A stretch of 44,322 nt of DNA from IMG/VR virus record IMGVR_UViG_3300006929_000030, positions 1 through 44,322 of that record, one strand, 5' to 3'. Under the pieces are notes generated by a model. It was not told the DNA's origin. It saw only the letters and a program-made list of their open reading frames with translations, and searched no databases. This DNA comes from a virus. Position numbers and translations under genes: made by a program. Positions within the stretch are counted from its first letter, which is position 1, and every line of letters begins with the position of its first letter. Shown here one piece after another: positions 1 through 44,322 of the stretch.

Positions 1-2
1 AT

Positions 3-656
3 GGTAAGGATTTAGTGTTTACAGATAATGGTGATGCCACTAATATGAAAATCTTGGATGCCGCAGCCGGTATCAACGTTCCCGGAGAGGTCCAAACGAC
101 AGGGATTGGGTACACCGATGGTGATAACGCATTAACGATTGCAGACGGTGGTGGTATTACAGTAGCTCAAGACCTTACTATGTCAGCAGATAAAAGTATT
201 AATTTGCCACAGGGAGCTAAAGTCACGTTTACTGATGCTATTACAGATGATAGTATTGATGACCATGATGCTCAGGGTATTATATTTACCTTTACCGCAG
301 GGGCAACAGTAACTCCCTTTAGCCCAGTATATTTACATTCGGATAATGAAGTACGTGAGGCTGATTCCAGTGCTATTGCTACAATGCCTTGTATTGGGGT
401 TTCAATAAATACTTCTGATGTTACTGACGGAAATCCTATTGAAGTTATGTTAATGGGATTAATTCGAGATGAAACATTTAGCAACTTTACAGCGGGTTCT
501 ATATTGTACGTATCAACAACAGTAGGTGAACTTACTAATGATATTGACGTTGCCGCTGAGGCTAATAATGAAGTAATACAAGTAGTAGGACACGCAATTG
601 GTCAAAAACTAGTATTTATTCAACCATGCTTAACCACTTTGGAACACGGAGCTTAA
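3..656 (+). CDS. Tail fibre or virion surface protein, 5' end cut by window
   Basis: The frame is open from base 3 through the first ATG at 15, so the gene very likely starts upstream of the window. The N-terminal visible part is rich in Gly, Thr, Asp and Ala with short beta-type repeats (GITVAQDL, SINLPQGAKVTF) typical of phage fibre shafts. The C-terminal half (about residues 90-213) is a compact beta domain with PVYLHSDNEV and VVGHAIGQKLVFIQP. It ends two bases before the next fibre-like gene, suggesting one transcription unit. The exact role (shaft, decoration or adhesin) cannot be told from sequence alone. Confidence 0.6.
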   Translation, partial: GKDLVFTDNGDATNMKILDAAAGINVPGEVQTTGIGYTDGDNALTIADGGGITVAQDLTMSADKSINLPQGAKVTFTDAITDDSIDDHDAQGIIFTFTAGATVTPFSPVYLHSDNEVREADSSAIATMPCIGVSINTSDVTDGNPIEVMLMGLIRDETFSNFTAGSILYVSTTVGELTNDIDVAAEANNEVIQVVGHAIGQKLVFIQPCLTTLEHGA

Positions 657-657
657 T

Positions 658-2211
658 ATGGCAATAGCTAAAATAAATGGGTTAGCCAAAGCCGATATTG
701 CTAAAATAAATGGTATTGAAAAAGCTGATATTAACAAAATTAGTGGACTAACAGCGTCTTTTGTGCAATACGCCGCTGTAGGTGCTGAGTCAGGTGCAGG
801 AGCTGATTATAACACATCGTACCGACCTGTAATGTGCTATGACACAAGTACAGATAGAATTGTAGTTGCCTATCAATTTCGAGACAGTTCTGATGCAGAA
901 TTTGCTTTAAAGTATGTGGTAGGAACTCTAAGTGAAGATGGAAGCATTTCGTGGGGAACTCCGGGAACAATAGATGGGGGAGCTACTACAGGCACCCCTA
1001 GTAATGGAGGAACTGAACGAAAAATTGTAAAACCTTTATGTATGGAATTTAATTCAAATATAAATAAAATACAAATAGCATATATCGTCTATCATCCGGC
1101 ACAAACTACCGACCATAAATTTTACACAAAAGTAGGCACTGTTACAGGTGGTACTACAAATACTGTAGCGTGGGCAGTTTCAGGTGATGCTAATTCAAAC
1201 AACGTGTTAAATAATGAAGCTCCAATAAAAGCTAGAATGGCATTTAATTCAGCAGTAAATAAAATGTATATTCATTATAAATGGGTAAATGAAAGTGTGG
1301 GGGGAAGTGACGAACCTGAAAACAACGTAAGAGAGCTTACATCTGATACCTCTACACCTGACTTAGATATTGTTACTTTAAAAAGACCAGATGGAAGCAC
1401 ACAATTTCATCCGTGGAAAGATGGTACTGGGAGTTTAAATCAACAAGATTGGACTGGCATAACTTTTGCTGATAGCGTTGATAGGATGCTTGTATGTACA
1501 TTATCTAATGATAGTAGTGGAGGACATCCTACTGGAAGAATGAATGTAATGCTTTGCGATTCTTCTAATAATAATATTGTGGCAGGCGACTATAATGGAG
1601 GCTACGGGTTTACTGCCGATGAAGATGGACATAGTCACGAAGAAGCGGCTATAGCGTGGGATGAGAACTTAGATAAATTTTTATGGGTTTTTAGAGATGC
1701 CGATGATAATAATTACCTTAAAGGAATAGTAGGCACTTTAACAAGTGATACTCAAAGTGGTACGTCTTATGCGAATATAAAACCTTCATATCCACTAGGT
1801 TCACCAGATAATACTGAAACTGCTATAACTGATGTAGCGGTAACAGGTGTAAATGTTATTTATAATGCAGCCGCTAATGCACAACATTTTATAGTCTCTT
1901 ATGTTAGAAACGATACTTACGATGATATAGCCTTTAGAACTGTAACATTAAATTCCTCAGATAATTCCTTTGTAGTAGGAGCAGAAAAAGTCTTACATAC
2001 TGGCGGTAGTAGTTCAGAAGCCAAAGATTGGTCTAATGCTACCTATAGCCCATATAGTAATGATATGGCGTATTGTCCAGATGGAACCTCAGGTGTTTTA
2101 ATATGCTATCAATATGAGAGGGATTTAGGAGCAGGAGCAGGAGGTCAATTAACAACATATGTACGAAGATTAGCTGCCTTAGGAACTAATTACGGACAAA
2201 CAGCAGGCTAG
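658..2211 (+). CDS. Tail fibre/receptor-binding candidate with beta-propeller-like body
   Basis: A 517-residue protein. The first 33 residues carry three imperfect copies of an 11-residue unit (IAKINGLAKAD type), a pattern seen at the start of many phage fibre proteins. The remainder is a series of beta-rich repeats with recurring Tyr/Trp plus Asp patterns (ISWGTPGTIDGG, AIAWDENLDKFLWVF, VGTLTSDTQSGT) that look like blades of a propeller or sialidase-like fold. The ATG follows the previous stop by one base. Surface adhesion is inferred from neighbours and composition; no catalytic motif was recognised. Confidence 0.55.
   Translation: MAIAKINGLAKADIAKINGIEKADINKISGLTASFVQYAAVGAESGAGADYNTSYRPVMCYDTSTDRIVVAYQFRDSSDAEFALKYVVGTLSEDGSISWGTPGTIDGGATTGTPSNGGTERKIVKPLCMEFNSNINKIQIAYIVYHPAQTTDHKFYTKVGTVTGGTTNTVAWAVSGDANSNNVLNNEAPIKARMAFNSAVNKMYIHYKWVNESVGGSDEPENNVRELTSDTSTPDLDIVTLKRPDGSTQFHPWKDGTGSLNQQDWTGITFADSVDRMLVCTLSNDSSGGHPTGRMNVMLCDSSNNNIVAGDYNGGYGFTADEDGHSHEEAAIAWDENLDKFLWVFRDADDNNYLKGIVGTLTSDTQSGTSYANIKPSYPLGSPDNTETAITDVAVTGVNVIYNAAANAQHFIVSYVRNDTYDDIAFRTVTLNSSDNSFVVGAEKVLHTGGSSSEAKDWSNATYSPYSNDMAYCPDGTSGVLICYQYERDLGAGAGGQLTTYVRRLAALGTNYGQTAG
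661..750 (+). repeat. Three tandem 33-base coding repeats
   Basis: Imperfect tandem units of about 33 bases encode IAKINGLAKAD, IAKINGIEKAD and INKISGLTAS. The DNA copies share gctaaaataaatgg. The repeat lies at the N terminus of the propeller-like fibre candidate and probably forms its virion-attachment segment. Confidence 0.6.
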
Positions 2212-2214
2212 ATA

Positions 2215-2709
2215 ATGAGTAAAATTTTAATTAATAAAATAACAAAAACAGTAGTATATAATTTTAATAATGATGCTGAATTTACTATTTTAGCTAACGG
2301 TAATTATCAAGTTCATGCTGACATGGGTGGTATTGTAGAGTTTGACCCCGCCCCCGGTGTGCCTAAACAACAACGTAATAAAGATTATAAAATTATTGGT
2401 TGCAGTGAAGAATTAGAATTGGTAGAAAATGTTACACTTCCTGATGATTTTGAAGTGCATAAATATTGTTTTGAGAACGGTGAGTTTACCGATAACCCAC
2501 GATGGATTATTTTAAGTGAGAAACAGGCGGCACGTAGAAAAGCAGAAGAAGATGAGATACGGAGCCTCAGTCCTCAACCTTACCCATCTTGGACATGGAA
2601 TGAAGATGATTTTATGTGGAACCCACCTATTGCGTATCCTGCTGACTATGCGGCGATATTAGAAAATTATACGTGGGATGAAGATAATCAAGCATGGGTA
2701 GCGGCATAA
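2215..2709 (+). CDS. Tail-fibre-associated protein, Trp-rich C terminus
   Basis: 164 residues, four bases after the fibre candidate. The C terminus has two Trp-rich repeats, PYPSWTWNEDDFMWNPP and NYTWDEDNQAWV. Such 'SWTW..D...W.PP.P.P' segments occur in small structural or fibre-assembly proteins of aquatic phages. The middle contains a charged helix (EKQAARRKAEEDEIRSL). Likely a fibre accessory or chaperone, inferred from place and motif; not assigned to a named family. Confidence 0.5.
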   Translation: MSKILINKITKTVVYNFNNDAEFTILANGNYQVHADMGGIVEFDPAPGVPKQQRNKDYKIIGCSEELELVENVTLPDDFEVHKYCFENGEFTDNPRWIILSEKQAARRKAEEDEIRSLSPQPYPSWTWNEDDFMWNPPIAYPADYAAILENYTWDEDNQAWVAA

Positions 2710-2727
2710 TAATTTACCCATACATAG

Positions 2728-2733
2728 TATAAT
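2728..2733 (+). promoter_or_regulatory. Candidate -10 box (TATAAT) before a stem-loop
   Basis: TATAAT lies in the 65-base gap between two structural genes, 42 bases before the next start codon. No convincing -35 box is seen at 16-18 bases upstream. In AT-rich DNA a chance match is possible; the gap and the hairpin just downstream raise the odds. Confidence 0.3.
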
Positions 2734-2739
2734 AATATA

Positions 2740-2751
2740 CGCCTTCGGGCG
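2740..2751 (+). other. Small hairpin with UUCG tetraloop in 5' leader
   Basis: CGCC-TTCG-GGCG forms a four-pair stem closed by the very stable C(UUCG)G tetraloop. It lies ten bases before the AAAAGGAG ribosome-binding site of the gene at 2775. With no U-tract behind it, it is more likely a leader or RNA-end stabilising structure than a terminator. Confidence 0.45.
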
Positions 2752-2774
2752 AAAGATAAGAAAAGGAGATAACA

Positions 2775-3008
2775 ATGGTAGATATAAATGTAGAATCCGA
2801 TTTAGAGGCGTTAGAAAATCAAATAACGACGCTAAAAGACGAGTTATTAAAAATTGATTCTCATAGAGAAAATTTAATAGCACAACTATCGCATTTGAAT
2901 GGAGCCTGTATGTATGTACGAGGCAAAATATCTGGAACCGAAGAAATAGAAACCCATGAAGATGAAGAAAATTTAGAACGTACCTCTGAATATCCAGAGG
3001 AATCGTAA
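2775..3008 (+). CDS. Small acidic coiled-coil protein
   Basis: 77 residues, ATG preceded by a strong AAAAGGAG site. Residues 5-45 form an amphipathic helix with heptad leucines and isoleucines (LEALENQITTLKDELLKI); the C-terminal third is very acidic. No family was recognised. Position between fibre genes and connector genes suggests a small assembly factor, but this is inference only. Confidence 0.6.
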   Translation: MVDINVESDLEALENQITTLKDELLKIDSHRENLIAQLSHLNGACMYVRGKISGTEEIETHEDEENLERTSEYPEES

Positions 3009-3029
3009 TATAAAGGATGATAAATAATT

Positions 3030-4133
3030 ATGCCTACTACAGACTTTAATTTTGAATCGGTGCTAACCTATAATGGCAGTACGTTTGGAGATATGACGCT
3101 TGAAGCTCAAAAGCCTGGCGGTACCGCTTTTGGTTCGTTTGTAGAAACAAACCATTTACTTTATTTGGGTCATAGTAGCCGTTTTGATATGGCTGTTTTT
3201 TCGTTAGAAACGTTAGGTAGTTTAGGCACTCTTAAATATGAATACTATAATGGTTCTGCTTGGACAGAATTTAATCCAGCGTCTGCAACATTAGCGACGG
3301 ACCCTGATGATAATCAGAACGTTCAATATGCCTTTGATAAAGATGGGGCAGAAATTTTTCCTCAAAATAGGTTAGATAGTTGGTCTACCGTCGCAATAAA
3401 TAGCATTACAAAATACTGGATACGAATTTCAAGCCCAACTTCTGTAACACAAAATCCTACATTTAAATCTATTCAAATGAGACCGTTGGCTGCCTATTGT
3501 TCCACGAAAGACGTTTATGAAATGTTGCAAATGGGACCTGTATTAGGAGGAACTGATTTTACGTCAAGCACGGTACCTAGCCAAGATACTGTATCAGAGT
3601 TTATTAACAGGTCACAATCTTACATAGATTACAAGACTAGAAAATCATGGCGACCAAATTTAATATTTGGAGAAATACATGAGTTTAATTTATATGGTAT
3701 CAAATTAGATAAACCTGACCCATATAAAATTTTAGAATTAAAAATTTGGGACGGTAATTCTTGGGAAACTAAAACGCAAGGTCGTGCAAATGATTACTTT
3801 TTAAATCCTGACACAGGAACCGTTCATTTTTCACGTTCGTTTTTATTGCCTACTCGACTTTATAATCAATCTGTTTTAACTGCTGGTGAATTTAGTAATC
3901 GCGTAAAAATTACTTACTTATCTGGACGAGATTTAAATACAGACGTGAGAAGTAATGGCATTGTGTACGATACAGCATTAAAATTAACTTGTGTTGATAT
4001 TACCAGAACAGCAGATTTTGGCGGCTCTGTCGTTAGCGGAATGGACAGAGTGACGTTAGCTCAACGCATGGACGGCTGGAAATTAGAAATTGATGAGCAA
4101 CTTGAATCGCTAACATCATTCGAAACCTTTTAG
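3030..4133 (+). CDS. Head-tail connector/adaptor candidate
   Basis: 367 residues. The N-terminal half is beta-rich (YEYYNGSAWTEF, YWIRISSPTSVTQNPTF), a module seen in virion proteins. The C-terminal half (about 155-367) begins with YCSTKDVYEML and contains a helical segment VSEFINRSQSYIDYKTRKSW, the pattern of gp6-like head-tail adaptors whose first helices start with a 'ya.v.dv...l' segment. It is followed by the tail completion candidate and the tail tube gene, the normal order. Fusion of an extra beta domain to an adaptor is somewhat unusual. Confidence 0.5.
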   Translation: MPTTDFNFESVLTYNGSTFGDMTLEAQKPGGTAFGSFVETNHLLYLGHSSRFDMAVFSLETLGSLGTLKYEYYNGSAWTEFNPASATLATDPDDNQNVQYAFDKDGAEIFPQNRLDSWSTVAINSITKYWIRISSPTSVTQNPTFKSIQMRPLAAYCSTKDVYEMLQMGPVLGGTDFTSSTVPSQDTVSEFINRSQSYIDYKTRKSWRPNLIFGEIHEFNLYGIKLDKPDPYKILELKIWDGNSWETKTQGRANDYFLNPDTGTVHFSRSFLLPTRLYNQSVLTAGEFSNRVKITYLSGRDLNTDVRSNGIVYDTALKLTCVDITRTADFGGSVVSGMDRVTLAQRMDGWKLEIDEQLESLTSFETF

Positions 4134-4142
4134 GAGTAATGT

Positions 4143-4580
4143 ATGCCAGAAGCTATACCAGTAACAAATGTAATTAGTGAACTTAACGGTCAATGGAACG
4201 CGTCTAATGTAACTAAACCTGTTCTTATTGAATTAAATAGCGGAACGTCCACAGCTATACGAATTGATTTAAATAGAGGTGATTATTTAATTGGTCAAGC
4301 AGGCACACCAACATTAGATGAAACGCCTATAGGAAACTGGTCTTATGTTAGCAGAACATATTCCGTTATTTTAGAACTTCAAACGCGCGTTAGCAGACAA
4401 AGGTTGTATGATTTAATGGCAGAAGTGCGTAGAATTTGTCACTCTAGAAGGCATAGCATGACAAATTTTCAACGATTACAGTTTTCTAATTTTAATGAGG
4501 CGGTAGAAGACCAGATAGGTGTGTGGATGGGAACAGTAGAGATAGCATTAGTAAATGAAAACATTTCTGCTGAAACTTAG
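4143..4580 (+). CDS. Tail completion/terminator-like protein
   Basis: 145 residues lying directly before the tail tube gene, the usual site of the tail terminator. The sequence shows a beta segment (YVSRTYSVILELQT) followed by a helix RQRLYDLMAEVRRICHSR and a final strand GVWMGTVEIALV, the strand-helix-strand layout of tail terminator proteins that cap the tube. Assignment rests on size, layout and neighbours rather than a clear motif. Confidence 0.5.
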   Translation: MPEAIPVTNVISELNGQWNASNVTKPVLIELNSGTSTAIRIDLNRGDYLIGQAGTPTLDETPIGNWSYVSRTYSVILELQTRVSRQRLYDLMAEVRRICHSRRHSMTNFQRLQFSNFNEAVEDQIGVWMGTVEIALVNENISAET

Positions 4581-4586
4581 TATAAT
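4581..4586 (+). promoter_or_regulatory. Candidate -10 box ahead of the tail tube gene
   Basis: TATAAT directly follows the stop codon of the preceding gene and is followed by a 32-base leader with an AAGGAG site. No clear -35 hexamer is visible. A dedicated promoter for the abundant tail tube protein would be sensible, but the match may be chance. Confidence 0.3.
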
Positions 4587-4618
4587 ATATATAGAAGGAT
4601 TATCAGTAAGGAGATAAT

Positions 4619-6271
4619 ATGCCAATTTATAGGTCGGACCAATCACAATTAACATTTGCAACAGAAGCCGCGCCAGGTGGTTACCCAGAACTAGCCACTA
4701 GTGTAACAAACGGAGATGGAGATGACTCGTTAAGTGGAGCGCATGAAGCAGGAAGCTCCTCTGTAACAGTGGCAAGTTCAAGCGGTATTACCGCAGGAGA
4801 ATATATTAAAATAGGAACGGGCGCAAGTGCGCAGTTGGAAACAGAGATTCGAAAGGTTGAATTTGTTGACGGTAACGTATTACATTTAAGCGCACCTACA
4901 GCATTTTACCATCCTAATGCCGCAACGGTGCAGGTTATTACAGCTGTAGCAGATACTGCCGCTGACGTTATAATTAATCAAATACCAGGAATATATGAAA
5001 CGATTGACCTTCCTGACCCTACCATGGACATACAACCTGCATACTTTTTAGGAACTACCTCAAAACGAAATTATAATCGGGCATATGCAGGACAACAAAC
5101 ATATTCAGGGTCTGCGCCAAATATGGTACTAATAAATGGCAGACCTTTACGATATCCTATTGGTAAGGTTGTTTCTGATGTGTCATCAGTTGCCGCCAGA
5201 ACGTATTTATCCGTGAGTGCGTATAAAGGCGACATGTATATTACGGTAGCTTCACCCACAAACCTTGCCGCAAATGATATAATATGCATAGATGTTCCCA
5301 CAGCTGTTTCATCAGGCACCGTTAGCTCAACTAGTGTAGGAGAAATAAGAAGAATTGCCGCTATTTCCAGCAGTGTTATAACATTGGATTATCCGTTACA
5401 GTTTGACCATACAAGTGCTGGCTCTGGAACAACCCAAATTACTGAGGCGGGAGCCACTGTTTATACGCATCAAATTTTAGAAACCAGCGATTTAGACACC
5501 ATGACATGGCACGCTCATATGAGGTCCTCTGACGAAAGTCAAGGAGTAGCGTATGACTTTGATAGACGTTATTTTGGAGGCAAAGTAGGAAGCGCCACTA
5601 TTTCCGCAGAAGAGGGCGGAGTGTTAATGATGTCTTGGGACAGTGTAGACTTTTTAGGAATGATACACAGTCAAAAAGGTTCTGGAATGGATGTTCCGTT
5701 TTATAGTTTAATGCAACCTATTAGAAGTGGCGAAGTTGTTCAGCCTAGCACAGAACCTTATTATTTTTCTGAAGGCATCGTAACGATGTTTGGCACAACT
5801 ATAGCGCGTATGAGGAGTTTTTCTTTAAATATTAACAATAATTTAGAGTCTAGGTACTATATAACACGTCGTGGCGCTAGCCAACGAAAAGGTCCGTCTG
5901 AGATTAGGGAAAATAGGCGTGAGTATAGTATGTCTGCCACTTTGGCTATACCTGATGTACGGGACCAAACAAATTCAACCACTGCCAGTATATTCAATCA
6001 ATTACTTCAAGAAGGAATTCGAAGTAATGGCGGTACCACTCAGGGATTTGAAATTATCTTGACTTTTGCTAGAGGTAATGGAAACGATGATTATATATCA
6101 ATCAAAATTCCTGATGATGGTGTAGCTAATCAAGGAGCTGATGCTCAGGGAGCCATTATTAGAAGTGCGCCACATAATATAACTACTGATGGACCGTTGC
6201 AAGTAGATGTAGATATATTGTTTAGAAATATGCAGATTTATATGTCAGACTCAGAGCATTATTACCCATAA
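4619..6271 (+). CDS. Major tail tube protein with two inserted beta domains
   Basis: 550 residues, well above the usual 200-350 of siphovirus tube proteins. Two similar inserts (about residues 36-110 and 195-275) share the pattern 'ItVaS..gi.agdyI.I' then 'EIR(R/K)...(V/I)...L..P..F.H', indicating an internal duplication. The rest contains the long beta stretches expected of a tube subunit (SFSLNINNNLESRYYITRRG, SMSATLAIPDV, GFEIILTFARG). ATG follows AAGGAG. It precedes the chaperone pair and tape measure, the canonical order, which supports the call. Confidence 0.7.
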   Translation: MPIYRSDQSQLTFATEAAPGGYPELATSVTNGDGDDSLSGAHEAGSSSVTVASSSGITAGEYIKIGTGASAQLETEIRKVEFVDGNVLHLSAPTAFYHPNAATVQVITAVADTAADVIINQIPGIYETIDLPDPTMDIQPAYFLGTTSKRNYNRAYAGQQTYSGSAPNMVLINGRPLRYPIGKVVSDVSSVAARTYLSVSAYKGDMYITVASPTNLAANDIICIDVPTAVSSGTVSSTSVGEIRRIAAISSSVITLDYPLQFDHTSAGSGTTQITEAGATVYTHQILETSDLDTMTWHAHMRSSDESQGVAYDFDRRYFGGKVGSATISAEEGGVLMMSWDSVDFLGMIHSQKGSGMDVPFYSLMQPIRSGEVVQPSTEPYYFSEGIVTMFGTTIARMRSFSLNINNNLESRYYITRRGASQRKGPSEIRENRREYSMSATLAIPDVRDQTNSTTASIFNQLLQEGIRSNGGTTQGFEIILTFARGNGNDDYISIKIPDDGVANQGADAQGAIIRSAPHNITTDGPLQVDVDILFRNMQIYMSDSEHYYP

Positions 6272-6289
6272 AGTAAAAAGGAGAAAAGT

Positions 6290-6664
6290 ATGTCAACAGA
6301 AGAAGTTAAGATATTTGATGTTACAAATTATACGGTTAGAACTAACACAAAAAGAGAAAAAATAGTTATAGAAGAAACCGGAGATGAATTTGAAATTTCT
6401 GTTAAGCCTTTAAGTTGGGCTAAACGCAATCAGTTAATTAGTGACCATATGAATTGGGATGCTAATGGAAATACCTCATTTAATGCTAGTAATTATATGC
6501 GGGCTTGTTTACGTGAAATGATAGTTGACGCGCCATGGGGAAAAACAACAGAAGGATTTTTAATTTCAATAGATGAACGTTTAGGTTCTGCATTAGAAAA
6601 AATTGTGCCACAAGCATTTGGAACAGAAGGCGGTGTGGACATTGACGCGACAAAAAAAGAGTAA
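6290..6664 (+). CDS. Tail assembly chaperone, G-type product
   Basis: 124 residues starting behind AAAAAGGAG. It has the N-terminal charged beta segment and central helices usual for the first of the two chaperone products that load the tape measure before tube polymerisation. Just before its stop codon lies a run of seven A residues at which ribosomes can slip -1 into the next frame, producing a longer G-T protein. Position between tail tube and tape measure is diagnostic for this family even though sequence is poorly conserved. Confidence 0.75.
   Translation: MSTEEVKIFDVTNYTVRTNTKREKIVIEETGDEFEISVKPLSWAKRNQLISDHMNWDANGNTSFNASNYMRACLREMIVDAPWGKTTEGFLISIDERLGSALEKIVPQAFGTEGGVDIDATKKE
6652..6658 (+). 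promoter_or_regulatory. -1 ribosomal frameshift site (A AAA AAA, then G)
   Basis: In the frame of the upstream gene the codons are ACA AAA AAA GAG TAA, giving the slippery heptamer A AAA AAA six bases before the stop. The -1 frame is open from here through the next ORF, whose first own ATG is only at 6691. This is the standard arrangement in tail assembly chaperone genes. No stimulatory structure was identified by eye. Confidence 0.75.
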
Positions 6665-6894
6665 AAGCCTTTCTTACAGGCGCGGTAAAAATGCCGTATG
6701 CAGAAGGGCTGAAATATGAGTATTGGATTGTTATGTTATCATTGTTAAAAAAAGGTATTCCGTATGATGTGTTAAGCGAATTAACCACTAATGAAATGTA
6801 TACCGTTATTTCTGTAAGTTCCGCGTTAGAGGAACGGGAAAATGACGAACTACAACGTCAACACAATCTAGCAATGAACAAAAGGAGTTTTTAA
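6658..6894 (+). CDS. Tail assembly chaperone, T domain reached by -1 frameshift
   Basis: Reading from the slip site gives RVKAFLTGAVKMPYAEG and onward, 78 residues added to 123 residues of the upstream product, for a fusion of about 201 residues. The domain is helical, with a predicted buried segment YWIVMLSLLKKGIPYDVLS and a charged tail. Independent initiation at the ATG at 6691 is less likely because no ribosome-binding site precedes it. The GT form would bind the tape measure or tube subunits while G alone acts in excess. Confidence 0.7.
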   Translation, partial: RVKAFLTGAVKMPYAEGLKYEYWIVMLSLLKKGIPYDVLSELTTNEMYTVISVSSALEERENDELQRQHNLAMNKRSF

Positions 6895-7800
6895 ATGGCT
6901 GAAGCTAATATACCTTTAGTAGCTAAAATTATGGTTCAACATGGAGGAGCTTCAGGAAGTTCTGGAACTTCTACTGATAGAAATGCGCGTAAACAGGCAG
7001 GAGATACTAGGCAAATTCAAAAAAACACGCAGGCAACCAGTAAAAGTTCACGAATGGGACTTGTTAAAATGATAGGCTTGTTAACGGGAGTAGGATTAGT
7101 CCTTGGTTTTGTAGTTAAATTATTTAAAAACTCCCAAGTTACTAAAAGCATATTTGGTTCTTTATTTCAAATTTTAGGGGCAATGGTAGATGTATTTTTA
7201 GCTCCATTTGTGCCTTATATTATTCCTGTACTTCATGCGTTAGCAGATAAGGTAGACGATGTTGCGGCATGGTCAGAAAACACCGTGCAACAGCTAAGAG
7301 ACAAAATTGGTCCTTGGTTTCGTGACCTTACAAATTATATTGTAGCCGGAGATTTTAGGGGTATGATGAAACATATTATTGGAGGTATAGGAGCATTAGT
7401 GTACAAGGCGCTAAATGAGGTTCCTATATTAAAGTCTATATTATCATATTTAGTTACTGCATCCAAACTTCTAGGTACTTTGATAACATTTCAAGTTGCC
7501 GAAAAAGTATCTGGAGGCGCTTTAAATCCATTGTCAGGTCTAATTGGCGCTGGCGCCGCTGGAACATTTTTAGCCGCTACATGGAGCACGCAAGATACAA
7601 AAAATCTTGGAACAGCTATTGGTGCCGCAATTAATATACAAAACAACGTTAATGTAGACAAAGACGGTAACGTTCAAGAGGATACCGAAGTAAAACAAAA
7701 CAGTTTGTCAAATCCGTTTAGTATGATTCACACCAATCCTTTCGTTGGAAAAGATTTAGCGAATGGTATCGGAGAATTGTCTCAATTATTGGGACGTTAA
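6895..7800 (+). CDS. Short tape measure protein
   Basis: 301 residues immediately after the chaperone pair (stop TAA then ATG, AAAGGAG upstream). It contains two strongly hydrophobic helical regions (about 58-75 and 90-125, e.g. LLTGVGLVLGFVVKLF) and a Gly/Ala-rich membrane-like stretch (GLIGAGAAGTFLAATW), features of tape measure proteins that may enter the host membrane. Tape measures are usually 600-2000 residues; at roughly 0.15 nm per residue this one predicts a tail of about 45 nm. A separate tail membrane protein is the alternative, but no other tape measure candidate is in the window. Confidence 0.6.
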   Translation: MAEANIPLVAKIMVQHGGASGSSGTSTDRNARKQAGDTRQIQKNTQATSKSSRMGLVKMIGLLTGVGLVLGFVVKLFKNSQVTKSIFGSLFQILGAMVDVFLAPFVPYIIPVLHALADKVDDVAAWSENTVQQLRDKIGPWFRDLTNYIVAGDFRGMMKHIIGGIGALVYKALNEVPILKSILSYLVTASKLLGTLITFQVAEKVSGGALNPLSGLIGAGAAGTFLAATWSTQDTKNLGTAIGAAINIQNNVNVDKDGNVQEDTEVKQNSLSNPFSMIHTNPFVGKDLANGIGELSQLLGR

Positions 7801-7843
7801 TAAGTTTAAAATAAAAAAAATGGGTATTATAAATTTAAAAGGA

Positions 7844-7849
7844 TATAAT
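7844..7849 (+). promoter_or_regulatory. TATAAT seven bases before an ATG: possible leaderless start
   Basis: TATAAT ends at 7849 and the ATG lies at 7856, the distance expected between a -10 box and the transcription start. The nearest SD-like AAAAGG is 13-14 bases from the ATG, longer than usual. No good -35 is visible, so this is tentative. Confidence 0.25.
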
Positions 7850-7855
7850 TAAATT

Positions 7856-8551
7856 ATGCCATTAGCAGTATTATTACGAAATTGTTCTCACGCCAGCAGT
7901 ACATTAAGCGATGCTACAAACGCTACTACCTACCAAAGATACGCTTTGCAATGTGACAGTGTGCAAATTAATATACAAAAAAGTCCTATACATTTATCAG
8001 TACCTAAAAATATTAATATTATTGATTTAAATACGTCTAAACCTACTATAGTTATAAGTGGTGTTGTAGATGTGATTGGTGGTGATGACAGCACATCTAC
8101 TACAGGATTTGAAAACATGACTCAAATTGCCATCACTAGAAAATATTGGGCTTTTTCTACTGACGGGAATAGCACATACGAAAATAACGAATTTACTTGG
8201 ACAGATAAAGCTCAAAATTATTATGTGCCATATAAAAATAAATTAGAAGAAATTGTATATGAATTTCAGTCAAAGTCTAATAATGACGACCAACAACTAG
8301 AGATAGAAATTGGTGACGCTAATTTTCCTATTTACAATCGCGCCGCAGAATATATTTCTAGCAGTCTTACACCGTGGGCATCAGGAGAGAATCGAACAGT
8401 TGTGCCAGGTGTAACAGTTAGAGAAACTGGTGGCGCTGTATATGTTGTCGCGATACAAAGCATTAAATTTGATTTAGAGCCAGGCATGGAAGACCGTTAT
8501 AGGTTTCAAATGCAATTTATAACTGAATATAGAAAGGATTTTAAATTCTAA
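7856..8551 (+). CDS. Distal tail protein candidate
   Basis: 231 residues between tape measure and the large tip protein, the usual place for the distal tail protein that joins tube and tip. The sequence is beta-rich: an N-terminal barrel-like part (VQINIQKSPIHLSVPKNINI, IVISGVVDVIGG) and a C-terminal part ending VAIQSIKFDLEPGMEDRYRF. Its stop overlaps the next ATG by one base. Function is inferred mainly from order and size. Confidence 0.5.
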   Translation: MPLAVLLRNCSHASSTLSDATNATTYQRYALQCDSVQINIQKSPIHLSVPKNINIIDLNTSKPTIVISGVVDVIGGDDSTSTTGFENMTQIAITRKYWAFSTDGNSTYENNEFTWTDKAQNYYVPYKNKLEEIVYEFQSKSNNDDQQLEIEIGDANFPIYNRAAEYISSSLTPWASGENRTVVPGVTVRETGGAVYVVAIQSIKFDLEPGMEDRYRFQMQFITEYRKDFKF

Positions 8552-11500
8552 TGGCACAACCTACTGCTATACTTGAATATTGGCATAATGACACTAATTG
8601 GTTTGGAGCAGCCACCCATGATGGATTTTCAGCGGTTTTAAGGTTTAAAATTGAAAAACAATTAAATCGTCCTGCTGTAGCAAAAGTTATTTTAGCGAAC
8701 ACCTCTAAAGATTTAAACTCGTCAACGGCAGCCACCGCCACAGGTAATTTATCAAGTGTTTTTACAGACTATATGCCTGTAAGGTTAAAAGATGATGCTA
8801 CAAATTCTTATTTAATTATTGGAAGAGTGTATAACGCAAAATATAGACATGATTTCTTTTTAGGAAATGTTGTTGAATTAACAATTAAAGACGGTTTGCA
8901 AGAACTTGCGGAATATTCAGTAAGTAACGCGCCTTTAAGTTTACGTCGAGTGCCAATAAGTGGCTCCACAGAATCAAGAAGCGAAATTATTGAATATATT
9001 GTTGGAACAGCAACATCAAATATTATAACAACTGTATCTGATAAATTTGAAGATTCTGTAACGGACTTTAAAACTAATGAAAAAGATACAAATACTCAAT
9101 CAGCCGCAGGTGCAGGATTGTATGATGTGTCGCGAAGCGGACCAACTTTATTAAGTAGTATTGGGCGATTGGCTGAACATGACCCACATAATGCTACGGA
9201 CGGAGAACATTTTGGCTTTGATTTTTATGTTGATTCTGGCGTTACTAGTATACAGGCTAAAGATACTGAAGGAGTTCCTGCCGCTGAGTTAAATTATTTT
9301 GAACGTATGACAAGACCTGGGTCAACAGGAACAACCAGCGCAGACCCTCCTAAATACGGATTAACATTTGAGTATCCAGCAGATGATTGGACTGGAGAAA
9401 CAAATTTTAAAAAGATTATTAAGTCTGACGCCAACTTTGATACCGATACGGAACAATTATATACATCTGCAATTGTGCATTTCACAGATACACATCCATA
9501 TTATGATGAAGATGCTACCAATGACCCGTATTTAGGAAGCAAAGGAGAATTAGCCGAAATAGCAGAATTTGAATTACTAAGCGGAACTATTACCGGCGAT
9601 TTTCCTTGGGAACGTAAATCATTACGCTATAGGTCAATTGAATTAGAAGGTGTAAACAATCCTGGATTTTTATACGCGGCAGGTTCCAGTACACCTTTTG
9701 CCACTTTTCATTACCAAAGCGGAACAGGAGCTAATCAATATCTCGTAGTTTCTAATATTACATCCGCAACTGAAATAGCAAGAGGATTTAACAAGATAGG
9801 ACATATTTTTGGAGAAGAGGGAGAAGAGTCTAATCATGGCGGAACTACTGTCGTTGCTTATCCATCAGGCACTGGCACAAAGCGACTTTTTACTGTAGAC
9901 GCAGGGTTACTTTCGAATAGTAGCACCAATTCGCCTTACATAGATATTACTCTTGAGTCAGCCAGACCAAAAACTGAATTAGGTGTAAGTCGTCCGTTAG
10001 AGCTTTTTAAACATAGAGGTGATTCAAATGAAACTATAATTAGAGAAGTGGCTACTGAATTGGATAGAAAAACGCGTAAAAGTATTACGGAAGCAACAAT
10101 TACAGTTGAAAACTATCCTATGGTAAGATTAGAGGCGTTGGGTATTAATATTACACGTAGTGGTCAGACGGTTAATTTTATTTACGACACTGCTAATAGT
10201 GCTAAAGCCTTTACAAGTGCTGATGGCTCTGTGACAACTAACGACCTTCGAGTGTTTGGCATAAAAAAAGGAATGGTTGTAGCTGAGTTAGATGATTTTG
10301 GTGAAATAACTAGATATGCATACATTGCTTCCGTATCATATTCAGCAAGTGGGAACACTACAGGTACCCTTACATACGGAACTGCATCAGACGGAACAGA
10401 TACAAGCGATGGAACGGCTTTAAACGCAACAAAAAATATGGCAATTTTTATTCCTACAGAACCAGGACACTCTGTTCGAGTTAAAAATAAAACTTGGAAT
10501 GTTGATACAAATTTCATAATTACAGAAATTACATATGAATTAAATATTCAAGGTGCGATATTAGCAGTGCTTACAGGTTATGGAACAGGCGTAAATTCAT
10601 CCGGAATACCTTCTAACATAGTCACTGTTATGCCTAACCGAAATGATATACATTTTAATCGACCACCAGGACAATTACAGTGGGAAATACCCAATGGCTT
10701 TATTGAAGCTGTAGACCATGACACTATTCGAGTGCAACACATTGATGGGTCAAGCGCACAAGTTACGGTGGCTGTATCAGATGGAAAAAGATATGTTATG
10801 GATACAGGTAATTATAATATTCCATATCCATCGCACACAGTAAGCGGAACAGCAAAAAGTATTCCTCATACAATGTTTTTAAGAACTAAAGGTTCGGTAG
10901 CATCTCCTTTATCTACGGACTTAAAAGATTTGCAAATGTTGCCTAACGAACATTCAACATCAAGCGTAAAAACGTATGCTGAACTAGGTCAATTCGATTA
11001 TGATATTGTTTTTGGAACTGTTCGCGCTGATTTAGACAGCTCAGGCAAAGCCACTTTTGATTTTCGAGGAAGCGGGGCAAATCTGTGCGTACCCGTAATT
11101 GATGTGACTGCTATCGCTAATAACCGCATGACTCAATCCTTATTAAAAAAAGGCGCGCAGCCATGGTCAACCAATTTACACATTGAAGGAACTGCCTATA
11201 ACGCAGTTAAATGGCACGCGAAAGGTTCGAGCGATTCAACTGACGCAAATGTTAGTTTTGGTGAAGATTCTGGTGTCGGTGAAGCTATTACGGCTAGCAC
11301 TTTAACAGGATTAAGCAATAATACTACATACTATATTTATAAACGTATTGGAGCAAGCGCAAATGCCGCCTTAGTCTCTACTACAAATTTTCAAGATGCT
11401 TACCAAGATGAGCGTATTTTAATGGCAACGATTACGGTGGGAACATCCGCTAGTGGGTCGGCACCAACAATACTTCCTTTTAATGGTACCGTTCCTACAA

Positions 11501-12471
11501 TCTCTGCCGTTTCAATTGCTGGAAATGCTATTACTGCTGATTCAATTCAGGCAGGAACAATCACAGCTAGTGAAATTGATGCCAATACAATTACTGCAAA
11601 CGAGCTGGCTTCAGGCTCTATAACAACCCAAATTACCTCTGATATGACTGGAGTAACCATGAACGCCGCTGGTCAAATCATGTCTGGTAAAACTGAGTAT
11701 GGAAGTGGAACGGGGTATATATTAGAGTATAACGGTGGTACTCCTAAATTCGATATTGGAAACACATCTCAACATATGCGTTGGACTGGAAGTGCGGTAG
11801 ATATTAAAGGAAGTTTGACGGTTGCTGGCTCGGGAGTAATACTTGATTCTGGTACGGCAGTAGATAGCCAAATAACCTTTACGGATAGCAATGGTGGAGC
11901 TTTTAGAGTTGTATATGATAATAGCCAATCTAACGCTATGTTATATCATACAGATGCGGCAAGGGGTAGTAATGAGCCTAGTATTAGTATAGGGTTTGAT
12001 GAAATTCAAATGCAAGGAATTACATATCCAAATTCAGATGGCGGTCATTTATTAGGCAAATCTAGTAAACGCTGGCATACAGTTTATGCGGTAAATGGCG
12101 TATCTACTACTTCTGACGTTAATGCAAAAACTAATATTGCACCTATTACAAAAGGATTAGATATTATTACTTCTCTAAGTCCTATTTCTTATAACATAAA
12201 AGATGCAGAAAGTAATGAAGTTTCAAGTAGAGTGGGATTTGGAATTACTTCACAAGAATTAAAAGAGGTCTTATTAGCAAATGGATATGATTCTAATGTC
12301 GGAGCTTATAATGAAGACATAGTTTATTTTGATGATAATGGAAATGAGACTAAGGACAGTTCTGGTACTCCAAAAACTTATTGGGGAATTACTTATACCG
12401 AATTAATCGCTCCATTAATTGCCGCCATTAAAGAATTAAAAGCCGAAATAGATGCATTAAAAAACGGCTAA
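8551..12471 (+). CDS. Tail tip/fibre protein with C-terminal S74 intramolecular chaperone
   Basis: 1306 residues, the largest gene. Residues 1 to about 700 are a hub-like beta-rich region. Around 960-1045 are short repeats of the type SIQAGTITASEIDANTITA found in trimeric fibres. The C terminus (from about 1185) matches the peptidase S74 intramolecular chaperone domain seen in endosialidases and fibre proteins: S1188-D-x3-K1193 provides the Ser/Lys dyad, followed by NIAPITKGLDIITSLSPISY and a final coiled coil. Known members cut themselves at the Ser after trimer folding, which here would release about 119 residues. Likely host-contact protein of the tail. Confidence 0.75.
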   Translation: MAQPTAILEYWHNDTNWFGAATHDGFSAVLRFKIEKQLNRPAVAKVILANTSKDLNSSTAATATGNLSSVFTDYMPVRLKDDATNSYLIIGRVYNAKYRHDFFLGNVVELTIKDGLQELAEYSVSNAPLSLRRVPISGSTESRSEIIEYIVGTATSNIITTVSDKFEDSVTDFKTNEKDTNTQSAAGAGLYDVSRSGPTLLSSIGRLAEHDPHNATDGEHFGFDFYVDSGVTSIQAKDTEGVPAAELNYFERMTRPGSTGTTSADPPKYGLTFEYPADDWTGETNFKKIIKSDANFDTDTEQLYTSAIVHFTDTHPYYDEDATNDPYLGSKGELAEIAEFELLSGTITGDFPWERKSLRYRSIELEGVNNPGFLYAAGSSTPFATFHYQSGTGANQYLVVSNITSATEIARGFNKIGHIFGEEGEESNHGGTTVVAYPSGTGTKRLFTVDAGLLSNSSTNSPYIDITLESARPKTELGVSRPLELFKHRGDSNETIIREVATELDRKTRKSITEATITVENYPMVRLEALGINITRSGQTVNFIYDTANSAKAFTSADGSVTTNDLRVFGIKKGMVVAELDDFGEITRYAYIASVSYSASGNTTGTLTYGTASDGTDTSDGTALNATKNMAIFIPTEPGHSVRVKNKTWNVDTNFIITEITYELNIQGAILAVLTGYGTGVNSSGIPSNIVTVMPNRNDIHFNRPPGQLQWEIPNGFIEAVDHDTIRVQHIDGSSAQVTVAVSDGKRYVMDTGNYNIPYPSHTVSGTAKSIPHTMFLRTKGSVASPLSTDLKDLQMLPNEHSTSSVKTYAELGQFDYDIVFGTVRADLDSSGKATFDFRGSGANLCVPVIDVTAIANNRMTQSLLKKGAQPWSTNLHIEGTAYNAVKWHAKGSSDSTDANVSFGEDSGVGEAITASTLTGLSNNTTYYIYKRIGASANAALVSTTNFQDAYQDERILMATITVGTSASGSAPTILPFNGTVPTISAVSIAGNAITADSIQAGTITASEIDANTITANELASGSITTQITSDMTGVTMNAAGQIMSGKTEYGSGTGYILEYNGGTPKFDIGNTSQHMRWTGSAVDIKGSLTVAGSGVILDSGTAVDSQITFTDSNGGAFRVVYDNSQSNAMLYHTDAARGSNEPSISIGFDEIQMQGITYPNSDGGHLLGKSSKRWHTVYAVNGVSTTSDVNAKTNIAPITKGLDIITSLSPISYNIKDAESNEVSSRVGFGITSQELKEVLLANGYDSNVGAYNEDIVYFDDNGNETKDSSGTPKTYWGITYTELIAPLIAAIKELKAEIDALKNG

Positions 12472-12855
12472 ATGAGAACTGATAAAAAGATTATCAGGCT
12501 ACGAATAAGAAATCCTCTATTGACTGGCACGGACATTGCTAGTAAAATTGGTGTAACTCGTCAATATGTTTCACAAATACTTAAACAGAATGGCTTAAAT
12601 AATAAACAGCCACATTATAAAAAGAAGGTAGCGGTCTGTCGTGTATGTCAAACTCTTACCAAAAATAATAAAAAGTTCTGTTCAAACAGTGTTTGTAGGC
12701 AACAATATTACCATATTCCAGTAGAATGTGCGTTTTGTCATTATCAATTTACCTTAGAAAGAGGTCAAATTGTTCAAAGATACAACCGAGGTATGAAGAA
12801 TATTTATTGTAGCCACTCTTGTTATGCTAAAGGACAGAAAGATGGCATAAGTTAA
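12472..12855 (+). CDS. HTH plus zinc-finger regulatory protein
   Basis: 127 residues, ATG directly after the previous stop. Residues 15-40 form a helix-turn-helix (GTDIASKIGVTRQYVSQILKQ). A cysteine-rich region follows: CRVCQTL..., FCSNSVC, CAFCHYQF and YCSHSCYAKG, suggesting two to three zinc-binding knuckles. It sits one codon junction before a sigma-like factor, so a role in phage transcription control is plausible. It could alternatively be an HNH-like remnant, since the zinc pattern resembles zinc knuckles of homing endonucleases, but no catalytic HNH motif is visible. Confidence 0.6.
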   Translation: MRTDKKIIRLRIRNPLLTGTDIASKIGVTRQYVSQILKQNGLNNKQPHYKKKVAVCRVCQTLTKNNKKFCSNSVCRQQYYHIPVECAFCHYQFTLERGQIVQRYNRGMKNIYCSHSCYAKGQKDGIS

Positions 12856-13389
12856 ATGGAAATTAATGATGAATTACTGGCTCAATGGGAGCCAAAAGTA
12901 CAACGCTTACTAAAAAACACGTTTGTTCTTGGCTTAGACCGTGAGGATATTGCTCAAGAGCTACGCATTGCCATAATAAAAGCCGCAGGAAACTTTTCTG
13001 AAGACAGAGGAGTATCATTTCATACTTATTTACATACGGTAATGATAAATTCTCTTAGAACTTTAATTTCCAAAGCGCAAAAATCCAAAAATATTCATGA
13101 AGCCTACAACATAGACGGAATAAATTTAGATACTGACGCTAATTCTGGTTATATTTCTGCATCTTTAGCCGAGAGTTTGATGGATTCATCCTCTTTAGAG
13201 TTTATGGATACCGTAGAATTAATGGATATTATTACTAGAGCTGGATTATCTCAACTTGAATTAGCCTTTTTAGAGCTTAGGTTAGAAGGAACACCAATGG
13301 ACAGAATTAGTTACTTGTTAGATATGCCGGCATATAAAGTTAGGTCCTCAATTCAACGTAAAATTAAAAAATATTTAAAAACTCCTTAA
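12856..13389 (+). CDS. RNA polymerase sigma-like factor (sigma-70 family, ECF size)
   Basis: 177 residues. Residues about 25-77 match region 2: DREDIAQELRIAIIKAAGNF, then RGVSFHTYLHTVMINSL, the helices that bind core polymerase and the -10 box. Residues about 130-176 resemble region 4 (LSQLELAFLELRLEGTPMDRIS, then an HTH ending VRSSIQRKIKKYL) that reads the -35 box. Linker length is typical of two-domain sigma factors. ATG abuts the stop of the HTH/zinc gene. It likely redirects host polymerase to phage promoters; the 44-base elements at 30883 and 35355 are candidate targets. Weak point: region 4 is divergent. Confidence 0.7.
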   Translation: MEINDELLAQWEPKVQRLLKNTFVLGLDREDIAQELRIAIIKAAGNFSEDRGVSFHTYLHTVMINSLRTLISKAQKSKNIHEAYNIDGINLDTDANSGYISASLAESLMDSSSLEFMDTVELMDIITRAGLSQLELAFLELRLEGTPMDRISYLLDMPAYKVRSSIQRKIKKYLKTP

Positions 13390-13395
13390 AAAAAC

Positions 13396-13423
13396 TTGCA
13401 TTTTAAAATATGTATGCTACCAT
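13396..13423 (+). promoter_or_regulatory. Promoter: TTGCAT-16-TACCAT with extended TGC
   Basis: TTGCAT at 13396-13401 and TACCAT at 13418-13423 are 16 bases apart, with TGC directly before the -10 (extended -10). The same TGCTACCAT occurs at 14816-14824. It drives the gene at 13458, whose leader has AAGGAG. TACCAT fits the actinobacterial -10 consensus TASSDT. Confidence 0.65.
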
Positions 13424-13457
13424 GACTACATAAATTAAAGTTAAGGAGCAAACAACA

Positions 13458-13967
13458 ATGGTTACAAAACTTACAAATTCAAAAGGAAAAACCTCTAAAA
13501 CTAATAGCACCATGATGGAAGCGTACGGAGACGAGTATCAGACGTATTATTCGCCAAGAGACATTAAAACCAGTCTTTGGGTGTGTGAAGACTGCAAATT
13601 AGTTTGGACACGAAAACATCAAGCAGAAAGTTGTGGAGAAGGAACGTATCCTGTGTATGATTCATATGGTTTTGGGGAAACTTACTCGCGTAATCACTGC
13701 ACATCTTTTCCTCAATGGTATGTCAATCGTTTGACAGGGAAAAAATACTACTATATGCGAAACGCCATTGGACGTATGGTTAATGGCAGACTTCAACCAA
13801 TTAAACAAGTTGAACACTTTGAGGGAGCTCCATTAAAATCTAAGATTGTGGACACAGAAGTTGAGCAGGAAGTAAAATCATTTAACAGGGAACATGATAA
13901 TTTGAGCGGATGGACCGAAGAGCAAATAGACTACCTAGAACTATGTGTTGACCTACAGGAGTATTAA
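13458..13967 (+). CDS. Hypothetical zinc-ribbon protein, first gene after a promoter
   Basis: 169 residues preceded by a promoter and AAGGAG. Residues 43-62 hold VCEDCKLVWTRKHQAESCG, a C-x2-C...H...C zinc site. The middle is aromatic-rich (YPVYDSYGFGETYSRNHC, KYYYMRNAIGRM) and the C terminus helical and acidic. No family recognised. First-gene position of a likely early operon suggests a host-takeover or regulatory role, unproven. Confidence 0.55.
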   Translation: MVTKLTNSKGKTSKTNSTMMEAYGDEYQTYYSPRDIKTSLWVCEDCKLVWTRKHQAESCGEGTYPVYDSYGFGETYSRNHCTSFPQWYVNRLTGKKYYYMRNAIGRMVNGRLQPIKQVEHFEGAPLKSKIVDTEVEQEVKSFNREHDNLSGWTEEQIDYLELCVDLQEY

Positions 13968-13968
13968 A

Positions 13969-14184
13969 ATGATTATGGGTAATTCACTTCCGACTCATTG
14001 CTCTATATGCGATATAGCACTTTATCCAGTGCCTAAAAATACCTTTATAGCGGGCCACAATGCTAGACCCATTAGTGAGGATAATTGTTGCACCAAGTGC
14101 TTAAATACCGTAGTTATACCGAAACGTAAAAAGCTAATTGAGGAATTAAGAGCAAAAAAAGCAAATGAAGCTAACGCAAGATAA
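13969..14184 (+). CDS. Small zinc-finger protein
   Basis: 71 residues from the ATG at 13969, chosen because CAGGAG lies seven bases upstream; an in-frame ATG at 13945 has no such site and would overlap the previous gene by 23 bases. Two C-x2-C pairs (HCSICDIALYP and CCTKCLNTV) separated by about 30 residues form a probable single zinc site, followed by a basic helical tail (PKRKKLIEELRAKKA). A nucleic-acid-binding role is possible. Confidence 0.6.
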   Translation: MIMGNSLPTHCSICDIALYPVPKNTFIAGHNARPISEDNCCTKCLNTVVIPKRKKLIEELRAKKANEANAR

Positions 14185-14793
14185 TAAACTTTATATTCCT
14201 GACTCCGATAATTGGTGGTGGCGTGAAGGTTACGAGAACAAACAATTCTTGGAAACCATGAAGCATGTGCCTAATAAAGGCGTTGCTATAGATGTTGGAG
14301 CCCATGTAGGTATATGGACTAGACGATTAGCCGAAATTTTTACTAAGGTACATGCATTTGAACCTGTTCCAGACCATGTTGACTGTTGGAAAGTTAATAC
14401 CCAGACCTATGCAAATGTGTTTTTAGAACAAGTGGCATTATCTAATATAGCTAAAGCTACCAAAATGAAACAAACTAAACATAATTCTGGAGTTTCCAGC
14501 CTTGTTTATAAGCCAAATTTACTTAAAACAAGCGTTGAGATAAACGTTTCAACCCAAACCTTGGACAGTTTTAACTTAACTAATGTTGATTTTATCAAAA
14601 TTGATGTGGAACGACACGAGTTAGAGGTGTTAGAAGGCGCTGAAAATACTATAAATACATATTCGCCAGTTATTTTTATTGAAATAGATGATAGCGAAAG
14701 AAAAAACCTATCAATGCCCATAGTTGGTTATTAAATAAAGGCTATAAAGAATTTCTAGTGATGAGTTCAAGCAATTATTTGTTTAAAAAATAA
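14165..14793 (+). CDS. FkbM-type SAM methyltransferase read through a -1 frameshift
   Basis: The in-frame part is 189 residues ending at 14734. Motif I is AIDVGAHVGIWTRRLA (about residues 41-56), then the acidic strand VHAFEPVPDHV, VDFIKIDVERHELEVLEGA and VIFIEIDDSERKN, the signature of FkbM-family O-methyltransferases. The family's C terminus (Leu-x-x-Lys-Gly-Tyr ... Asn-x-Leu-Phe) is missing in this frame but present in the -1 frame directly after A AAA AAC at 14701-14707: PINAHSWLLNKGYKEF then SSSNYLF, stop at 14791-14793. So either programmed frameshifting, a recent mutation or a homopolymer sequencing error. Overlaps the previous gene by 20 bases. Substrate unknown; sugar or small-molecule methylation is usual in the family. 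Confidence 0.65.
14701..14707 (+). promoter_or_regulatory. Candidate -1 slippery heptamer A AAA AAC
   Basis: In the zero frame the codons are AGA AAA AAC CTA, so the heptamer is phased exactly as X XXY YYZ. A -1 slip restores the conserved C terminus of the methyltransferase. No strong downstream stem-loop was seen. Confidence 0.5.
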
Positions 14794-14795
14794 GG

Positions 14796-14824
14796 TTGTA
14801 TATTTATTAATACTTTGCTACCAT
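14796..14824 (+). promoter_or_regulatory. Promoter: TTGTAT-17-TACCAT with extended TGC
   Basis: TTGTAT at 14796-14801 and TACCAT at 14819-14824 are 17 bases apart, and TGC precedes the -10. It closely resembles the promoter at 13396 and lies just ahead of a 42-codon ORF with its own SD and downstream terminator. Confidence 0.65.
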
Positions 14825-14855
14825 ACATATATTAAATTTTAGGAGAATAGACACC

Positions 14856-14984
14856 ATGAACTTAGAGTTAACCGAAAAACAAATACAACGAGTGTTAAAA
14901 CACTTACATGATACCGATTCCGAGCTTTGGAAAATTATTCAAAGGCAATATATGAAAAGTATGATAAATAGTACCTCCTTATAA
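14856..14984 (+). CDS. 42-residue protein in its own promoter-terminator unit
   Basis: ATG at 14856 is preceded by TAGGAG with ten bases spacing. The predicted peptide starts MNLELTEKQIQRVLKHL and is a charged amphipathic helix. It is flanked by a TACCAT promoter upstream and a strong terminator at 15031, so it appears to be expressed alone. No family recognised; small early phage proteins of this type often inhibit or redirect host enzymes, which is only a guess here. Confidence 0.55.
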   Translation: MNLELTEKQIQRVLKHLHDTDSELWKIIQRQYMKSMINSTSL

Positions 14985-14986
14985 TT

Positions 14987-15028
14987 CATTGTCTCATTAG
15001 ATTCACTGTACGGTCTTTTGAGATAATG
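14987..15028 (+). ncRNA. Stem-loop between mini-gene and terminator
   Basis: CATTGTCTCA (14987-14996) can pair with TGAGATAATG (15019-15028): nine Watson-Crick pairs and one G-U, with a 22-base loop. It is followed three bases later by the terminator hairpin. Together they could form the 3' end of the mini-gene mRNA or a small structured RNA. A non-coding function is speculative. Confidence 0.4.
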
Positions 15029-15030
15029 TT

Positions 15031-15072
15031 AATACCCCTTAGCTTTGTGATTTTAGTTAAGGGGTATTTTTA
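15031..15072 (+). terminator. Rho-independent terminator
   Basis: AATACCCCTTA (15031-15041) pairs with TAAGGGGTATT (15058-15068), an 11-base stem with a 16-base loop and GC core CCCC/GGGG, followed by a T run (15067-15071). It ends the unit driven from 14796. Confidence 0.8.
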
Positions 15073-15085
15073 ATTAATTCGTGTG

Positions 15086-15091
15086 TATAAT
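15086..15091 (+). promoter_or_regulatory. TATAAT placed for a leaderless mRNA
   Basis: TATAAT lies just after the terminator and ends six bases before the ATG at 15097, so transcription would start at or next to the start codon. There is no SD upstream of that ATG. The -35 region is poor, and the expected site overlaps the terminator stem. Confidence 0.4.
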
Positions 15092-15096
15092 ATAGT

Positions 15097-15363
15097 ATGT
15101 ATTACTCATTAAATGATTTCGATGAATTATCAAAATTAGCGACTGAGGCTAAACCATTTTTTCCTAGCGAACCTGAATTAGCTGTGGAATACTTTGCTCA
15201 GTTTTACAGTCATTTAATTTCGGCATTGATTGTAACTAATGTGTGGGCTTATTTAGAAGCTGAGGTAATTTTAACAACAGGAGATAGAACGGACCCATTG
15301 CGAGCATCTCGAAAATGGCGTCCTACAGATTTTTTGAATTATCAAAAAAAGTTAAGGAATTAA
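15097..15363 (+). CDS. Hypothetical protein, likely leaderless
   Basis: 88 residues, first gene of the replication-side operon after the terminator. The sequence is helical (DELSKLATEAKPFF, LAVEYFAQFYSHLISALIVTNVWAYL) with a moderately hydrophobic centre and a basic C terminus (RASRKWRPTDFLNYQKKL). No family recognised. No SD precedes the ATG, consistent with initiation on a leaderless transcript. Confidence 0.5.
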   Translation: MYYSLNDFDELSKLATEAKPFFPSEPELAVEYFAQFYSHLISALIVTNVWAYLEAEVILTTGDRTDPLRASRKWRPTDFLNYQKKLRN

Positions 15364-15365
15364 AT

Positions 15366-15623
15366 ATGGATAAATATAGAATAGGAATACCTTGTATAGA
15401 AGGTGTAAAATTAGGATTAGCCTTTAATAGTCGATTAAATGACGGTTCTTTATTAGCTAAGGCTAGAGAAACATATAAAAATGATGATGCTATTGGCGGA
15501 ATCTTTGCAGATAAAAAAACATTGCTTAACGCAATTACGGATGCGGTGGGTCCATCGGGTAAACTTAGTATTCAAGAATGGGCGAGTATAGGAAAAGCGT
15601 TAGGCATTTATACGGATAAATAA
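15366..15623 (+). CDS. Hypothetical small protein
   Basis: 85 residues from the ATG at 15366, preferred over an in-frame upstream ATG at 15315 because AAGGA lies just upstream and it avoids a 49-base overlap with the preceding gene. It has a helical C-terminal half (KKTLLNAITDAVGPSG, IQEWASIGKALGIY). No family recognised. Its stop directly abuts the thermonuclease ATG. Confidence 0.55.
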   Translation: MDKYRIGIPCIEGVKLGLAFNSRLNDGSLLAKARETYKNDDAIGGIFADKKTLLNAITDAVGPSGKLSIQEWASIGKALGIYTDK

Positions 15624-16052
15624 ATGTACACATATAAAATAAAAAGTATTAATCGAATTGTTGACGGAGATACCATAGACGTAACTTTGGATTTAGGATT
15701 TGACATACTATTAAATCAACGAGTTAGGTTGGCTGGTATTGATAGTCCTGAAAAACGAACACGGAACAAATTAGAAAAACGATTAGGTTTGGACGCAACT
15801 GAGTGGTTGACCAATAAATTGCATAATGCCACAACAACAGTAATTAAAACCTCAATTGACGGGTCCATGGGTAAATATGGTAGGGTTTTGGGATGGCTGT
15901 TCATTAATGATGATGATGTAAGTTTGAATGATTTAATGATAACAGAAGGCTATGCCTGGGTTTATGATGGCGGTTCTAAAGAAAAAAACTTTGATGATTT
16001 AATTCAAATTCGAAAACAGAATAATACGATTGAAGAAAAAACGCTCGTTTAA
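15624..16052 (+). CDS. Staphylococcal-type thermonuclease (SNase) domain protein
   Basis: 142 residues, one OB-fold SNase domain. Catalytic residues are all present and even carry the same numbers as the staphylococcal enzyme: R35 and D40 in RVRLAGID, E43 in SPE, R87 in GKYGR; the calcium-side Asp motif VDGDTIDV is at 13-20. There is no signal peptide, so it acts inside the cell, probably on host DNA or RNA during takeover or nucleotide recycling. It precedes the replication genes. Confidence 0.85.
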   Translation: MYTYKIKSINRIVDGDTIDVTLDLGFDILLNQRVRLAGIDSPEKRTRNKLEKRLGLDATEWLTNKLHNATTTVIKTSIDGSMGKYGRVLGWLFINDDDVSLNDLMITEGYAWVYDGGSKEKNFDDLIQIRKQNNTIEEKTLV

Positions 16053-16260
16053 AAAAGATGGTTTATTTAAACGGTTGAAGTTGACAACCGAAACGGTTAC
16101 CTTATATGATGTAATCACTGTTGATAAAAAAACTGGAGAAATCGCAACCATAGGCAGAGTATCCAGTAAAGCTGACGCAAAAAGACTCAAAGAACTTTAT
16201 AATAATCAGTTTTTATCTTATTATGTGTTGGAAGATGCAACAGCATTACAAGAAATATGA
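16030..16260 (+). CDS. Small basic hypothetical protein, probable TTG start
   Basis: Up to 76 residues. The frame has no ATG near its beginning; TTG at 16030 is the best start and overlaps the nuclease gene by 23 bases. No clear SD is seen. The N terminus is very basic (KKKRSFKKDGLFKRLKL), then a compact alpha/beta pattern (YDVITVDKKTGEIATIGRV, KADAKRLKELYNN). A nucleic-acid contact is possible; the start is uncertain. Confidence 0.45.
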   Translation: MKKKRSFKKDGLFKRLKLTTETVTLYDVITVDKKTGEIATIGRVSSKADAKRLKELYNNQFLSYYVLEDATALQEI

Positions 16261-16269
16261 GGAAAACGA

Positions 16270-17544
16270 ATGGAAAGATATGAGTTTATTGAATCCGGCA
16301 TTATTTTTAATTTAGATTGTTATGAGAACCTAAAAAAGTTCAGGTACAATAGCGTAGATTTTGCTAAACATCAGGATGCCTATACATTTGTGGTTAAGTT
16401 TATAGATGATTACAGGACATTTCCAGCTCCTGAATTATTATTAGAGAATTTTACTACCTTAGACATTGATGCAAGGTCGTTAGATTTCGAATACTTAATT
16501 AACCGTTTCACGCAACAACTACTACATCGTAATATATTAAAAGCCTTTAGGCAAAATAAAAATTTACTTGATACAGACCCTGCAAAAGCCTATTTTAAGA
16601 TTCAATCTGATTTACACGACATTTCTTTGGTTAATGAAGATGACATTGATATTTATAATCATGCTACAGAACAAAGACTGGAAAAATACTTAGCTAGAAA
16701 AGCAATTAGCGAACAGAATGATGGACTACTAGGCATACCCACGCCTTTTCCTAGCATAAATGATTCTGGTGTAGGTTGGATGCCTGGTGAGCTAATTTCA
16801 TTATTTGCTAGACCAGCAGTAGGTAAGTCATGGATGTGTTTAGAAGTAGCGGCTACAGCATTATTGGCAGGAATTAGAACGTTATTTATTTCTGGAGAAA
16901 TGACTGTTGATGCCGTTAACATGAGGCTCGATGTTATAGTTGCGAATAAACTAGGTTATAAACTAGAACATAAAAATTTACGAAAAGGTAAATATGTTGA
17001 TGAGGATATGTATGCCGAACTGTTGAAGAGAATCACAAATGAGCAAAAGAACTTTTTTACTTGCGACCATATAACTGGTCAGAATGGCATAACTATTGAA
17101 TCAATACTTTCTTTAGTTAGGAAACACAAGCCTGAATTTATTGTTATTGACGGTATATATTTAATTGATTTAGAGGCAGGTAGTAACAAGCAACAGTGGG
17201 ATAAAGCTCATGAAATTTTTCACGTAATGAAAAGATTATGTTTATCTGAAAAGGTTCCTATGTTTGTTTCGACACAAGCAAATAGAGACGCTAAGGATGT
17301 TTATACACCCCCTAATGCGTCAAGTGTAGCGTTTGGAGATGCGTTGATTAGAGCGTCAGATATGGCATTTAGTATGTCAAAAATGCAAGACGAAAACGAT
17401 GTTGAGGACCCGTTAATGAGGCGTATACAACTTCAGAAAATCAGGGACCATGAACAGTTTATTAATGACATGTATTTAACATTTGATGTAAATGTAGGGC
17501 GTATTGAGGAGATTGTTGGATATGACCGATTTACAAGCTACTGA
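16270..17544 (+). CDS. dnaB: Replicative DNA helicase, DnaB/RecA-fold
   Basis: 424 residues. Residues about 1-150 form a helical N-terminal domain; Walker A is ARPAVGKSW at about 181-189 after GWMPGELISL, and Walker B is FIVIDGIYLID near 290-300; SGEMTVDAVNMR and STQANRDAKD match DnaB motifs H2 and H3. It unwinds the fork with the adjacent primase. The next gene's ATG lies 23 bases inside its end, so the pair is translationally coupled. It resembles short phage DnaB/gp41-type helicases. Confidence 0.85.
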   Translation: MERYEFIESGIIFNLDCYENLKKFRYNSVDFAKHQDAYTFVVKFIDDYRTFPAPELLLENFTTLDIDARSLDFEYLINRFTQQLLHRNILKAFRQNKNLLDTDPAKAYFKIQSDLHDISLVNEDDIDIYNHATEQRLEKYLARKAISEQNDGLLGIPTPFPSINDSGVGWMPGELISLFARPAVGKSWMCLEVAATALLAGIRTLFISGEMTVDAVNMRLDVIVANKLGYKLEHKNLRKGKYVDEDMYAELLKRITNEQKNFFTCDHITGQNGITIESILSLVRKHKPEFIVIDGIYLIDLEAGSNKQQWDKAHEIFHVMKRLCLSEKVPMFVSTQANRDAKDVYTPPNASSVAFGDALIRASDMAFSMSKMQDENDVEDPLMRRIQLQKIRDHEQFINDMYLTFDVNVGRIEEIVGYDRFTSY

Positions 17545-18400
17545 TTGGATATCGCTGTTATTATCAGTAAACATTGATGTGCCTATAGAGCGTTCAGAGT
17601 TTAACACTTATTGTCCTTTTCATGCTGACAGTCAGCCTAGCTGTTCTATAAATGTTGATAAAGGTGTATGGATATGTTTTGCTGGCTGTGGGCAAGGCTC
17701 ATTACATTATTTTGTGAAAAAATTATTACATATTAATGATTCTGAGCTAGATGATATGTTGATAAAATATGATATGTTTGATTCAACTGATTTGGTTTTT
17801 AACGAAACTTCTAAGCTACCTTTAACAGAGGTTGAAATGCCAAAAAATGTGTTATATGGATATTATGCACAATGGGTATTAGATAGAGGTTTTACCCACG
17901 ATGAGTTGAAAAAATGGAATTGTGTAACCTCATATAACGGAGACCTTATTATTCCTGTTTACGATAGTAACAATATATTAGTTGGTACCATTACACGCAG
18001 GCAGAATCAAACACCTAAGTATATGTATAGTAAAGGATTACAAAAATCAAAAGTTTTGTTTGGTGGACATAGAGTTTTTGAAAATGATTTTGTATGCGTG
18101 GTAGAAGGAAGTTTAGATGCCATCTGGCTATCACAATTAGGATATAATGTTGTTGGCATATTAGGAATGTCTTTATCATCTACGCAAGAACATTTAATTA
18201 GTCAACTGCCTGTTAAAGAGGTGGTGCTATGTTTAGATAATGACGAGGCAGGTCAGATAGGTTTACAACAAGCGTTACTGAGAATGGAAAAACATATGCC
18301 TACCACATATATTGAAATTCCTAAACAATATAAAGATGTTCAGGATATTAAAGACAGTTTTATTATTGACAAGTTAATTAGTACCAGAGTATATTTTTAA
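17522..18400 (+). CDS. DNA primase with CHC2 zinc finger and Toprim domain
   Basis: 292 residues from the ATG at 17522; a TTG at 17504 is in frame, but TGAGGAG ends ten bases before the ATG, favouring the latter. The zinc finger is YCPFHADSQPSC ... WICFAGCGQG (about 30-57). Toprim motifs are VVEGSLDAIW (near 194-203) and CLDNDEAGQIG (near 236-246), holding the metal-binding acidic residues. It is shorter than cellular DnaG because the helicase-binding domain is missing, as in many phages. Overlap with the helicase gene supports a primase-helicase pair. Confidence 0.85.
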   Translation: MTDLQATDWISLLLSVNIDVPIERSEFNTYCPFHADSQPSCSINVDKGVWICFAGCGQGSLHYFVKKLLHINDSELDDMLIKYDMFDSTDLVFNETSKLPLTEVEMPKNVLYGYYAQWVLDRGFTHDELKKWNCVTSYNGDLIIPVYDSNNILVGTITRRQNQTPKYMYSKGLQKSKVLFGGHRVFENDFVCVVEGSLDAIWLSQLGYNVVGILGMSLSSTQEHLISQLPVKEVVLCLDNDEAGQIGLQQALLRMEKHMPTTYIEIPKQYKDVQDIKDSFIIDKLISTRVYF

Positions 18401-18430
18401 GACTATATTTTATTTATAAAAGGAGAACAC

Positions 18431-19195
18431 ATGACATCACTTAACGATTTATTATCCCAAGATACAAGAGAACCCGTAGCGCGAAACTCTCGTCCTACAA
18501 CTCAAGGTTTAGAAGTGTATTTATCTAATGATAACGACGAAATGTTTGTAACATTTGCTACACCTATGACCGCGAGCAGAATTGGCGAAGACCCCTATGT
18601 AGCAACCCATAAAATGGCTAGATGGCGAACACGTTCAGAAAGTGGTGGTTATAGATGGAATCACGTTGTTACAGAAATTAATAGAGAGAAGGCTCAAGGT
18701 TCCAACTTTGATGTTATACCTCAAAACAAGAACGATGAAAACCTATTGAGCGATAAATTGGCTTTTTCCTTATGGGTTTATGTTCACGATATGGTTCGTG
18801 ATGTTGAGGTAGAAGGTTCCGTAGAGAAACAAACATCTGCTGGAGTTAGATATGAGGAGCCTGTAAATGATTATAAGATTTTATCTTTAGGCTATCAGTT
18901 AGGACAATTTACTATTGAGCAACTTGACGCCATTAAAGATGATTGGAATGGAGATTTAACCAAAGGAGTCATTCGCATCAGACGAAAAGGTGGTAAAGGC
19001 GACATGAACACAAAATATTTTCTTACAGCTACCAGCCGTCGAGATGAGGTAGGAGATTTATCTGAGCCGTTGCCGAATATATCTGACTATATACAAACAA
19101 GATATGGCGATATTTATAGACCTATGAATGGCGCTACGTCAGACACAACGCCTGTTCAGGTAGAAGTTAAACAAGAAATATCTGAACTGTTTTAA
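18431..19195 (+). CDS. Single-stranded DNA-binding protein candidate
   Basis: 254 residues behind AAAGGAG. It sits between primase and polymerase, a common place for phage SSBs, and ends in an acidic-hydrophobic tail (VEVKQEISELF) of the kind that recruits replication partners. The core is mixed beta with many basic and aromatic residues (MARWRTRSESGGYRWNHV, GVIRIRRKGGKGDMNTKYF). No clear family motif could be recognised, so the role is inferred from place, size and tail. Confidence 0.5.
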   Translation: MTSLNDLLSQDTREPVARNSRPTTQGLEVYLSNDNDEMFVTFATPMTASRIGEDPYVATHKMARWRTRSESGGYRWNHVVTEINREKAQGSNFDVIPQNKNDENLLSDKLAFSLWVYVHDMVRDVEVEGSVEKQTSAGVRYEEPVNDYKILSLGYQLGQFTIEQLDAIKDDWNGDLTKGVIRIRRKGGKGDMNTKYFLTATSRRDEVGDLSEPLPNISDYIQTRYGDIYRPMNGATSDTTPVQVEVKQEISELF

Positions 19196-21399
19196 TGATT
19201 GTTGAGACAGAACAGCAGTACCAAGAAGCTTTAAATGTTCTTTTAAAACACGATGTTTGGACCGTAGACGTAGAAACTAACGGACTTGATGCATTTGGCA
19301 TGAATCAGTTATTCGGTGTTGGTGTAGGGATAAGCAACGGTCCAGACATTCAAACATTTTATTTTCCATTTCGACATCAACGAGGTGGAAACTTACCCTA
19401 TAAACTGCTTACAAATTTACTTTCCTACATGTCAAAGGTTAAAAGTTTAATTGGATATAATATTAAATTTGATTTAAGGTTCCTTGAAAAAGACGGATTA
19501 GATATTACTAATATAGATTTATTAGATGTGGTAGTTATGGTAAGACTTACTACACATACCAGCATACGGAATTTAAAACTTACTGACGCAATAACCCGCA
19601 CGTATGGCAAAGAGTATGCCAGTTACGATTCAGACACAAAGAAAATGTTGCGCTCAAAAGGCTGGAACAAAGATTTTTCATTAGCCGGACATAATATTAT
19701 AGGTGATTATTGTGCCTTAGATGTTTACTATACGCAAAAACTTTATGATGATTTATTACCTATAATTGAATCAACGAAACAGCAAGAGGTTTGGCAGTTA
19801 GAGATTGGTCTGACTAAAGTTCTTTATAATATGGAGCGTCAAGGAATTAGCGTGGATTCAGCTTATGCCTATTCTTGTATTAGAAAAATTAATGATAGGC
19901 GTTTAGAGCTAGAAAAACAAATTTATGAGATTGCAGGCAAAGAATTCAATATTAATAGTACCCATGATATAGCCGATGTGTTTCATTCTTTAGGTATTAA
20001 ATCAGAGGTTCCTACCGAAACAGGTAAAGAGTCATGGAGTGCCTATGCATTAGCGACAATTAACCATCCTTTATCAGGACTAATTAGACAACATAGAGCA
20101 TTATTAAAGTTGTCATCTACGTATCTTGAACCATATAAAGATAAGGATAGGTTAAATACATCTTTTTGCCATTGGGGAACAGTTACAGGACGATTAAGCA
20201 GTAGGGAACCTAATCTACAAAACATTCCAAGAAATTATTTTAATTTAGCTGATAGAAAATTATCCTCAGAGGATAGAGATACAATAAGGGGTAGAATAGA
20301 CGCTATGATATCGACCGACGCTTCCTTTTTAAGTGATGATGTTATTGATACATGGTCGTTTATGGGTGATGAGTCTTATGACGAGGATGACCCGTACCAA
20401 CTTTCCATTCGAAGATTATTTGTTCCTCGTGACGGTTACCAATTGGTTAGTTTCGACTATTCGCAAATGGAAGTTAGGGTCTTTCTTAGCTACTTACAAA
20501 ATAAAGAAATACAGGAATTGTTAGATAGTTCAACTGTAGATTTTCATGCCGAGGCTGCGAAAATTGCCTTTGATATTCATGAAGACCATGCCGAATTTAA
20601 ATATTATAGACAACTGGCTAAAGGAATTAATTTTGGTGTAATTTATGGCATAGGAGCCGAAAGTTTAGCCAGAGAATTAAACACGACTCAATCCCAAGCT
20701 AAAGATTATAAAAAACGTTATTTAGAGAATATGGTTGGGTCTAACCAATTTATTAATGGTGTTAGAAAAGCAATTAAAGAACGAGGTTGGGTTAGAAATA
20801 GATATGGTAGAGTTTATCAAATAGAGTCTGAAGGGAGTTACAAAGGAGTTAATTACCTAGTGCAGGGAACGAGCGCAGATTTGCTTAATTCGCGATTAAT
20901 AGAGGTTGATAAGTATTTAGCTGACACACCTAATAAATTACTATTGCAGGTTCATGATGAGATTATATGCGAAATTCGAGATGAGGATATGAAAGTCGCA
21001 ATTGAGAACATTAGGAATATTTTGCAAGCAAACGAATTAAATATTCCGTTATTTGTAGATGTTGAAGTAGGAAATCCTTCATGGGCAAATAAGGTAGATT
21101 ATAAAAAATGGGTTGCAAATTCTGAGAAAGGTGATATCCTAGCTCCATTAAATAATATGGAGGAAACACAAATGGCAAAGATATCACAACATCTAGGAGT
21201 AACAGTTCAAATCGGAGTAAACGGTTCCAATCAGTACGCGCGATTAGATTGTACTATGACAGATATTGACACCGAACAACCTATAGAGCCACAAATTGAA
21301 CAGTGTAAAAAAGCCTTAGAAAAAGTTTTTTGGGCAAACAAAGAGGAATTAGGCAGGCAAGTCAAGGCTATGCAGAATAAAGAATCGAGACCGGAGTAA
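19195..21399 (+). CDS. polA: Family A DNA polymerase with 3'-5' exonuclease and extra C-terminal domain
   Basis: 734 residues. The DEDD exonuclease domain comes first: TVDVETNGLD, GYNIKFDLRFL and DYCALDVYYT. The polymerase domain has motif A FDYSQMEVRV (about 420), the O-helix R472-x3-K476-x3-F480-x3-Y484-G, and motif C QVHDEI (about 586-590). F480 equals E. coli Phe762, the ancestral state rather than Tyr or Leu. No 5'-3' exonuclease domain. An insertion of about 60 residues (346-405, acidic) separates NLQNIPR from RRLFVP, normally close together. The last 75 residues are an added domain that begins at an in-frame ATG with its own SD. Overlaps the SSB stop by one base. Confidence 0.9.
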   Translation: MIVETEQQYQEALNVLLKHDVWTVDVETNGLDAFGMNQLFGVGVGISNGPDIQTFYFPFRHQRGGNLPYKLLTNLLSYMSKVKSLIGYNIKFDLRFLEKDGLDITNIDLLDVVVMVRLTTHTSIRNLKLTDAITRTYGKEYASYDSDTKKMLRSKGWNKDFSLAGHNIIGDYCALDVYYTQKLYDDLLPIIESTKQQEVWQLEIGLTKVLYNMERQGISVDSAYAYSCIRKINDRRLELEKQIYEIAGKEFNINSTHDIADVFHSLGIKSEVPTETGKESWSAYALATINHPLSGLIRQHRALLKLSSTYLEPYKDKDRLNTSFCHWGTVTGRLSSREPNLQNIPRNYFNLADRKLSSEDRDTIRGRIDAMISTDASFLSDDVIDTWSFMGDESYDEDDPYQLSIRRLFVPRDGYQLVSFDYSQMEVRVFLSYLQNKEIQELLDSSTVDFHAEAAKIAFDIHEDHAEFKYYRQLAKGINFGVIYGIGAESLARELNTTQSQAKDYKKRYLENMVGSNQFINGVRKAIKERGWVRNRYGRVYQIESEGSYKGVNYLVQGTSADLLNSRLIEVDKYLADTPNKLLLQVHDEIICEIRDEDMKVAIENIRNILQANELNIPLFVDVEVGNPSWANKVDYKKWVANSEKGDILAPLNNMEETQMAKISQHLGVTVQIGVNGSNQYARLDCTMTDIDTEQPIEPQIEQCKKALEKVFWANKEELGRQVKAMQNKESRPE
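21159..21174 (+). promoter_or_regulatory. Internal ribosome-binding site and ATG within the polymerase gene
   Basis: GGAGG at 21159-21163 lies eight bases before the in-frame ATG at 21172. Initiation here would make a 75-residue protein (MAKISQHLGVTVQIG onward, to 21399) from the same frame. In related phages a small protein of this appearance could be a separate gene. Confidence 0.5.
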
Positions 21400-21402
21400 C
21401 AT

Positions 21403-22344
21403 ATGAAAGACAACGCCAATGATGTATTTAAATCATTATTATCTAATAAAAAATTAAATTTATCTTTAGGTAATAGCGACCATTTTGAATACGAACGTAT
21501 TCCATTCGGAATACCTTCTCTTGATAATTTGACAGGAGGCGGTATTCCAAAAAAACGATTGACGTTAATGTATGGACCTACTAATGTAGGTAAATCATAC
21601 CTAGCGTCTCAAATTGTTAAAAACGCCCAAGTCAATGGTGGTACCGCTGGATGGATTGATACTGAATTATCGTGGGACGCTCAATGGGTAGAGCAGTGTG
21701 GAATTGATACTTCAAAAGTTTTGGTTTCTCAACCAGCTACTGGTGAAGAAGCCTTAGAGGTTGCACGAGAAATGATGTTAAATAGTATAGATGTTATTAT
21801 TTTAGATAGCATAGCTGGACTAGTTCCATCTGCTGTAGTTGATGAAGATTTTAGTTATTCACCGATGGCTTGGCAAGCTCGTTTTATAAACAGTTCGTTG
21901 CCAAGACTATTACCACATTTAATACATGGCTCAGCGTTTGTTTGTATTAACCAAGTTCGTTCTAGTTTAGGTCCTGTAGCTTTAGATAATATGCCAGGAG
22001 GATTAGCCCAAACATTTTTTGCTCATAGCCTACTTCAAGTTCGCCGCAATGGGTGGATTGAAGAAAACAAACAGCGTATAGGCTTTGATATGGAGGTTAG
22101 GCTTCGTAAGACAAAGGTGGGCGGTGAAAATTGGAGTAGTGCTGTTGTTCCGTTTAGGGTATCTGGAGGCATTGATATACTAGAAAGTTATATTAGAGAA
22201 GCGTTAGATAAAGGTTTGATTACTAGGTCAGGTGCATGGTATTCATATAATGATGAAAAGGCTATGGGCTTAAATGGTTTAAAACAATTATTTTTAGACG
22301 ATGAGCAAAAAACCGATAATTTAATGCGTCAGGTATTAACGTGA
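21403..22344 (+). CDS. recA: RecA-like recombinase
   Basis: 313 residues. Walker A is GPTNVGKSYL (about 57-66) and Walker B DVIILDSIAGLVPS (about 130-143); the start FGIPSLDNLTGGGIPKKRLT matches the RecA entry motif 'G...LD..LGGGip.Gri'. SYSPMAWQARFINSSLPRL corresponds to the RecA helix after loop 1, and INQVRSSLG to the IqQi-R motif. It is shorter than cellular RecA at both ends, as is common in phages. It would drive strand exchange with the nucleases downstream. SD GGAG precedes the ATG; the next gene's GTG overlaps its stop by four bases. Confidence 0.85.
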   Translation: MKDNANDVFKSLLSNKKLNLSLGNSDHFEYERIPFGIPSLDNLTGGGIPKKRLTLMYGPTNVGKSYLASQIVKNAQVNGGTAGWIDTELSWDAQWVEQCGIDTSKVLVSQPATGEEALEVAREMMLNSIDVIILDSIAGLVPSAVVDEDFSYSPMAWQARFINSSLPRLLPHLIHGSAFVCINQVRSSLGPVALDNMPGGLAQTFFAHSLLQVRRNGWIEENKQRIGFDMEVRLRKTKVGGENWSSAVVPFRVSGGIDILESYIREALDKGLITRSGAWYSYNDEKAMGLNGLKQLFLDDEQKTDNLMRQVLT

Positions 22345-22634
22345 AGCCTAGAGATTATACAAAACAAGAAAATTTAATTGCCGATTGTTTATCAGATTTG
22401 GGTTTTAGATATGAAGAACAAGCGGCATTTTTATCTTATACAGTCGATTTTTGGATTCCTGAACTTCAATTAGTTATTGAGGCAGATGGAGTTTATGGAC
22501 ATTTAAAAAAACGCGACGAGTATAGAGATAGTCAATTATTAAATAAAACCCCTATTGAAAAAGTTGTGCATATAAAAGAGACCACCAAAAATAAAATAAA
22601 GGAAAAATTATGTCAAGTCTTGAAAAATTATTAA
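22341..22634 (+). CDS. DUF559/Vsr-like PD-(D/E)XK endonuclease
   Basis: 97 residues with a GTG start overlapping the RecA stop. The core YTVDFWIPELQLVIEADGVYGH gives the D...E-x-D metal site of the DUF559/very-short-patch endonuclease fold; an N-terminal helix (TKQENLIADCLSDLGF) and the following RDEYRDSQLL fit this family. Likely cuts DNA during recombination or repair, between RecA and the Cas4-like nuclease. Small size suggests a single-domain nickase or endonuclease. Confidence 0.65.
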   Translation: MKPRDYTKQENLIADCLSDLGFRYEEQAAFLSYTVDFWIPELQLVIEADGVYGHLKKRDEYRDSQLLNKTPIEKVVHIKETTKNKIKEKLCQVLKNY

Positions 22635-23281
22635 ATCCCTCAACACCACTAGGACCAAATCAAGATGAATGGTTATTAAAATCTATTGATAGCCATTTAA
22701 CTAAACCATCACAATCAGCAAGAAAGGGCGTTTTTTATCCGTCAGCTTTAGGAAGCATATGTGACCGCTACCTGTATAATTGTTATCATGGATTAGTTCA
22801 GGAGGAGGAAATTAATGCTACTACACGTCGAATATTCGATGTTGGTGATTATTTAGGATTGCGATATGAAAAATATCTTAGCGGAATGGGTATTTTATTA
22901 GGAACAGAAATTTCATTAAAATGTGAAATGCCTCCTATGTCAGGTAGGCTAGACTTTTTAATAAAACATCCAGAGCATGGAGAAACCATAATAGAATTAA
23001 AATCTATTAACCAAAGAGGATTCACAGCTTTAAAAGAACCTAAACCTGAACATATAATTCAAACTCAAATATATTTAAACATATATCCAAAAGGTAAAGA
23101 AGGAATTGTATTATATGAGAATAAAAATAATCAGTCTATAAAGGCATTTAAGATTACTAAAGACGAGCAGATTTGGAATAATATTAAAGACCGTTGTTTT
23201 CGCATCATGAATATGACAGAACAGCCCAAAGATTGTACAGGTTTAAGGTATTGCGCATGTAAAAAGGAAGATGTAATTTAA
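22610..23281 (+). CDS. Cas4/AddB-like exonuclease with probable Fe-S cluster
   Basis: 223 residues, starting inside the previous gene behind AAAGGA. The PD-(D/E)XK core is GRLDFLIKHPEHGETIIELKS (D...E-x-K), followed by QTQIYLNIY, the Q-x3-Y helix of RecB-type nucleases. One Cys pair near the N terminus (ICDRYLYNC) and three Cys at the C terminus (DCTGLRYCAC) reproduce the split four-Cys iron-sulfur layout of Cas4 and AddB. A 5'-3' or recombination exonuclease feeding RecA is likely. No CRISPR array is nearby. Confidence 0.75.
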   Translation: MSSLEKLLNPSTPLGPNQDEWLLKSIDSHLTKPSQSARKGVFYPSALGSICDRYLYNCYHGLVQEEEINATTRRIFDVGDYLGLRYEKYLSGMGILLGTEISLKCEMPPMSGRLDFLIKHPEHGETIIELKSINQRGFTALKEPKPEHIIQTQIYLNIYPKGKEGIVLYENKNNQSIKAFKITKDEQIWNNIKDRCFRIMNMTEQPKDCTGLRYCACKKEDVI

Positions 23282-24333
23282 TGAATATAACAATTGCTAG
23301 GCTTAGAAGTAACGTAAAATATAATGGACCTTTAAAAACTGTGCTGGATAGTTTTTTTGAAAATTATGTTAAATGGATGAAAGACAATCCGCAACATGAA
23401 TATAAAACTTATAATGTATCTTTTGATAACACTAGACCAAAACGAACACCAGAAACTATTGAATGGGCTGACGTAATTATTATTCCTAGCGATTCAGAAT
23501 TTAGATATCATGGTAAAGTACCTCAAATAAATCCAAAAGATTTAGCGAGGTCAGAAGAGCATATGGATAATATTAGACCATATTTTAAAAATAAACATGT
23601 TATAGTGTGGCAATCAGATAGGGCGGATACAGAAGATTTATATAGAAACGAAACATTAAAAAATATTGAGCTTAAATCATTTAACTCAATTGATGAGTTG
23701 GATTTTTCTGCCAATATTCATGGTATGAAATATCATTTTATACAAACCTTAAAAAGTCCCTTATTTGGCGACGTTATTAACAAGACTTCTGATTTCGCAT
23801 ATTGGGGAAAAATGCGTGGAGTAGATTTAACCGAAACGGATAATATTAGTTTGGAGACTAAACGTCTTATAGGTACCGAGAGAGGAAAACTCATTCGTCA
23901 AATTTATCGCTCTGATTTATCAACGGTTTTAGTGGGAGGTTTTCCAAGTGGAATAGTAAGGCAGAGCAAATGGATTAAAGATTGGCATATTTTATATCCT
24001 ATGCTGGAACCTTGCAGGTCAACACTATGCTTTAATTGGTTGGACCCAACGGCTACCTCGGCAAGGTACGCAGAAGCCTTAGCGATGAATATAGTGCCGT
24101 TTGTTTGGAAAGAATATGATAAAAACAACACCTATAACATTGAGGATTGGCAGAGAGTCGCAAGTTTTGAAGACTTTTATGAAAAAGTTTTGCAGTTAAG
24201 AGATAATACATTTTTTGAGTCTCGAATTGAGTCATATAAAAATAATTTTAAACAAATTCTGTTAAGTGAGGACGAATATCTTAAAGAATTTAGTGATAAA
24301 ATGAATGTATGTATTAAGGAAAATATAAAATGA
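23281..24333 (+). CDS. GT-B glycosyltransferase, possible DNA glucosyltransferase
   Basis: 350 residues, one-base overlap upstream and four-base overlap (ATGA) downstream. The N-terminal Rossmann half starts MNITIARLRSN and has WADVIIIPSDSEF; the C-terminal half has FAYWGKMRG, VLVGGFPSG and SARYAEALAMNIVPFVW. The R-x2-E of RYAE, followed by a small-residue turn and a buried strand, matches the nucleotide-sugar site of GT-B enzymes. Overall length and order of motifs resemble T4 beta-glucosyltransferase (R-V-W-E then TMASDAVML). Its place inside the replication module supports DNA as acceptor, but no base hydroxymethylase is in this window. A sugar-surface glycosyltransferase remains possible. 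Confidence 0.5.
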   Translation: MNITIARLRSNVKYNGPLKTVLDSFFENYVKWMKDNPQHEYKTYNVSFDNTRPKRTPETIEWADVIIIPSDSEFRYHGKVPQINPKDLARSEEHMDNIRPYFKNKHVIVWQSDRADTEDLYRNETLKNIELKSFNSIDELDFSANIHGMKYHFIQTLKSPLFGDVINKTSDFAYWGKMRGVDLTETDNISLETKRLIGTERGKLIRQIYRSDLSTVLVGGFPSGIVRQSKWIKDWHILYPMLEPCRSTLCFNWLDPTATSARYAEALAMNIVPFVWKEYDKNNTYNIEDWQRVASFEDFYEKVLQLRDNTFFESRIESYKNNFKQILLSEDEYLKEFSDKMNVCIKENIK

Positions 24334-24851
24334 AGACTCCTGAATCTACCAAATGGACGCCCGAATTTGCGTTAGAAGTAGCTGACCGTTTCATGAAGGA
24401 TTTAGCTATTCCTGCTATAGGAAAAGAAGTAACCAAAGAATATGATTTAGATTTTACAGAATTGATGAACGCCACAAATGTAGAACTAGAGCAATACTTG
24501 GTTATGTTTGGAGGATACAGGGCTTATTTAGAAAATCAGGTAGCGGACACCACAGCGGTTAAAACTGCACTAGATGCGTCGTTTAATGAAAGTTTTTCCA
24601 CAGCCATTTATAAATTAGCTGAAGAGCGTGAAAACGCAGGACTAAAAAAACTTACGCGCGATGAGCTGAGAGGTGCGGCTTTGTTAAAATATGAACAACT
24701 CAAACGTTTACGTCAAGATGTAATAACTCAGGAAGCAATACATATAAGGCTGTCAGGATTATTAAATGCATATAAAGCTACCTATGATGCGGTATCTAGA
24801 ATCGTTACCCTCAGAAATTTAGGAAGGGAACAAACTAGAAGTTCCTATTAA
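24330..24851 (+). CDS. Hypothetical helical protein of the recombination cluster
   Basis: 173 residues, overlapping the glycosyltransferase stop by four bases. Nearly all helical with long charged heptads (LEQYLVMFGGYRAYLENQVADT, KLAEERENAGLKKL, LRGAALLKYEQLKRLRQD). No recognised family. Tight coupling with recombination genes suggests an accessory DNA-binding or mediator role, unproven. Confidence 0.5.
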   Translation: MKTPESTKWTPEFALEVADRFMKDLAIPAIGKEVTKEYDLDFTELMNATNVELEQYLVMFGGYRAYLENQVADTTAVKTALDASFNESFSTAIYKLAEERENAGLKKLTRDELRGAALLKYEQLKRLRQDVITQEAIHIRLSGLLNAYKATYDAVSRIVTLRNLGREQTRSSY

Positions 24852-24852
24852 A

Positions 24853-25044
24853 ATGGAAAGTAATTTTAGCTTATTAGATGAACATGAATTGTTAGACTTA
24901 TGCGCAAAAACGCAAGTGTGTGTAGGCGGTATACGATATGGTATTATGTTTAAAGATGCTGACACGTTACAACACACAATTAGACAATTACGAAATATTG
25001 TTTTAGCTATGAACGATATTATTATGGATGAATTTGATAGATAA
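24853..25044 (+). CDS. Small acidic hypothetical protein
   Basis: 63 residues, ATG directly after the preceding stop. Acidic N terminus (NFSLLDEHELLDLCAKTQV), a glycine turn and a C-terminal amphipathic helix (TLQHTIRQLRNIVLAMNDII). No family recognised. The end overlaps the resolvase frame by 17 bases, consistent with coupling. Confidence 0.5.
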   Translation: MESNFSLLDEHELLDLCAKTQVCVGGIRYGIMFKDADTLQHTIRQLRNIVLAMNDIIMDEFDR

Positions 25045-25558
25045 TGAATGGCATTTTTATGCCTCAATTCCAAAAGTTATGTATATGGGAATAGACTGTA
25101 GCTCTAAGGCTATTCATGCTGTTTTGGTCGATGATGATGAACGCGTTATCGGACAAGGAAAATGGACTGGAAAATCAAGCGATTTTGCCACAAAATTCTT
25201 AGAAATGATTGATAATTTTAACGATTCTTTTAGTAATATAAACCATGCAATAATTATAGCATCAATCGAGTCAGCTATATTTATACAAAATCCAAAATCA
25301 TCTTTAAGGATTGCAACTGTTGTAGCTGGTTGTTTAGTTATTTGCCATCAAAACTCAACCGTATGCGTTGAAGTAGATAATCGTAAATGGAAGAAATATA
25401 TATTAGGGAAAGGCAATAGCAACAAACAAGACATTAAAAATTGGACTGATGCAAAATGGTCAAGCGCAGTTCAATTTACAGAGCAGGATTGGTCTGATGC
25501 GTCATGTATTGCTATATGGTCAAAAAGGAGTTTTAAGAATGAGTTTACAGAGAACTAG
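25028..25558 (+). CDS. RuvC-like Holliday junction resolvase
   Basis: 176 residues in the longest form. RNase H-fold signature: YMGIDCSSKAIHAVLV (first Asp on strand 1), ASIESAIFIQ (Glu), and QDWSDASCIAIW (two Asp near the C terminus). These four acidic residues are the RuvC metal ligands. It would cut branched DNA before packaging, consistent with its place between RecA-linked genes and terminase. Start is uncertain: ATG at 25028, 25079 and 25085 are all in frame and none has a clear SD; the catalytic domain starts right at 25085. Confidence 0.7.
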   Translation: MNLIDNEWHFYASIPKVMYMGIDCSSKAIHAVLVDDDERVIGQGKWTGKSSDFATKFLEMIDNFNDSFSNINHAIIIASIESAIFIQNPKSSLRIATVVAGCLVICHQNSTVCVEVDNRKWKKYILGKGNSNKQDIKNWTDAKWSSAVQFTEQDWSDASCIAIWSKRSFKNEFTEN

Positions 25559-26015
25559 ACCTGAGATTCAGGTGGCGTTTACAGCGCCTAAAAAACAAGA
25601 AAAGAAAGAGTATGTGGAAAAATTTACTGAAGAATATCCTGACATGGAAGCCGTGAAGGCGGAACATGGTAAAGTTGTGTTTTGTAAATATACAGACTGC
25701 TTATACAACAAAGAATTAAAAGGTTTTCAACGAACAACAGGAAAAATATTGAAGAATTTGACATATAAACCTATAGGTGAGCAAGAACATATTTGGTCCA
25801 CAATATGTACCAGAGATGAAATTGCCTTAACCTATCATGAATATATTAGTAAAGACGCGCAGAAAGTTAAGGTTCCTGCATGCTTTACGTCTGTAACTGG
25901 TGTATCAGGGCATATGGACTTTAGTAGATTATTACAACCTGACGGTAGCCCTTATGGAGGAAACATTTCATCGCAACATGCCTCCGATAGTGGTTACGGT
26001 GTATTTGATAGGTAG
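25539..26015 (+). CDS. Hypothetical protein before the terminase genes
   Basis: 158 residues from the ATG at 25539, chosen because AAGGAG lies eight bases upstream. Highly charged N terminus (PKKQEKKEYVEKFTEEYPD), a Cys pair VFCKYTDCLYN, then FQRTTGKILKN and a C-terminal region with scattered Cys and His (STICTRDEIALTYHEY). A zinc or nucleic-acid role is possible but no family was recognised. Overlaps the resolvase by 20 bases. Confidence 0.5.
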   Translation: MSLQRTRPEIQVAFTAPKKQEKKEYVEKFTEEYPDMEAVKAEHGKVVFCKYTDCLYNKELKGFQRTTGKILKNLTYKPIGEQEHIWSTICTRDEIALTYHEYISKDAQKVKVPACFTSVTGVSGHMDFSRLLQPDGSPYGGNISSQHASDSGYGVFDR

Positions 26016-26019
26016 TAGT

Positions 26020-26532
26020 ATGCCAAAACGTATTCCACAAAATGTCAAAACTCGATGTTTAGAATTATTTTTATCTGGCATGCCTGCTAAATCTATTGCT
26101 GAAACCGTCACGACTGAATTTGAAGTAGCTGTAAAGCCCTCTACTATATACGCATGGGCTACCCAATATAATTGGGGAGAAACCCGGGCGGTTGCTAGAG
26201 CCACCTCTGTTGAAAAAGTTGCGGAGTCAGAAACCCAAAGATATGCCAGATTACAAGAAGAACATTTAAATACCTATGAAACATTGCGTAGGAAAGCTAA
26301 TGCCGAATTGGGAACCATGAACTTTGAGCGCGCATCAGATGCCGCAAAAGCGTTAGATTTAGGCATTAAAGGCGAGCGTAATGTAATGTCTGGCATGATT
26401 AATTTGCAATTTGTACAAGAAATTATGTCTGTATTGGTAGAGGAAATTAGTGATGCTGATACCCTATCAAGAATTGCAGTGAAATTAAAAGCGTTAGTAA
26501 ACTTAGAGGCGGAAACAAGTGTCAAACAATAA
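26020..26532 (+). CDS. terS: Terminase small subunit
   Basis: 170 residues from the ATG at 26020, four bases after the preceding stop. Residues 1-55 form an HTH (VKTRCLELFLSGMPAKSIAETV then KPSTIYAWATQYNW) typical of small terminase DNA-binding domains, followed by a coiled coil (TQRYARLQEEHLNTYETLRRK) for oligomer assembly and a C-terminal helix. It recognises the packaging site and stimulates the large subunit, whose GTG start lies 14 bases inside its 3' end. Confidence 0.75.
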   Translation: MPKRIPQNVKTRCLELFLSGMPAKSIAETVTTEFEVAVKPSTIYAWATQYNWGETRAVARATSVEKVAESETQRYARLQEEHLNTYETLRRKANAELGTMNFERASDAAKALDLGIKGERNVMSGMINLQFVQEIMSVLVEEISDADTLSRIAVKLKALVNLEAETSVKQ

Positions 26533-28186
26533 TTCTACAACCTTTGAAGATGCGTTTTCTCAATTAGCGCAAGGTTTAACAGAACATAAATCTGTTAAAG
26601 TTGGTTCGTTTTGGGAATTTGTTAGAGATGTATGGAGTCAATCATTTGACCATCCTGAATATTTTCAAGCATGGCATATAGGCGTGATATGTGAAGACGT
26701 AGAACGAGCAATTCAAGACAATAAAAACTATGTGGCAATACTTCCTAGATTTCATTTTAAGTCCACTATTTTAGGACACGCGTTTTCGGTTTGGAGATTA
26801 TTAAAATCTAAAAGGGATTGTTCGGTTTTATATTTATCATACAGTGACCATATGGCTCGTTACCATATATCAGAAATTAATAAAACTGTTAATCGTAATC
26901 CTCAACTAAAAGAATGGATGACAAATAGGTCTCCTAAAGCAGATTTTTCATTTAGGTATTTTATAGGTAGTAGTCCAATGGAAATTTCGCATGGCGGTCT
27001 TTTCTCATTTAAAAGAGGTATGCATGTTAACGGTGCTTTAATTGCCGATGACATACTTAGGGACCCTGAGAATCCATTAAATCTTAGCGTTCTATCTAAA
27101 GTTGAAGACCATTTTATGACTGAAAGTTTATTTATTCCATTGCGAGGTGTGCCTACAATTGTTCTTGGTACGCCTATGTTACCTGGAGATTTATTAACTA
27201 AACTACAATCTGATGACCGTTTTTATTCAAGAGTGCTACCAGCTTTAGACCCTGTTCCAAACAGGCGTGTATTAATGCCTGAACTTTACTCAGAGGAATG
27301 GTTATTGCAACAACAATCCGCTAGACCTAAATCATTCGCATCTGAATTTTTGCTAGTGCCTCATTTAAGCACTGAATCTTATTTTGAGGAAGAGGATATA
27401 GTAAAATGTGAAGACCCCACGTTAATAAATCATTCAGCCTATAAAAAATATGAGAACAACGATGAAGAAAGATTGTTTGCAGGATTTGATATAGGTAAAA
27501 AACGACACCCTAGCCATCTTGTTATTTTTCGTAAACGAGGAGGTTTAATAGAACAAATACACCAATCATGGTTAGACGGATGGAACTATTCAGACCAGGT
27601 CGAATATTTAAATTTGGTTGCTGAGAATTTTCATTTAGATTCTGGATTTATAGATAACACTAGAGGAGAATTAGAGGATAGAGGATTAGACGCAGTATGG
27701 CGTCCAATGTCCTTTACAAGTAAAAGTAAAAACACCATGGCTCAAATAATGGAAAAATACGTTCATTCTAATACATTAAAATTGTTATGTGATGAAAGGC
27801 AGAAAGGACAAATATTATCTGTTAACAACGAGCTAAAGGCTCCTGAAACTCCTTTAGGTCATGGTGATGCCTTTTTCTCAATAGCGATGGCTTTGCAAGC
27901 GGCGCACGAATCAGGACTATATCAATTTCAAACATTAGGAAATGTTATGGATTGGTTCGATGAAAGCGTTGACGGAAGTTCGCATAATATGCAGTCCTTG
28001 CCAACTATTGAAGATGATTTACAGAGTAGATGGGATGAGGACGAAAATAATATTTCTAATGCTTCGATAAATACAAATTTTGATTTATCAAACGCCCCAA
28101 ATAGAATGTGCGAAGAACCCTTATGTAACCCATCATATTGGGTAAAAGAACGTAACCTTTGTTTATATTGTGGACATAGAGGATAA
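26519..28186 (+). CDS. terL: Terminase large subunit (packaging ATPase and nuclease)
   Basis: 555 residues, GTG start with upstream GAGG. The ATPase has a variant Walker A, LPRFHFKSTI (about 75-84), SVLYLSYSDHMARYHI (adenine/coupling region), and Walker B GALIADDI (about 171-178). The nuclease domain has FAGFDIGKKRHP (about 320-331), SGFIDNTRGELEDRG and GHGDAFFSIAMAL, supplying the acidic metal ligands. The C terminus adds CEEPLCNPSYW ... CLYCGHRG, a four-Cys zinc-binding tail not usual in the family. It pumps DNA into the prohead via the portal. Confidence 0.9.
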   Translation: MSNNNSTTFEDAFSQLAQGLTEHKSVKVGSFWEFVRDVWSQSFDHPEYFQAWHIGVICEDVERAIQDNKNYVAILPRFHFKSTILGHAFSVWRLLKSKRDCSVLYLSYSDHMARYHISEINKTVNRNPQLKEWMTNRSPKADFSFRYFIGSSPMEISHGGLFSFKRGMHVNGALIADDILRDPENPLNLSVLSKVEDHFMTESLFIPLRGVPTIVLGTPMLPGDLLTKLQSDDRFYSRVLPALDPVPNRRVLMPELYSEEWLLQQQSARPKSFASEFLLVPHLSTESYFEEEDIVKCEDPTLINHSAYKKYENNDEERLFAGFDIGKKRHPSHLVIFRKRGGLIEQIHQSWLDGWNYSDQVEYLNLVAENFHLDSGFIDNTRGELEDRGLDAVWRPMSFTSKSKNTMAQIMEKYVHSNTLKLLCDERQKGQILSVNNELKAPETPLGHGDAFFSIAMALQAAHESGLYQFQTLGNVMDWFDESVDGSSHNMQSLPTIEDDLQSRWDEDENNISNASINTNFDLSNAPNRMCEEPLCNPSYWVKERNLCLYCGHRG

Positions 28187-28204
28187 AAATTTTAGGAGGA
28201 ACTT

Positions 28205-30100
28205 ATGACAATAACTAGCCGTATATCTTTAAACTTACCATTATCAGAAACCCATTCAGGAAAGAAATTATCTGAACAATCTGAAATAATATTAAACCAT
28301 AGGTATTATTTAAAAAATATTAATTCTGAACCTATTGAAGGTGCTGACGGTTTATTTGATAGAGTGGCGTGGTCATTAGCAAAGGTGGACAGGCAGTATG
28401 GAGCATTACCGGTAGAGGTTGAGTTAACCCATAAAGATTTTTATTTTATGATGAGAAACCTATATTTTCTCCCTAACAGTCCTACCTTAATGAACGCAGG
28501 TACAGAACAAGGAACTATGTCTGCCTGTTTCGTACTTCCATTAAACGATTCTATGAAAGACATTATGAAAACTGCAACAGATATGGCTATGGTGCAGAAA
28601 TATGGTGGTGGAACAGGATTTGCTTTATCTAATTTGCGACCTAAAGGTTCACATATTACCACAACGCATGGAGCCGCTTGCGGTCCTATTCAAGTTTTAA
28701 AGACCTTATCTAGCGTTTCAAGCATGATTACCCAAGGCGGTAAGCGTGATGGCGCTAATATGGCTGTTATGAATATACGACATCCAGATATTTTAGAATT
28801 TATTCGCTGTAAGTCCGTAGAAGGTGATATTCATAACTTTAATATTTCCGTTGGAGTTGATTCTAATTGGATGAAAGCCGTTGAGAATAATATGGACTAT
28901 GATTTAATTGACCCACACACTAAACAAATTACTGGTCAGTTAAATGCCCGTGAGGTATTTAACGAAATGGTTCAAGGAGCATGGAAAAACGGAGAACCTG
29001 GAATGGTATTTCTTGATAGAATCAATCAAGACAATCATGTATCAGAACAGTATGGTAATATGATTGCTACAAACCCATGCGGTGAACAACCTTTACTTCC
29101 AAATGAATCGTGTAATTTAGGCTCGATTAATTTAGCGCAATTTTATCAACCTAATATTCGAACTAAAAAATGGCAATTAAAAATTAACTGGGAAAAACTA
29201 CAAAAAATAACCAGAACAGCTGTTCATTTCCTAGATAATGTTATTGATGCCAATGAGTACGCTACTGAAGACATTGAAGCCATGACTAAAGCTACACGCA
29301 AAATTGGTTTAGGAGTTATGGGGTTTAGTGATTTGTTAATTCAATTAAAAATTCCTTATAATAGTGAGGAAGCCAGAGAGGTTGGCGGAGAACTAATGAA
29401 AAAAATTACTCAATGGGCTAATGAACAATCAATAGAGTTAGCGCGTGAAAGAGGAACATTTCCTGCTTGGAACTCAACAGCTTTTGTCGATAACGATGGA
29501 AATACTATTCATTACCGTAATCATTGCAAAATGACCGTAGCACCTACTGGAACAATTAGTATGATTGCAGACTGCGCGAGTGGTATTGAACCAACGTTTG
29601 CGCTTACATGGAAGAAGCAAAACATTCTTGAAGGCAAGACCTTACACTATGTAAACAAATATTTAGAACAAGAGCCTTTTTATTCTGAGGAACTATTGGA
29701 ACATTTAGCTTCTGGAGGAACATTAAGTGACGCTGATGACTCTTTTGATATTCCTGATTGGGCCAAAGAAGTATATATTACCTCACCTGAAATTGCCCCT
29801 GATGACCACGTATTAATGCAGGCTGCTTTCCAAGACCATGTTGACGCAGGCATATCAAAGACTATAAACTTTGATAATGGCGCTACCCCTGCCGATGTCG
29901 AGCAAGCGTATTTCTTAGCTTGGAAAAGCGGTTGTAAAGGTATAACAGTTTACAGGGCGGGCAGTAGAGAAAAAGAGGTACTTGTTAAAGGTAATACTGA
30001 GCAAGAAAAAATAGCATGTTGCGACACACCACAAATAGTACAGGATAGTGGCTGTGAAACATGCAAGAGCTGTGGGTGGAGTGCCTGTACAATAGCATAA
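28205..30100 (+). CDS. nrdJ: Class II ribonucleotide reductase, adenosylcobalamin-dependent
   Basis: 631 residues behind TAGGAGG. Signature residues are present: [12 protein letters not shown], redox Cys C108 (SACFVLPL) pairing with C303 ([11 protein letters not shown]), catalytic N290-x-C292-x-E294 ([10 protein letters not shown]), phosphate loop [10 protein letters not shown] (about 447-456), and a C-terminal Cys-rich tail ([12 protein letters not shown]) that reduces the active site. Absence of an NrdB-type gene and the NrdJ-like tail indicate class II, which is oxygen-independent and uses B12. It makes deoxynucleotides for phage DNA and implies the host makes or imports cobalamin. Located beside terminase rather than with replication genes. 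Confidence 0.9.
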
Positions 30101-30115
30101 GAAAAGGAGAATATA

Positions 30116-30367
30116 ATGATAAGCAAAGATAAGGAAAAGTTGTATGCTGAAACATTTTGGAGTGTGTCAGACATTAAAAGTATTAGAGAAGAATTAGGGT
30201 ATAATCATGAGCATGCTTGGGATGAAAACACTTATGGGGATTTTCTATATGCCGTAGAAAAAGACCTAGTCACTGTAATGAGGTCAAACGGAAAATCATT
30301 TTTAACCTCATTGCTGAAAGAAGCTCATTTTTATGATATGAACCGCCCTATACGCGAGGAGAGATAA
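30116..30367 (+). CDS. Hypothetical small protein
   Basis: 83 residues, ATG behind AAAGGAG right after the reductase. Predicted helical and charged (KEKLYAETFWSVSDIKSIREEL, FLTSLLKEAHFYD), no Cys. No family recognised. It abuts the next gene without gap, so both are probably cotranscribed with the reductase. Confidence 0.55.
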   Translation: MISKDKEKLYAETFWSVSDIKSIREELGYNHEHAWDENTYGDFLYAVEKDLVTVMRSNGKSFLTSLLKEAHFYDMNRPIREER

Positions 30368-30832
30368 ATGATAGGTAATACGTTAAGAGGTCGAGATGAC
30401 CAATATGTTTCTATACAGGATGAAAAAACACGAACATGGCGAATACTAGATACTTGGCACGAAAGTTTAAAATCTGCCGATGTTGACGATGAAATACCTG
30501 ATGATAGTCCGGCTGTACAAATTATTACCGAAAGCGCCTTTATGTCTTTAATTAGGGAAGCGTCACGATTGGGAATTATAGAAAATGCCGTTTCTGGTAT
30601 AGATGATAGTGAGTATTTTGAACTAGAGTCACAACTCGAAGAAAAACTAATTGAAATAGATAATTTGAAGAGTGAGGCTAAATCTTACTCAGATGAAATT
30701 AATAGTTTGAGAATCTCGGAAACTTCTAAACCTATTTTGAGTGAGGATACCTACTTAAAAGAGAAAGGTATGGATGCTATCTTAAAAATTACAGGTTTAA
30801 GCGATATTTCAAAATTGTCTCAAAAATCGTAA
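30368..30832 (+). CDS. Hypothetical acidic coiled-coil protein
   Basis: 154 residues, ATG directly after the previous stop. Residues about 80-120 form a coiled coil (FELESQLEEKLIEIDNLKSEAKSY). The protein is acidic overall. No family recognised. It closes the operon before the intergenic control element upstream of the portal gene. Confidence 0.55.
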   Translation: MIGNTLRGRDDQYVSIQDEKTRTWRILDTWHESLKSADVDDEIPDDSPAVQIITESAFMSLIREASRLGIIENAVSGIDDSEYFELESQLEEKLIEIDNLKSEAKSYSDEINSLRISETSKPILSEDTYLKEKGMDAILKITGLSDISKLSQKS

Positions 30833-30882
30833 AAATACAGTAAAATACCATGAATAATGACAAATTTATCTTATTAGAATCA

Positions 30883-30926
30883 ACGGAGACGCGTTGTTTT
30901 ATGGTAAGATGACTTATATATCATGA
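30883..30926 (+). promoter_or_regulatory. 44-base repeated control element, copy A (before portal)
   Basis: ACGGAGACG, nine variable bases, ATGGTAAG, three bases, ACTTATATATCA, one base, GA. Copy B at 35355-35398 has identical spacing and 35 of 44 identical bases. The ribosome-binding motif AAGGATAAA follows in both. TTATATAT could serve as a late -10 region. The conserved blocks lie between genes, so coding constraint does not explain them. Promoter, protein-binding or RNA-processing roles are all possible. Confidence 0.6.
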
Positions 30927-30954
30927 TTTTTAAAATAGCGTAAGGATAAAATTA

Positions 30955-32532
30955 ATGAAACTTTCTGAGTATTTACCAGAGGTGCCTGCCATAGCTGGAC
31001 AAATGGCACAACTTAACCAACAGATTAATCTTATGCAATTAATGAAAGCCTCTAATGACACAGGTCATAGTCCATCAATTGGTTTAGATAATGTTGTAAA
31101 TTCAATGATTAAAAACCAAATGGCGTATAGGCAACAATTAATTAGCGACTTGCAAACTATAGCCATGACTGTGGAAGAAGTTCGAGGTCCAGTTGGTCAT
31201 ATTACCAGTGAGGTGTTTAGGCGAGGCTTTGAATGGAAAGCTAAAGTTGATAAAGCCGACCCGAATGAACTCATTGAATTTACTAAATTTATGACTCACT
31301 GTAATTCATTTGGTCAATCTCTTGAAGAGGTTTTAAGACAGGTTCATTGGGATTTAAACTGTATAGATGATGCCTTTATTTTCTTATCTAAAACATATCA
31401 TGTATCTGATGACGGAAAATTAACGTCGAAAGTAGATGAGATACGCAGAATTAATCCTGCTCTAATTGAATTTGATTTAGATGAGAATGGACTGCCTCAA
31501 CGACAAACCTATTTATGTGTGATACATAGAAATATTACATCTGAGAAGCCTGGTGAATGTGAAGAGTGCGGTAATGAATTTAGACCAGCTATGTATAAAT
31601 ATACTCACAGAAATCAAATTTTGTATTTACTAGATACTGAGGTTATACACCTTTCAAAATTTTCTCCAACAGAAACATACGGTTGGAGTCCTTTGTTAAC
31701 GGTTTTTGAGAAATGCCTCACTTTAATTGGAATGGATAAAAACCTTTATCGTTATTTCTTTGAGCGAAAAGCTCCAGGAAGTATGTTGATGGTTACAACT
31801 GACGACCCAGAAAGTTTACGTCGCGAACGCGAAAATATTCGAAGTCAAACTAGACTTGACCCTAACTTTATTCCAATGGTAGCGGTTTCCTCAAAAACAA
31901 ATAGGGGTCGCGTTGATTTAGTTAGACTTTTTCATACTCTACAGGAAATGGACTATTTGCCTGTCAGGCAAGAGATAAGGGAGCGTATTGCGGCTATGTG
32001 GGGAGTTTCTCCTGCGTGGCAAGGTGCCGCTGATGCCTTTGGAGGTCTTAGTACACAAACCCAACAACTTGTTGTGATGAGTAGGGTTGTAGAAGGCGAC
32101 CAACGATTATTCCACACTAAAGTTTTGCCCACACTATTAAAGAATTTTAATATTGAGCAATGGGATTTACTGCTACAAACTCCCGAAGAAAAAGCGGAAG
32201 CCACGAGAATTTCTATGGCACAACAACGAGTTTCTATGGCTAGTCAATTAAATGGTATGGGATTTATTGTAACTATAGCAAATGATAGTAGTGATTTAGG
32301 AGTTGCTTTAGAAGATGCGCAATTTATGGTAGCTAATAAACCTGACGAACCTGAAGAGAGTGAAGATTCCATGTCTGAATTTGGAGGCTTGTTTAATTCA
32401 GAGGAAATGGAAGATAGGGATATTGATGAATGGTCTGAAGCAAGGGACAAAAAAGGTGAGGATAAACAATGGGGATTTCGAAGATTAGCCGGAAGACCTC
32501 CTAAAGGTTCAAAGGTTGAGGATATAAAATAA
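30955..32532 (+). CDS. Portal protein
   Basis: 525 residues. Central features match portal proteins: VHWDLNCIDDAFIFL, EIRRINPALIEFDLDENG, a helical stem region and SPAWQGAADAFGGLSTQTQQLVV near the end of the clip/crown region. The C terminus is acidic then basic (EWSEARDKKGED). An unusual CEECGNEF with nearby His (about residue 200) suggests an inserted zinc site in the wing. The dodecameric portal forms the DNA gate at the capsid vertex. It begins the head module after control element A. Confidence 0.8.
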   Translation: MKLSEYLPEVPAIAGQMAQLNQQINLMQLMKASNDTGHSPSIGLDNVVNSMIKNQMAYRQQLISDLQTIAMTVEEVRGPVGHITSEVFRRGFEWKAKVDKADPNELIEFTKFMTHCNSFGQSLEEVLRQVHWDLNCIDDAFIFLSKTYHVSDDGKLTSKVDEIRRINPALIEFDLDENGLPQRQTYLCVIHRNITSEKPGECEECGNEFRPAMYKYTHRNQILYLLDTEVIHLSKFSPTETYGWSPLLTVFEKCLTLIGMDKNLYRYFFERKAPGSMLMVTTDDPESLRRERENIRSQTRLDPNFIPMVAVSSKTNRGRVDLVRLFHTLQEMDYLPVRQEIRERIAAMWGVSPAWQGAADAFGGLSTQTQQLVVMSRVVEGDQRLFHTKVLPTLLKNFNIEQWDLLLQTPEEKAEATRISMAQQRVSMASQLNGMGFIVTIANDSSDLGVALEDAQFMVANKPDEPEESEDSMSEFGGLFNSEEMEDRDIDEWSEARDKKGEDKQWGFRRLAGRPPKGSKVEDIK

Positions 32533-32537
32533 CTAGT

Positions 32538-33863
32538 ATGCCTATAACACAAAAAGACGGTAAATGGTATTGGGGTACTCAAGGACCATTTAATACTAAA
32601 GAGAAAGCCCAATCAGTAGCGCAGGCGGCTCACGCATCAGGATATAAAAAATCTGTTACTGAATTTTTAATGTTTCAAAAACAAGATAAAAAATATGACA
32701 AAAATGAAGTACAATACGATGAAGCCAATGTAGAGCAGTTGGCATCTGGACAGAAATGCGGAACTTGTTACTATTTTCAATTGGAGGAAAATAAGTGCTT
32801 AATAGTTAAAGGTTCGATTCACGATGACATGTGGTGTAATAAATGGGAACAAATGGATTATGTCTTTGTTAAAAGTGTGGCAAACATAACTAAAGCGCAG
32901 ATTGAACAATTAAATACGGCAAACGTCTATACCATTCAAGAGTTGGCAGATGTAGATATAACATCTACAAATGTAAATCTTAGCGTAAATGTTCTTAAAC
33001 AATTACAAGCACAGGCTAGGTTGCAATTATATAAAATTGAAAACGATATCAACGCTTTTGAATTATTACCTTTACAAAAAGGTCGAGGACTTAATCGTCT
33101 ACCGACACCTAGCAACACCGATTTATTTTTTGATATGGAAGGTATTGCTGATAGTAATTCAAGTTTAGATTATTTGTTTGGCATTTACCATTTAAATGAT
33201 TCTGAATATGTGTATAAAGAATTTTGGAGTCATGACTATGAAGAGGAAAAATTAGCCTTTAGTTCCGTGTTAAACTTTTTTAAAACATACATAGAAGAAA
33301 ATCCTGATAGCAGAATTTATCATTTTAATCATTACGAAACTACCGCCTTACGCAAATTATCACAAAAACATAATATGGGTTCTGACGTACTAGAAGGCAT
33401 TTTAAGTAAGTTTGTGGACCTATATCAAATTATGAGAGAAGGTGTAATGGTATCAGAACCTAGATATAGATTAAAAAATATTGAAAAGTTTTATATGCCA
33501 AAACGAGAGGATGCGATTGTAAACGCATTAACTAGCATGGATACATATAAGCAATGGCAACAAGATGGCAACGTTGAGCTGTTGAAAGATATCTCGAATT
33601 ATAATTTCCAAGATTGTTTGTCTACTAAATTATTGCGCGACTGGTTAAACACCATTAAAACGCTTTATAAAGAAGACGGAATTGGAAACGTGTTTACATC
33701 TGATAATCCTGGTATATATACTCCTACCTATGGAAAATACAAGAAAAAGAAGAAAACCATGAAGAAACAGTCGACTACGATTAACGGAGAGCGTCTCAAA
33801 CCAGATGAGTTGATGTCTGAGTCATCTTTATCTAAACTGACGCGGTTTTTATCCAATGACTAA
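32538..33863 (+). CDS. Virion-domain protein fused to DEDD-type nuclease
   Basis: 441 residues immediately after portal. Residues 1-40 (DGKWYWGTQGPFNTKEKAQ, AAHASGY) match a short module recurrent in phage head proteins. Residues about 73-110 hold CGTCYYF ... KCLIVKG ... WCNKW, the four-Cys HiPIP-like virion motif. A helix-hairpin-helix-like stretch follows (ITKAQIEQLNTANVYTIQELA). From about 195 a DEDD/RNase H-like nuclease resembles the YprB/TM0106 group: LFFDMEGIA, FNHYETTALRKL and YNFQDCLSTKLL carry the acidic residues. A packaged nuclease that enters with phage DNA is an attractive inference; a head-assembly DNA-processing role is the alternative. Confidence 0.6.
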   Translation: MPITQKDGKWYWGTQGPFNTKEKAQSVAQAAHASGYKKSVTEFLMFQKQDKKYDKNEVQYDEANVEQLASGQKCGTCYYFQLEENKCLIVKGSIHDDMWCNKWEQMDYVFVKSVANITKAQIEQLNTANVYTIQELADVDITSTNVNLSVNVLKQLQAQARLQLYKIENDINAFELLPLQKGRGLNRLPTPSNTDLFFDMEGIADSNSSLDYLFGIYHLNDSEYVYKEFWSHDYEEEKLAFSSVLNFFKTYIEENPDSRIYHFNHYETTALRKLSQKHNMGSDVLEGILSKFVDLYQIMREGVMVSEPRYRLKNIEKFYMPKREDAIVNALTSMDTYKQWQQDGNVELLKDISNYNFQDCLSTKLLRDWLNTIKTLYKEDGIGNVFTSDNPGIYTPTYGKYKKKKKTMKKQSTTINGERLKPDELMSESSLSKLTRFLSND

Positions 33864-34125
33864 TGTTACCTGCCCGAAATGTTCAGGCGCAATGCATTTA
33901 GACGTTGAGAATGACCTCATTTGTTTAATGTGCGGTAAACGCATAGCATTAAGGAGAGATATAGATTATGACCAAGATTCCAGCAGAAGCAAAAGAGTCC
34001 CTAATCAAGAAACGGTTATTAGGCGATACATGGGAAGAACTAGCGCAGTACCTGAAAAACTCATACAACGTTCGCGTAGACCGAACAACAGTGGCTCGTT
34101 GGTACGCAAAAGAAGTTTCAGTTGA
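33856..34125 (+). CDS. Zinc-ribbon protein overlapping the phosphoesterase gene
   Basis: 89 residues, overlapping the previous stop by eight bases. Two C-x2-C knuckles (TCPKC and CLMCGKR) within the first 27 residues form a zinc ribbon. The last 52 residues, Arg/Ser-rich, are encoded in the same DNA as the start of the phosphoesterase (158 bases of overlap in a different frame). It may be a genuine mini-protein with a disordered tail; the alternative is that only the ribbon is meaningful. Confidence 0.5.
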   Translation: MTNVTCPKCSGAMHLDVENDLICLMCGKRIALRRDIDYDQDSSRSKRVPNQETVIRRYMGRTSAVPEKLIQRSRRPNNSGSLVRKRSFS

Positions 34126-35317
34126 TTCAATTCATATTGATGATATAGAAACAGATTCCTTACGCGACCGAATTAGACTAGATAGACGCGTTGCAACCTA
34201 TCAATCATTATCTAGGTATCATAAACGTCTGTATGAAACTTCGTTAAAGGAAGGTTTATTGCAAGACGCATTGGTAGACGCTATTCAAGAAGCTACTATT
34301 CCACTATCAAAAGTTCCTGTAACTAAATCTCCCAAACCCACACGTAAGATTAGAGGCGAGTCTAGCCAAATTGTTGTAGCACCTCTTACCGATACGCATA
34401 TTGGAGAATACGTTTCATTGGAACAAATGAATTATCTTAATTCGTATGACTTCGATATTTTTAATAAAAGACTACATGGTTGGGCAAAAACTGTGTTATT
34501 GCTTACTGAGTTGCGCAGAGCTTCGGTTCCTATTACTGAATTAATAATACCGATGTTAGGAGATATGATAAGTGGAGATATCCATGATGAGTTGATTAGA
34601 ACTAATCAGGCTCCAACAATGATGCAGATGGCTAGAGGAGCTAATTTAATTGCGCAGGCTATCATGTACTTAGCACCTCATTACGATAAGATTACAATTC
34701 CATGCGTTGTAGGTAATCATGGTCGTATGCACCGAAAGCCTTCAATGAAAGATAAGTATGTCGATTGGGACTATATGTTATATCAATGGGTAGCGGCGTT
34801 TTGTAGTGAGCAGAAAAATATTGAGTTTAAAATTAGTAAAAGTTATTTATCGTCCTTTAAAGTGTTCGATAAGAATATTTTAATCATGCATGGCGACAGC
34901 GCGTCAGGCGCTGGTTCAATTAGCACTATTACAAAAGTGTTAACAAACCTAAGGTCAGTATTGCAATATCGAACAGCCCTCGAACAGGAAATTTCTAAAG
35001 TAAATGCTGAAGACCCCGACAGCGAGTTGCCTGTAACATTTGATTCGGTAATGTTGGGACACTTTCACAGAGTGGATGAGTTAGATATTGGAACTGGTCA
35101 TGCCATTATTTGTGGATGTGTCAAAGGTGGAGATGAATTTGCAATGACTCGACTAGCAGTCATTACCAAGCCCCAACAAATTGTGACCTATTTCCATCCG
35201 CGATATGGATATCTAGGAAAAGAGACAATTTATTTAAATCAATTCGATAATGATGAATTTGTGTTCCATGACGATTTATCATCAACTTGGTCTGATTTCA
35301 AGAAAAAACAAGTATAA
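33968..35317 (+). CDS. Calcineurin-type metallophosphoesterase with N-terminal HTH
   Basis: 449 residues; ATG behind AAGGAG. Residues about 5-50 resemble an HTH (ESLIKKRLLGDTWEELAQYL, RTTVARWYAKEV). The phosphoesterase domain has the full metal set: D142-x-H144 (LTDTHIG), GDMISGD, GNHGRMH, MHGDSAS and GHFHRVDE. This is the Mre11/SbcD-like phosphoesterase fold used for DNA or nucleotide hydrolysis. Two nucleic-acid-type hydrolases next to the portal gene suggest a role at packaging, injection or host DNA attack. The true substrate cannot be told. Confidence 0.75.
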   Translation: MTKIPAEAKESLIKKRLLGDTWEELAQYLKNSYNVRVDRTTVARWYAKEVSVDSIHIDDIETDSLRDRIRLDRRVATYQSLSRYHKRLYETSLKEGLLQDALVDAIQEATIPLSKVPVTKSPKPTRKIRGESSQIVVAPLTDTHIGEYVSLEQMNYLNSYDFDIFNKRLHGWAKTVLLLTELRRASVPITELIIPMLGDMISGDIHDELIRTNQAPTMMQMARGANLIAQAIMYLAPHYDKITIPCVVGNHGRMHRKPSMKDKYVDWDYMLYQWVAAFCSEQKNIEFKISKSYLSSFKVFDKNILIMHGDSASGAGSISTITKVLTNLRSVLQYRTALEQEISKVNAEDPDSELPVTFDSVMLGHFHRVDELDIGTGHAIICGCVKGGDEFAMTRLAVITKPQQIVTYFHPRYGYLGKETIYLNQFDNDEFVFHDDLSSTWSDFKKKQV

Positions 35318-35337
35318 TACCTTGATATTCATAATTT

Positions 35338-35349
35338 CTAACGCGTTAG
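35338..35349. repeat. Perfect 12-base palindrome CTAACGCGTTAG
   Basis: CTAACG-CGTTAG is self-complementary and lies six bases before control element B in the 94-base gap upstream of the gp10-like gene. It could bind a dimeric regulator. No matching palindrome was found next to copy A, which instead has CAACG...CGTTG overlapping its start. Confidence 0.35.
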
Positions 35350-35354
35350 GATGC

Positions 35355-35398
35355 ACGGAGACGAGCTACCTAATGGTAAGTTAACTTATATATCACGA
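35355..35398 (+). promoter_or_regulatory. 44-base repeated control element, copy B (before gp10-like gene)
   Basis: Same block order and spacing as copy A at 30883: ACGGAGACG-N9-ATGGTAAG-N3-ACTTATATATCA-N-GA. AAGGATAAA follows at once and doubles as the ribosome-binding site for the ATG at 35412. Conservation outside coding DNA over 4.5 kb marks it as functional. Confidence 0.6.
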
Positions 35399-35411
35399 AA
35401 GGATAAACGCG

Positions 35412-35864
35412 ATGTCCAGAGCGATTGAACAAAAAATTAACCTTGCACTAACAAGAATGGGATTAGACATTTTTGAAAAGTCTCAAGAACGAGTTCCTGT
35501 TTGTACAGGACGATTAAAACGCCAAGCATTGGTAAGGTTAAATAAGAACATGGTTGAAATTAGGTATGAAATGCCATATGCGCGACGTGTTGAATTTGGT
35601 AGCGAAGGCGAATCAGCTTCTACGACATACACAAGTACCGTAGCACCCCATATACGAACGACCTCTACAGGAAGACGCGTGAGGGTTCAAGGTCATACTA
35701 AAACCTATACGGGCTTTAAACCGATTAAATGCGCTGATGGTCGATGGGCGGTTATTGATGTAAGCAAACCTTATAAAGGTAAGTTTTATTTAAGCGGTGC
35801 TGTAAAAGAAGTGTTAATTAATTCATTAAGCAAATCAATGGGTTTGCAGACCTACATATCATAA
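35412..35864 (+). CDS. HK97 gp10-like head-tail protein
   Basis: 150 residues. N-terminal helix (INLALTRMGLDIFEKSQERVP) then CTGRLKRQAL and MPYARRVEFGSEG, which match the family pattern 'TG.L+.S' followed by 'Y...vEfG'. Members form part of the neck between connector and tail. Here it sits among head genes, well apart from the tail module, and has its own upstream control element. Long beta insert (TSTVAPHIRTTSTGRRVRV). Confidence 0.65.
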   Translation: MSRAIEQKINLALTRMGLDIFEKSQERVPVCTGRLKRQALVRLNKNMVEIRYEMPYARRVEFGSEGESASTTYTSTVAPHIRTTSTGRRVRVQGHTKTYTGFKPIKCADGRWAVIDVSKPYKGKFYLSGAVKEVLINSLSKSMGLQTYIS

Positions 35865-35874
35865 AGGAAGAAAA

Positions 35875-36096
35875 ATGGCTGATTCAGATAAATTGAAAAT
35901 TAGTGTTGAGCAAGAATTTATAATTGAACATCATTCACGAATGGTGGGAAAAGTATTGGACTTATTAGAGGCGTCAATGCCTGAAGGTACACAAGTAGAG
36001 AAATTAAAAAAACTAGTTCAGGTACCCATGTATGATTTTCGTCATCAAATGTTGCAGATTCAAAACGCAGGGGTTACAGGAACGGAAAAAGTCTAG
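35875..36096 (+). CDS. Small helical hypothetical protein
   Basis: 73 residues, ATG behind AAAGGAAG. Helical with a central amphipathic segment (RMVGKVLDLLEASMPEGT, VEKLKKLVQVPMYDFRHQML). No family recognised. The stop codon lies inside the left arm of the following terminator stem. Confidence 0.6.
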   Translation: MADSDKLKISVEQEFIIEHHSRMVGKVLDLLEASMPEGTQVEKLKKLVQVPMYDFRHQMLQIQNAGVTGTEKV

Positions 36097-36128
36097 CCGA
36101 TGAACAGGTAAAGACCGACTAGACTTTT
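36087..36128. terminator. Bidirectional terminator between convergent genes
   Basis: AAAAGTCTAG (36087-36096) pairs with CTAGACTTTT (36119-36128), a ten-base stem with a 22-base loop. A T-rich tail follows on the plus strand and a T run (from AAAAA at 36086) on the minus strand. It separates the plus-strand gene ending at 36096 from the minus-strand gene ending at 36139. Confidence 0.75.
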
Positions 36129-36138
36129 ATTTTAAATG

Positions 36139-36765
36139 TTAGTCAGACATATATTCTGAGAAGGCTTTTAGTAATGATTCATTGGTAGGAACGCTTTGAT
36201 GCAACTTCAATTTAACTATACTGGGAATGTAGGCTCGATGTCTTTTTACTATAGGCAGTCTGGCTAAGTATTCTTTTGTGCTTTCCGCTTTTACTTTGTA
36301 TTCTTTAAGACCTTTGTTCCACTGTTTGTCTGTTTGCGAAACTTTTAAGGTTCTTAAATACCATTTCATTAATTCGGTAAACACTTTTACGAACTCTGGT
36401 CCGTGAGCGGCGCATGTGTGACGATACCATCCTCTGTCTGACTCGTATCGGCAGTTCCATTCTTTATGAATAAGGGCGTGGGCTACTTCATGGCACAATA
36501 CTAATGGAGTGCATCCCCATCTTTCCATAACATGGATTCTGTGTTCTCTAGCTCGGTACCATGACTGTCTGCCATCTGCTCGAAATGTAACTGATGGTGT
36601 ACTTTTGGTAGAATATCTTGAAAATGCTTTATCTACAAATTCTTGAACTTCTGAGGTGTCGAGTTTTACATCTAATTCAGGAAAGGTCTTTCCAATATTC
36701 CATCCGAAGTCGTAAACTTTTTGTCTTTGGGTATCTCTGGTTTTTCTGTACTTGGTATTTGGCAT
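36139..36765 (-). CDS. SprT-like/TIGR04338-like zinc metallopeptidase
   Basis: 208 residues, the only minus-strand gene. The zincin motif is LCHEVAHALIH with H92, E93 and H96; the third ligand is probably H121 in AAHGPEFVKVF. The N-terminal RDTQRQKVYDF and the AAHGPEF segment resemble a putative metallohydrolase family common in Actinobacteria (TIGR04338). The gene has its own promoter (TTGACT-17-TACCAT) and SD AAAGGAG. Its isolated opposite orientation inside the head module suggests separate, probably early, expression. Substrate unknown; protein cleavage at DNA-protein crosslinks or of a host factor are options. Confidence 0.75.
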   Translation of the reverse strand: MPNTKYRKTRDTQRQKVYDFGWNIGKTFPELDVKLDTSEVQEFVDKAFSRYSTKSTPSVTFRADGRQSWYRAREHRIHVMERWGCTPLVLCHEVAHALIHKEWNCRYESDRGWYRHTCAAHGPEFVKVFTELMKWYLRTLKVSQTDKQWNKGLKEYKVKAESTKEYLARLPIVKRHRAYIPSIVKLKLHQSVPTNESLLKAFSEYMSD

Positions 36766-36799
36766 GGTGTTTTCTGCTCCTTTGTGATTTTATGATTGT

Positions 36800-36828
36800 A
36801 TGGTATAACGACTTTAACCAAAAGTCAA
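36800..36828 (-). promoter_or_regulatory. Minus-strand promoter TTGACT-17-TACCAT
   Basis: On the minus strand TTGACT (36823-36828) and TACCAT (36800-36805) are exactly 17 bases apart. The -10 hexamer equals that of the promoters at 13396 and 14796. It reads toward the metallopeptidase gene with a leader of about 30 bases carrying AAAGGAG. Confidence 0.75.
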
Positions 36829-36891
36829 GTTTTATTTTTAAGATTTATATTATAAAACCTTAATTTTTTATAAATTTTATGTTTTTTTATG

Positions 36892-36897
36892 TATAAT
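36892..36897 (+). promoter_or_regulatory. Candidate promoter -10 for scaffold and capsid genes
   Basis: TATAAT preceded by TG, with a weak TTATAA at 36868-36873 (18-base spacing) as possible -35. It lies in the divergent region between the metallopeptidase and the scaffold gene and would start transcription at about 36904, exactly where the structured leader begins. Confidence 0.5.
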
Positions 36898-36901
36898 AGT
36901 C

Positions 36902-36974
36902 TGTAGAGTTGTCGTTCTCTATGGCAACGTCTACATATATAAAAAGGTCGGAAGTGGCTCAGACCAGCCTTTTT
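36902..36974 (+). ncRNA. Structured 5' leader of scaffold-capsid mRNA
   Basis: Hairpin 1 pairs TGTAGA-G-TTG (36902-36911) with CAA-C-g-TCTACA (36925-36935), ten pairs with one bulge. Hairpin 2 pairs AAAAAGG (36941-36947) with CCTTTTT (36968-36974). Inside it, GGTC/GACC and GGCT/AGCC are alternative, mutually exclusive stems. Hairpin 2 ends in a T run, so it can act as terminator or attenuator ahead of the capsid genes, or as an mRNA stabiliser. The ribosome-binding site TAGGAGG follows at about 36993. Confidence 0.5.
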
Positions 36975-37008
36975 AAAAAACAAAATTATTTTTTAGGAGG
37001 GTCATAGA

Positions 37009-37773
37009 ATGTCTGAAATGGATTTTGACCGATTAGAGAAACAAATGGAAGGCAACTCCTTAGCGTTAGGCGCTATTGCAGAAGTGCTTGCCAAAATGGA
37101 TACTAAACTAGATAGAGAAGAGAATGTACACATAGAAAAGGAAGAAAGACTGGCTAAAGCAAGAGAAAGAGAATCAATTGTTCGAGACGTTAGTGCCGAA
37201 GTTCTGAACATGATAAAGGCTGAGTTTGAAAGACCAGCGAAAGGAACTGGCAAAGATGAAAAGAACGCTGACGATTCCGAAAAAGATGTAAAACTTCCCG
37301 CTCCTGGAACTGACGAAGTTCAAAAGCCTATCGTAATGAAGGAACACGTTCCTGGTCATCATGAAGAAGATGATGATGATGACGAAGACGATATGGAAAA
37401 AATGAAATACAAAAAAGAGTATGAGGAAGATGAAGAAGATGAGGATGGAGATGACATGGAGAAGTCCTTAAAGAAACAAATTGACTCGTTGCAGAAACAA
37501 CTTGCTGATTATGATTCAAAATTGGAAAAGGCTGTAAAAGCTGAGTCCGAAACTAGATTGCGACAAATGGGATTTCGTGAAGAGACTGCATTGCAATCAC
37601 CACAAAGAGTTACATCCTTAGGCGTTGATGAAAGCACATTCATCAAGAAGTCCGAAACTAATGACGATGTCATTGACCAACTAGCTCAACTGTCTTACAA
37701 AGAATTGAAAGACATGCAAACAGCTGTTGAAGCAGGACAAACCGAAGGAATTCCACAAGAATTATTAGGATAA
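37009..37773 (+). CDS. Capsid scaffolding protein candidate
   Basis: 254 residues, ATG behind TAGGAGG, immediately before the major capsid gene. Composition fits scaffolds: strongly charged, helical and with almost no aromatic core. It has an acidic tract of Asp and Glu around residues 118-148 and a coiled coil (SLKKQIDSLQKQLADYDSKL) around 152-175. The C-terminal domain (IDQLAQLSYKELKDMQ) may bind the capsid protein. It would guide prohead assembly and be removed by the protease at 40457. Confidence 0.65.
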   Translation: MSEMDFDRLEKQMEGNSLALGAIAEVLAKMDTKLDREENVHIEKEERLAKARERESIVRDVSAEVLNMIKAEFERPAKGTGKDEKNADDSEKDVKLPAPGTDEVQKPIVMKEHVPGHHEEDDDDDEDDMEKMKYKKEYEEDEEDEDGDDMEKSLKKQIDSLQKQLADYDSKLEKAVKAESETRLRQMGFREETALQSPQRVTSLGVDESTFIKKSETNDDVIDQLAQLSYKELKDMQTAVEAGQTEGIPQELLG

Positions 37774-37791
37774 AATTAAAGGAGGATATTA

Positions 37792-39129
37792 ATGTCAAAC
37801 CCATCATTACAGGAGTATCTTTCCCAGAGTCAGAAGGGATTATATAATTCCATCTTTGGGGATAATCAACTCCAAAAACAAAGTTACTTTACTGTCGATA
37901 CTAGCACCGGCATTTTCAATGCTACCTATGGTCGCAAAGTATGGCAGGCATTAAACAACCAAACCAGACTGTTCAACGCATTGCCAAGAACTGTTTGGGG
38001 AACTACAGCAGGTTGGAGAGTTCGAACAGACCGTGGTAGTGGTCGAAGCCGACCGGTTACGGAAACTGGGTCCCTTCCAACGGTGGATATTTCCAATATC
38101 GAAACCATCAGCTCCCTACCACGAATAGTCGGGACGACGTTCGGAGCATCAGTCAAATCCGTATTCAGTTCACAACTTGAAGGCGGAGTTGGCGACGTGT
38201 TAGCCATGGAAGCTGAAAACGCTCAAATGGACCACGTTAAAGAAATCAACGAAGAAATGCTTGCAGGGTCTGCATATTTGACCTCTGCTGGCGCTACCAC
38301 TACCTTTACTGTTCCAGCTTCAATAGCCAAGAACTTTAAGGTTGGTGATGCCGTTGCTCAATATGATGCCAGCGCGTCTGGTCATGACAGGCAGTCAGGT
38401 TCGGTCGTATCCGCTGTCAACCAGTCCACGGGAGTGGTTACGGTAGCTACAGGAACTACGTTCGCGGATGGGGACGTAGCCTATGTGTTTTCCAGAGCTG
38501 GAATGACTTCACTCGATGATATTGTTATGGAAGACGGTGCTACTGTAGGTAACCTAACATCAAGAGTAAGAGCCTACGATTTGTCAATCAATACCAGGAC
38601 AGCCGGCGGTTGGTCAGCTGGTGCATCCGTTTCCTACAATGGAGGGACCGGAAGAGCATTAAGCCTGACATTGCTAGATACAGCAATACAAAAAATAAGG
38701 GAGAACGGTGGGGAGCCAAACCTTATCGTCCTAGGGCATGACCAGTACTTTAACCTAGAAAGACTACTAAGCTCCAATCAACGATATATGGGACAAGAAG
38801 AGTTCCAAGTTGGTGTCGGCTCAGAACGAACTTTCCCAGGGACCAGAACTGGACTAGTGCTTGCAACCTATCAGGGAATTCCAATACTGCCTGAGGCAGA
38901 TTGTCCTAAATCAGTTGCAACCAACGATGCCGTCCTTGGCTCCAATGTTTATGTCCTAGATACACGAGCGTTGGAAGTAGCAATTGCCCAGCCATCGACC
39001 TATATAGAGAACCGGGATTACTTTGCATCTAACTCCTTAGTTGTTAGAGGCTTAGTATACACAATGGCAGAATTGCGTTGTAAAAATTTCGCAGTCCAAA
39101 GCAAAATTGCGGATTTGAACGCTAGTTAA
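37792..39129 (+). CDS. Major capsid protein, HK97 fold
   Basis: 445 residues with the strongest SD in the window (AAAGGAGG). HK97-fold features: N-terminal arm, E-loop region with VRTDRGSGRSRPVTETGSLP, spine-like helices (LLDTAIQKIRENGGEPNLIV), P-domain and a C-terminal strand set ending YIENRDYFASNSLVVRGLVYTMAELRC. About residues 160-215 resemble an inserted beta domain (FTVPASIAKNFKVGDAV). The gene is visibly richer in G+C and C-ending codons than its neighbours (32 of 60 bases at 38041-38100), as expected for a very highly expressed gene. Confidence 0.8.
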   Translation: MSNPSLQEYLSQSQKGLYNSIFGDNQLQKQSYFTVDTSTGIFNATYGRKVWQALNNQTRLFNALPRTVWGTTAGWRVRTDRGSGRSRPVTETGSLPTVDISNIETISSLPRIVGTTFGASVKSVFSSQLEGGVGDVLAMEAENAQMDHVKEINEEMLAGSAYLTSAGATTTFTVPASIAKNFKVGDAVAQYDASASGHDRQSGSVVSAVNQSTGVVTVATGTTFADGDVAYVFSRAGMTSLDDIVMEDGATVGNLTSRVRAYDLSINTRTAGGWSAGASVSYNGGTGRALSLTLLDTAIQKIRENGGEPNLIVLGHDQYFNLERLLSSNQRYMGQEEFQVGVGSERTFPGTRTGLVLATYQGIPILPEADCPKSVATNDAVLGSNVYVLDTRALEVAIAQPSTYIENRDYFASNSLVVRGLVYTMAELRCKNFAVQSKIADLNAS

Positions 39130-39150
39130 GATTAATTATCTTGCTGACTT

Positions 39151-39181
39151 GGGAAGCGTAGTCATAATTGCTACGCTTCCC
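39151..39181 (+). terminator. Strong hairpin after the capsid gene
   Basis: GGGAAGCGTAG (39151-39161) pairs perfectly with CTACGCTTCCC (39171-39181), 11 pairs with a nine-base loop. No T run follows, so it may be a factor-assisted terminator or a 3' stabiliser/processing site that lets capsid mRNA accumulate. The rest of the 140-base gap shows no clear promoter. Confidence 0.65.
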
Positions 39182-39269
39182 ATTACCCCTAAGAGTAGTG
39201 AATGGCTTATGAAAAGCAACATAAATTTAAACAAATATAAAATTAACAACCACTTTTAGGTGTGAATAA

Positions 39270-39533
39270 ATGATTGAAAAAACTGAACAGATATCAATAG
39301 ATTTAGCAGTTTATATGGAAAGATTAGATACATACATAGCAACTCAATCCCAACTTAATGAAGCCTTATGTAGCAGATTAGAAAATTTAGATTCGGAATT
39401 AGAAGACTTACGCGACTGGCGAAGCCGGTTTTATGGCGCTAAGTCTCTTTTATTTTTATTTGGAATATTACTTGCTCATGGTGCCGCGGTAATCGCTAGT
39501 GTAGTTGCCGTTACGACCGTGATAAATGATTAG
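39270..39533 (+). CDS. Small membrane protein with N-terminal coiled coil
   Basis: 87 residues. A coiled coil (LNEALCSRLENLDSELEDL, about 28-46) is followed by one transmembrane helix at about 58-82 (SLLFLFGILLAHGAAVIASVV). It has the opposite domain order to the tandem membrane proteins at 42712-44322. Could be a holin-like or phage membrane-association protein; no family recognised. Confidence 0.55.
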   Translation: MIEKTEQISIDLAVYMERLDTYIATQSQLNEALCSRLENLDSELEDLRDWRSRFYGAKSLLFLFGILLAHGAAVIASVVAVTTVIND

Positions 39534-39542
39534 GAGAAATTA

Positions 39543-40457
39543 ATGGACAAACACATTGACGTTCGCGAATGGGAGATTGATTACTCAACAAGACAATCAA
39601 CGCACCCCAATACTAAATATCAGCCTTTTAGGCAAGCAACCAGCACGACTGCCGCTACCTTATTAACATGTGGTCAAGGTGAAATAGCTGTAAACTTAGT
39701 TACTAATCCCAGAATTGAAGCGACGGATATTAGCACGTATACAGCTACAGGGTCAGCTATTTCAAGAGATACAGGACAGCAATCTACTGGCACAGCATCT
39801 TTGTTAGTCAATCCTGCTAACTCTGCCGCAGGGGAAGGATTTTATTGGACATCACCGCTTATTCCTTTTGAGCATTTTCCGCAACATATAACAGCCCAGA
39901 TTGAACATCGAGGAGCTTCGGCTTCAGGAGCCGTTAAACTTGAGATACGAGACGCAGACGGTTCAACTGTATTAGCAACGTCAGGCAGTTCAAACTTAGC
40001 TACCTCATGGACTAGACTTACTGCCCAATATACTATTCCAGGTTCTACTGATGCGGCAGCCTATAGTTTATACGTAACGACTCAAGCCCAACACAATATC
40101 AACTATTACGTTGATAAAATTGGATGGGAAGTTCGTGATGACACAATTGCAGTATCAACTTACGTAGACGGTTCAGTAGGAATTAACTACGAATGGACTA
40201 GTACAGAAAATGCTTCAACATCTATTAAGCGACCTGGCATGACACAAGTTCGAGGAATAAAAGTCACTAACGAATCTAGCACAGGTGGAGAAATAGTGTA
40301 CGTTGCATTTGACCATACAGCCACAGCATCTACGGGTATACCTGTAGGGGCTGGTGAGTCGTACGAAACGCAGTTACCTATAGCCTTTAAAGATAAAGTA
40401 AGCGTAATTTCAGCCACAGGCACACCGACAATTCGTGGCGTTATCTGGGGTATATAA
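39543..40457 (+). CDS. Virion surface protein with carbohydrate-binding-like domain
   Basis: 304 residues, ATG behind TAGGAG. Residues about 50-205 look like a jelly-roll of the CBM4/9 or concanavalin type: VNLVTNPRIEA, TGSAISRDTGQQSTG, then WTRLTAQYTIP and INYYVDKIGWEV. The C-terminal 70 residues are a second beta domain (IVYVAFDHTATASTGIPVG) that resembles spike or decoration domains. Probably a capsid decoration or fibre protein able to bind glycans; inferred from fold-like patterns only. Confidence 0.55.
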   Translation: MDKHIDVREWEIDYSTRQSTHPNTKYQPFRQATSTTAATLLTCGQGEIAVNLVTNPRIEATDISTYTATGSAISRDTGQQSTGTASLLVNPANSAAGEGFYWTSPLIPFEHFPQHITAQIEHRGASASGAVKLEIRDADGSTVLATSGSSNLATSWTRLTAQYTIPGSTDAAAYSLYVTTQAQHNINYYVDKIGWEVRDDTIAVSTYVDGSVGINYEWTSTENASTSIKRPGMTQVRGIKVTNESSTGGEIVYVAFDHTATASTGIPVGAGESYETQLPIAFKDKVSVISATGTPTIRGVIWGI

Positions 40458-41299
40458 TGACTAACTTAGATGTTTATCAACAAGTCTCAGAAGATGCATC
40501 AATTGTTGTCTTGGAAAAGGCATACGGAGCAACTACAGTTGATGATATTGCTGAAGCGTTAGAAGAATATGAAAGATTGTTTAAGGCAGGTATAGCATCT
40601 GCCGGTGAAATACTTACCTTATCTCGCGCGTATCCAGAAAATGATGTATATAAACAATATGCTGATGATGTCCCTGATGAACCTGTAGTGGTAGGAGGAC
40701 CAGCATCTGTAGAAGTGATTGACCGAGAAGGTCATTTAATTAAGATGTCTGCACTAGAAAAAGCCTTCGCGAAATATATGTCTAACTTTAGAACTCGCAA
40801 CGCTATGGTATTACATTCAGATGTACAAGTAGGATGGGCGTTGCCTGCCTACATAACAAAAAGCGGACAGGTATTTAAATCTGGTGTGAATGAAGAAGGT
40901 TTGTTTTTCATTACAGAGATGAGAAACGATACCAATATAGCTCAACGCGTATTAGACCAAATTAATGAAGGTAAACTTAAATCATATTCTATTGCAGGCT
41001 CTGCAACAAAAACCGAACAGCTTATGAAAGACAACTCGCCTTACATGGAAGTTCAAGAGTTAGACTTGGCTGAAATTACAGTTTGCGAAGTTGGAGTAAA
41101 TCAAGGAGCCAAGTTCGATATTTTGAAAACTGAAGGCGTTGAGTCAACACAAACGTGCCAAGACGGAAGTTGCTTAGTAAATACAGAAACAAAGCAGGCT
41201 GAACGTAAACCATTTAGACCTAGTTTGCAATTTTATAAATCTAATAATACACTGGACAAAATTAAAACATTTCAATATTGGATAGATACAAGGAGTTAA
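40457..41299 (+). CDS. Prohead maturation protease candidate
   Basis: 280 residues, overlapping the previous stop by one base. From about 85 it shows the herpes-type prohead protease pattern: NAMVLHSDVQVGWALP (H120), EEGLFFITEMRND, then GKLKSYSIAGSATKT (Ser 176 or 178 as nucleophile) and LDLAEITVCEVGVNQGAKF (equivalent to 'l.EvSlv..PaN..A'). N-terminal 80 residues are helical. It would process scaffold and capsid protein. Its place three genes after the capsid gene is unusual; the protease normally precedes it. Confidence 0.65.
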   Translation: MTNLDVYQQVSEDASIVVLEKAYGATTVDDIAEALEEYERLFKAGIASAGEILTLSRAYPENDVYKQYADDVPDEPVVVGGPASVEVIDREGHLIKMSALEKAFAKYMSNFRTRNAMVLHSDVQVGWALPAYITKSGQVFKSGVNEEGLFFITEMRNDTNIAQRVLDQINEGKLKSYSIAGSATKTEQLMKDNSPYMEVQELDLAEITVCEVGVNQGAKFDILKTEGVESTQTCQDGSCLVNTETKQAERKPFRPSLQFYKSNNTLDKIKTFQYWIDTRS

Positions 41300-41300
41300 T

Positions 41301-42026
41301 ATGGAAACTAACGAATCAATATCACAAATAGTAGAACTGTTAAATAAAGCAGATAATTTATCCTCAAAACAAAAAAAGGCTTTTCAGCAAGTTTCACGAG
41401 ATTATAATAAATCAATTGAGAAGGAAGCTACAAAACAAATAGCTGAATTATTAAAAGAGACAGACCCCGAAACAAAGGCTCGAATGGAAGGCAAAGGATT
41501 AAAACAACGAGATGATGGTCATTGGGTTAAAGACCCTAATGCAGGAGATGATTCGTCAGAAGCAACAGAGAGTAAAAAAGAGCCCAGCGGTTACACTCAC
41601 GGACACAGAGGTGCCATTGTTGATAGCTATGAAACCACGATTGTCGATGGGGAGTTAGCCTATACGGGCAATCCCAAAAAATCTACTGGAAGTTTAGCCG
41701 AAGCCCATAAAGCTGTAGCAGATGTTGCACACGAAGGCTATGAAAATCTTTCGACTGAGGCAAGAGAATTACATATAACTGGAGATTCAATGCCTGAACT
41801 TAGTAACAGGCGTGATTCAATTATTAGAAATTTAAAAAGAAAACTTGATAAAGGAACATATGAAACTGATAAAGCCGTTAAACTAGCTGGCTATTTAATT
41901 GATGATGCTAATAAACAGTATAAAAAAGACTTCGGTCATTCGTTTAGCACAGCCCAACGTAAAGAAGTCGCAACACAATGGATAAAAGAATTTGAAGGCG
42001 AAGTGGCGGCTGGAAATTATGACTAA
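41301..42026 (+). CDS. Hypothetical two-part helical protein
   Basis: 241 residues behind AAGGAG. The N-terminal 65 residues are helical and basic, followed by DGHWVKDPNAGDDSSE and a linker with His (GYTHGHRGAIVDSY). The C-terminal half is a helical bundle (LAEAHKAVADVAHEGYENL, SIIRNLKRKLDKGTYETD). It may be a virion or scaffold-associated protein of the protease operon; no family recognised. Confidence 0.5.
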   Translation: METNESISQIVELLNKADNLSSKQKKAFQQVSRDYNKSIEKEATKQIAELLKETDPETKARMEGKGLKQRDDGHWVKDPNAGDDSSEATESKKEPSGYTHGHRGAIVDSYETTIVDGELAYTGNPKKSTGSLAEAHKAVADVAHEGYENLSTEARELHITGDSMPELSNRRDSIIRNLKRKLDKGTYETDKAVKLAGYLIDDANKQYKKDFGHSFSTAQRKEVATQWIKEFEGEVAAGNYD

Positions 42027-42068
42027 AATAAAGGAAGAACTAAACATAAAGGAGATAACATATCGACG

Positions 42069-42266
42069 TTGAACATAATTACTCACGCATTAAACTTTTT
42101 ACACTTGACTAACGGTCATGAATATCACGACCATTTAAATAAAGAGTATGCATTATATAAACACATAGAACATATTGATGAGCCAGTAGAGTCTGCTCAT
42201 TGCAAGTATTGTGAGTATGATACCCGAACCCAACAAGAAAAAGACAGAGATAATTATTGGATATAG
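42069..42266 (+). CDS. His-rich mini-protein with C-x2-C knuckle
   Basis: Up to 65 residues. The upstream AAAGGAG at 42048-42054 is followed not by ATG but by ATA and, in frame, TTG at 42069, so the start is uncertain. It has eight His, several in ITHALNFLHLTNGHEYHDH, and HCKYCEY at about 44-50, suggesting metal binding. It lies directly before the Cys-rich gene. No family recognised. Confidence 0.45.
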   Translation: MNIITHALNFLHLTNGHEYHDHLNKEYALYKHIEHIDEPVESAHCKYCEYDTRTQQEKDRDNYWI

Positions 42267-42277
42267 GAGAAAGATAA

Positions 42278-42460
42278 ATGGTAGATGACATAAATAGCAA
42301 CTGTGTTTGTGAATGTGCTGATGAAACCTCTACCCAATGTATATGCAAAGATGAATCGGCATGCCCTTGCCAAGGATGTGGATGTGAAGCAAACGTACCT
42401 GTAACTCAGTGCGGATGTGGAAATTGGCAACAATGCGCGATTGATGAACAAGAAAATTAA
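42278..42460 (+). CDS. Cys-rich metallothionein-like mini-protein
   Basis: 60 residues behind AGGAG, of which 12 are Cys. They form CVCEC, QCICK, ACPCQGCGC and QCGCG clusters, that is C-x-C and C-x2-C pairs with few aromatic residues, the composition of metallothioneins that bind Zn, Cu or Cd through thiolate clusters. There is no signal peptide, so the product should stay in the reducing cytoplasm, or be a small virion component. A disulfide-rich toxin is less likely without a signal. The adjacent His-rich gene fits a metal-handling pair. Confidence 0.5.
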   Translation: MVDDINSNCVCECADETSTQCICKDESACPCQGCGCEANVPVTQCGCGNWQQCAIDEQEN

Positions 42461-42472
42461 GGAGAAAAAGAC

Positions 42473-42700
42473 ATGATAAGAATACTGACATTAGGATTAC
42501 AATTTGCAATGTTGAACGCCAGGCAATCTAAGCCTGCAAAAAACATTCTCAAAGAGGGAATGGATGTAATCACTACTTTAGGAAACGCTTTAAAGGATAA
42601 AAAAATTACCCAAGCCGAAGTTAAAGCAGTATCAAAAGAACTGAAGCAGTTTAACAAAGCCGCTACTGACCTCTTAGACGCGCTAGTTATTCCTGAATAA
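42473..42700 (+). CDS. Small hypothetical helical protein
   Basis: 75 residues behind AAGGAG. The N-terminal MIRILTLGLQFAMLNA is mildly hydrophobic, then a basic helix (AKNILKEGMDVITTLGNALK) and an acidic-basic helix (TQAEVKAVSKELKQFNKAATDLL). The 'D.LG.AL.D..IT..E' pattern recalls small phage proteins of unknown role near lysis or tail genes. No firm family. Confidence 0.5.
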   Translation: MIRILTLGLQFAMLNARQSKPAKNILKEGMDVITTLGNALKDKKITQAEVKAVSKELKQFNKAATDLLDALVIPE

Positions 42701-42711
42701 CAGATGCGATT

Positions 42712-43059
42712 ATGCGAGGTTCATTTAAGCTATATGGATTTATTGTATTAATTCTTTTCCTTGCCTCATTATTAGGAAGTTTATACTACTTCAATAAAAT
42801 TAGTGGGTCATTAGCTACACTTGAATCTCGCCCCAACACAACCTTAACCGTTACTGAGTCTAATACTGTTGAAATTCCACAAGAAGTATATTGGGCATTA
42901 GATGATTTATGGAAGGCGACTGAGCAAACGCAAAGGGTTATAAACGAAAACCGTTTTCAAATTGATTCATATTATTATCAACTCGATGATTTAAACGCAC
43001 GCCTTCAAGCGGTAGAAGAAGAATTAAATTCTTTTTTATCAGAGCAGAGGTGGAACTAA
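42712..43059 (+). CDS. Membrane-anchored coiled-coil protein, family member 1
   Basis: 115 residues: short basic N terminus, one transmembrane helix at about 7-29 (FIVLILFLASLLGSLYYF), then a long helical region ending in a coiled coil (YYYQLDDLNARLQAVEEELNSFL). The pattern TM helix, aromatic pair, then coil is shared with the next three genes, although this copy is the most divergent. Probably exposes the coil outside the membrane (N-in). Could act in lysis control, superinfection exclusion or membrane scaffolding. Confidence 0.6.
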   Translation: MRGSFKLYGFIVLILFLASLLGSLYYFNKISGSLATLESRPNTTLTVTESNTVEIPQEVYWALDDLWKATEQTQRVINENRFQIDSYYYQLDDLNARLQAVEEELNSFLSEQRWN

Positions 43060-43060
43060 A

Positions 43061-43417
43061 ATGAAACTCAATCTTAATTTAGCTACCATTAGTGTGCTGG
43101 TAGGCTTCGCGACTCAGATTGGTGGAGGAGTTTGGTACTTATCTCAGATAGATGCCGCGGTAGCTTCTAATTCAAACAGTATTCAAAAGATACAATCTAC
43201 TTTAGATGAACAACCCTACGATTATTTAAATGCAACGGTAGAAAGTTTAACTAATAGAGTGGATGAAATCTCAATGACTGACTTACTTACACTGTTCCAA
43301 ATGGGCGGTGATGAAATGGATGAAATATCGGACAGATTATCCGAGCTAGAAAAATTAAATTCCTTGATAGAGCTTAAGCTGGAGATGCTTGCAGTACAAG
43401 GAGCAGGAGGGTCATAA
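43061..43417 (+). CDS. Membrane-anchored coiled-coil protein, family member 2
   Basis: 118 residues, ATG one base after the preceding stop. Transmembrane helix at about 8-27 (ATISVLVGFATQIGGGVWYL), then the shared junction WYLSQIDAAV and coils NSIQKIQSTLDEQ, VESLTNRVDEIS and ISDRLSELEKLNSLIELKLEML. It overlaps the next gene by one base. Similarity to 43417 and 43770 products at the WY-x-S-x-(I/L)-D junction indicates duplication. Confidence 0.6.
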   Translation: MKLNLNLATISVLVGFATQIGGGVWYLSQIDAAVASNSNSIQKIQSTLDEQPYDYLNATVESLTNRVDEISMTDLLTLFQMGGDEMDEISDRLSELEKLNSLIELKLEMLAVQGAGGS

Positions 43418-43770
43418 TGGATATAAAACTTGGAAATATAAAACTTTCATTAGGTATAATTGTTACCATTGTCTTACAGGCTGCCGCGCTAATTTGGTAC
43501 GTGTCCTCACTAGATAGCCAAATGTCTGCCAATACGACGCAAATAGATGAATTAAAAACACAACTCGAACGATATCAGGAACTAGATGCGAAAAGCTCAT
43601 CTCAACTAGAAGGACGGTTAGACCAAGTGGAGCAAGTTCAACGCGTAATTGATAATGAGATGAGGACTATAATGTCTGACCATTCTGGCTTTAATGATGT
43701 GCTTAAAGAATTAAATAATGCGGGTCTATTACCTAGTGGCGAGAAGCGAGAATACGGAGGGTATTACTGA
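43417..43770 (+). CDS. Membrane-anchored coiled-coil protein, family member 3
   Basis: 117 residues starting on the previous stop. N terminus MDIKLGNIKLSLGIIV resembles member 2 (MKLNLNLATISVLVG). Transmembrane helix about 11-29, junction IWYVSSLDSQM, then coil TTQIDELKTQLERYQELDA and LEGRLDQVEQVQRVI. The C terminus (SGEKREYGGYY) is unique. Starts and stops overlap by one base at both ends, typical of a translationally coupled array. Confidence 0.6.
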   Translation: MDIKLGNIKLSLGIIVTIVLQAAALIWYVSSLDSQMSANTTQIDELKTQLERYQELDAKSSSQLEGRLDQVEQVQRVIDNEMRTIMSDHSGFNDVLKELNNAGLLPSGEKREYGGYY

Positions 43771-44192
43771 TGAATAATTTAAAAGTACCTATAGCTGTGG
43801 TAGGCGTTATATTAGTACAAGCCTTTGCGGTGATATGGTATATGTCCAATCTAGATGCTACTGTAAAAAGATTAGATGATACAGTAAGCAACTCTGCCAT
43901 AGAACGATTTGGCATAATGGAGACTGAGATAGAAAATCTAAAGGGTCGTTTATTGTCTGAAGGCTCTGCTGAGATGGCAAAAGATGTTGGAGAACTAGAC
44001 ATGAGAGTTTCGGAAATAGAGGAACTGTTATTGGAATGGTCAGACCAAAATGTATTCCATATACACGATGAAGACTTCGATAAGAAAATCGACCAGAAGG
44101 TAACTTCCCTTAGACAGAGGATTAAGAAGCTGGAAGATAACCAAGCCACAATTTTCGAAGAAGCCCGTGGTATTAAATCAAAGGTGAAATAG
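43770..44192 (+). CDS. Membrane-anchored coiled-coil protein, family member 4
   Basis: 140 residues. Transmembrane helix about 7-26 (PIAVVGVILVQAFAVIWYM), junction WYMSNLDATV, then coils (METEIENLKGRLLSEG, MRVSEIEELLLEW, VTSLRQRIKKLEDNQATIF). The longest copy; its C-terminal extension carries an acidic His-containing segment (NVFHIHDEDFDKKI). The next gene starts one base after its stop. Confidence 0.6.
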   Translation: MNNLKVPIAVVGVILVQAFAVIWYMSNLDATVKRLDDTVSNSAIERFGIMETEIENLKGRLLSEGSAEMAKDVGELDMRVSEIEELLLEWSDQNVFHIHDEDFDKKIDQKVTSLRQRIKKLEDNQATIFEEARGIKSKVK

Positions 44193-44193
44193 T

Positions 44194-44322
44194 ATGGGCA
44201 AAAACGGTAACGGAATAAATTTATCAGAGTCTGGGAAAGTAAACCTAGATATTAAATCCTTGGTAGGTATTATTGCAATGTTATTATCAATTGCATCAGT
44301 GTACTTTACGTTGCAAGGCAAG
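44194..44322 (+). CDS. Possible fifth membrane protein of the array, 3' end cut
   Basis: Only 43 codons are in the window and the frame stays open to the last base. After a polar N terminus (MGKNGNGINLSESGKVNL) there is LDIKSLVGIIAMLLSIASVYF, a transmembrane helix ending in an aromatic pair, as in the preceding four genes. Whether a coiled coil follows cannot be seen. Confidence 0.5.
   Translation, partial: MGKNGNGINLSESGKVNLDIKSLVGIIAMLLSIASVYFTLQGK

Follow-up and report, generated by a model that had tools for sequence, protein, structure and literature searches.

An FkbM-family methyltransferase gene of a tailed phage is interrupted at an A-run, probably by a recent small homopolymer indel rather than by programmed frameshifting

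The window analysed here, which is the whole 44,322-base virus record (36.8% G+C), comes from a tailed phage whose terminase, portal, major head protein, tail chaperone and sigma-factor genes hit PHROG families. We found that its FkbM-family methyltransferase gene changes reading frame at a run of six adenines close to the end of the gene, and that the last part of the enzyme is encoded in the -1 frame. The break was probably caused by a recent small homopolymer indel, either a real one or an assembly error, rather than by a programmed frameshift. The original prediction had offered both recoding and a mutation or homopolymer error as explanations; our comparisons favor the second, with recoding retained as a minority rival, because the break is a singleton homopolymer break in a cargo gene, the closest relative is continuous, and no stimulators of frameshifting were found.

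The zero-frame ORF (14165-14734, + strand) starts with the ATG at 14165, ends with the TAA at 14732-14734 and encodes a protein of 189 aa. The -1 frame, which is preceded by a stop at 14692-14694, is open from 14695 and encodes the remaining FkbM C terminus up to the stop at 14791-14793 (14695-14793, + strand), with no further stop within this tail. The two frames share a single overlap of 37 nt (14695-14731, + strand), in which A AAA AAC is located at 14701-14707 on the same strand. The first A of this heptamer is codon position 3, and the motif is thus exactly phased as a -1 slippery heptamer of the X XXY YYZ type, as originally described. The peptide encoded by the -1 frame after the zero-frame part is KKPINAHSWLLNKGYKEFLVMSSSNYLFKK.

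The zero-frame protein belongs to the family PF05050 (Methyltransf_21), with a score of 66.3 bits against a curated cut-off of 22.7, and the gene also matched PHROG 8156, a methyltransferase. The Pfam match halts at position 151 of 173 in the zero frame (coverage 1-151), whereas joining the -1 tail extends the coverage to 1-172 of 173 and raises the score to 69.0 bits. Using a family profile built from 98 relatives, we found that the zero-frame protein scores 201.1 bits and the read-through protein 214.1 bits, a gain of 13 bits; the read-through score was reached by none of 1000 shuffled tails and by one of 500 stop-free pieces drawn at random from the window. Since the Pfam coverage is extended and the profile gain beats the shuffled and random pieces, these sequence comparisons identify the -1 tail as the genuine C-terminal end of the FkbM enzyme. 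Both parts of the earlier claim, that the zero frame ends at 14734 without the expected C-terminal part and that this part is intact in the -1 frame to 14793, were confirmed. The description of 14165-14793 as an interrupted methyltransferase gene also holds, with the correction that it is one interrupted gene and that roughly the final 29 residues are all that its short product is missing. For the tail, a small gene of its own or one that re-initiates was also considered, and this was rejected, as the tail aligns as a direct continuation of the FkbM domain.

A first protein search for relatives of the gene gave up to 41% identity, and matches that were both longer and closer came from an alignment-based search. 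The closest relative among them, L276, shares 43% identity with the read-through protein across 213 columns, and its sequence across the position of the break, encoded in a single frame, is EVLHKELKKPYTGLDALRDLGYTQIMHVGSGNYIFKK. When L276 was used as a query against the window, two matches were obtained, one in the zero frame (L276 residues 1-189, 158 bits) and one in the -1 frame (residues 184-213, 40% identical, 26.2 bits), which starts from base 14701, and the two meet at the A-run. The ELKKP of L276 is aligned with ERK|KP of the window, Lys-Lys-Pro being common to both. The presence of Lys-Lys-Pro at the same spot in one frame of L276 therefore places the break within the A-run. In L276 this spot is encoded by the codons CTT AAA AAA CCA and, because Lys-Lys-Pro is encoded by AAA AAA CCA after CTT, there is no in-phase slippery heptamer. 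An alignment of homologs had been proposed originally as the way to see whether the shift and the heptamer are conserved, and an uninterrupted relative without the heptamer had been named as the result that would speak against the proposal; L276 is such a relative. A homopolymer indel predicts a break within a homopolymer together with a continuous relative, and both are found here, in the A-run and in L276. The tail is about as conserved relative to L276 (40%) as the remainder of the protein (43%) and is free of stops, which suggests that the break is either young or compensated.

We then compared the position at which the FkbM ORFs of the family end. Family ORF sets of 204 and 86 ORFs gave 170 distinct sequences, some of which are probably truncated copies of one gene; the 98-member set used for the profile was obtained after the removal of one long ORF, one short ORF and 104 duplicates. 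Beyond the point matching residue 176, 168 of the 170 distinct ORFs extend by at least 28 residues, compared with 13 residues for the zero frame of the window. The two exceptions were L313, whose ORF runs to the end of its contig, and L174, in which the break is at another place. No other family ORF among the 170 distinct sequences ends at the same point as the window's zero frame. The gene in L174 (L174:58-860, a Cyanobium contig) is itself an FkbM gene in two frames, with a break position unlike that of the window. Two FkbM genes near each other were observed in several viral contigs (L029, L030, L049 and L071-L074).

These comparisons bear on programmed -1 frameshifting, by which slipping at A AAA AAC would yield a 189-aa short form and a 209-aa form with the full fold, and which we regard as unlikely. 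The heptamer is in phase within the 37-nt overlap, and the family-like tail is intact with no further stops, as this explanation would predict; however, the break is absent from the family members, and L276 is continuous without the heptamer. The conservation of break and heptamer expected of a programmed -1 frameshift was thus not seen among relatives that are at most 43-45% identical and, because the relatives are no closer than this, a lineage-specific slip site is possible. Such lineage-specific recoding, in which slipping at A AAA AAC would let a cargo gene yield some of its FkbM methyltransferase at full length, is rated slightly lower still. If it were true, ribosome slipping would set the dose of an enzyme that probably modifies surfaces.

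Closer relatives were sought in several ways. DNA searches of the phage collection, near as well as distant, found no matches, and neither did a search of viral contigs for the DNA pattern at the junction that allowed 0-3 free bases behind the sixth A, a search that may leave out very near records. Protein searches with the DNA polymerase and the gene at 13458 gave no useful near relative, and the FkbM proteins in the phage and genome collections were only distant. The FkbM break is a singleton within the searchable sequences. According to an excerpt of a survey of frame transitions in prokaryotes (PMC3711429), singletons are to be taken as probable indels or errors of sequencing, and cases that cluster as recoding candidates. 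A scan of the window for frame breaks against the ORFs of 80 terminase-relative loci, which is blind to short tails, found none; in the control, the scan misses breaks near gene ends and recovered the known FkbM break only at E 3-6 and with 2 of 98 relatives. The scan showed nothing to suggest that the contig is rich in errors throughout, a result that counts against the indel explanation but proves little.

Among 12,995 segments of 37 nt from the window's other genes, in-phase A AAA AAC was present in 52 (0.4%), in-phase A AAA AAN in 216 (1.7%), and A6 in any phase in 4.4%. The coincidence of an A-run with the frame break exceeds chance, and this coincidence is predicted both by slipping of the ribosome and by slipping at a homopolymer during replication or sequencing. 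The other 54 genes that were counted contain in-phase A AAA AAC six times, no break of the frame being seen there, and the heptamer alone is therefore not special. The same motif is located in the C-terminal zone of the uninterrupted FkbM genes L029 (both copies), L178 and L179, which also counts against frameshifting, and 21 of the 98 relatives, these included, carry an in-phase heptamer or an A-run of at least six in the 90 nt past the PVIFIE column and are unbroken. The case most likely serves as no more than a caution: an AT-rich gene with a homopolymer indel can be expected to show exactly such a perfectly phased slippery heptamer, and the closest relative is more decisive than the motif.

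Further points against frameshifting came from the search for stimulators. The predicted 3' structure after the FkbM heptamer was no better than that of shuffled sequences (z +1.1, +1.0 and +0.8), the Shine-Dalgarno-like words AGGA, GGAG, GAGG and GGGG were all absent from the 30 nt upstream of the heptamer, and Rfam gave no matches on 14500-15100. Neither a 3' structure nor an upstream Shine-Dalgarno-like element, the stimulators expected of a programmed -1 frameshift, was thus found.

The tail assembly chaperone gene of the same phage served as a comparator, predicted from its sequence to be a real programmed frameshift. Its G-like part (6290-6664, + strand) contains the slip site A AAA AAA at 6652-6658, and its T-like -1 extension of 80 aa runs from the slip site (6652-6894, + strand); a 3' hairpin of -19.5 kcal/mol (z -3.0) follows. 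The gene was present in 13 of 26 related records, of which 12 were examined (G004 was left out). An in-phase A-run heptamer is present in each of the 12, as A AAA AAA in 11 cases and as A AAA AAC in one, together with a -1 frame that is 71-86 aa long. A conserved programmed site has this appearance in the clade. The locus with A AAA AAC at the predicted slip position is L258, from the record with the best match, and A AAA AAC is for this reason probably slippery in these hosts. These predicted A-run slip sites in the phage and in its nearest relative count in favor of frameshifting at the FkbM gene, the probable slipperiness of A AAA AAC being the strongest argument for it. The downstream structure is weak at some tail-chaperone sites of the clade (-1.5 kcal/mol in L260 and -2.0 kcal/mol in L261), and Shine-Dalgarno-like words are absent at 10 of the 13 sites, the window included. 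Seen against these tail-chaperone sites, the lack of both stimulators in the FkbM gene is by itself a weak argument.

In favor of programmed frameshifting, A_AAA_AAC appears as the g-t shift site of the archaeal virus HCTV-2 in an excerpt of a review (PMC5009743). Methyltransferases are named among the phage genes known to contain a frameshift in an excerpt of the PRFect paper (PMC10885494). No report of a frameshifted phage FkbM gene was found in titles and abstract openings. PMC5974055 was considered as a precedent and rejected, as the slippage site proposed in the excerpt seen lies in another gene, R5. If recoding were true here, a phage would be setting the dose of a cargo enzyme through slipping ribosomes, in a gene that is not a tail gene.

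Two further explanations also involve the A-run itself. FkbM enzymes are often associated with surface glycans, which counts for reversible phase variation, in which length changes of the A-run at replication would toggle the full-length methyltransferase in the phage population. The break in a homopolymer and the tail that is still intact also agree with this explanation, and slipped-strand mispairing at homopolymers is described as a known cause of phase variation in the excerpt of PMC3711429; however, the run has just six A's and is in no way distinctive on a + strand with 46 exact A6 runs, 18 A7 runs and one A8 run, and we consider phase variation very improbable. The position of the A-run at the break would also suit transcriptional slippage producing full-length mRNA, but programmed realignment is said in the same excerpt to take A-runs longer than 7 (PMC3711429), and with six A's this is the least credible of the explanations.

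The FkbM gene is located in a cargo segment of 2.65 kb (13390-16044, + strand), which lies between the sigma-factor gene and the gene at 16045 and contains the FkbM gene, small unknown ORFs and an SNase-type nuclease gene. In L270 and L271, the nearest records by tail chaperone, the homolog of the 16045 gene follows the sigma gene within 50 nt and the cargo is absent. In four other records, about 0.66-0.68 kb separates the sigma and helicase matches, with no FkbM match. An FkbM gene was found in none of the terminase-relative records tested (0 of 47 and 0 of 8, together 0 of 55, with 4 of 4 positive controls recovered), which are a part of the 80 terminase-relative loci, many of them fragments; a ninth additional record, from the polymerase search, also had no FkbM match. 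The FkbM gene is cargo, and the phage would probably survive its loss. The ORFs at 13458, 13975, 15097 and 15366 had no match among 275 loci besides the window's own record. Elsewhere in the genome, at 43061-44192, three consecutive ORFs of 117-140 aa share a similar initial membrane segment (WYxSxLD-like) and look by eye like tandem copies.

What the interruption removes was read from a predicted structure of the closest relative. AlphaFold2 gave a model for L276 with a mean pLDDT of 92.9, and the best PDB match of this model is 2py6, an FkbM methyltransferase. The residues of L276 that correspond to the -1 tail (184-213) form the last helix (189-195) and the last strands (198-205 and 208-213) of the model, so that the complete FkbM fold is not encoded in a single reading frame of the window. 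Because the last helix and two strands are missing, the 189-aa product is probably unstable or inactive, as judged from this model, and a short form without these elements also argues against programmed production of two forms.

Under the favored explanation, a small gain or loss of bases within the A-run (14701-14706) would have placed the last ~29 codons of the FkbM gene in the -1 frame. The indel may be a mutation of the phage, either a population variant or a pseudogene at an early stage, or it may be a mistake in the consensus of the metagenome. The phased look of the heptamer would come from the coding of Arg-Lys-Lys-Pro with an A-run that starts at a third codon position, and an occasional slip of the ribosome back into frame could still give a little full-length enzyme, although no sign of a programmed signal was seen.

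Compared with known systems, the interrupted gene is like other members of the FkbM family (PF05050, 2py6) in that its zero-frame part scores above the family cut-off and the L276 model matches 2py6 best, but its C-terminal part is out of frame, whereas the compared members are continuous. It is like the programmed -1 frameshift of tail chaperones of the lambda G/GT type in that an A-run heptamer stands in phase a short way ahead of the zero-frame stop; in the tail chaperone, however, the A-run site and the -1 frame are kept in 12 of 12 relatives, whereas the FkbM break occurs in no relative. No difference was seen from a homopolymer frameshift mutation or sequencing indel, with which the gene shares a single A-run break, its singleton occurrence and an intact downstream frame.

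Follow-up and report, generated by a model that had tools for sequence, protein, structure and literature searches.

A predicted TM0106-type exonuclease block carried as an accessory cassette in a conserved viral gene downstream of portal

The gene immediately downstream of portal in the window (the whole 44,322-base IMG/VR virus record analysed here, from a marine tailed virus) encodes a protein in which an exonuclease-like block, apparently taken from a cellular protein, is flanked by the parts of a conserved viral gene (Table 1). It is suggested, at a probability of roughly one half, that this is a post-portal carrier gene furnished with enzyme cassettes and that the predicted exonuclease is probably docked at the portal or in the inner head, where it would trim or degrade DNA ends. 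Enzyme cassettes in post-portal genes are already known; what is surprising is that the nuclease belongs to a set of several inserts that replace one another.

Table 1. Coordinates of the fusion gene, its modules and predicted active-site positions, and its immediate neighbours in the window.
Feature	Positions	Strand	Basis or remark
Portal gene, directly upstream	30955..32532	+	phrog_18178 portal, 2.4e-43
Fusion gene	32538..33863	+	441 aa; Pfam and NCBIfam matches
KWYWG..GPF module, aa 1-47	32538..32678	+	beta-beta-beta-alpha in model
Cys module, aa 55-107, C74-x2-C77-x9-C87-x12-C100	32700..32858	+	weakly HiPIP-like
HhH and linker, TM0106 type, aa 108-194	32859..33119	+	TIGR03491 from aa 112; alignment
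RNase H-like DEDDy nuclease domain, aa 196-371	33123..33650	+	PF13482; fold
Exo I motif D199-M-E201	33132..33140	+	kept in 53/53 cellular-type rows and L002
E267, Exo II-like position (N-H-Y-E)	33336..33338	+	kept in 53/53 cellular-type rows and L002
D294 of F-V-D-L-Y motif	33417..33419	+	kept in 53/53 cellular-type rows and L002
Exo III motif Y355-N-F-Q-D359	33600..33614	+	kept in 52/52 rows ungapped at this site, and in L002
Conserved viral tail module, aa 384-440, VFTS..PGI.TPTYG, Lys-rich	33687..33857	+	tail HMM
Small zinc-ribbon-like ORF	33856..34125	+	overlaps fusion gene by 8 bases; arranged likewise in L002 and L016
HTH and metallophosphoesterase (exonuclease-like), downstream	33968..35317	+	phrog_284, 2.3e-44

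Make-up of the post-portal protein

The reading frame starts with ATG five bases beyond the portal stop codon, directly after portal as the original prediction had placed it; the frame is real and its conservation is not due to chance. RNase_H_2 (PF13482) matches aa 196-371 over the entire Pfam profile (positions 1-165 of 165) at 6.2e-29 and 101.5 bits against a cut-off of 22, and TIGR03491, the NCBIfam profile of the TM0106 family, matches aa 112-370 at 167.7 bits (cut-off 97.45). Because the latter match covers only profile positions 215-462 of 462, the C-terminal half, the protein is read from its profile matches as carrying a TM0106 nuclease block and not as a full member of the family. 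This is the only enzymatic domain that Pfam and NCBIfam recognised in the 441 residues; no PHROGs family matched the protein, and no MuF, capsid or portal family was recognised in its constant parts in Pfam or PHROGs. The HhH region, the linker and the RNase H-like DEDDy domain are common to the fusion protein and the TM0106 family, whereas the Cas4-like N-terminal half and the helicase of that family are absent, viral modules being joined instead, and the viral Cys module stands where that family has its own cysteine cluster (C-x2-C-x2-C-x5-C). Domain and profile matches support the proposal, made from the sequence, that virus-specific modules are fused to a DEDDy nuclease of the TM0106/YprB type.

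Genome contigs, when scanned, yielded 556 relatives, the best 80 of which are 38-44% identical over about 270 aa. The active-site alignment summarised in Table 1 comprised 51 of these 80 genome loci together with L052 and L058, two viral contigs with copies of cellular type; L136 was dropped for a stop codon and the others by choice. The DEDDy motif set is present as D199, E201, E267, Y355 and D359, with Glu at the Exo II position and not the classical Asp. In the structure model pLDDT is mostly above 90 across aa 110-375, and a second-look structural alignment placed the exonuclease regions of family B DNA polymerases at the top, with Z of 14-15 over 160-179 residues. The alignment with entry 1wn7 sets the ends 193..371 of the fusion protein opposite 135..327, and in what we take to be the numbering of KOD polymerase, D199, E201, Y355 and D359 would fall on D141, E143, Y311 and D315. 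The polymerase exonuclease domain has the same fold and the same DxE ... YxxxD order; the fusion protein differs in having no polymerase and in the Glu at Exo II. Plain Foldseek of the model against the PDB gave no match at E up to 0.001, and at the same threshold three matches were obtained in a viral library, two of them giant-virus proteins named RNase H superfamily or YprB-like. A sequence search against the PDB gave no significant match, and hhalign against the polymerase exonuclease, represented by a single PolB-like sequence (L219), aligned motif III only, at a probability of 1.9%, a result to which no weight is given. The DEDD motifs of the YprB/TM0106 group that the original prediction had seen in the C-terminal half are borne out by both profile matches above their cut-offs and by the kept acidic residues, and the predicted fold resembles that of a family B polymerase exonuclease, with DxE, an acidic Exo II residue and YxxxD in place.

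The KWYWG module was found in 5 of 50,697 isolated-phage records, always as the N-terminal part of one type of gene product, three being annotated as head maturation protease and two as hypothetical, and in metagenomic L004 it is fused to a DUF2213/head maturation protease. Such proteases (Pantoea phage PA-1, Edwardsiella phages GF-2 and Edno5) share the N-terminal module and the head cluster with the fusion protein, and differ in having a protease domain (DUF2213 in L004) where the fusion protein has a nuclease. The earlier description of this module as typical of head proteins holds for the five isolated-phage genes and L004 but not generally, given that most copies in L020-L051 are small separate ORFs and that the one in L030 adjoins a non-head gene. 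It was also considered that the KWYWG protein might be the maturation protease itself, which was rejected in view of the S78/XkdF-type protease gene at 40457-41299, separate from the fusion gene.

For the Cys module the same description finds no support in isolated phages, where nothing significant was found, but the module recurs without the nuclease in the same post-portal gene in L140-L147. The Pfam HIPIP profile scored 18.1 bits against it (cut-off 22), 22.9 bits in a six-frame search and 10.5-14.9 bits in those relatives that matched. The Cys and tail modules were modelled with low confidence, and a second model of the Cys module had a mean pLDDT of 58. A W-E-Q-x-D stretch following the module hinted that it could be the TM0106 cysteine cluster with insertions; this was rejected, and the module is taken to be viral because L146 has C-N-K-W-E-Q-N-D after its Cys module yet carries no nuclease.

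Cellular relatives and selection on the nuclease block

Complete cellular proteins, examined in 36 rows (34 of the 80 genome loci, with L052 and L058), are mostly about 1,000-1,230 aa long and have a cysteine cluster just ahead of the HhH region; in the cellular protein of L059, TIGR03491 matches over nearly the whole profile and a helicase family lies behind. Likeness of the viral protein to these relatives begins only after about aa 107. The cassette of the window and of its relative L002 is probably that half of a cellular TM0106-family protein which comprises the HhH region and the DEDDy 3'-5' exonuclease; it would have been severed from the Cas4-like and helicase portions and placed after the viral Cys module. 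This is a clear example of viral uptake of the nuclease block alone from a cellular protein of several domains. In a tree of 39 rows, which include 35 of the 80 genome loci and in addition L052 and L058, the two distinct viral nucleases form one clade with support of 100/99 and a long stem. Since both viral copies fall in one fully supported, long-stemmed clade, a single old capture would fit; a tree of this size does not identify the donor.

The window protein and that of L002 are 57% identical over their whole length. The acidic site is intact in L002, the one diverged nuclease-bearing viral relative. Between the two sequences pS is 0.80 (saturated) and pN 0.29 over the whole gene, with 0.74 and 0.32 respectively in the nuclease part, and by this comparison the block is kept as protein, under purifying selection. 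The fusion protein is known here from a metagenomic record, and the TM0106-type block had no match among the 50,697 isolated-phage records.

The post-portal locus among relatives

The window portal is 30% identical to the HVTV-1 portal and matches PF04860 at 2.1e-07, below the cut-off. A portal scan gave 389 relatives, the best 80 of which were kept; 83 loci were examined, and the counts are drawn from the 41 that contain both portal and metallophosphoesterase, many of the others ending early. These 41 include near copies (the window and L001; L144 and L145), and profile seeds were drawn from among them (nine for the tail module, seven for KWYWG and four for the Cys module), the RNase H profile being built from 31 of the 36 cellular-type rows and the two viral copies. 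By the tail HMM, a gene with the tail module stands between portal and metallophosphoesterase in 41 of 41 loci, the KWYWG module is present in 24 and the Cys module in 10. The nuclease block occurs in three, namely the window, its copy L001, and L002, which amount to two distinct sequences; TopoIB occurs in six and a zincin-like block in two. L016 (on the same contig as L139), L017 and L019 have portals 65-69% identical to that of the window and the same neighbours, and at the corresponding site encode a 236-246-aa protein that shares the KWYWG and tail modules but has a different middle, in which there is no nuclease. Across relatives the length of the post-portal gene ranges from about 230 to 1485 aa.

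Given its absence from 38 of the 41 comparable loci, the nuclease is an accessory cassette rather than a part common to these particles, which narrows the idea of a particle-borne nuclease to a rare cassette. That the nuclease is common in this virus group was rejected on the same count, and further scans aimed at nuclease-bearing parts gave only L001, L002 and cellular-type copies. The constancy of the gene after portal, its constant modules and its free middle suggest a carrier with exchangeable cargo, a reading limited by there being only two distinct nuclease-bearing sequences. The post-portal site may be an exchangeable cargo site, the middle in relatives being other things or nothing recognised.

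Among the other inserts, the Pfam Topoisom_I family matched in L019 (5.5e-17) and, together with PolyA_pol (5.2e-23), in L153 (9.3e-15). The zincin-like assignment is based on visual inspection, which revealed an HExxH stretch in L191, and on the resemblance between L214 and L191, and no family matched that stretch in either. No enzyme family matched the other long post-portal variants scanned, which reach 1,485 aa. The ORFs of L191 (3940-6459) and L214 (2809-5361) have the KWYWG module, and that of L191 continues with an EAP.GT...GPRGGLYY stretch like a repeat of HVTV-1 gp115 and gp116 and then the zincin-like HEAVH stretch. The TopoIB-like ORF inserted after portal in L019 (3084-4754), like those in L018, L146, L159, L163, L188 and L205, terminates in the C-terminal module of the portal itself (RDIDEW...), which looks like a transfer of the portal tail to the enzyme. 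A 1166-aa ORF in L153 (4232-7732) and L157 (8713-12213), scanned in L153, joins this portal C-terminal module to TopoIB and to a tRNA nucleotidyltransferase of CCA type that has an HD domain.

Possible roles and comparison with known systems

A place for the fusion protein in the particle is plausible because the gene lies after portal, the tail module is universal and head maturation proteases also have the KWYWG module. It is suggested that the constant part, the tail module often accompanied by KWYWG, probably anchors the protein at the portal or in the inner head while the middle takes up enzyme cassettes, and that the work of the nuclease is likely to be trimming or degradation of DNA ends at the portal, either while the DNA is packaged or when it is delivered into the cell. 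If the constant modules do target cargo to portal or head, they would be ready-made address tags, and enzyme carriage by non-MuF tailed viruses, for packaging or for entry, would become testable.

PMC5576092 and PMC5512222 provide a precedent for head proteins that are encoded directly behind portal and whose enzyme domains can be exchanged. MuF proteins and toxins are, according to PMC5576092, encoded immediately downstream of portal, as is the fusion gene, and have exchangeable nuclease and metallopeptidase domains. However, the cassette is C-terminal in MuF proteins and here has constant modules on either side, and the present group is further distinguished by its cassettes (DEDDy exonuclease, TopoIB, CCA enzyme). 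No MuF domain was found in the fusion protein among Pfam matches up to E 1, nor in PHROGs, which leaves room for a distant relation. Polyvalent proteins, as PMC5512222 describes them, are multidomain, encoded among virion genes and proposed to enter with the DNA; they have at least two disparate enzymatic domains per polypeptide, whereas one is recognised in the fusion protein, and the terms RNase H and DEDD are absent from the main text of that paper. P1 DarA and Hdf are internal head proteins tied to defence (PMC12810830). The original statement that no described system is known with the present combination agrees with a literature search by title and opening of the abstract, in which most subscription journals were outside the range covered and no paper described head modules with a TM0106/YprB-type nuclease.

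A wider version of the carrier reading, put forward tentatively, would make the post-portal gene a general loading site in a large marine virus group, at which exonuclease, TopoIB, tRNA nucleotidyltransferase and zincin are swapped and shipped in the particle by a second, MuF-independent system; a proofreading-type exonuclease would there meet DNA at the portal.

Given that a metallophosphoesterase is conserved in the same cluster, a nuclease there need not be part of the virion, and the protein could instead be an intracellular enzyme that acts with metallophosphoesterase, RecA and RuvC in recombination or end processing before packaging, its viral modules targeting terminase or portal and the protein not being borne in the particle. 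In keeping with this, the metallophosphoesterase adjoins in all 41 comparable loci (by choice of loci), RecA, RuvC-like, PolA and DnaB-like genes are present in the window, and in the cellular relative L059 the TM0106-type block is fused to a helicase. However, this is rather unlikely for two reasons: first, the constant gene is found in 41 of 41 loci and the nuclease in three, so that the basic role of the gene is not nucleolytic. Second, the replication genes of the window lie apart from the fusion gene.

The alternation of zincin-like and nuclease cassettes at the post-portal site raises a less probable alternative to the carrier reading, that of a counter-defence effector injected with the DNA to attack the host genome, a plasmid or guide RNA at entry, and delivery has been proposed for MuF and polyvalent proteins that are encoded after portal and bear nuclease and metallopeptidase domains (PMC5576092 and PMC5512222). 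However, the fusion protein had no PADLOC match, an exonuclease requires ends, and the TopoIB and CCA-enzyme cassettes resemble DNA and RNA maintenance, not attack; the proposal is considered improbable. That the captured block is inert filler, tolerated in a loop-rich structural protein and of no enzymatic role, would suit the rarity of the nuclease and the freely varying length of the gene but is very hard to reconcile with catalytic residues invariant at the overall identity to L002 and with saturated synonymous change against the low pN of the nuclease part.

The closest isolates to the virus of the window by portal and capsid are haloarchaeal tailed viruses, at 28-30%, and its RecA, PolA and DnaB are of bacterial type. 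Bacterial-type replication genes (DnaB, DnaG-like, PolA, RecA, RuvC-like) occupy 16270-26532, and NrdJ, a B12-dependent ribonucleotide reductase, lies between terminase and portal at 28205-30100 and is found also in L016. The zinc-ribbon-like ORF overlaps the metallophosphoesterase ORF by 158 bases in a different frame, and both overlapping frames look conserved in L002 and L016. A long minus-strand ORF inside the head cluster (36139-36765) has a HEVAH stretch and a SprT-like match of 0.0042, below the cut-off. In L002, positions 4870-6778 contain a row of short ORFs sharing an N-terminal hydrophobic stretch (..WYLSQIDA.., ..WYVSSLDS.., ..WYMSNLDA..), which are perhaps tandem duplicates.

Follow-up and report, generated by a model that had tools for sequence, protein, structure and literature searches.

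The window analysed here, a stretch of 44,322 bases that makes up the whole of IMG/VR virus record IMGVR_UViG_3300006929_000030, ends inside an array of small genes lying shortly after those for the portal, the major head protein and the prohead protease. Open reading frame calls bear out the first-pass annotation in that five genes (referred to hereafter as a to e) run back to back on the same strand (Table 1); b and c, and likewise c and d, are joined by one-base stop/start overlaps (TAATG and TGATG), with one-base gaps between a and b and between d and e. A purine-rich sequence resembling a ribosome-binding site precedes several of the starts, most clearly those of c and d. Hydropathy places a single helix close to the N-terminus of each product, as the annotation had read it, followed by a helical tail, and none of the array proteins matched a Pfam family above cut-off. 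In several related viruses, a short-motif match identifies small proteins resembling the product of the gene directly upstream (p75), encoded ahead of gene c.

Table 1. Coordinates of the array genes, of other features in the window and of features named in related contigs.
Feature	Location	Strand	Description
Gene a	window 42712..43059	+	115 aa; N-terminal membrane helix 7-25, unrelated to the b/c/d module
Gene b	window 43061..43417	+	118 aa; module paralogue (Q...VWYLSQIDAAV), acidic helical tail
Gene c	window 43417..43770	+	117 aa; module paralogue; long helix, conserved tail NEMRTIMSDHxGF...GE(K/R)REYGGY
Gene d	window 43770..44192	+	140 aa; module paralogue, longest helical tail
Gene e	window 44194..44322	+	first 43 residues only (contig end), 118 aa in relatives; single-helix family, EFRIKWPRGELGALP motif
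p75	window 42473..42700	+	small protein directly upstream of the array
Cysteine-rich ORF	window 42278..42460	+	60 aa; upstream of the array, conserved in sister contigs
XhlA-like layout	window 39270-39533		87-aa protein, coiled coil and C-terminal helix; between major head protein and 304-aa gene
Prohead protease	window 40457-41299		matched among phage records by haloarchaeal tailed viruses alone (31-32% identity)
Sigma-70 region 2 protein	window 12856-13389		Pfam E 4e-11; relatives in G005-G008
QueG-like protein	L004:6445-7719; L098:3151-4425		4Fe-4S motifs; after the array
SBP_bac_3 lipoprotein	L005:6479-7663; L004:7723-8883; L003:1466-2130		amino-acid-binding
Bmp/PnrA-type lipoprotein	L076:8863-10008; L093:219-1367		sister lineages
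SprT-like metalloprotease	L005:7665-8162; L282:4616-5098; L284:4907-5404; L309:4423-4857		HExxH; few genes after module gene
RPQ(I/V) hairpin protein	L067:6774-6941; L076:13302-13454; L265:3822-3995; L110:4408-4590		~50-60-aa membrane protein beside module or related genes

The annotation had proposed repeated gene duplication, pointing to a WY-x-S-x-(I/L)-D junction in three of the genes. The junction reads WYLSQID in b, WYVSSLD in c and WYMSNLD in d, and it closes a module made up of one N-terminal helix, in which a Gln and a Trp are conserved, and then (Y/W)xSxxD (in summary form, Q...W(Y/W)xSxxD). Profile comparison of orthologue groups joins b to c (E 8e-7) and c to d (E 3e-8), with b to d alone weak (E 0.0016); control comparisons with unrelated single-helix phage proteins mostly gave E values of 0.01-0.8, with single values of 7e-4 and 1e-3. 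When the module block was shuffled within its membrane and tail segments (5,000 shuffles), at most one shuffle reached the observed module score for every b/c/d pair, such that the shared junction lies beyond chance. Judged from these comparisons, b, c and d are paralogues produced by gene duplication.

The two flanking genes have a different relationship to this trio. Gene a of the window does not carry the module and displays no significant similarity to b, c or d in profile comparison. In three sister contigs (L004, G002 and L098), the gene occupying its place is a chimera of 172-173 aa, which opens with a d-type module of ~60 residues (E 4e-13) and closes with 62 residues matching a (E 3e-20); the C-terminal domain of a (...EVYWALDDLW...RFQIDSYYYQLDDL...RWN) is thus common to the window protein and to a 173-aa sister-virus protein with a d-type N-terminus. 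Because the chimera joins a d-type module to an a-like C-terminus, the membrane module has been exchanged on this domain, in either direction, and it is through the swap seen in sister viruses that a is linked to the family. The same Gln and Trp recur in b, c, d, the chimera, and relatives from cobaviruses and one cyanophage. Gene e has no detectable similarity to a-d; the window copy ends at residue 43, before the family motif, and these 43 residues are 98% identical to motif-bearing sister e proteins. Five paralogous copies are therefore ruled out, a and e being unrelated to b-d at the sequence level: the proposed duplication holds for b, c and d, reaches a only by module swap, and does not extend to e.

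The array is conserved in close relatives, with variation in copy number, and so survives the refutation check that the first-pass annotation had set. It is found whole in L002, L004 and L005 (in L004 with chimeric a) and likewise, with chimeric a, in L003/G002, whereas in L098, which lacks d and e, chimeric a, b and c are followed directly by a QueG-like gene. Viruses farther out in the group have a single copy (G006) or, at the same place, other single-helix proteins together with small hairpin membrane proteins (G005, G007). Full-length e is followed in sister contigs by a QueG-like gene and/or one for a solute-binding protein, and the array ends there; the suggestion that it continues past the window was right for the rest of e, and no more copies follow. 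Gene b is 86-91% and gene d 84-91% identical in sister contigs, and c carries a 22-residue coiled-coil insertion in L002, L003 and L004. Between orthologues, omega for b, c and d is ~0.03-0.12 where computable (b 0.03-0.10), and 0.19 for a. The b/c/d orthologues are under strong purifying selection, with b and d ranking with the better-conserved proteins; this marks the paralogues as old and constrained, and the rapid divergence ascribed to the array by the first-pass annotation is rejected.

In predicted shape, the array proteins combine a membrane anchor with an acidic tail whose strongest periodicity is 3.5 residues in c, as expected of a coiled coil, 3.5 in a, and 3.7 in b and d. The distribution of charge around the helix in the c family favours the N-terminus lying inside and the tail outside, and we predict this N-in/C-out topology for the array proteins. 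An AlphaFold model of c comprises one continuous helix (residues 4-101) and a flexible tail (mean pLDDT 75, pTM 0.31), while that of full-length e from a sister contig has helices at 20-67 and 79-116 with a break at the WPRG motif (pLDDT 73); both models are plain helices.

The annotation had held that nothing in standard lysis cassettes resembles such an array. This proved incorrect, in that many marine phages have relatives of b/c/d and of e next to their endolysin and holin genes. Viral contigs hold at least 129 relatives of the module, ~80 of the c subfamily (recognized by its NEMRTIMSDHxGF...YG tail) and at least 570 of the e family, and d matches phrog_8909 (E 2e-10). The module gene directly follows an M15 peptidase endolysin in L119 and L155, is flanked in L159 and L174 by a GTA-type-holin-like gene on one side and, on the other, by a small lipoprotein gene that overlaps it, and has a relative in ICBM2 placed after an amidase endolysin and a lipoprotein. 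Relatives of e adjoin M15 or amidase endolysins and three-helix holins; of 75 loci, 26 have an endolysin within four genes and 32 a holin-like gene. Within-locus permutation gave 30 of 41 e-family loci beside a lysis hit (8.1 expected) and 10 of 12 for the module (2.4 expected), counts that are inflated since neighbours of these very genes had supplied the M15 and holin profiles; Pfam confirms M15, Amidase_2 and GTA_holin_3TM among the neighbours, and it is on this confirmation, together with the isolates HTVC027P and ICBM2, that the argument from context mainly leans. For the c subfamily the context is not purely one of lysis, since a member starts inside the end of the terminase gene in L131 and another lies near a transglycosylase-domain protein in L294.

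Two further kinds of neighbour were seen around these genes (Table 1). A SprT-like metalloprotease was rejected as a fixed partner, as it lies within five genes of c in about one-fifth of 60 loci, many of them truncated. Among the small hairpin membrane proteins, one has weak holin matches below cut-off.

The closest described counterparts are found in cobaviruses, where small membrane genes beside the spanin and endolysin have been regarded as potential holins/antiholins (PMC6775973); a lysis role for this kind of protein is accordingly not new. Cobavirus-type phages encode the same membrane module, with Gln and Trp conserved (CRP-4 gp33/gp34, CRP-7 gp68/gp69 and an 86-aa protein of ICBM2). 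Searches with c hit gp34 of CRP-4 and gp69 of CRP-7, and those with d hit the gene that comes next (gp33 and gp68, respectively), in the order seen in the window; the similarity is weak, and by this measure a c-like then d-like pair recurs outside the present virus group. These phages carry one or two copies, placed in relatives by an endolysin, spanin or GTA-holin-like gene, and have a walled, double-membrane host, whereas the window has three copies together with a module-swapped gene and e, and no endolysin was found. The second family, known from pelagiphages and other marine phages (HTVC027P gp15, HTVC041P gp46; phrog_20984), has its EFRIKWPRG motif and architecture in common with full-length e of sister contigs; elsewhere it often lies by an M15 or amidase endolysin and a three-helix holin, whereas here it closes the b-d array. 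The new features are that the two families are linked, that the array is duplicated and module-swapped, and that it occurs in probable SAR202 viruses in which no endolysin was detected.

The link to SAR202 comes from genes that these viruses have acquired. A lipoprotein of the SBP_bac_3 family (Pfam E 5e-14), whose gene directly follows the array in L003 and L005 and comes one gene later, behind the QueG-like gene, in L004, is 50-57% identical to proteins of nine marine SAR202/Dehalococcoidia/Chloroflexi genomes in GTDB, the next hits being partial and at most 41% identical. The sister lineage G005/G007 carries a different lipoprotein, of Bmp/PnrA type, and the L076 copy of this is 57-70% identical to counterparts in 12 genomes of the same SAR202 order (13 matches). 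Because two independent lipoprotein acquisitions point to one order, the host is probably a SAR202 Chloroflexota bacterium. The 343 genomes searched from the class yielded no copy of the virus, and the major head protein had no match in them or in GTDB contigs, an empty result that carries no weight without a positive control. The sigma-70-like factor encoded in the window suggests a bacterial host; an archaeal one, hinted at by the halovirus-like prohead protease, is ruled out by this factor, DnaB, a bacterial-type DNA polymerase and the SAR202 lipoproteins.

SAR202 bacteria are reported to have a monoderm envelope with an S-layer-like coat and no peptidoglycan genes (PMC10444878, PMC11994032). 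In keeping with this, 117 of 118 genomes of the SAR202 order lack FtsW/RodA (10 of 14 controls being positive), and eight of nine lack the PBP transglycosylase. On the viral side, M15, amidase and SLT profiles found nothing at E 1 among the predicted proteins of the window, G002, G005-G008 and L002/L004/L005, genomes whose completeness is not proven, and Pfam identified no endolysin among 50 non-core proteins of G005.

Among the roles put forward by the first-pass annotation, a lysis-related one is the best supported. We tentatively favour, at a confidence somewhat short of even, the reading that the array consists of lysis-module membrane proteins, holin/antiholin- or spanin-like, which have been kept and multiplied where a wall enzyme is unneeded. 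Proteins b, c and d would each have a short N-terminus in the cytoplasm, cross the membrane once by the helix bearing the conserved Gln and Trp, and extend a long helical tail on the outer side, with a as a recombinant member of this family and e belonging to another of similar build. Where the phage infects a walled bacterium, members of either family are probably holin/antiholin- or spanin-like parts of the lysis machinery and would time or complete lysis by an endolysin. The array would descend from such proteins and act at the envelope late in infection: through their coiled coils its products may assemble and, either unaided or with holin-like partners, break up or perforate the membrane/S-layer envelope to release the virus. 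Where the host has a single membrane and an S-layer, disrupting that membrane could be enough for lysis, and this would explain both the missing endolysin and the enlarged protein set. Against a lysis role, the array in the SAR202 viruses follows head genes without a recognized holin or endolysin alongside; a one-helix protein of 115-140 aa has only a generic holin-like shape, and the pairing of holin/antiholin with an endolysin in one cassette, as found in the relatives, was not found in the window's virus group. A precedent in concept is the proposal that archaeal viruses lyse S-layered cells devoid of peptidoglycan by holin alone, for which a review reports no tested example (PMC4456609); the window virus would share that type of host envelope and the apparent absence of a wall enzyme, and its array would be a bacterial candidate. 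The wider proposal, that SAR202 viruses open their hosts without an endolysin by means of an expanded coiled-coil membrane set drawn from ordinary lysis cassettes, perhaps helped by the hairpin proteins and the SprT-like metalloprotease, we regard as conceivable and, as a whole, unlikely.

Outward-facing coiled coils on single-helix anchors, as predicted here, could instead serve superinfection exclusion or host takeover, blocking receptors or DNA entry at the cell surface, with the paralogues covering different competitors. Copy number and module do vary between close relatives, and the region holds envelope-related accessory genes, since its neighbours include host-derived uptake lipoproteins. 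However, b and d are conserved under strong purifying selection, unlike a typical arms-race gene, and both families recur beside lysis genes in unrelated phages; we therefore consider this role unlikely. A part in virion assembly, as a membrane-anchored scaffold for the head or for packaging, would suit the position of the array after the head genes and the c relative that begins within the terminase gene in L131, but position relative to the head genes differs between relatives and, to our knowledge, the heads of such tailed phages can normally be built without a scaffold in the host membrane, making such a part decidedly unlikely.

More doubtful again is membership of a strict two-component spanin, in which the module proteins would be inner-membrane Rz-like subunits acting with an outer-membrane lipoprotein. 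Size and shape fit, an N-terminal membrane helix and external coiled coil being predicted (from sequence and models) in the array proteins as in Rz-type inner-membrane spanins; c weakly matches Rz-like spanin families (phrog_1152, E 3e-4; phrog_7686; phrog_739), and a small lipoprotein gene overlaps the module gene in L159 and L174. The window array, however, has no partner o-spanin: the only lipoprotein seen to follow the array in sister contigs is a solute-binding one of 386-394 aa, and ICBM2, which has a module gene, already possesses a unimolecular spanin (PMC6775973). The host, if SAR202 as proposed, would have no outer membrane (PMC10444878), and a strict spanin, one of the roles offered by the annotation, is doubtful because the probable host lacks both outer membrane and peptidoglycan; membership fails on the lipoprotein partner and probably on the host envelope. 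That the array proteins are membrane tethers aiding imported solute-binding lipoproteins during infection is very improbable: two binding-protein families do lie near these genes (SBP_bac_3 in L003/L004/L005, Bmp in G005/G007), but in the contexts read such neighbours are missing from most module relatives, and no permease gene was seen beside them.

SAR202 bacteria are abundant in the deep ocean, and we know of no established account of how phages lyse a bacterium that has neither peptidoglycan nor an outer membrane. Members of the group have been cultured only recently (PMC10444878), and a search for papers on SAR202 phages found none in the literature library covered. The array supplies named, conserved candidate genes for lysis of such cells, while the EFRIKWPRG motif and the membrane module mark two widespread families that recur in marine phage lysis cassettes. 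The position of their relatives among lysis genes suggests that the array proteins may open the host free of any wall enzyme, a proposal that lends itself to testing.
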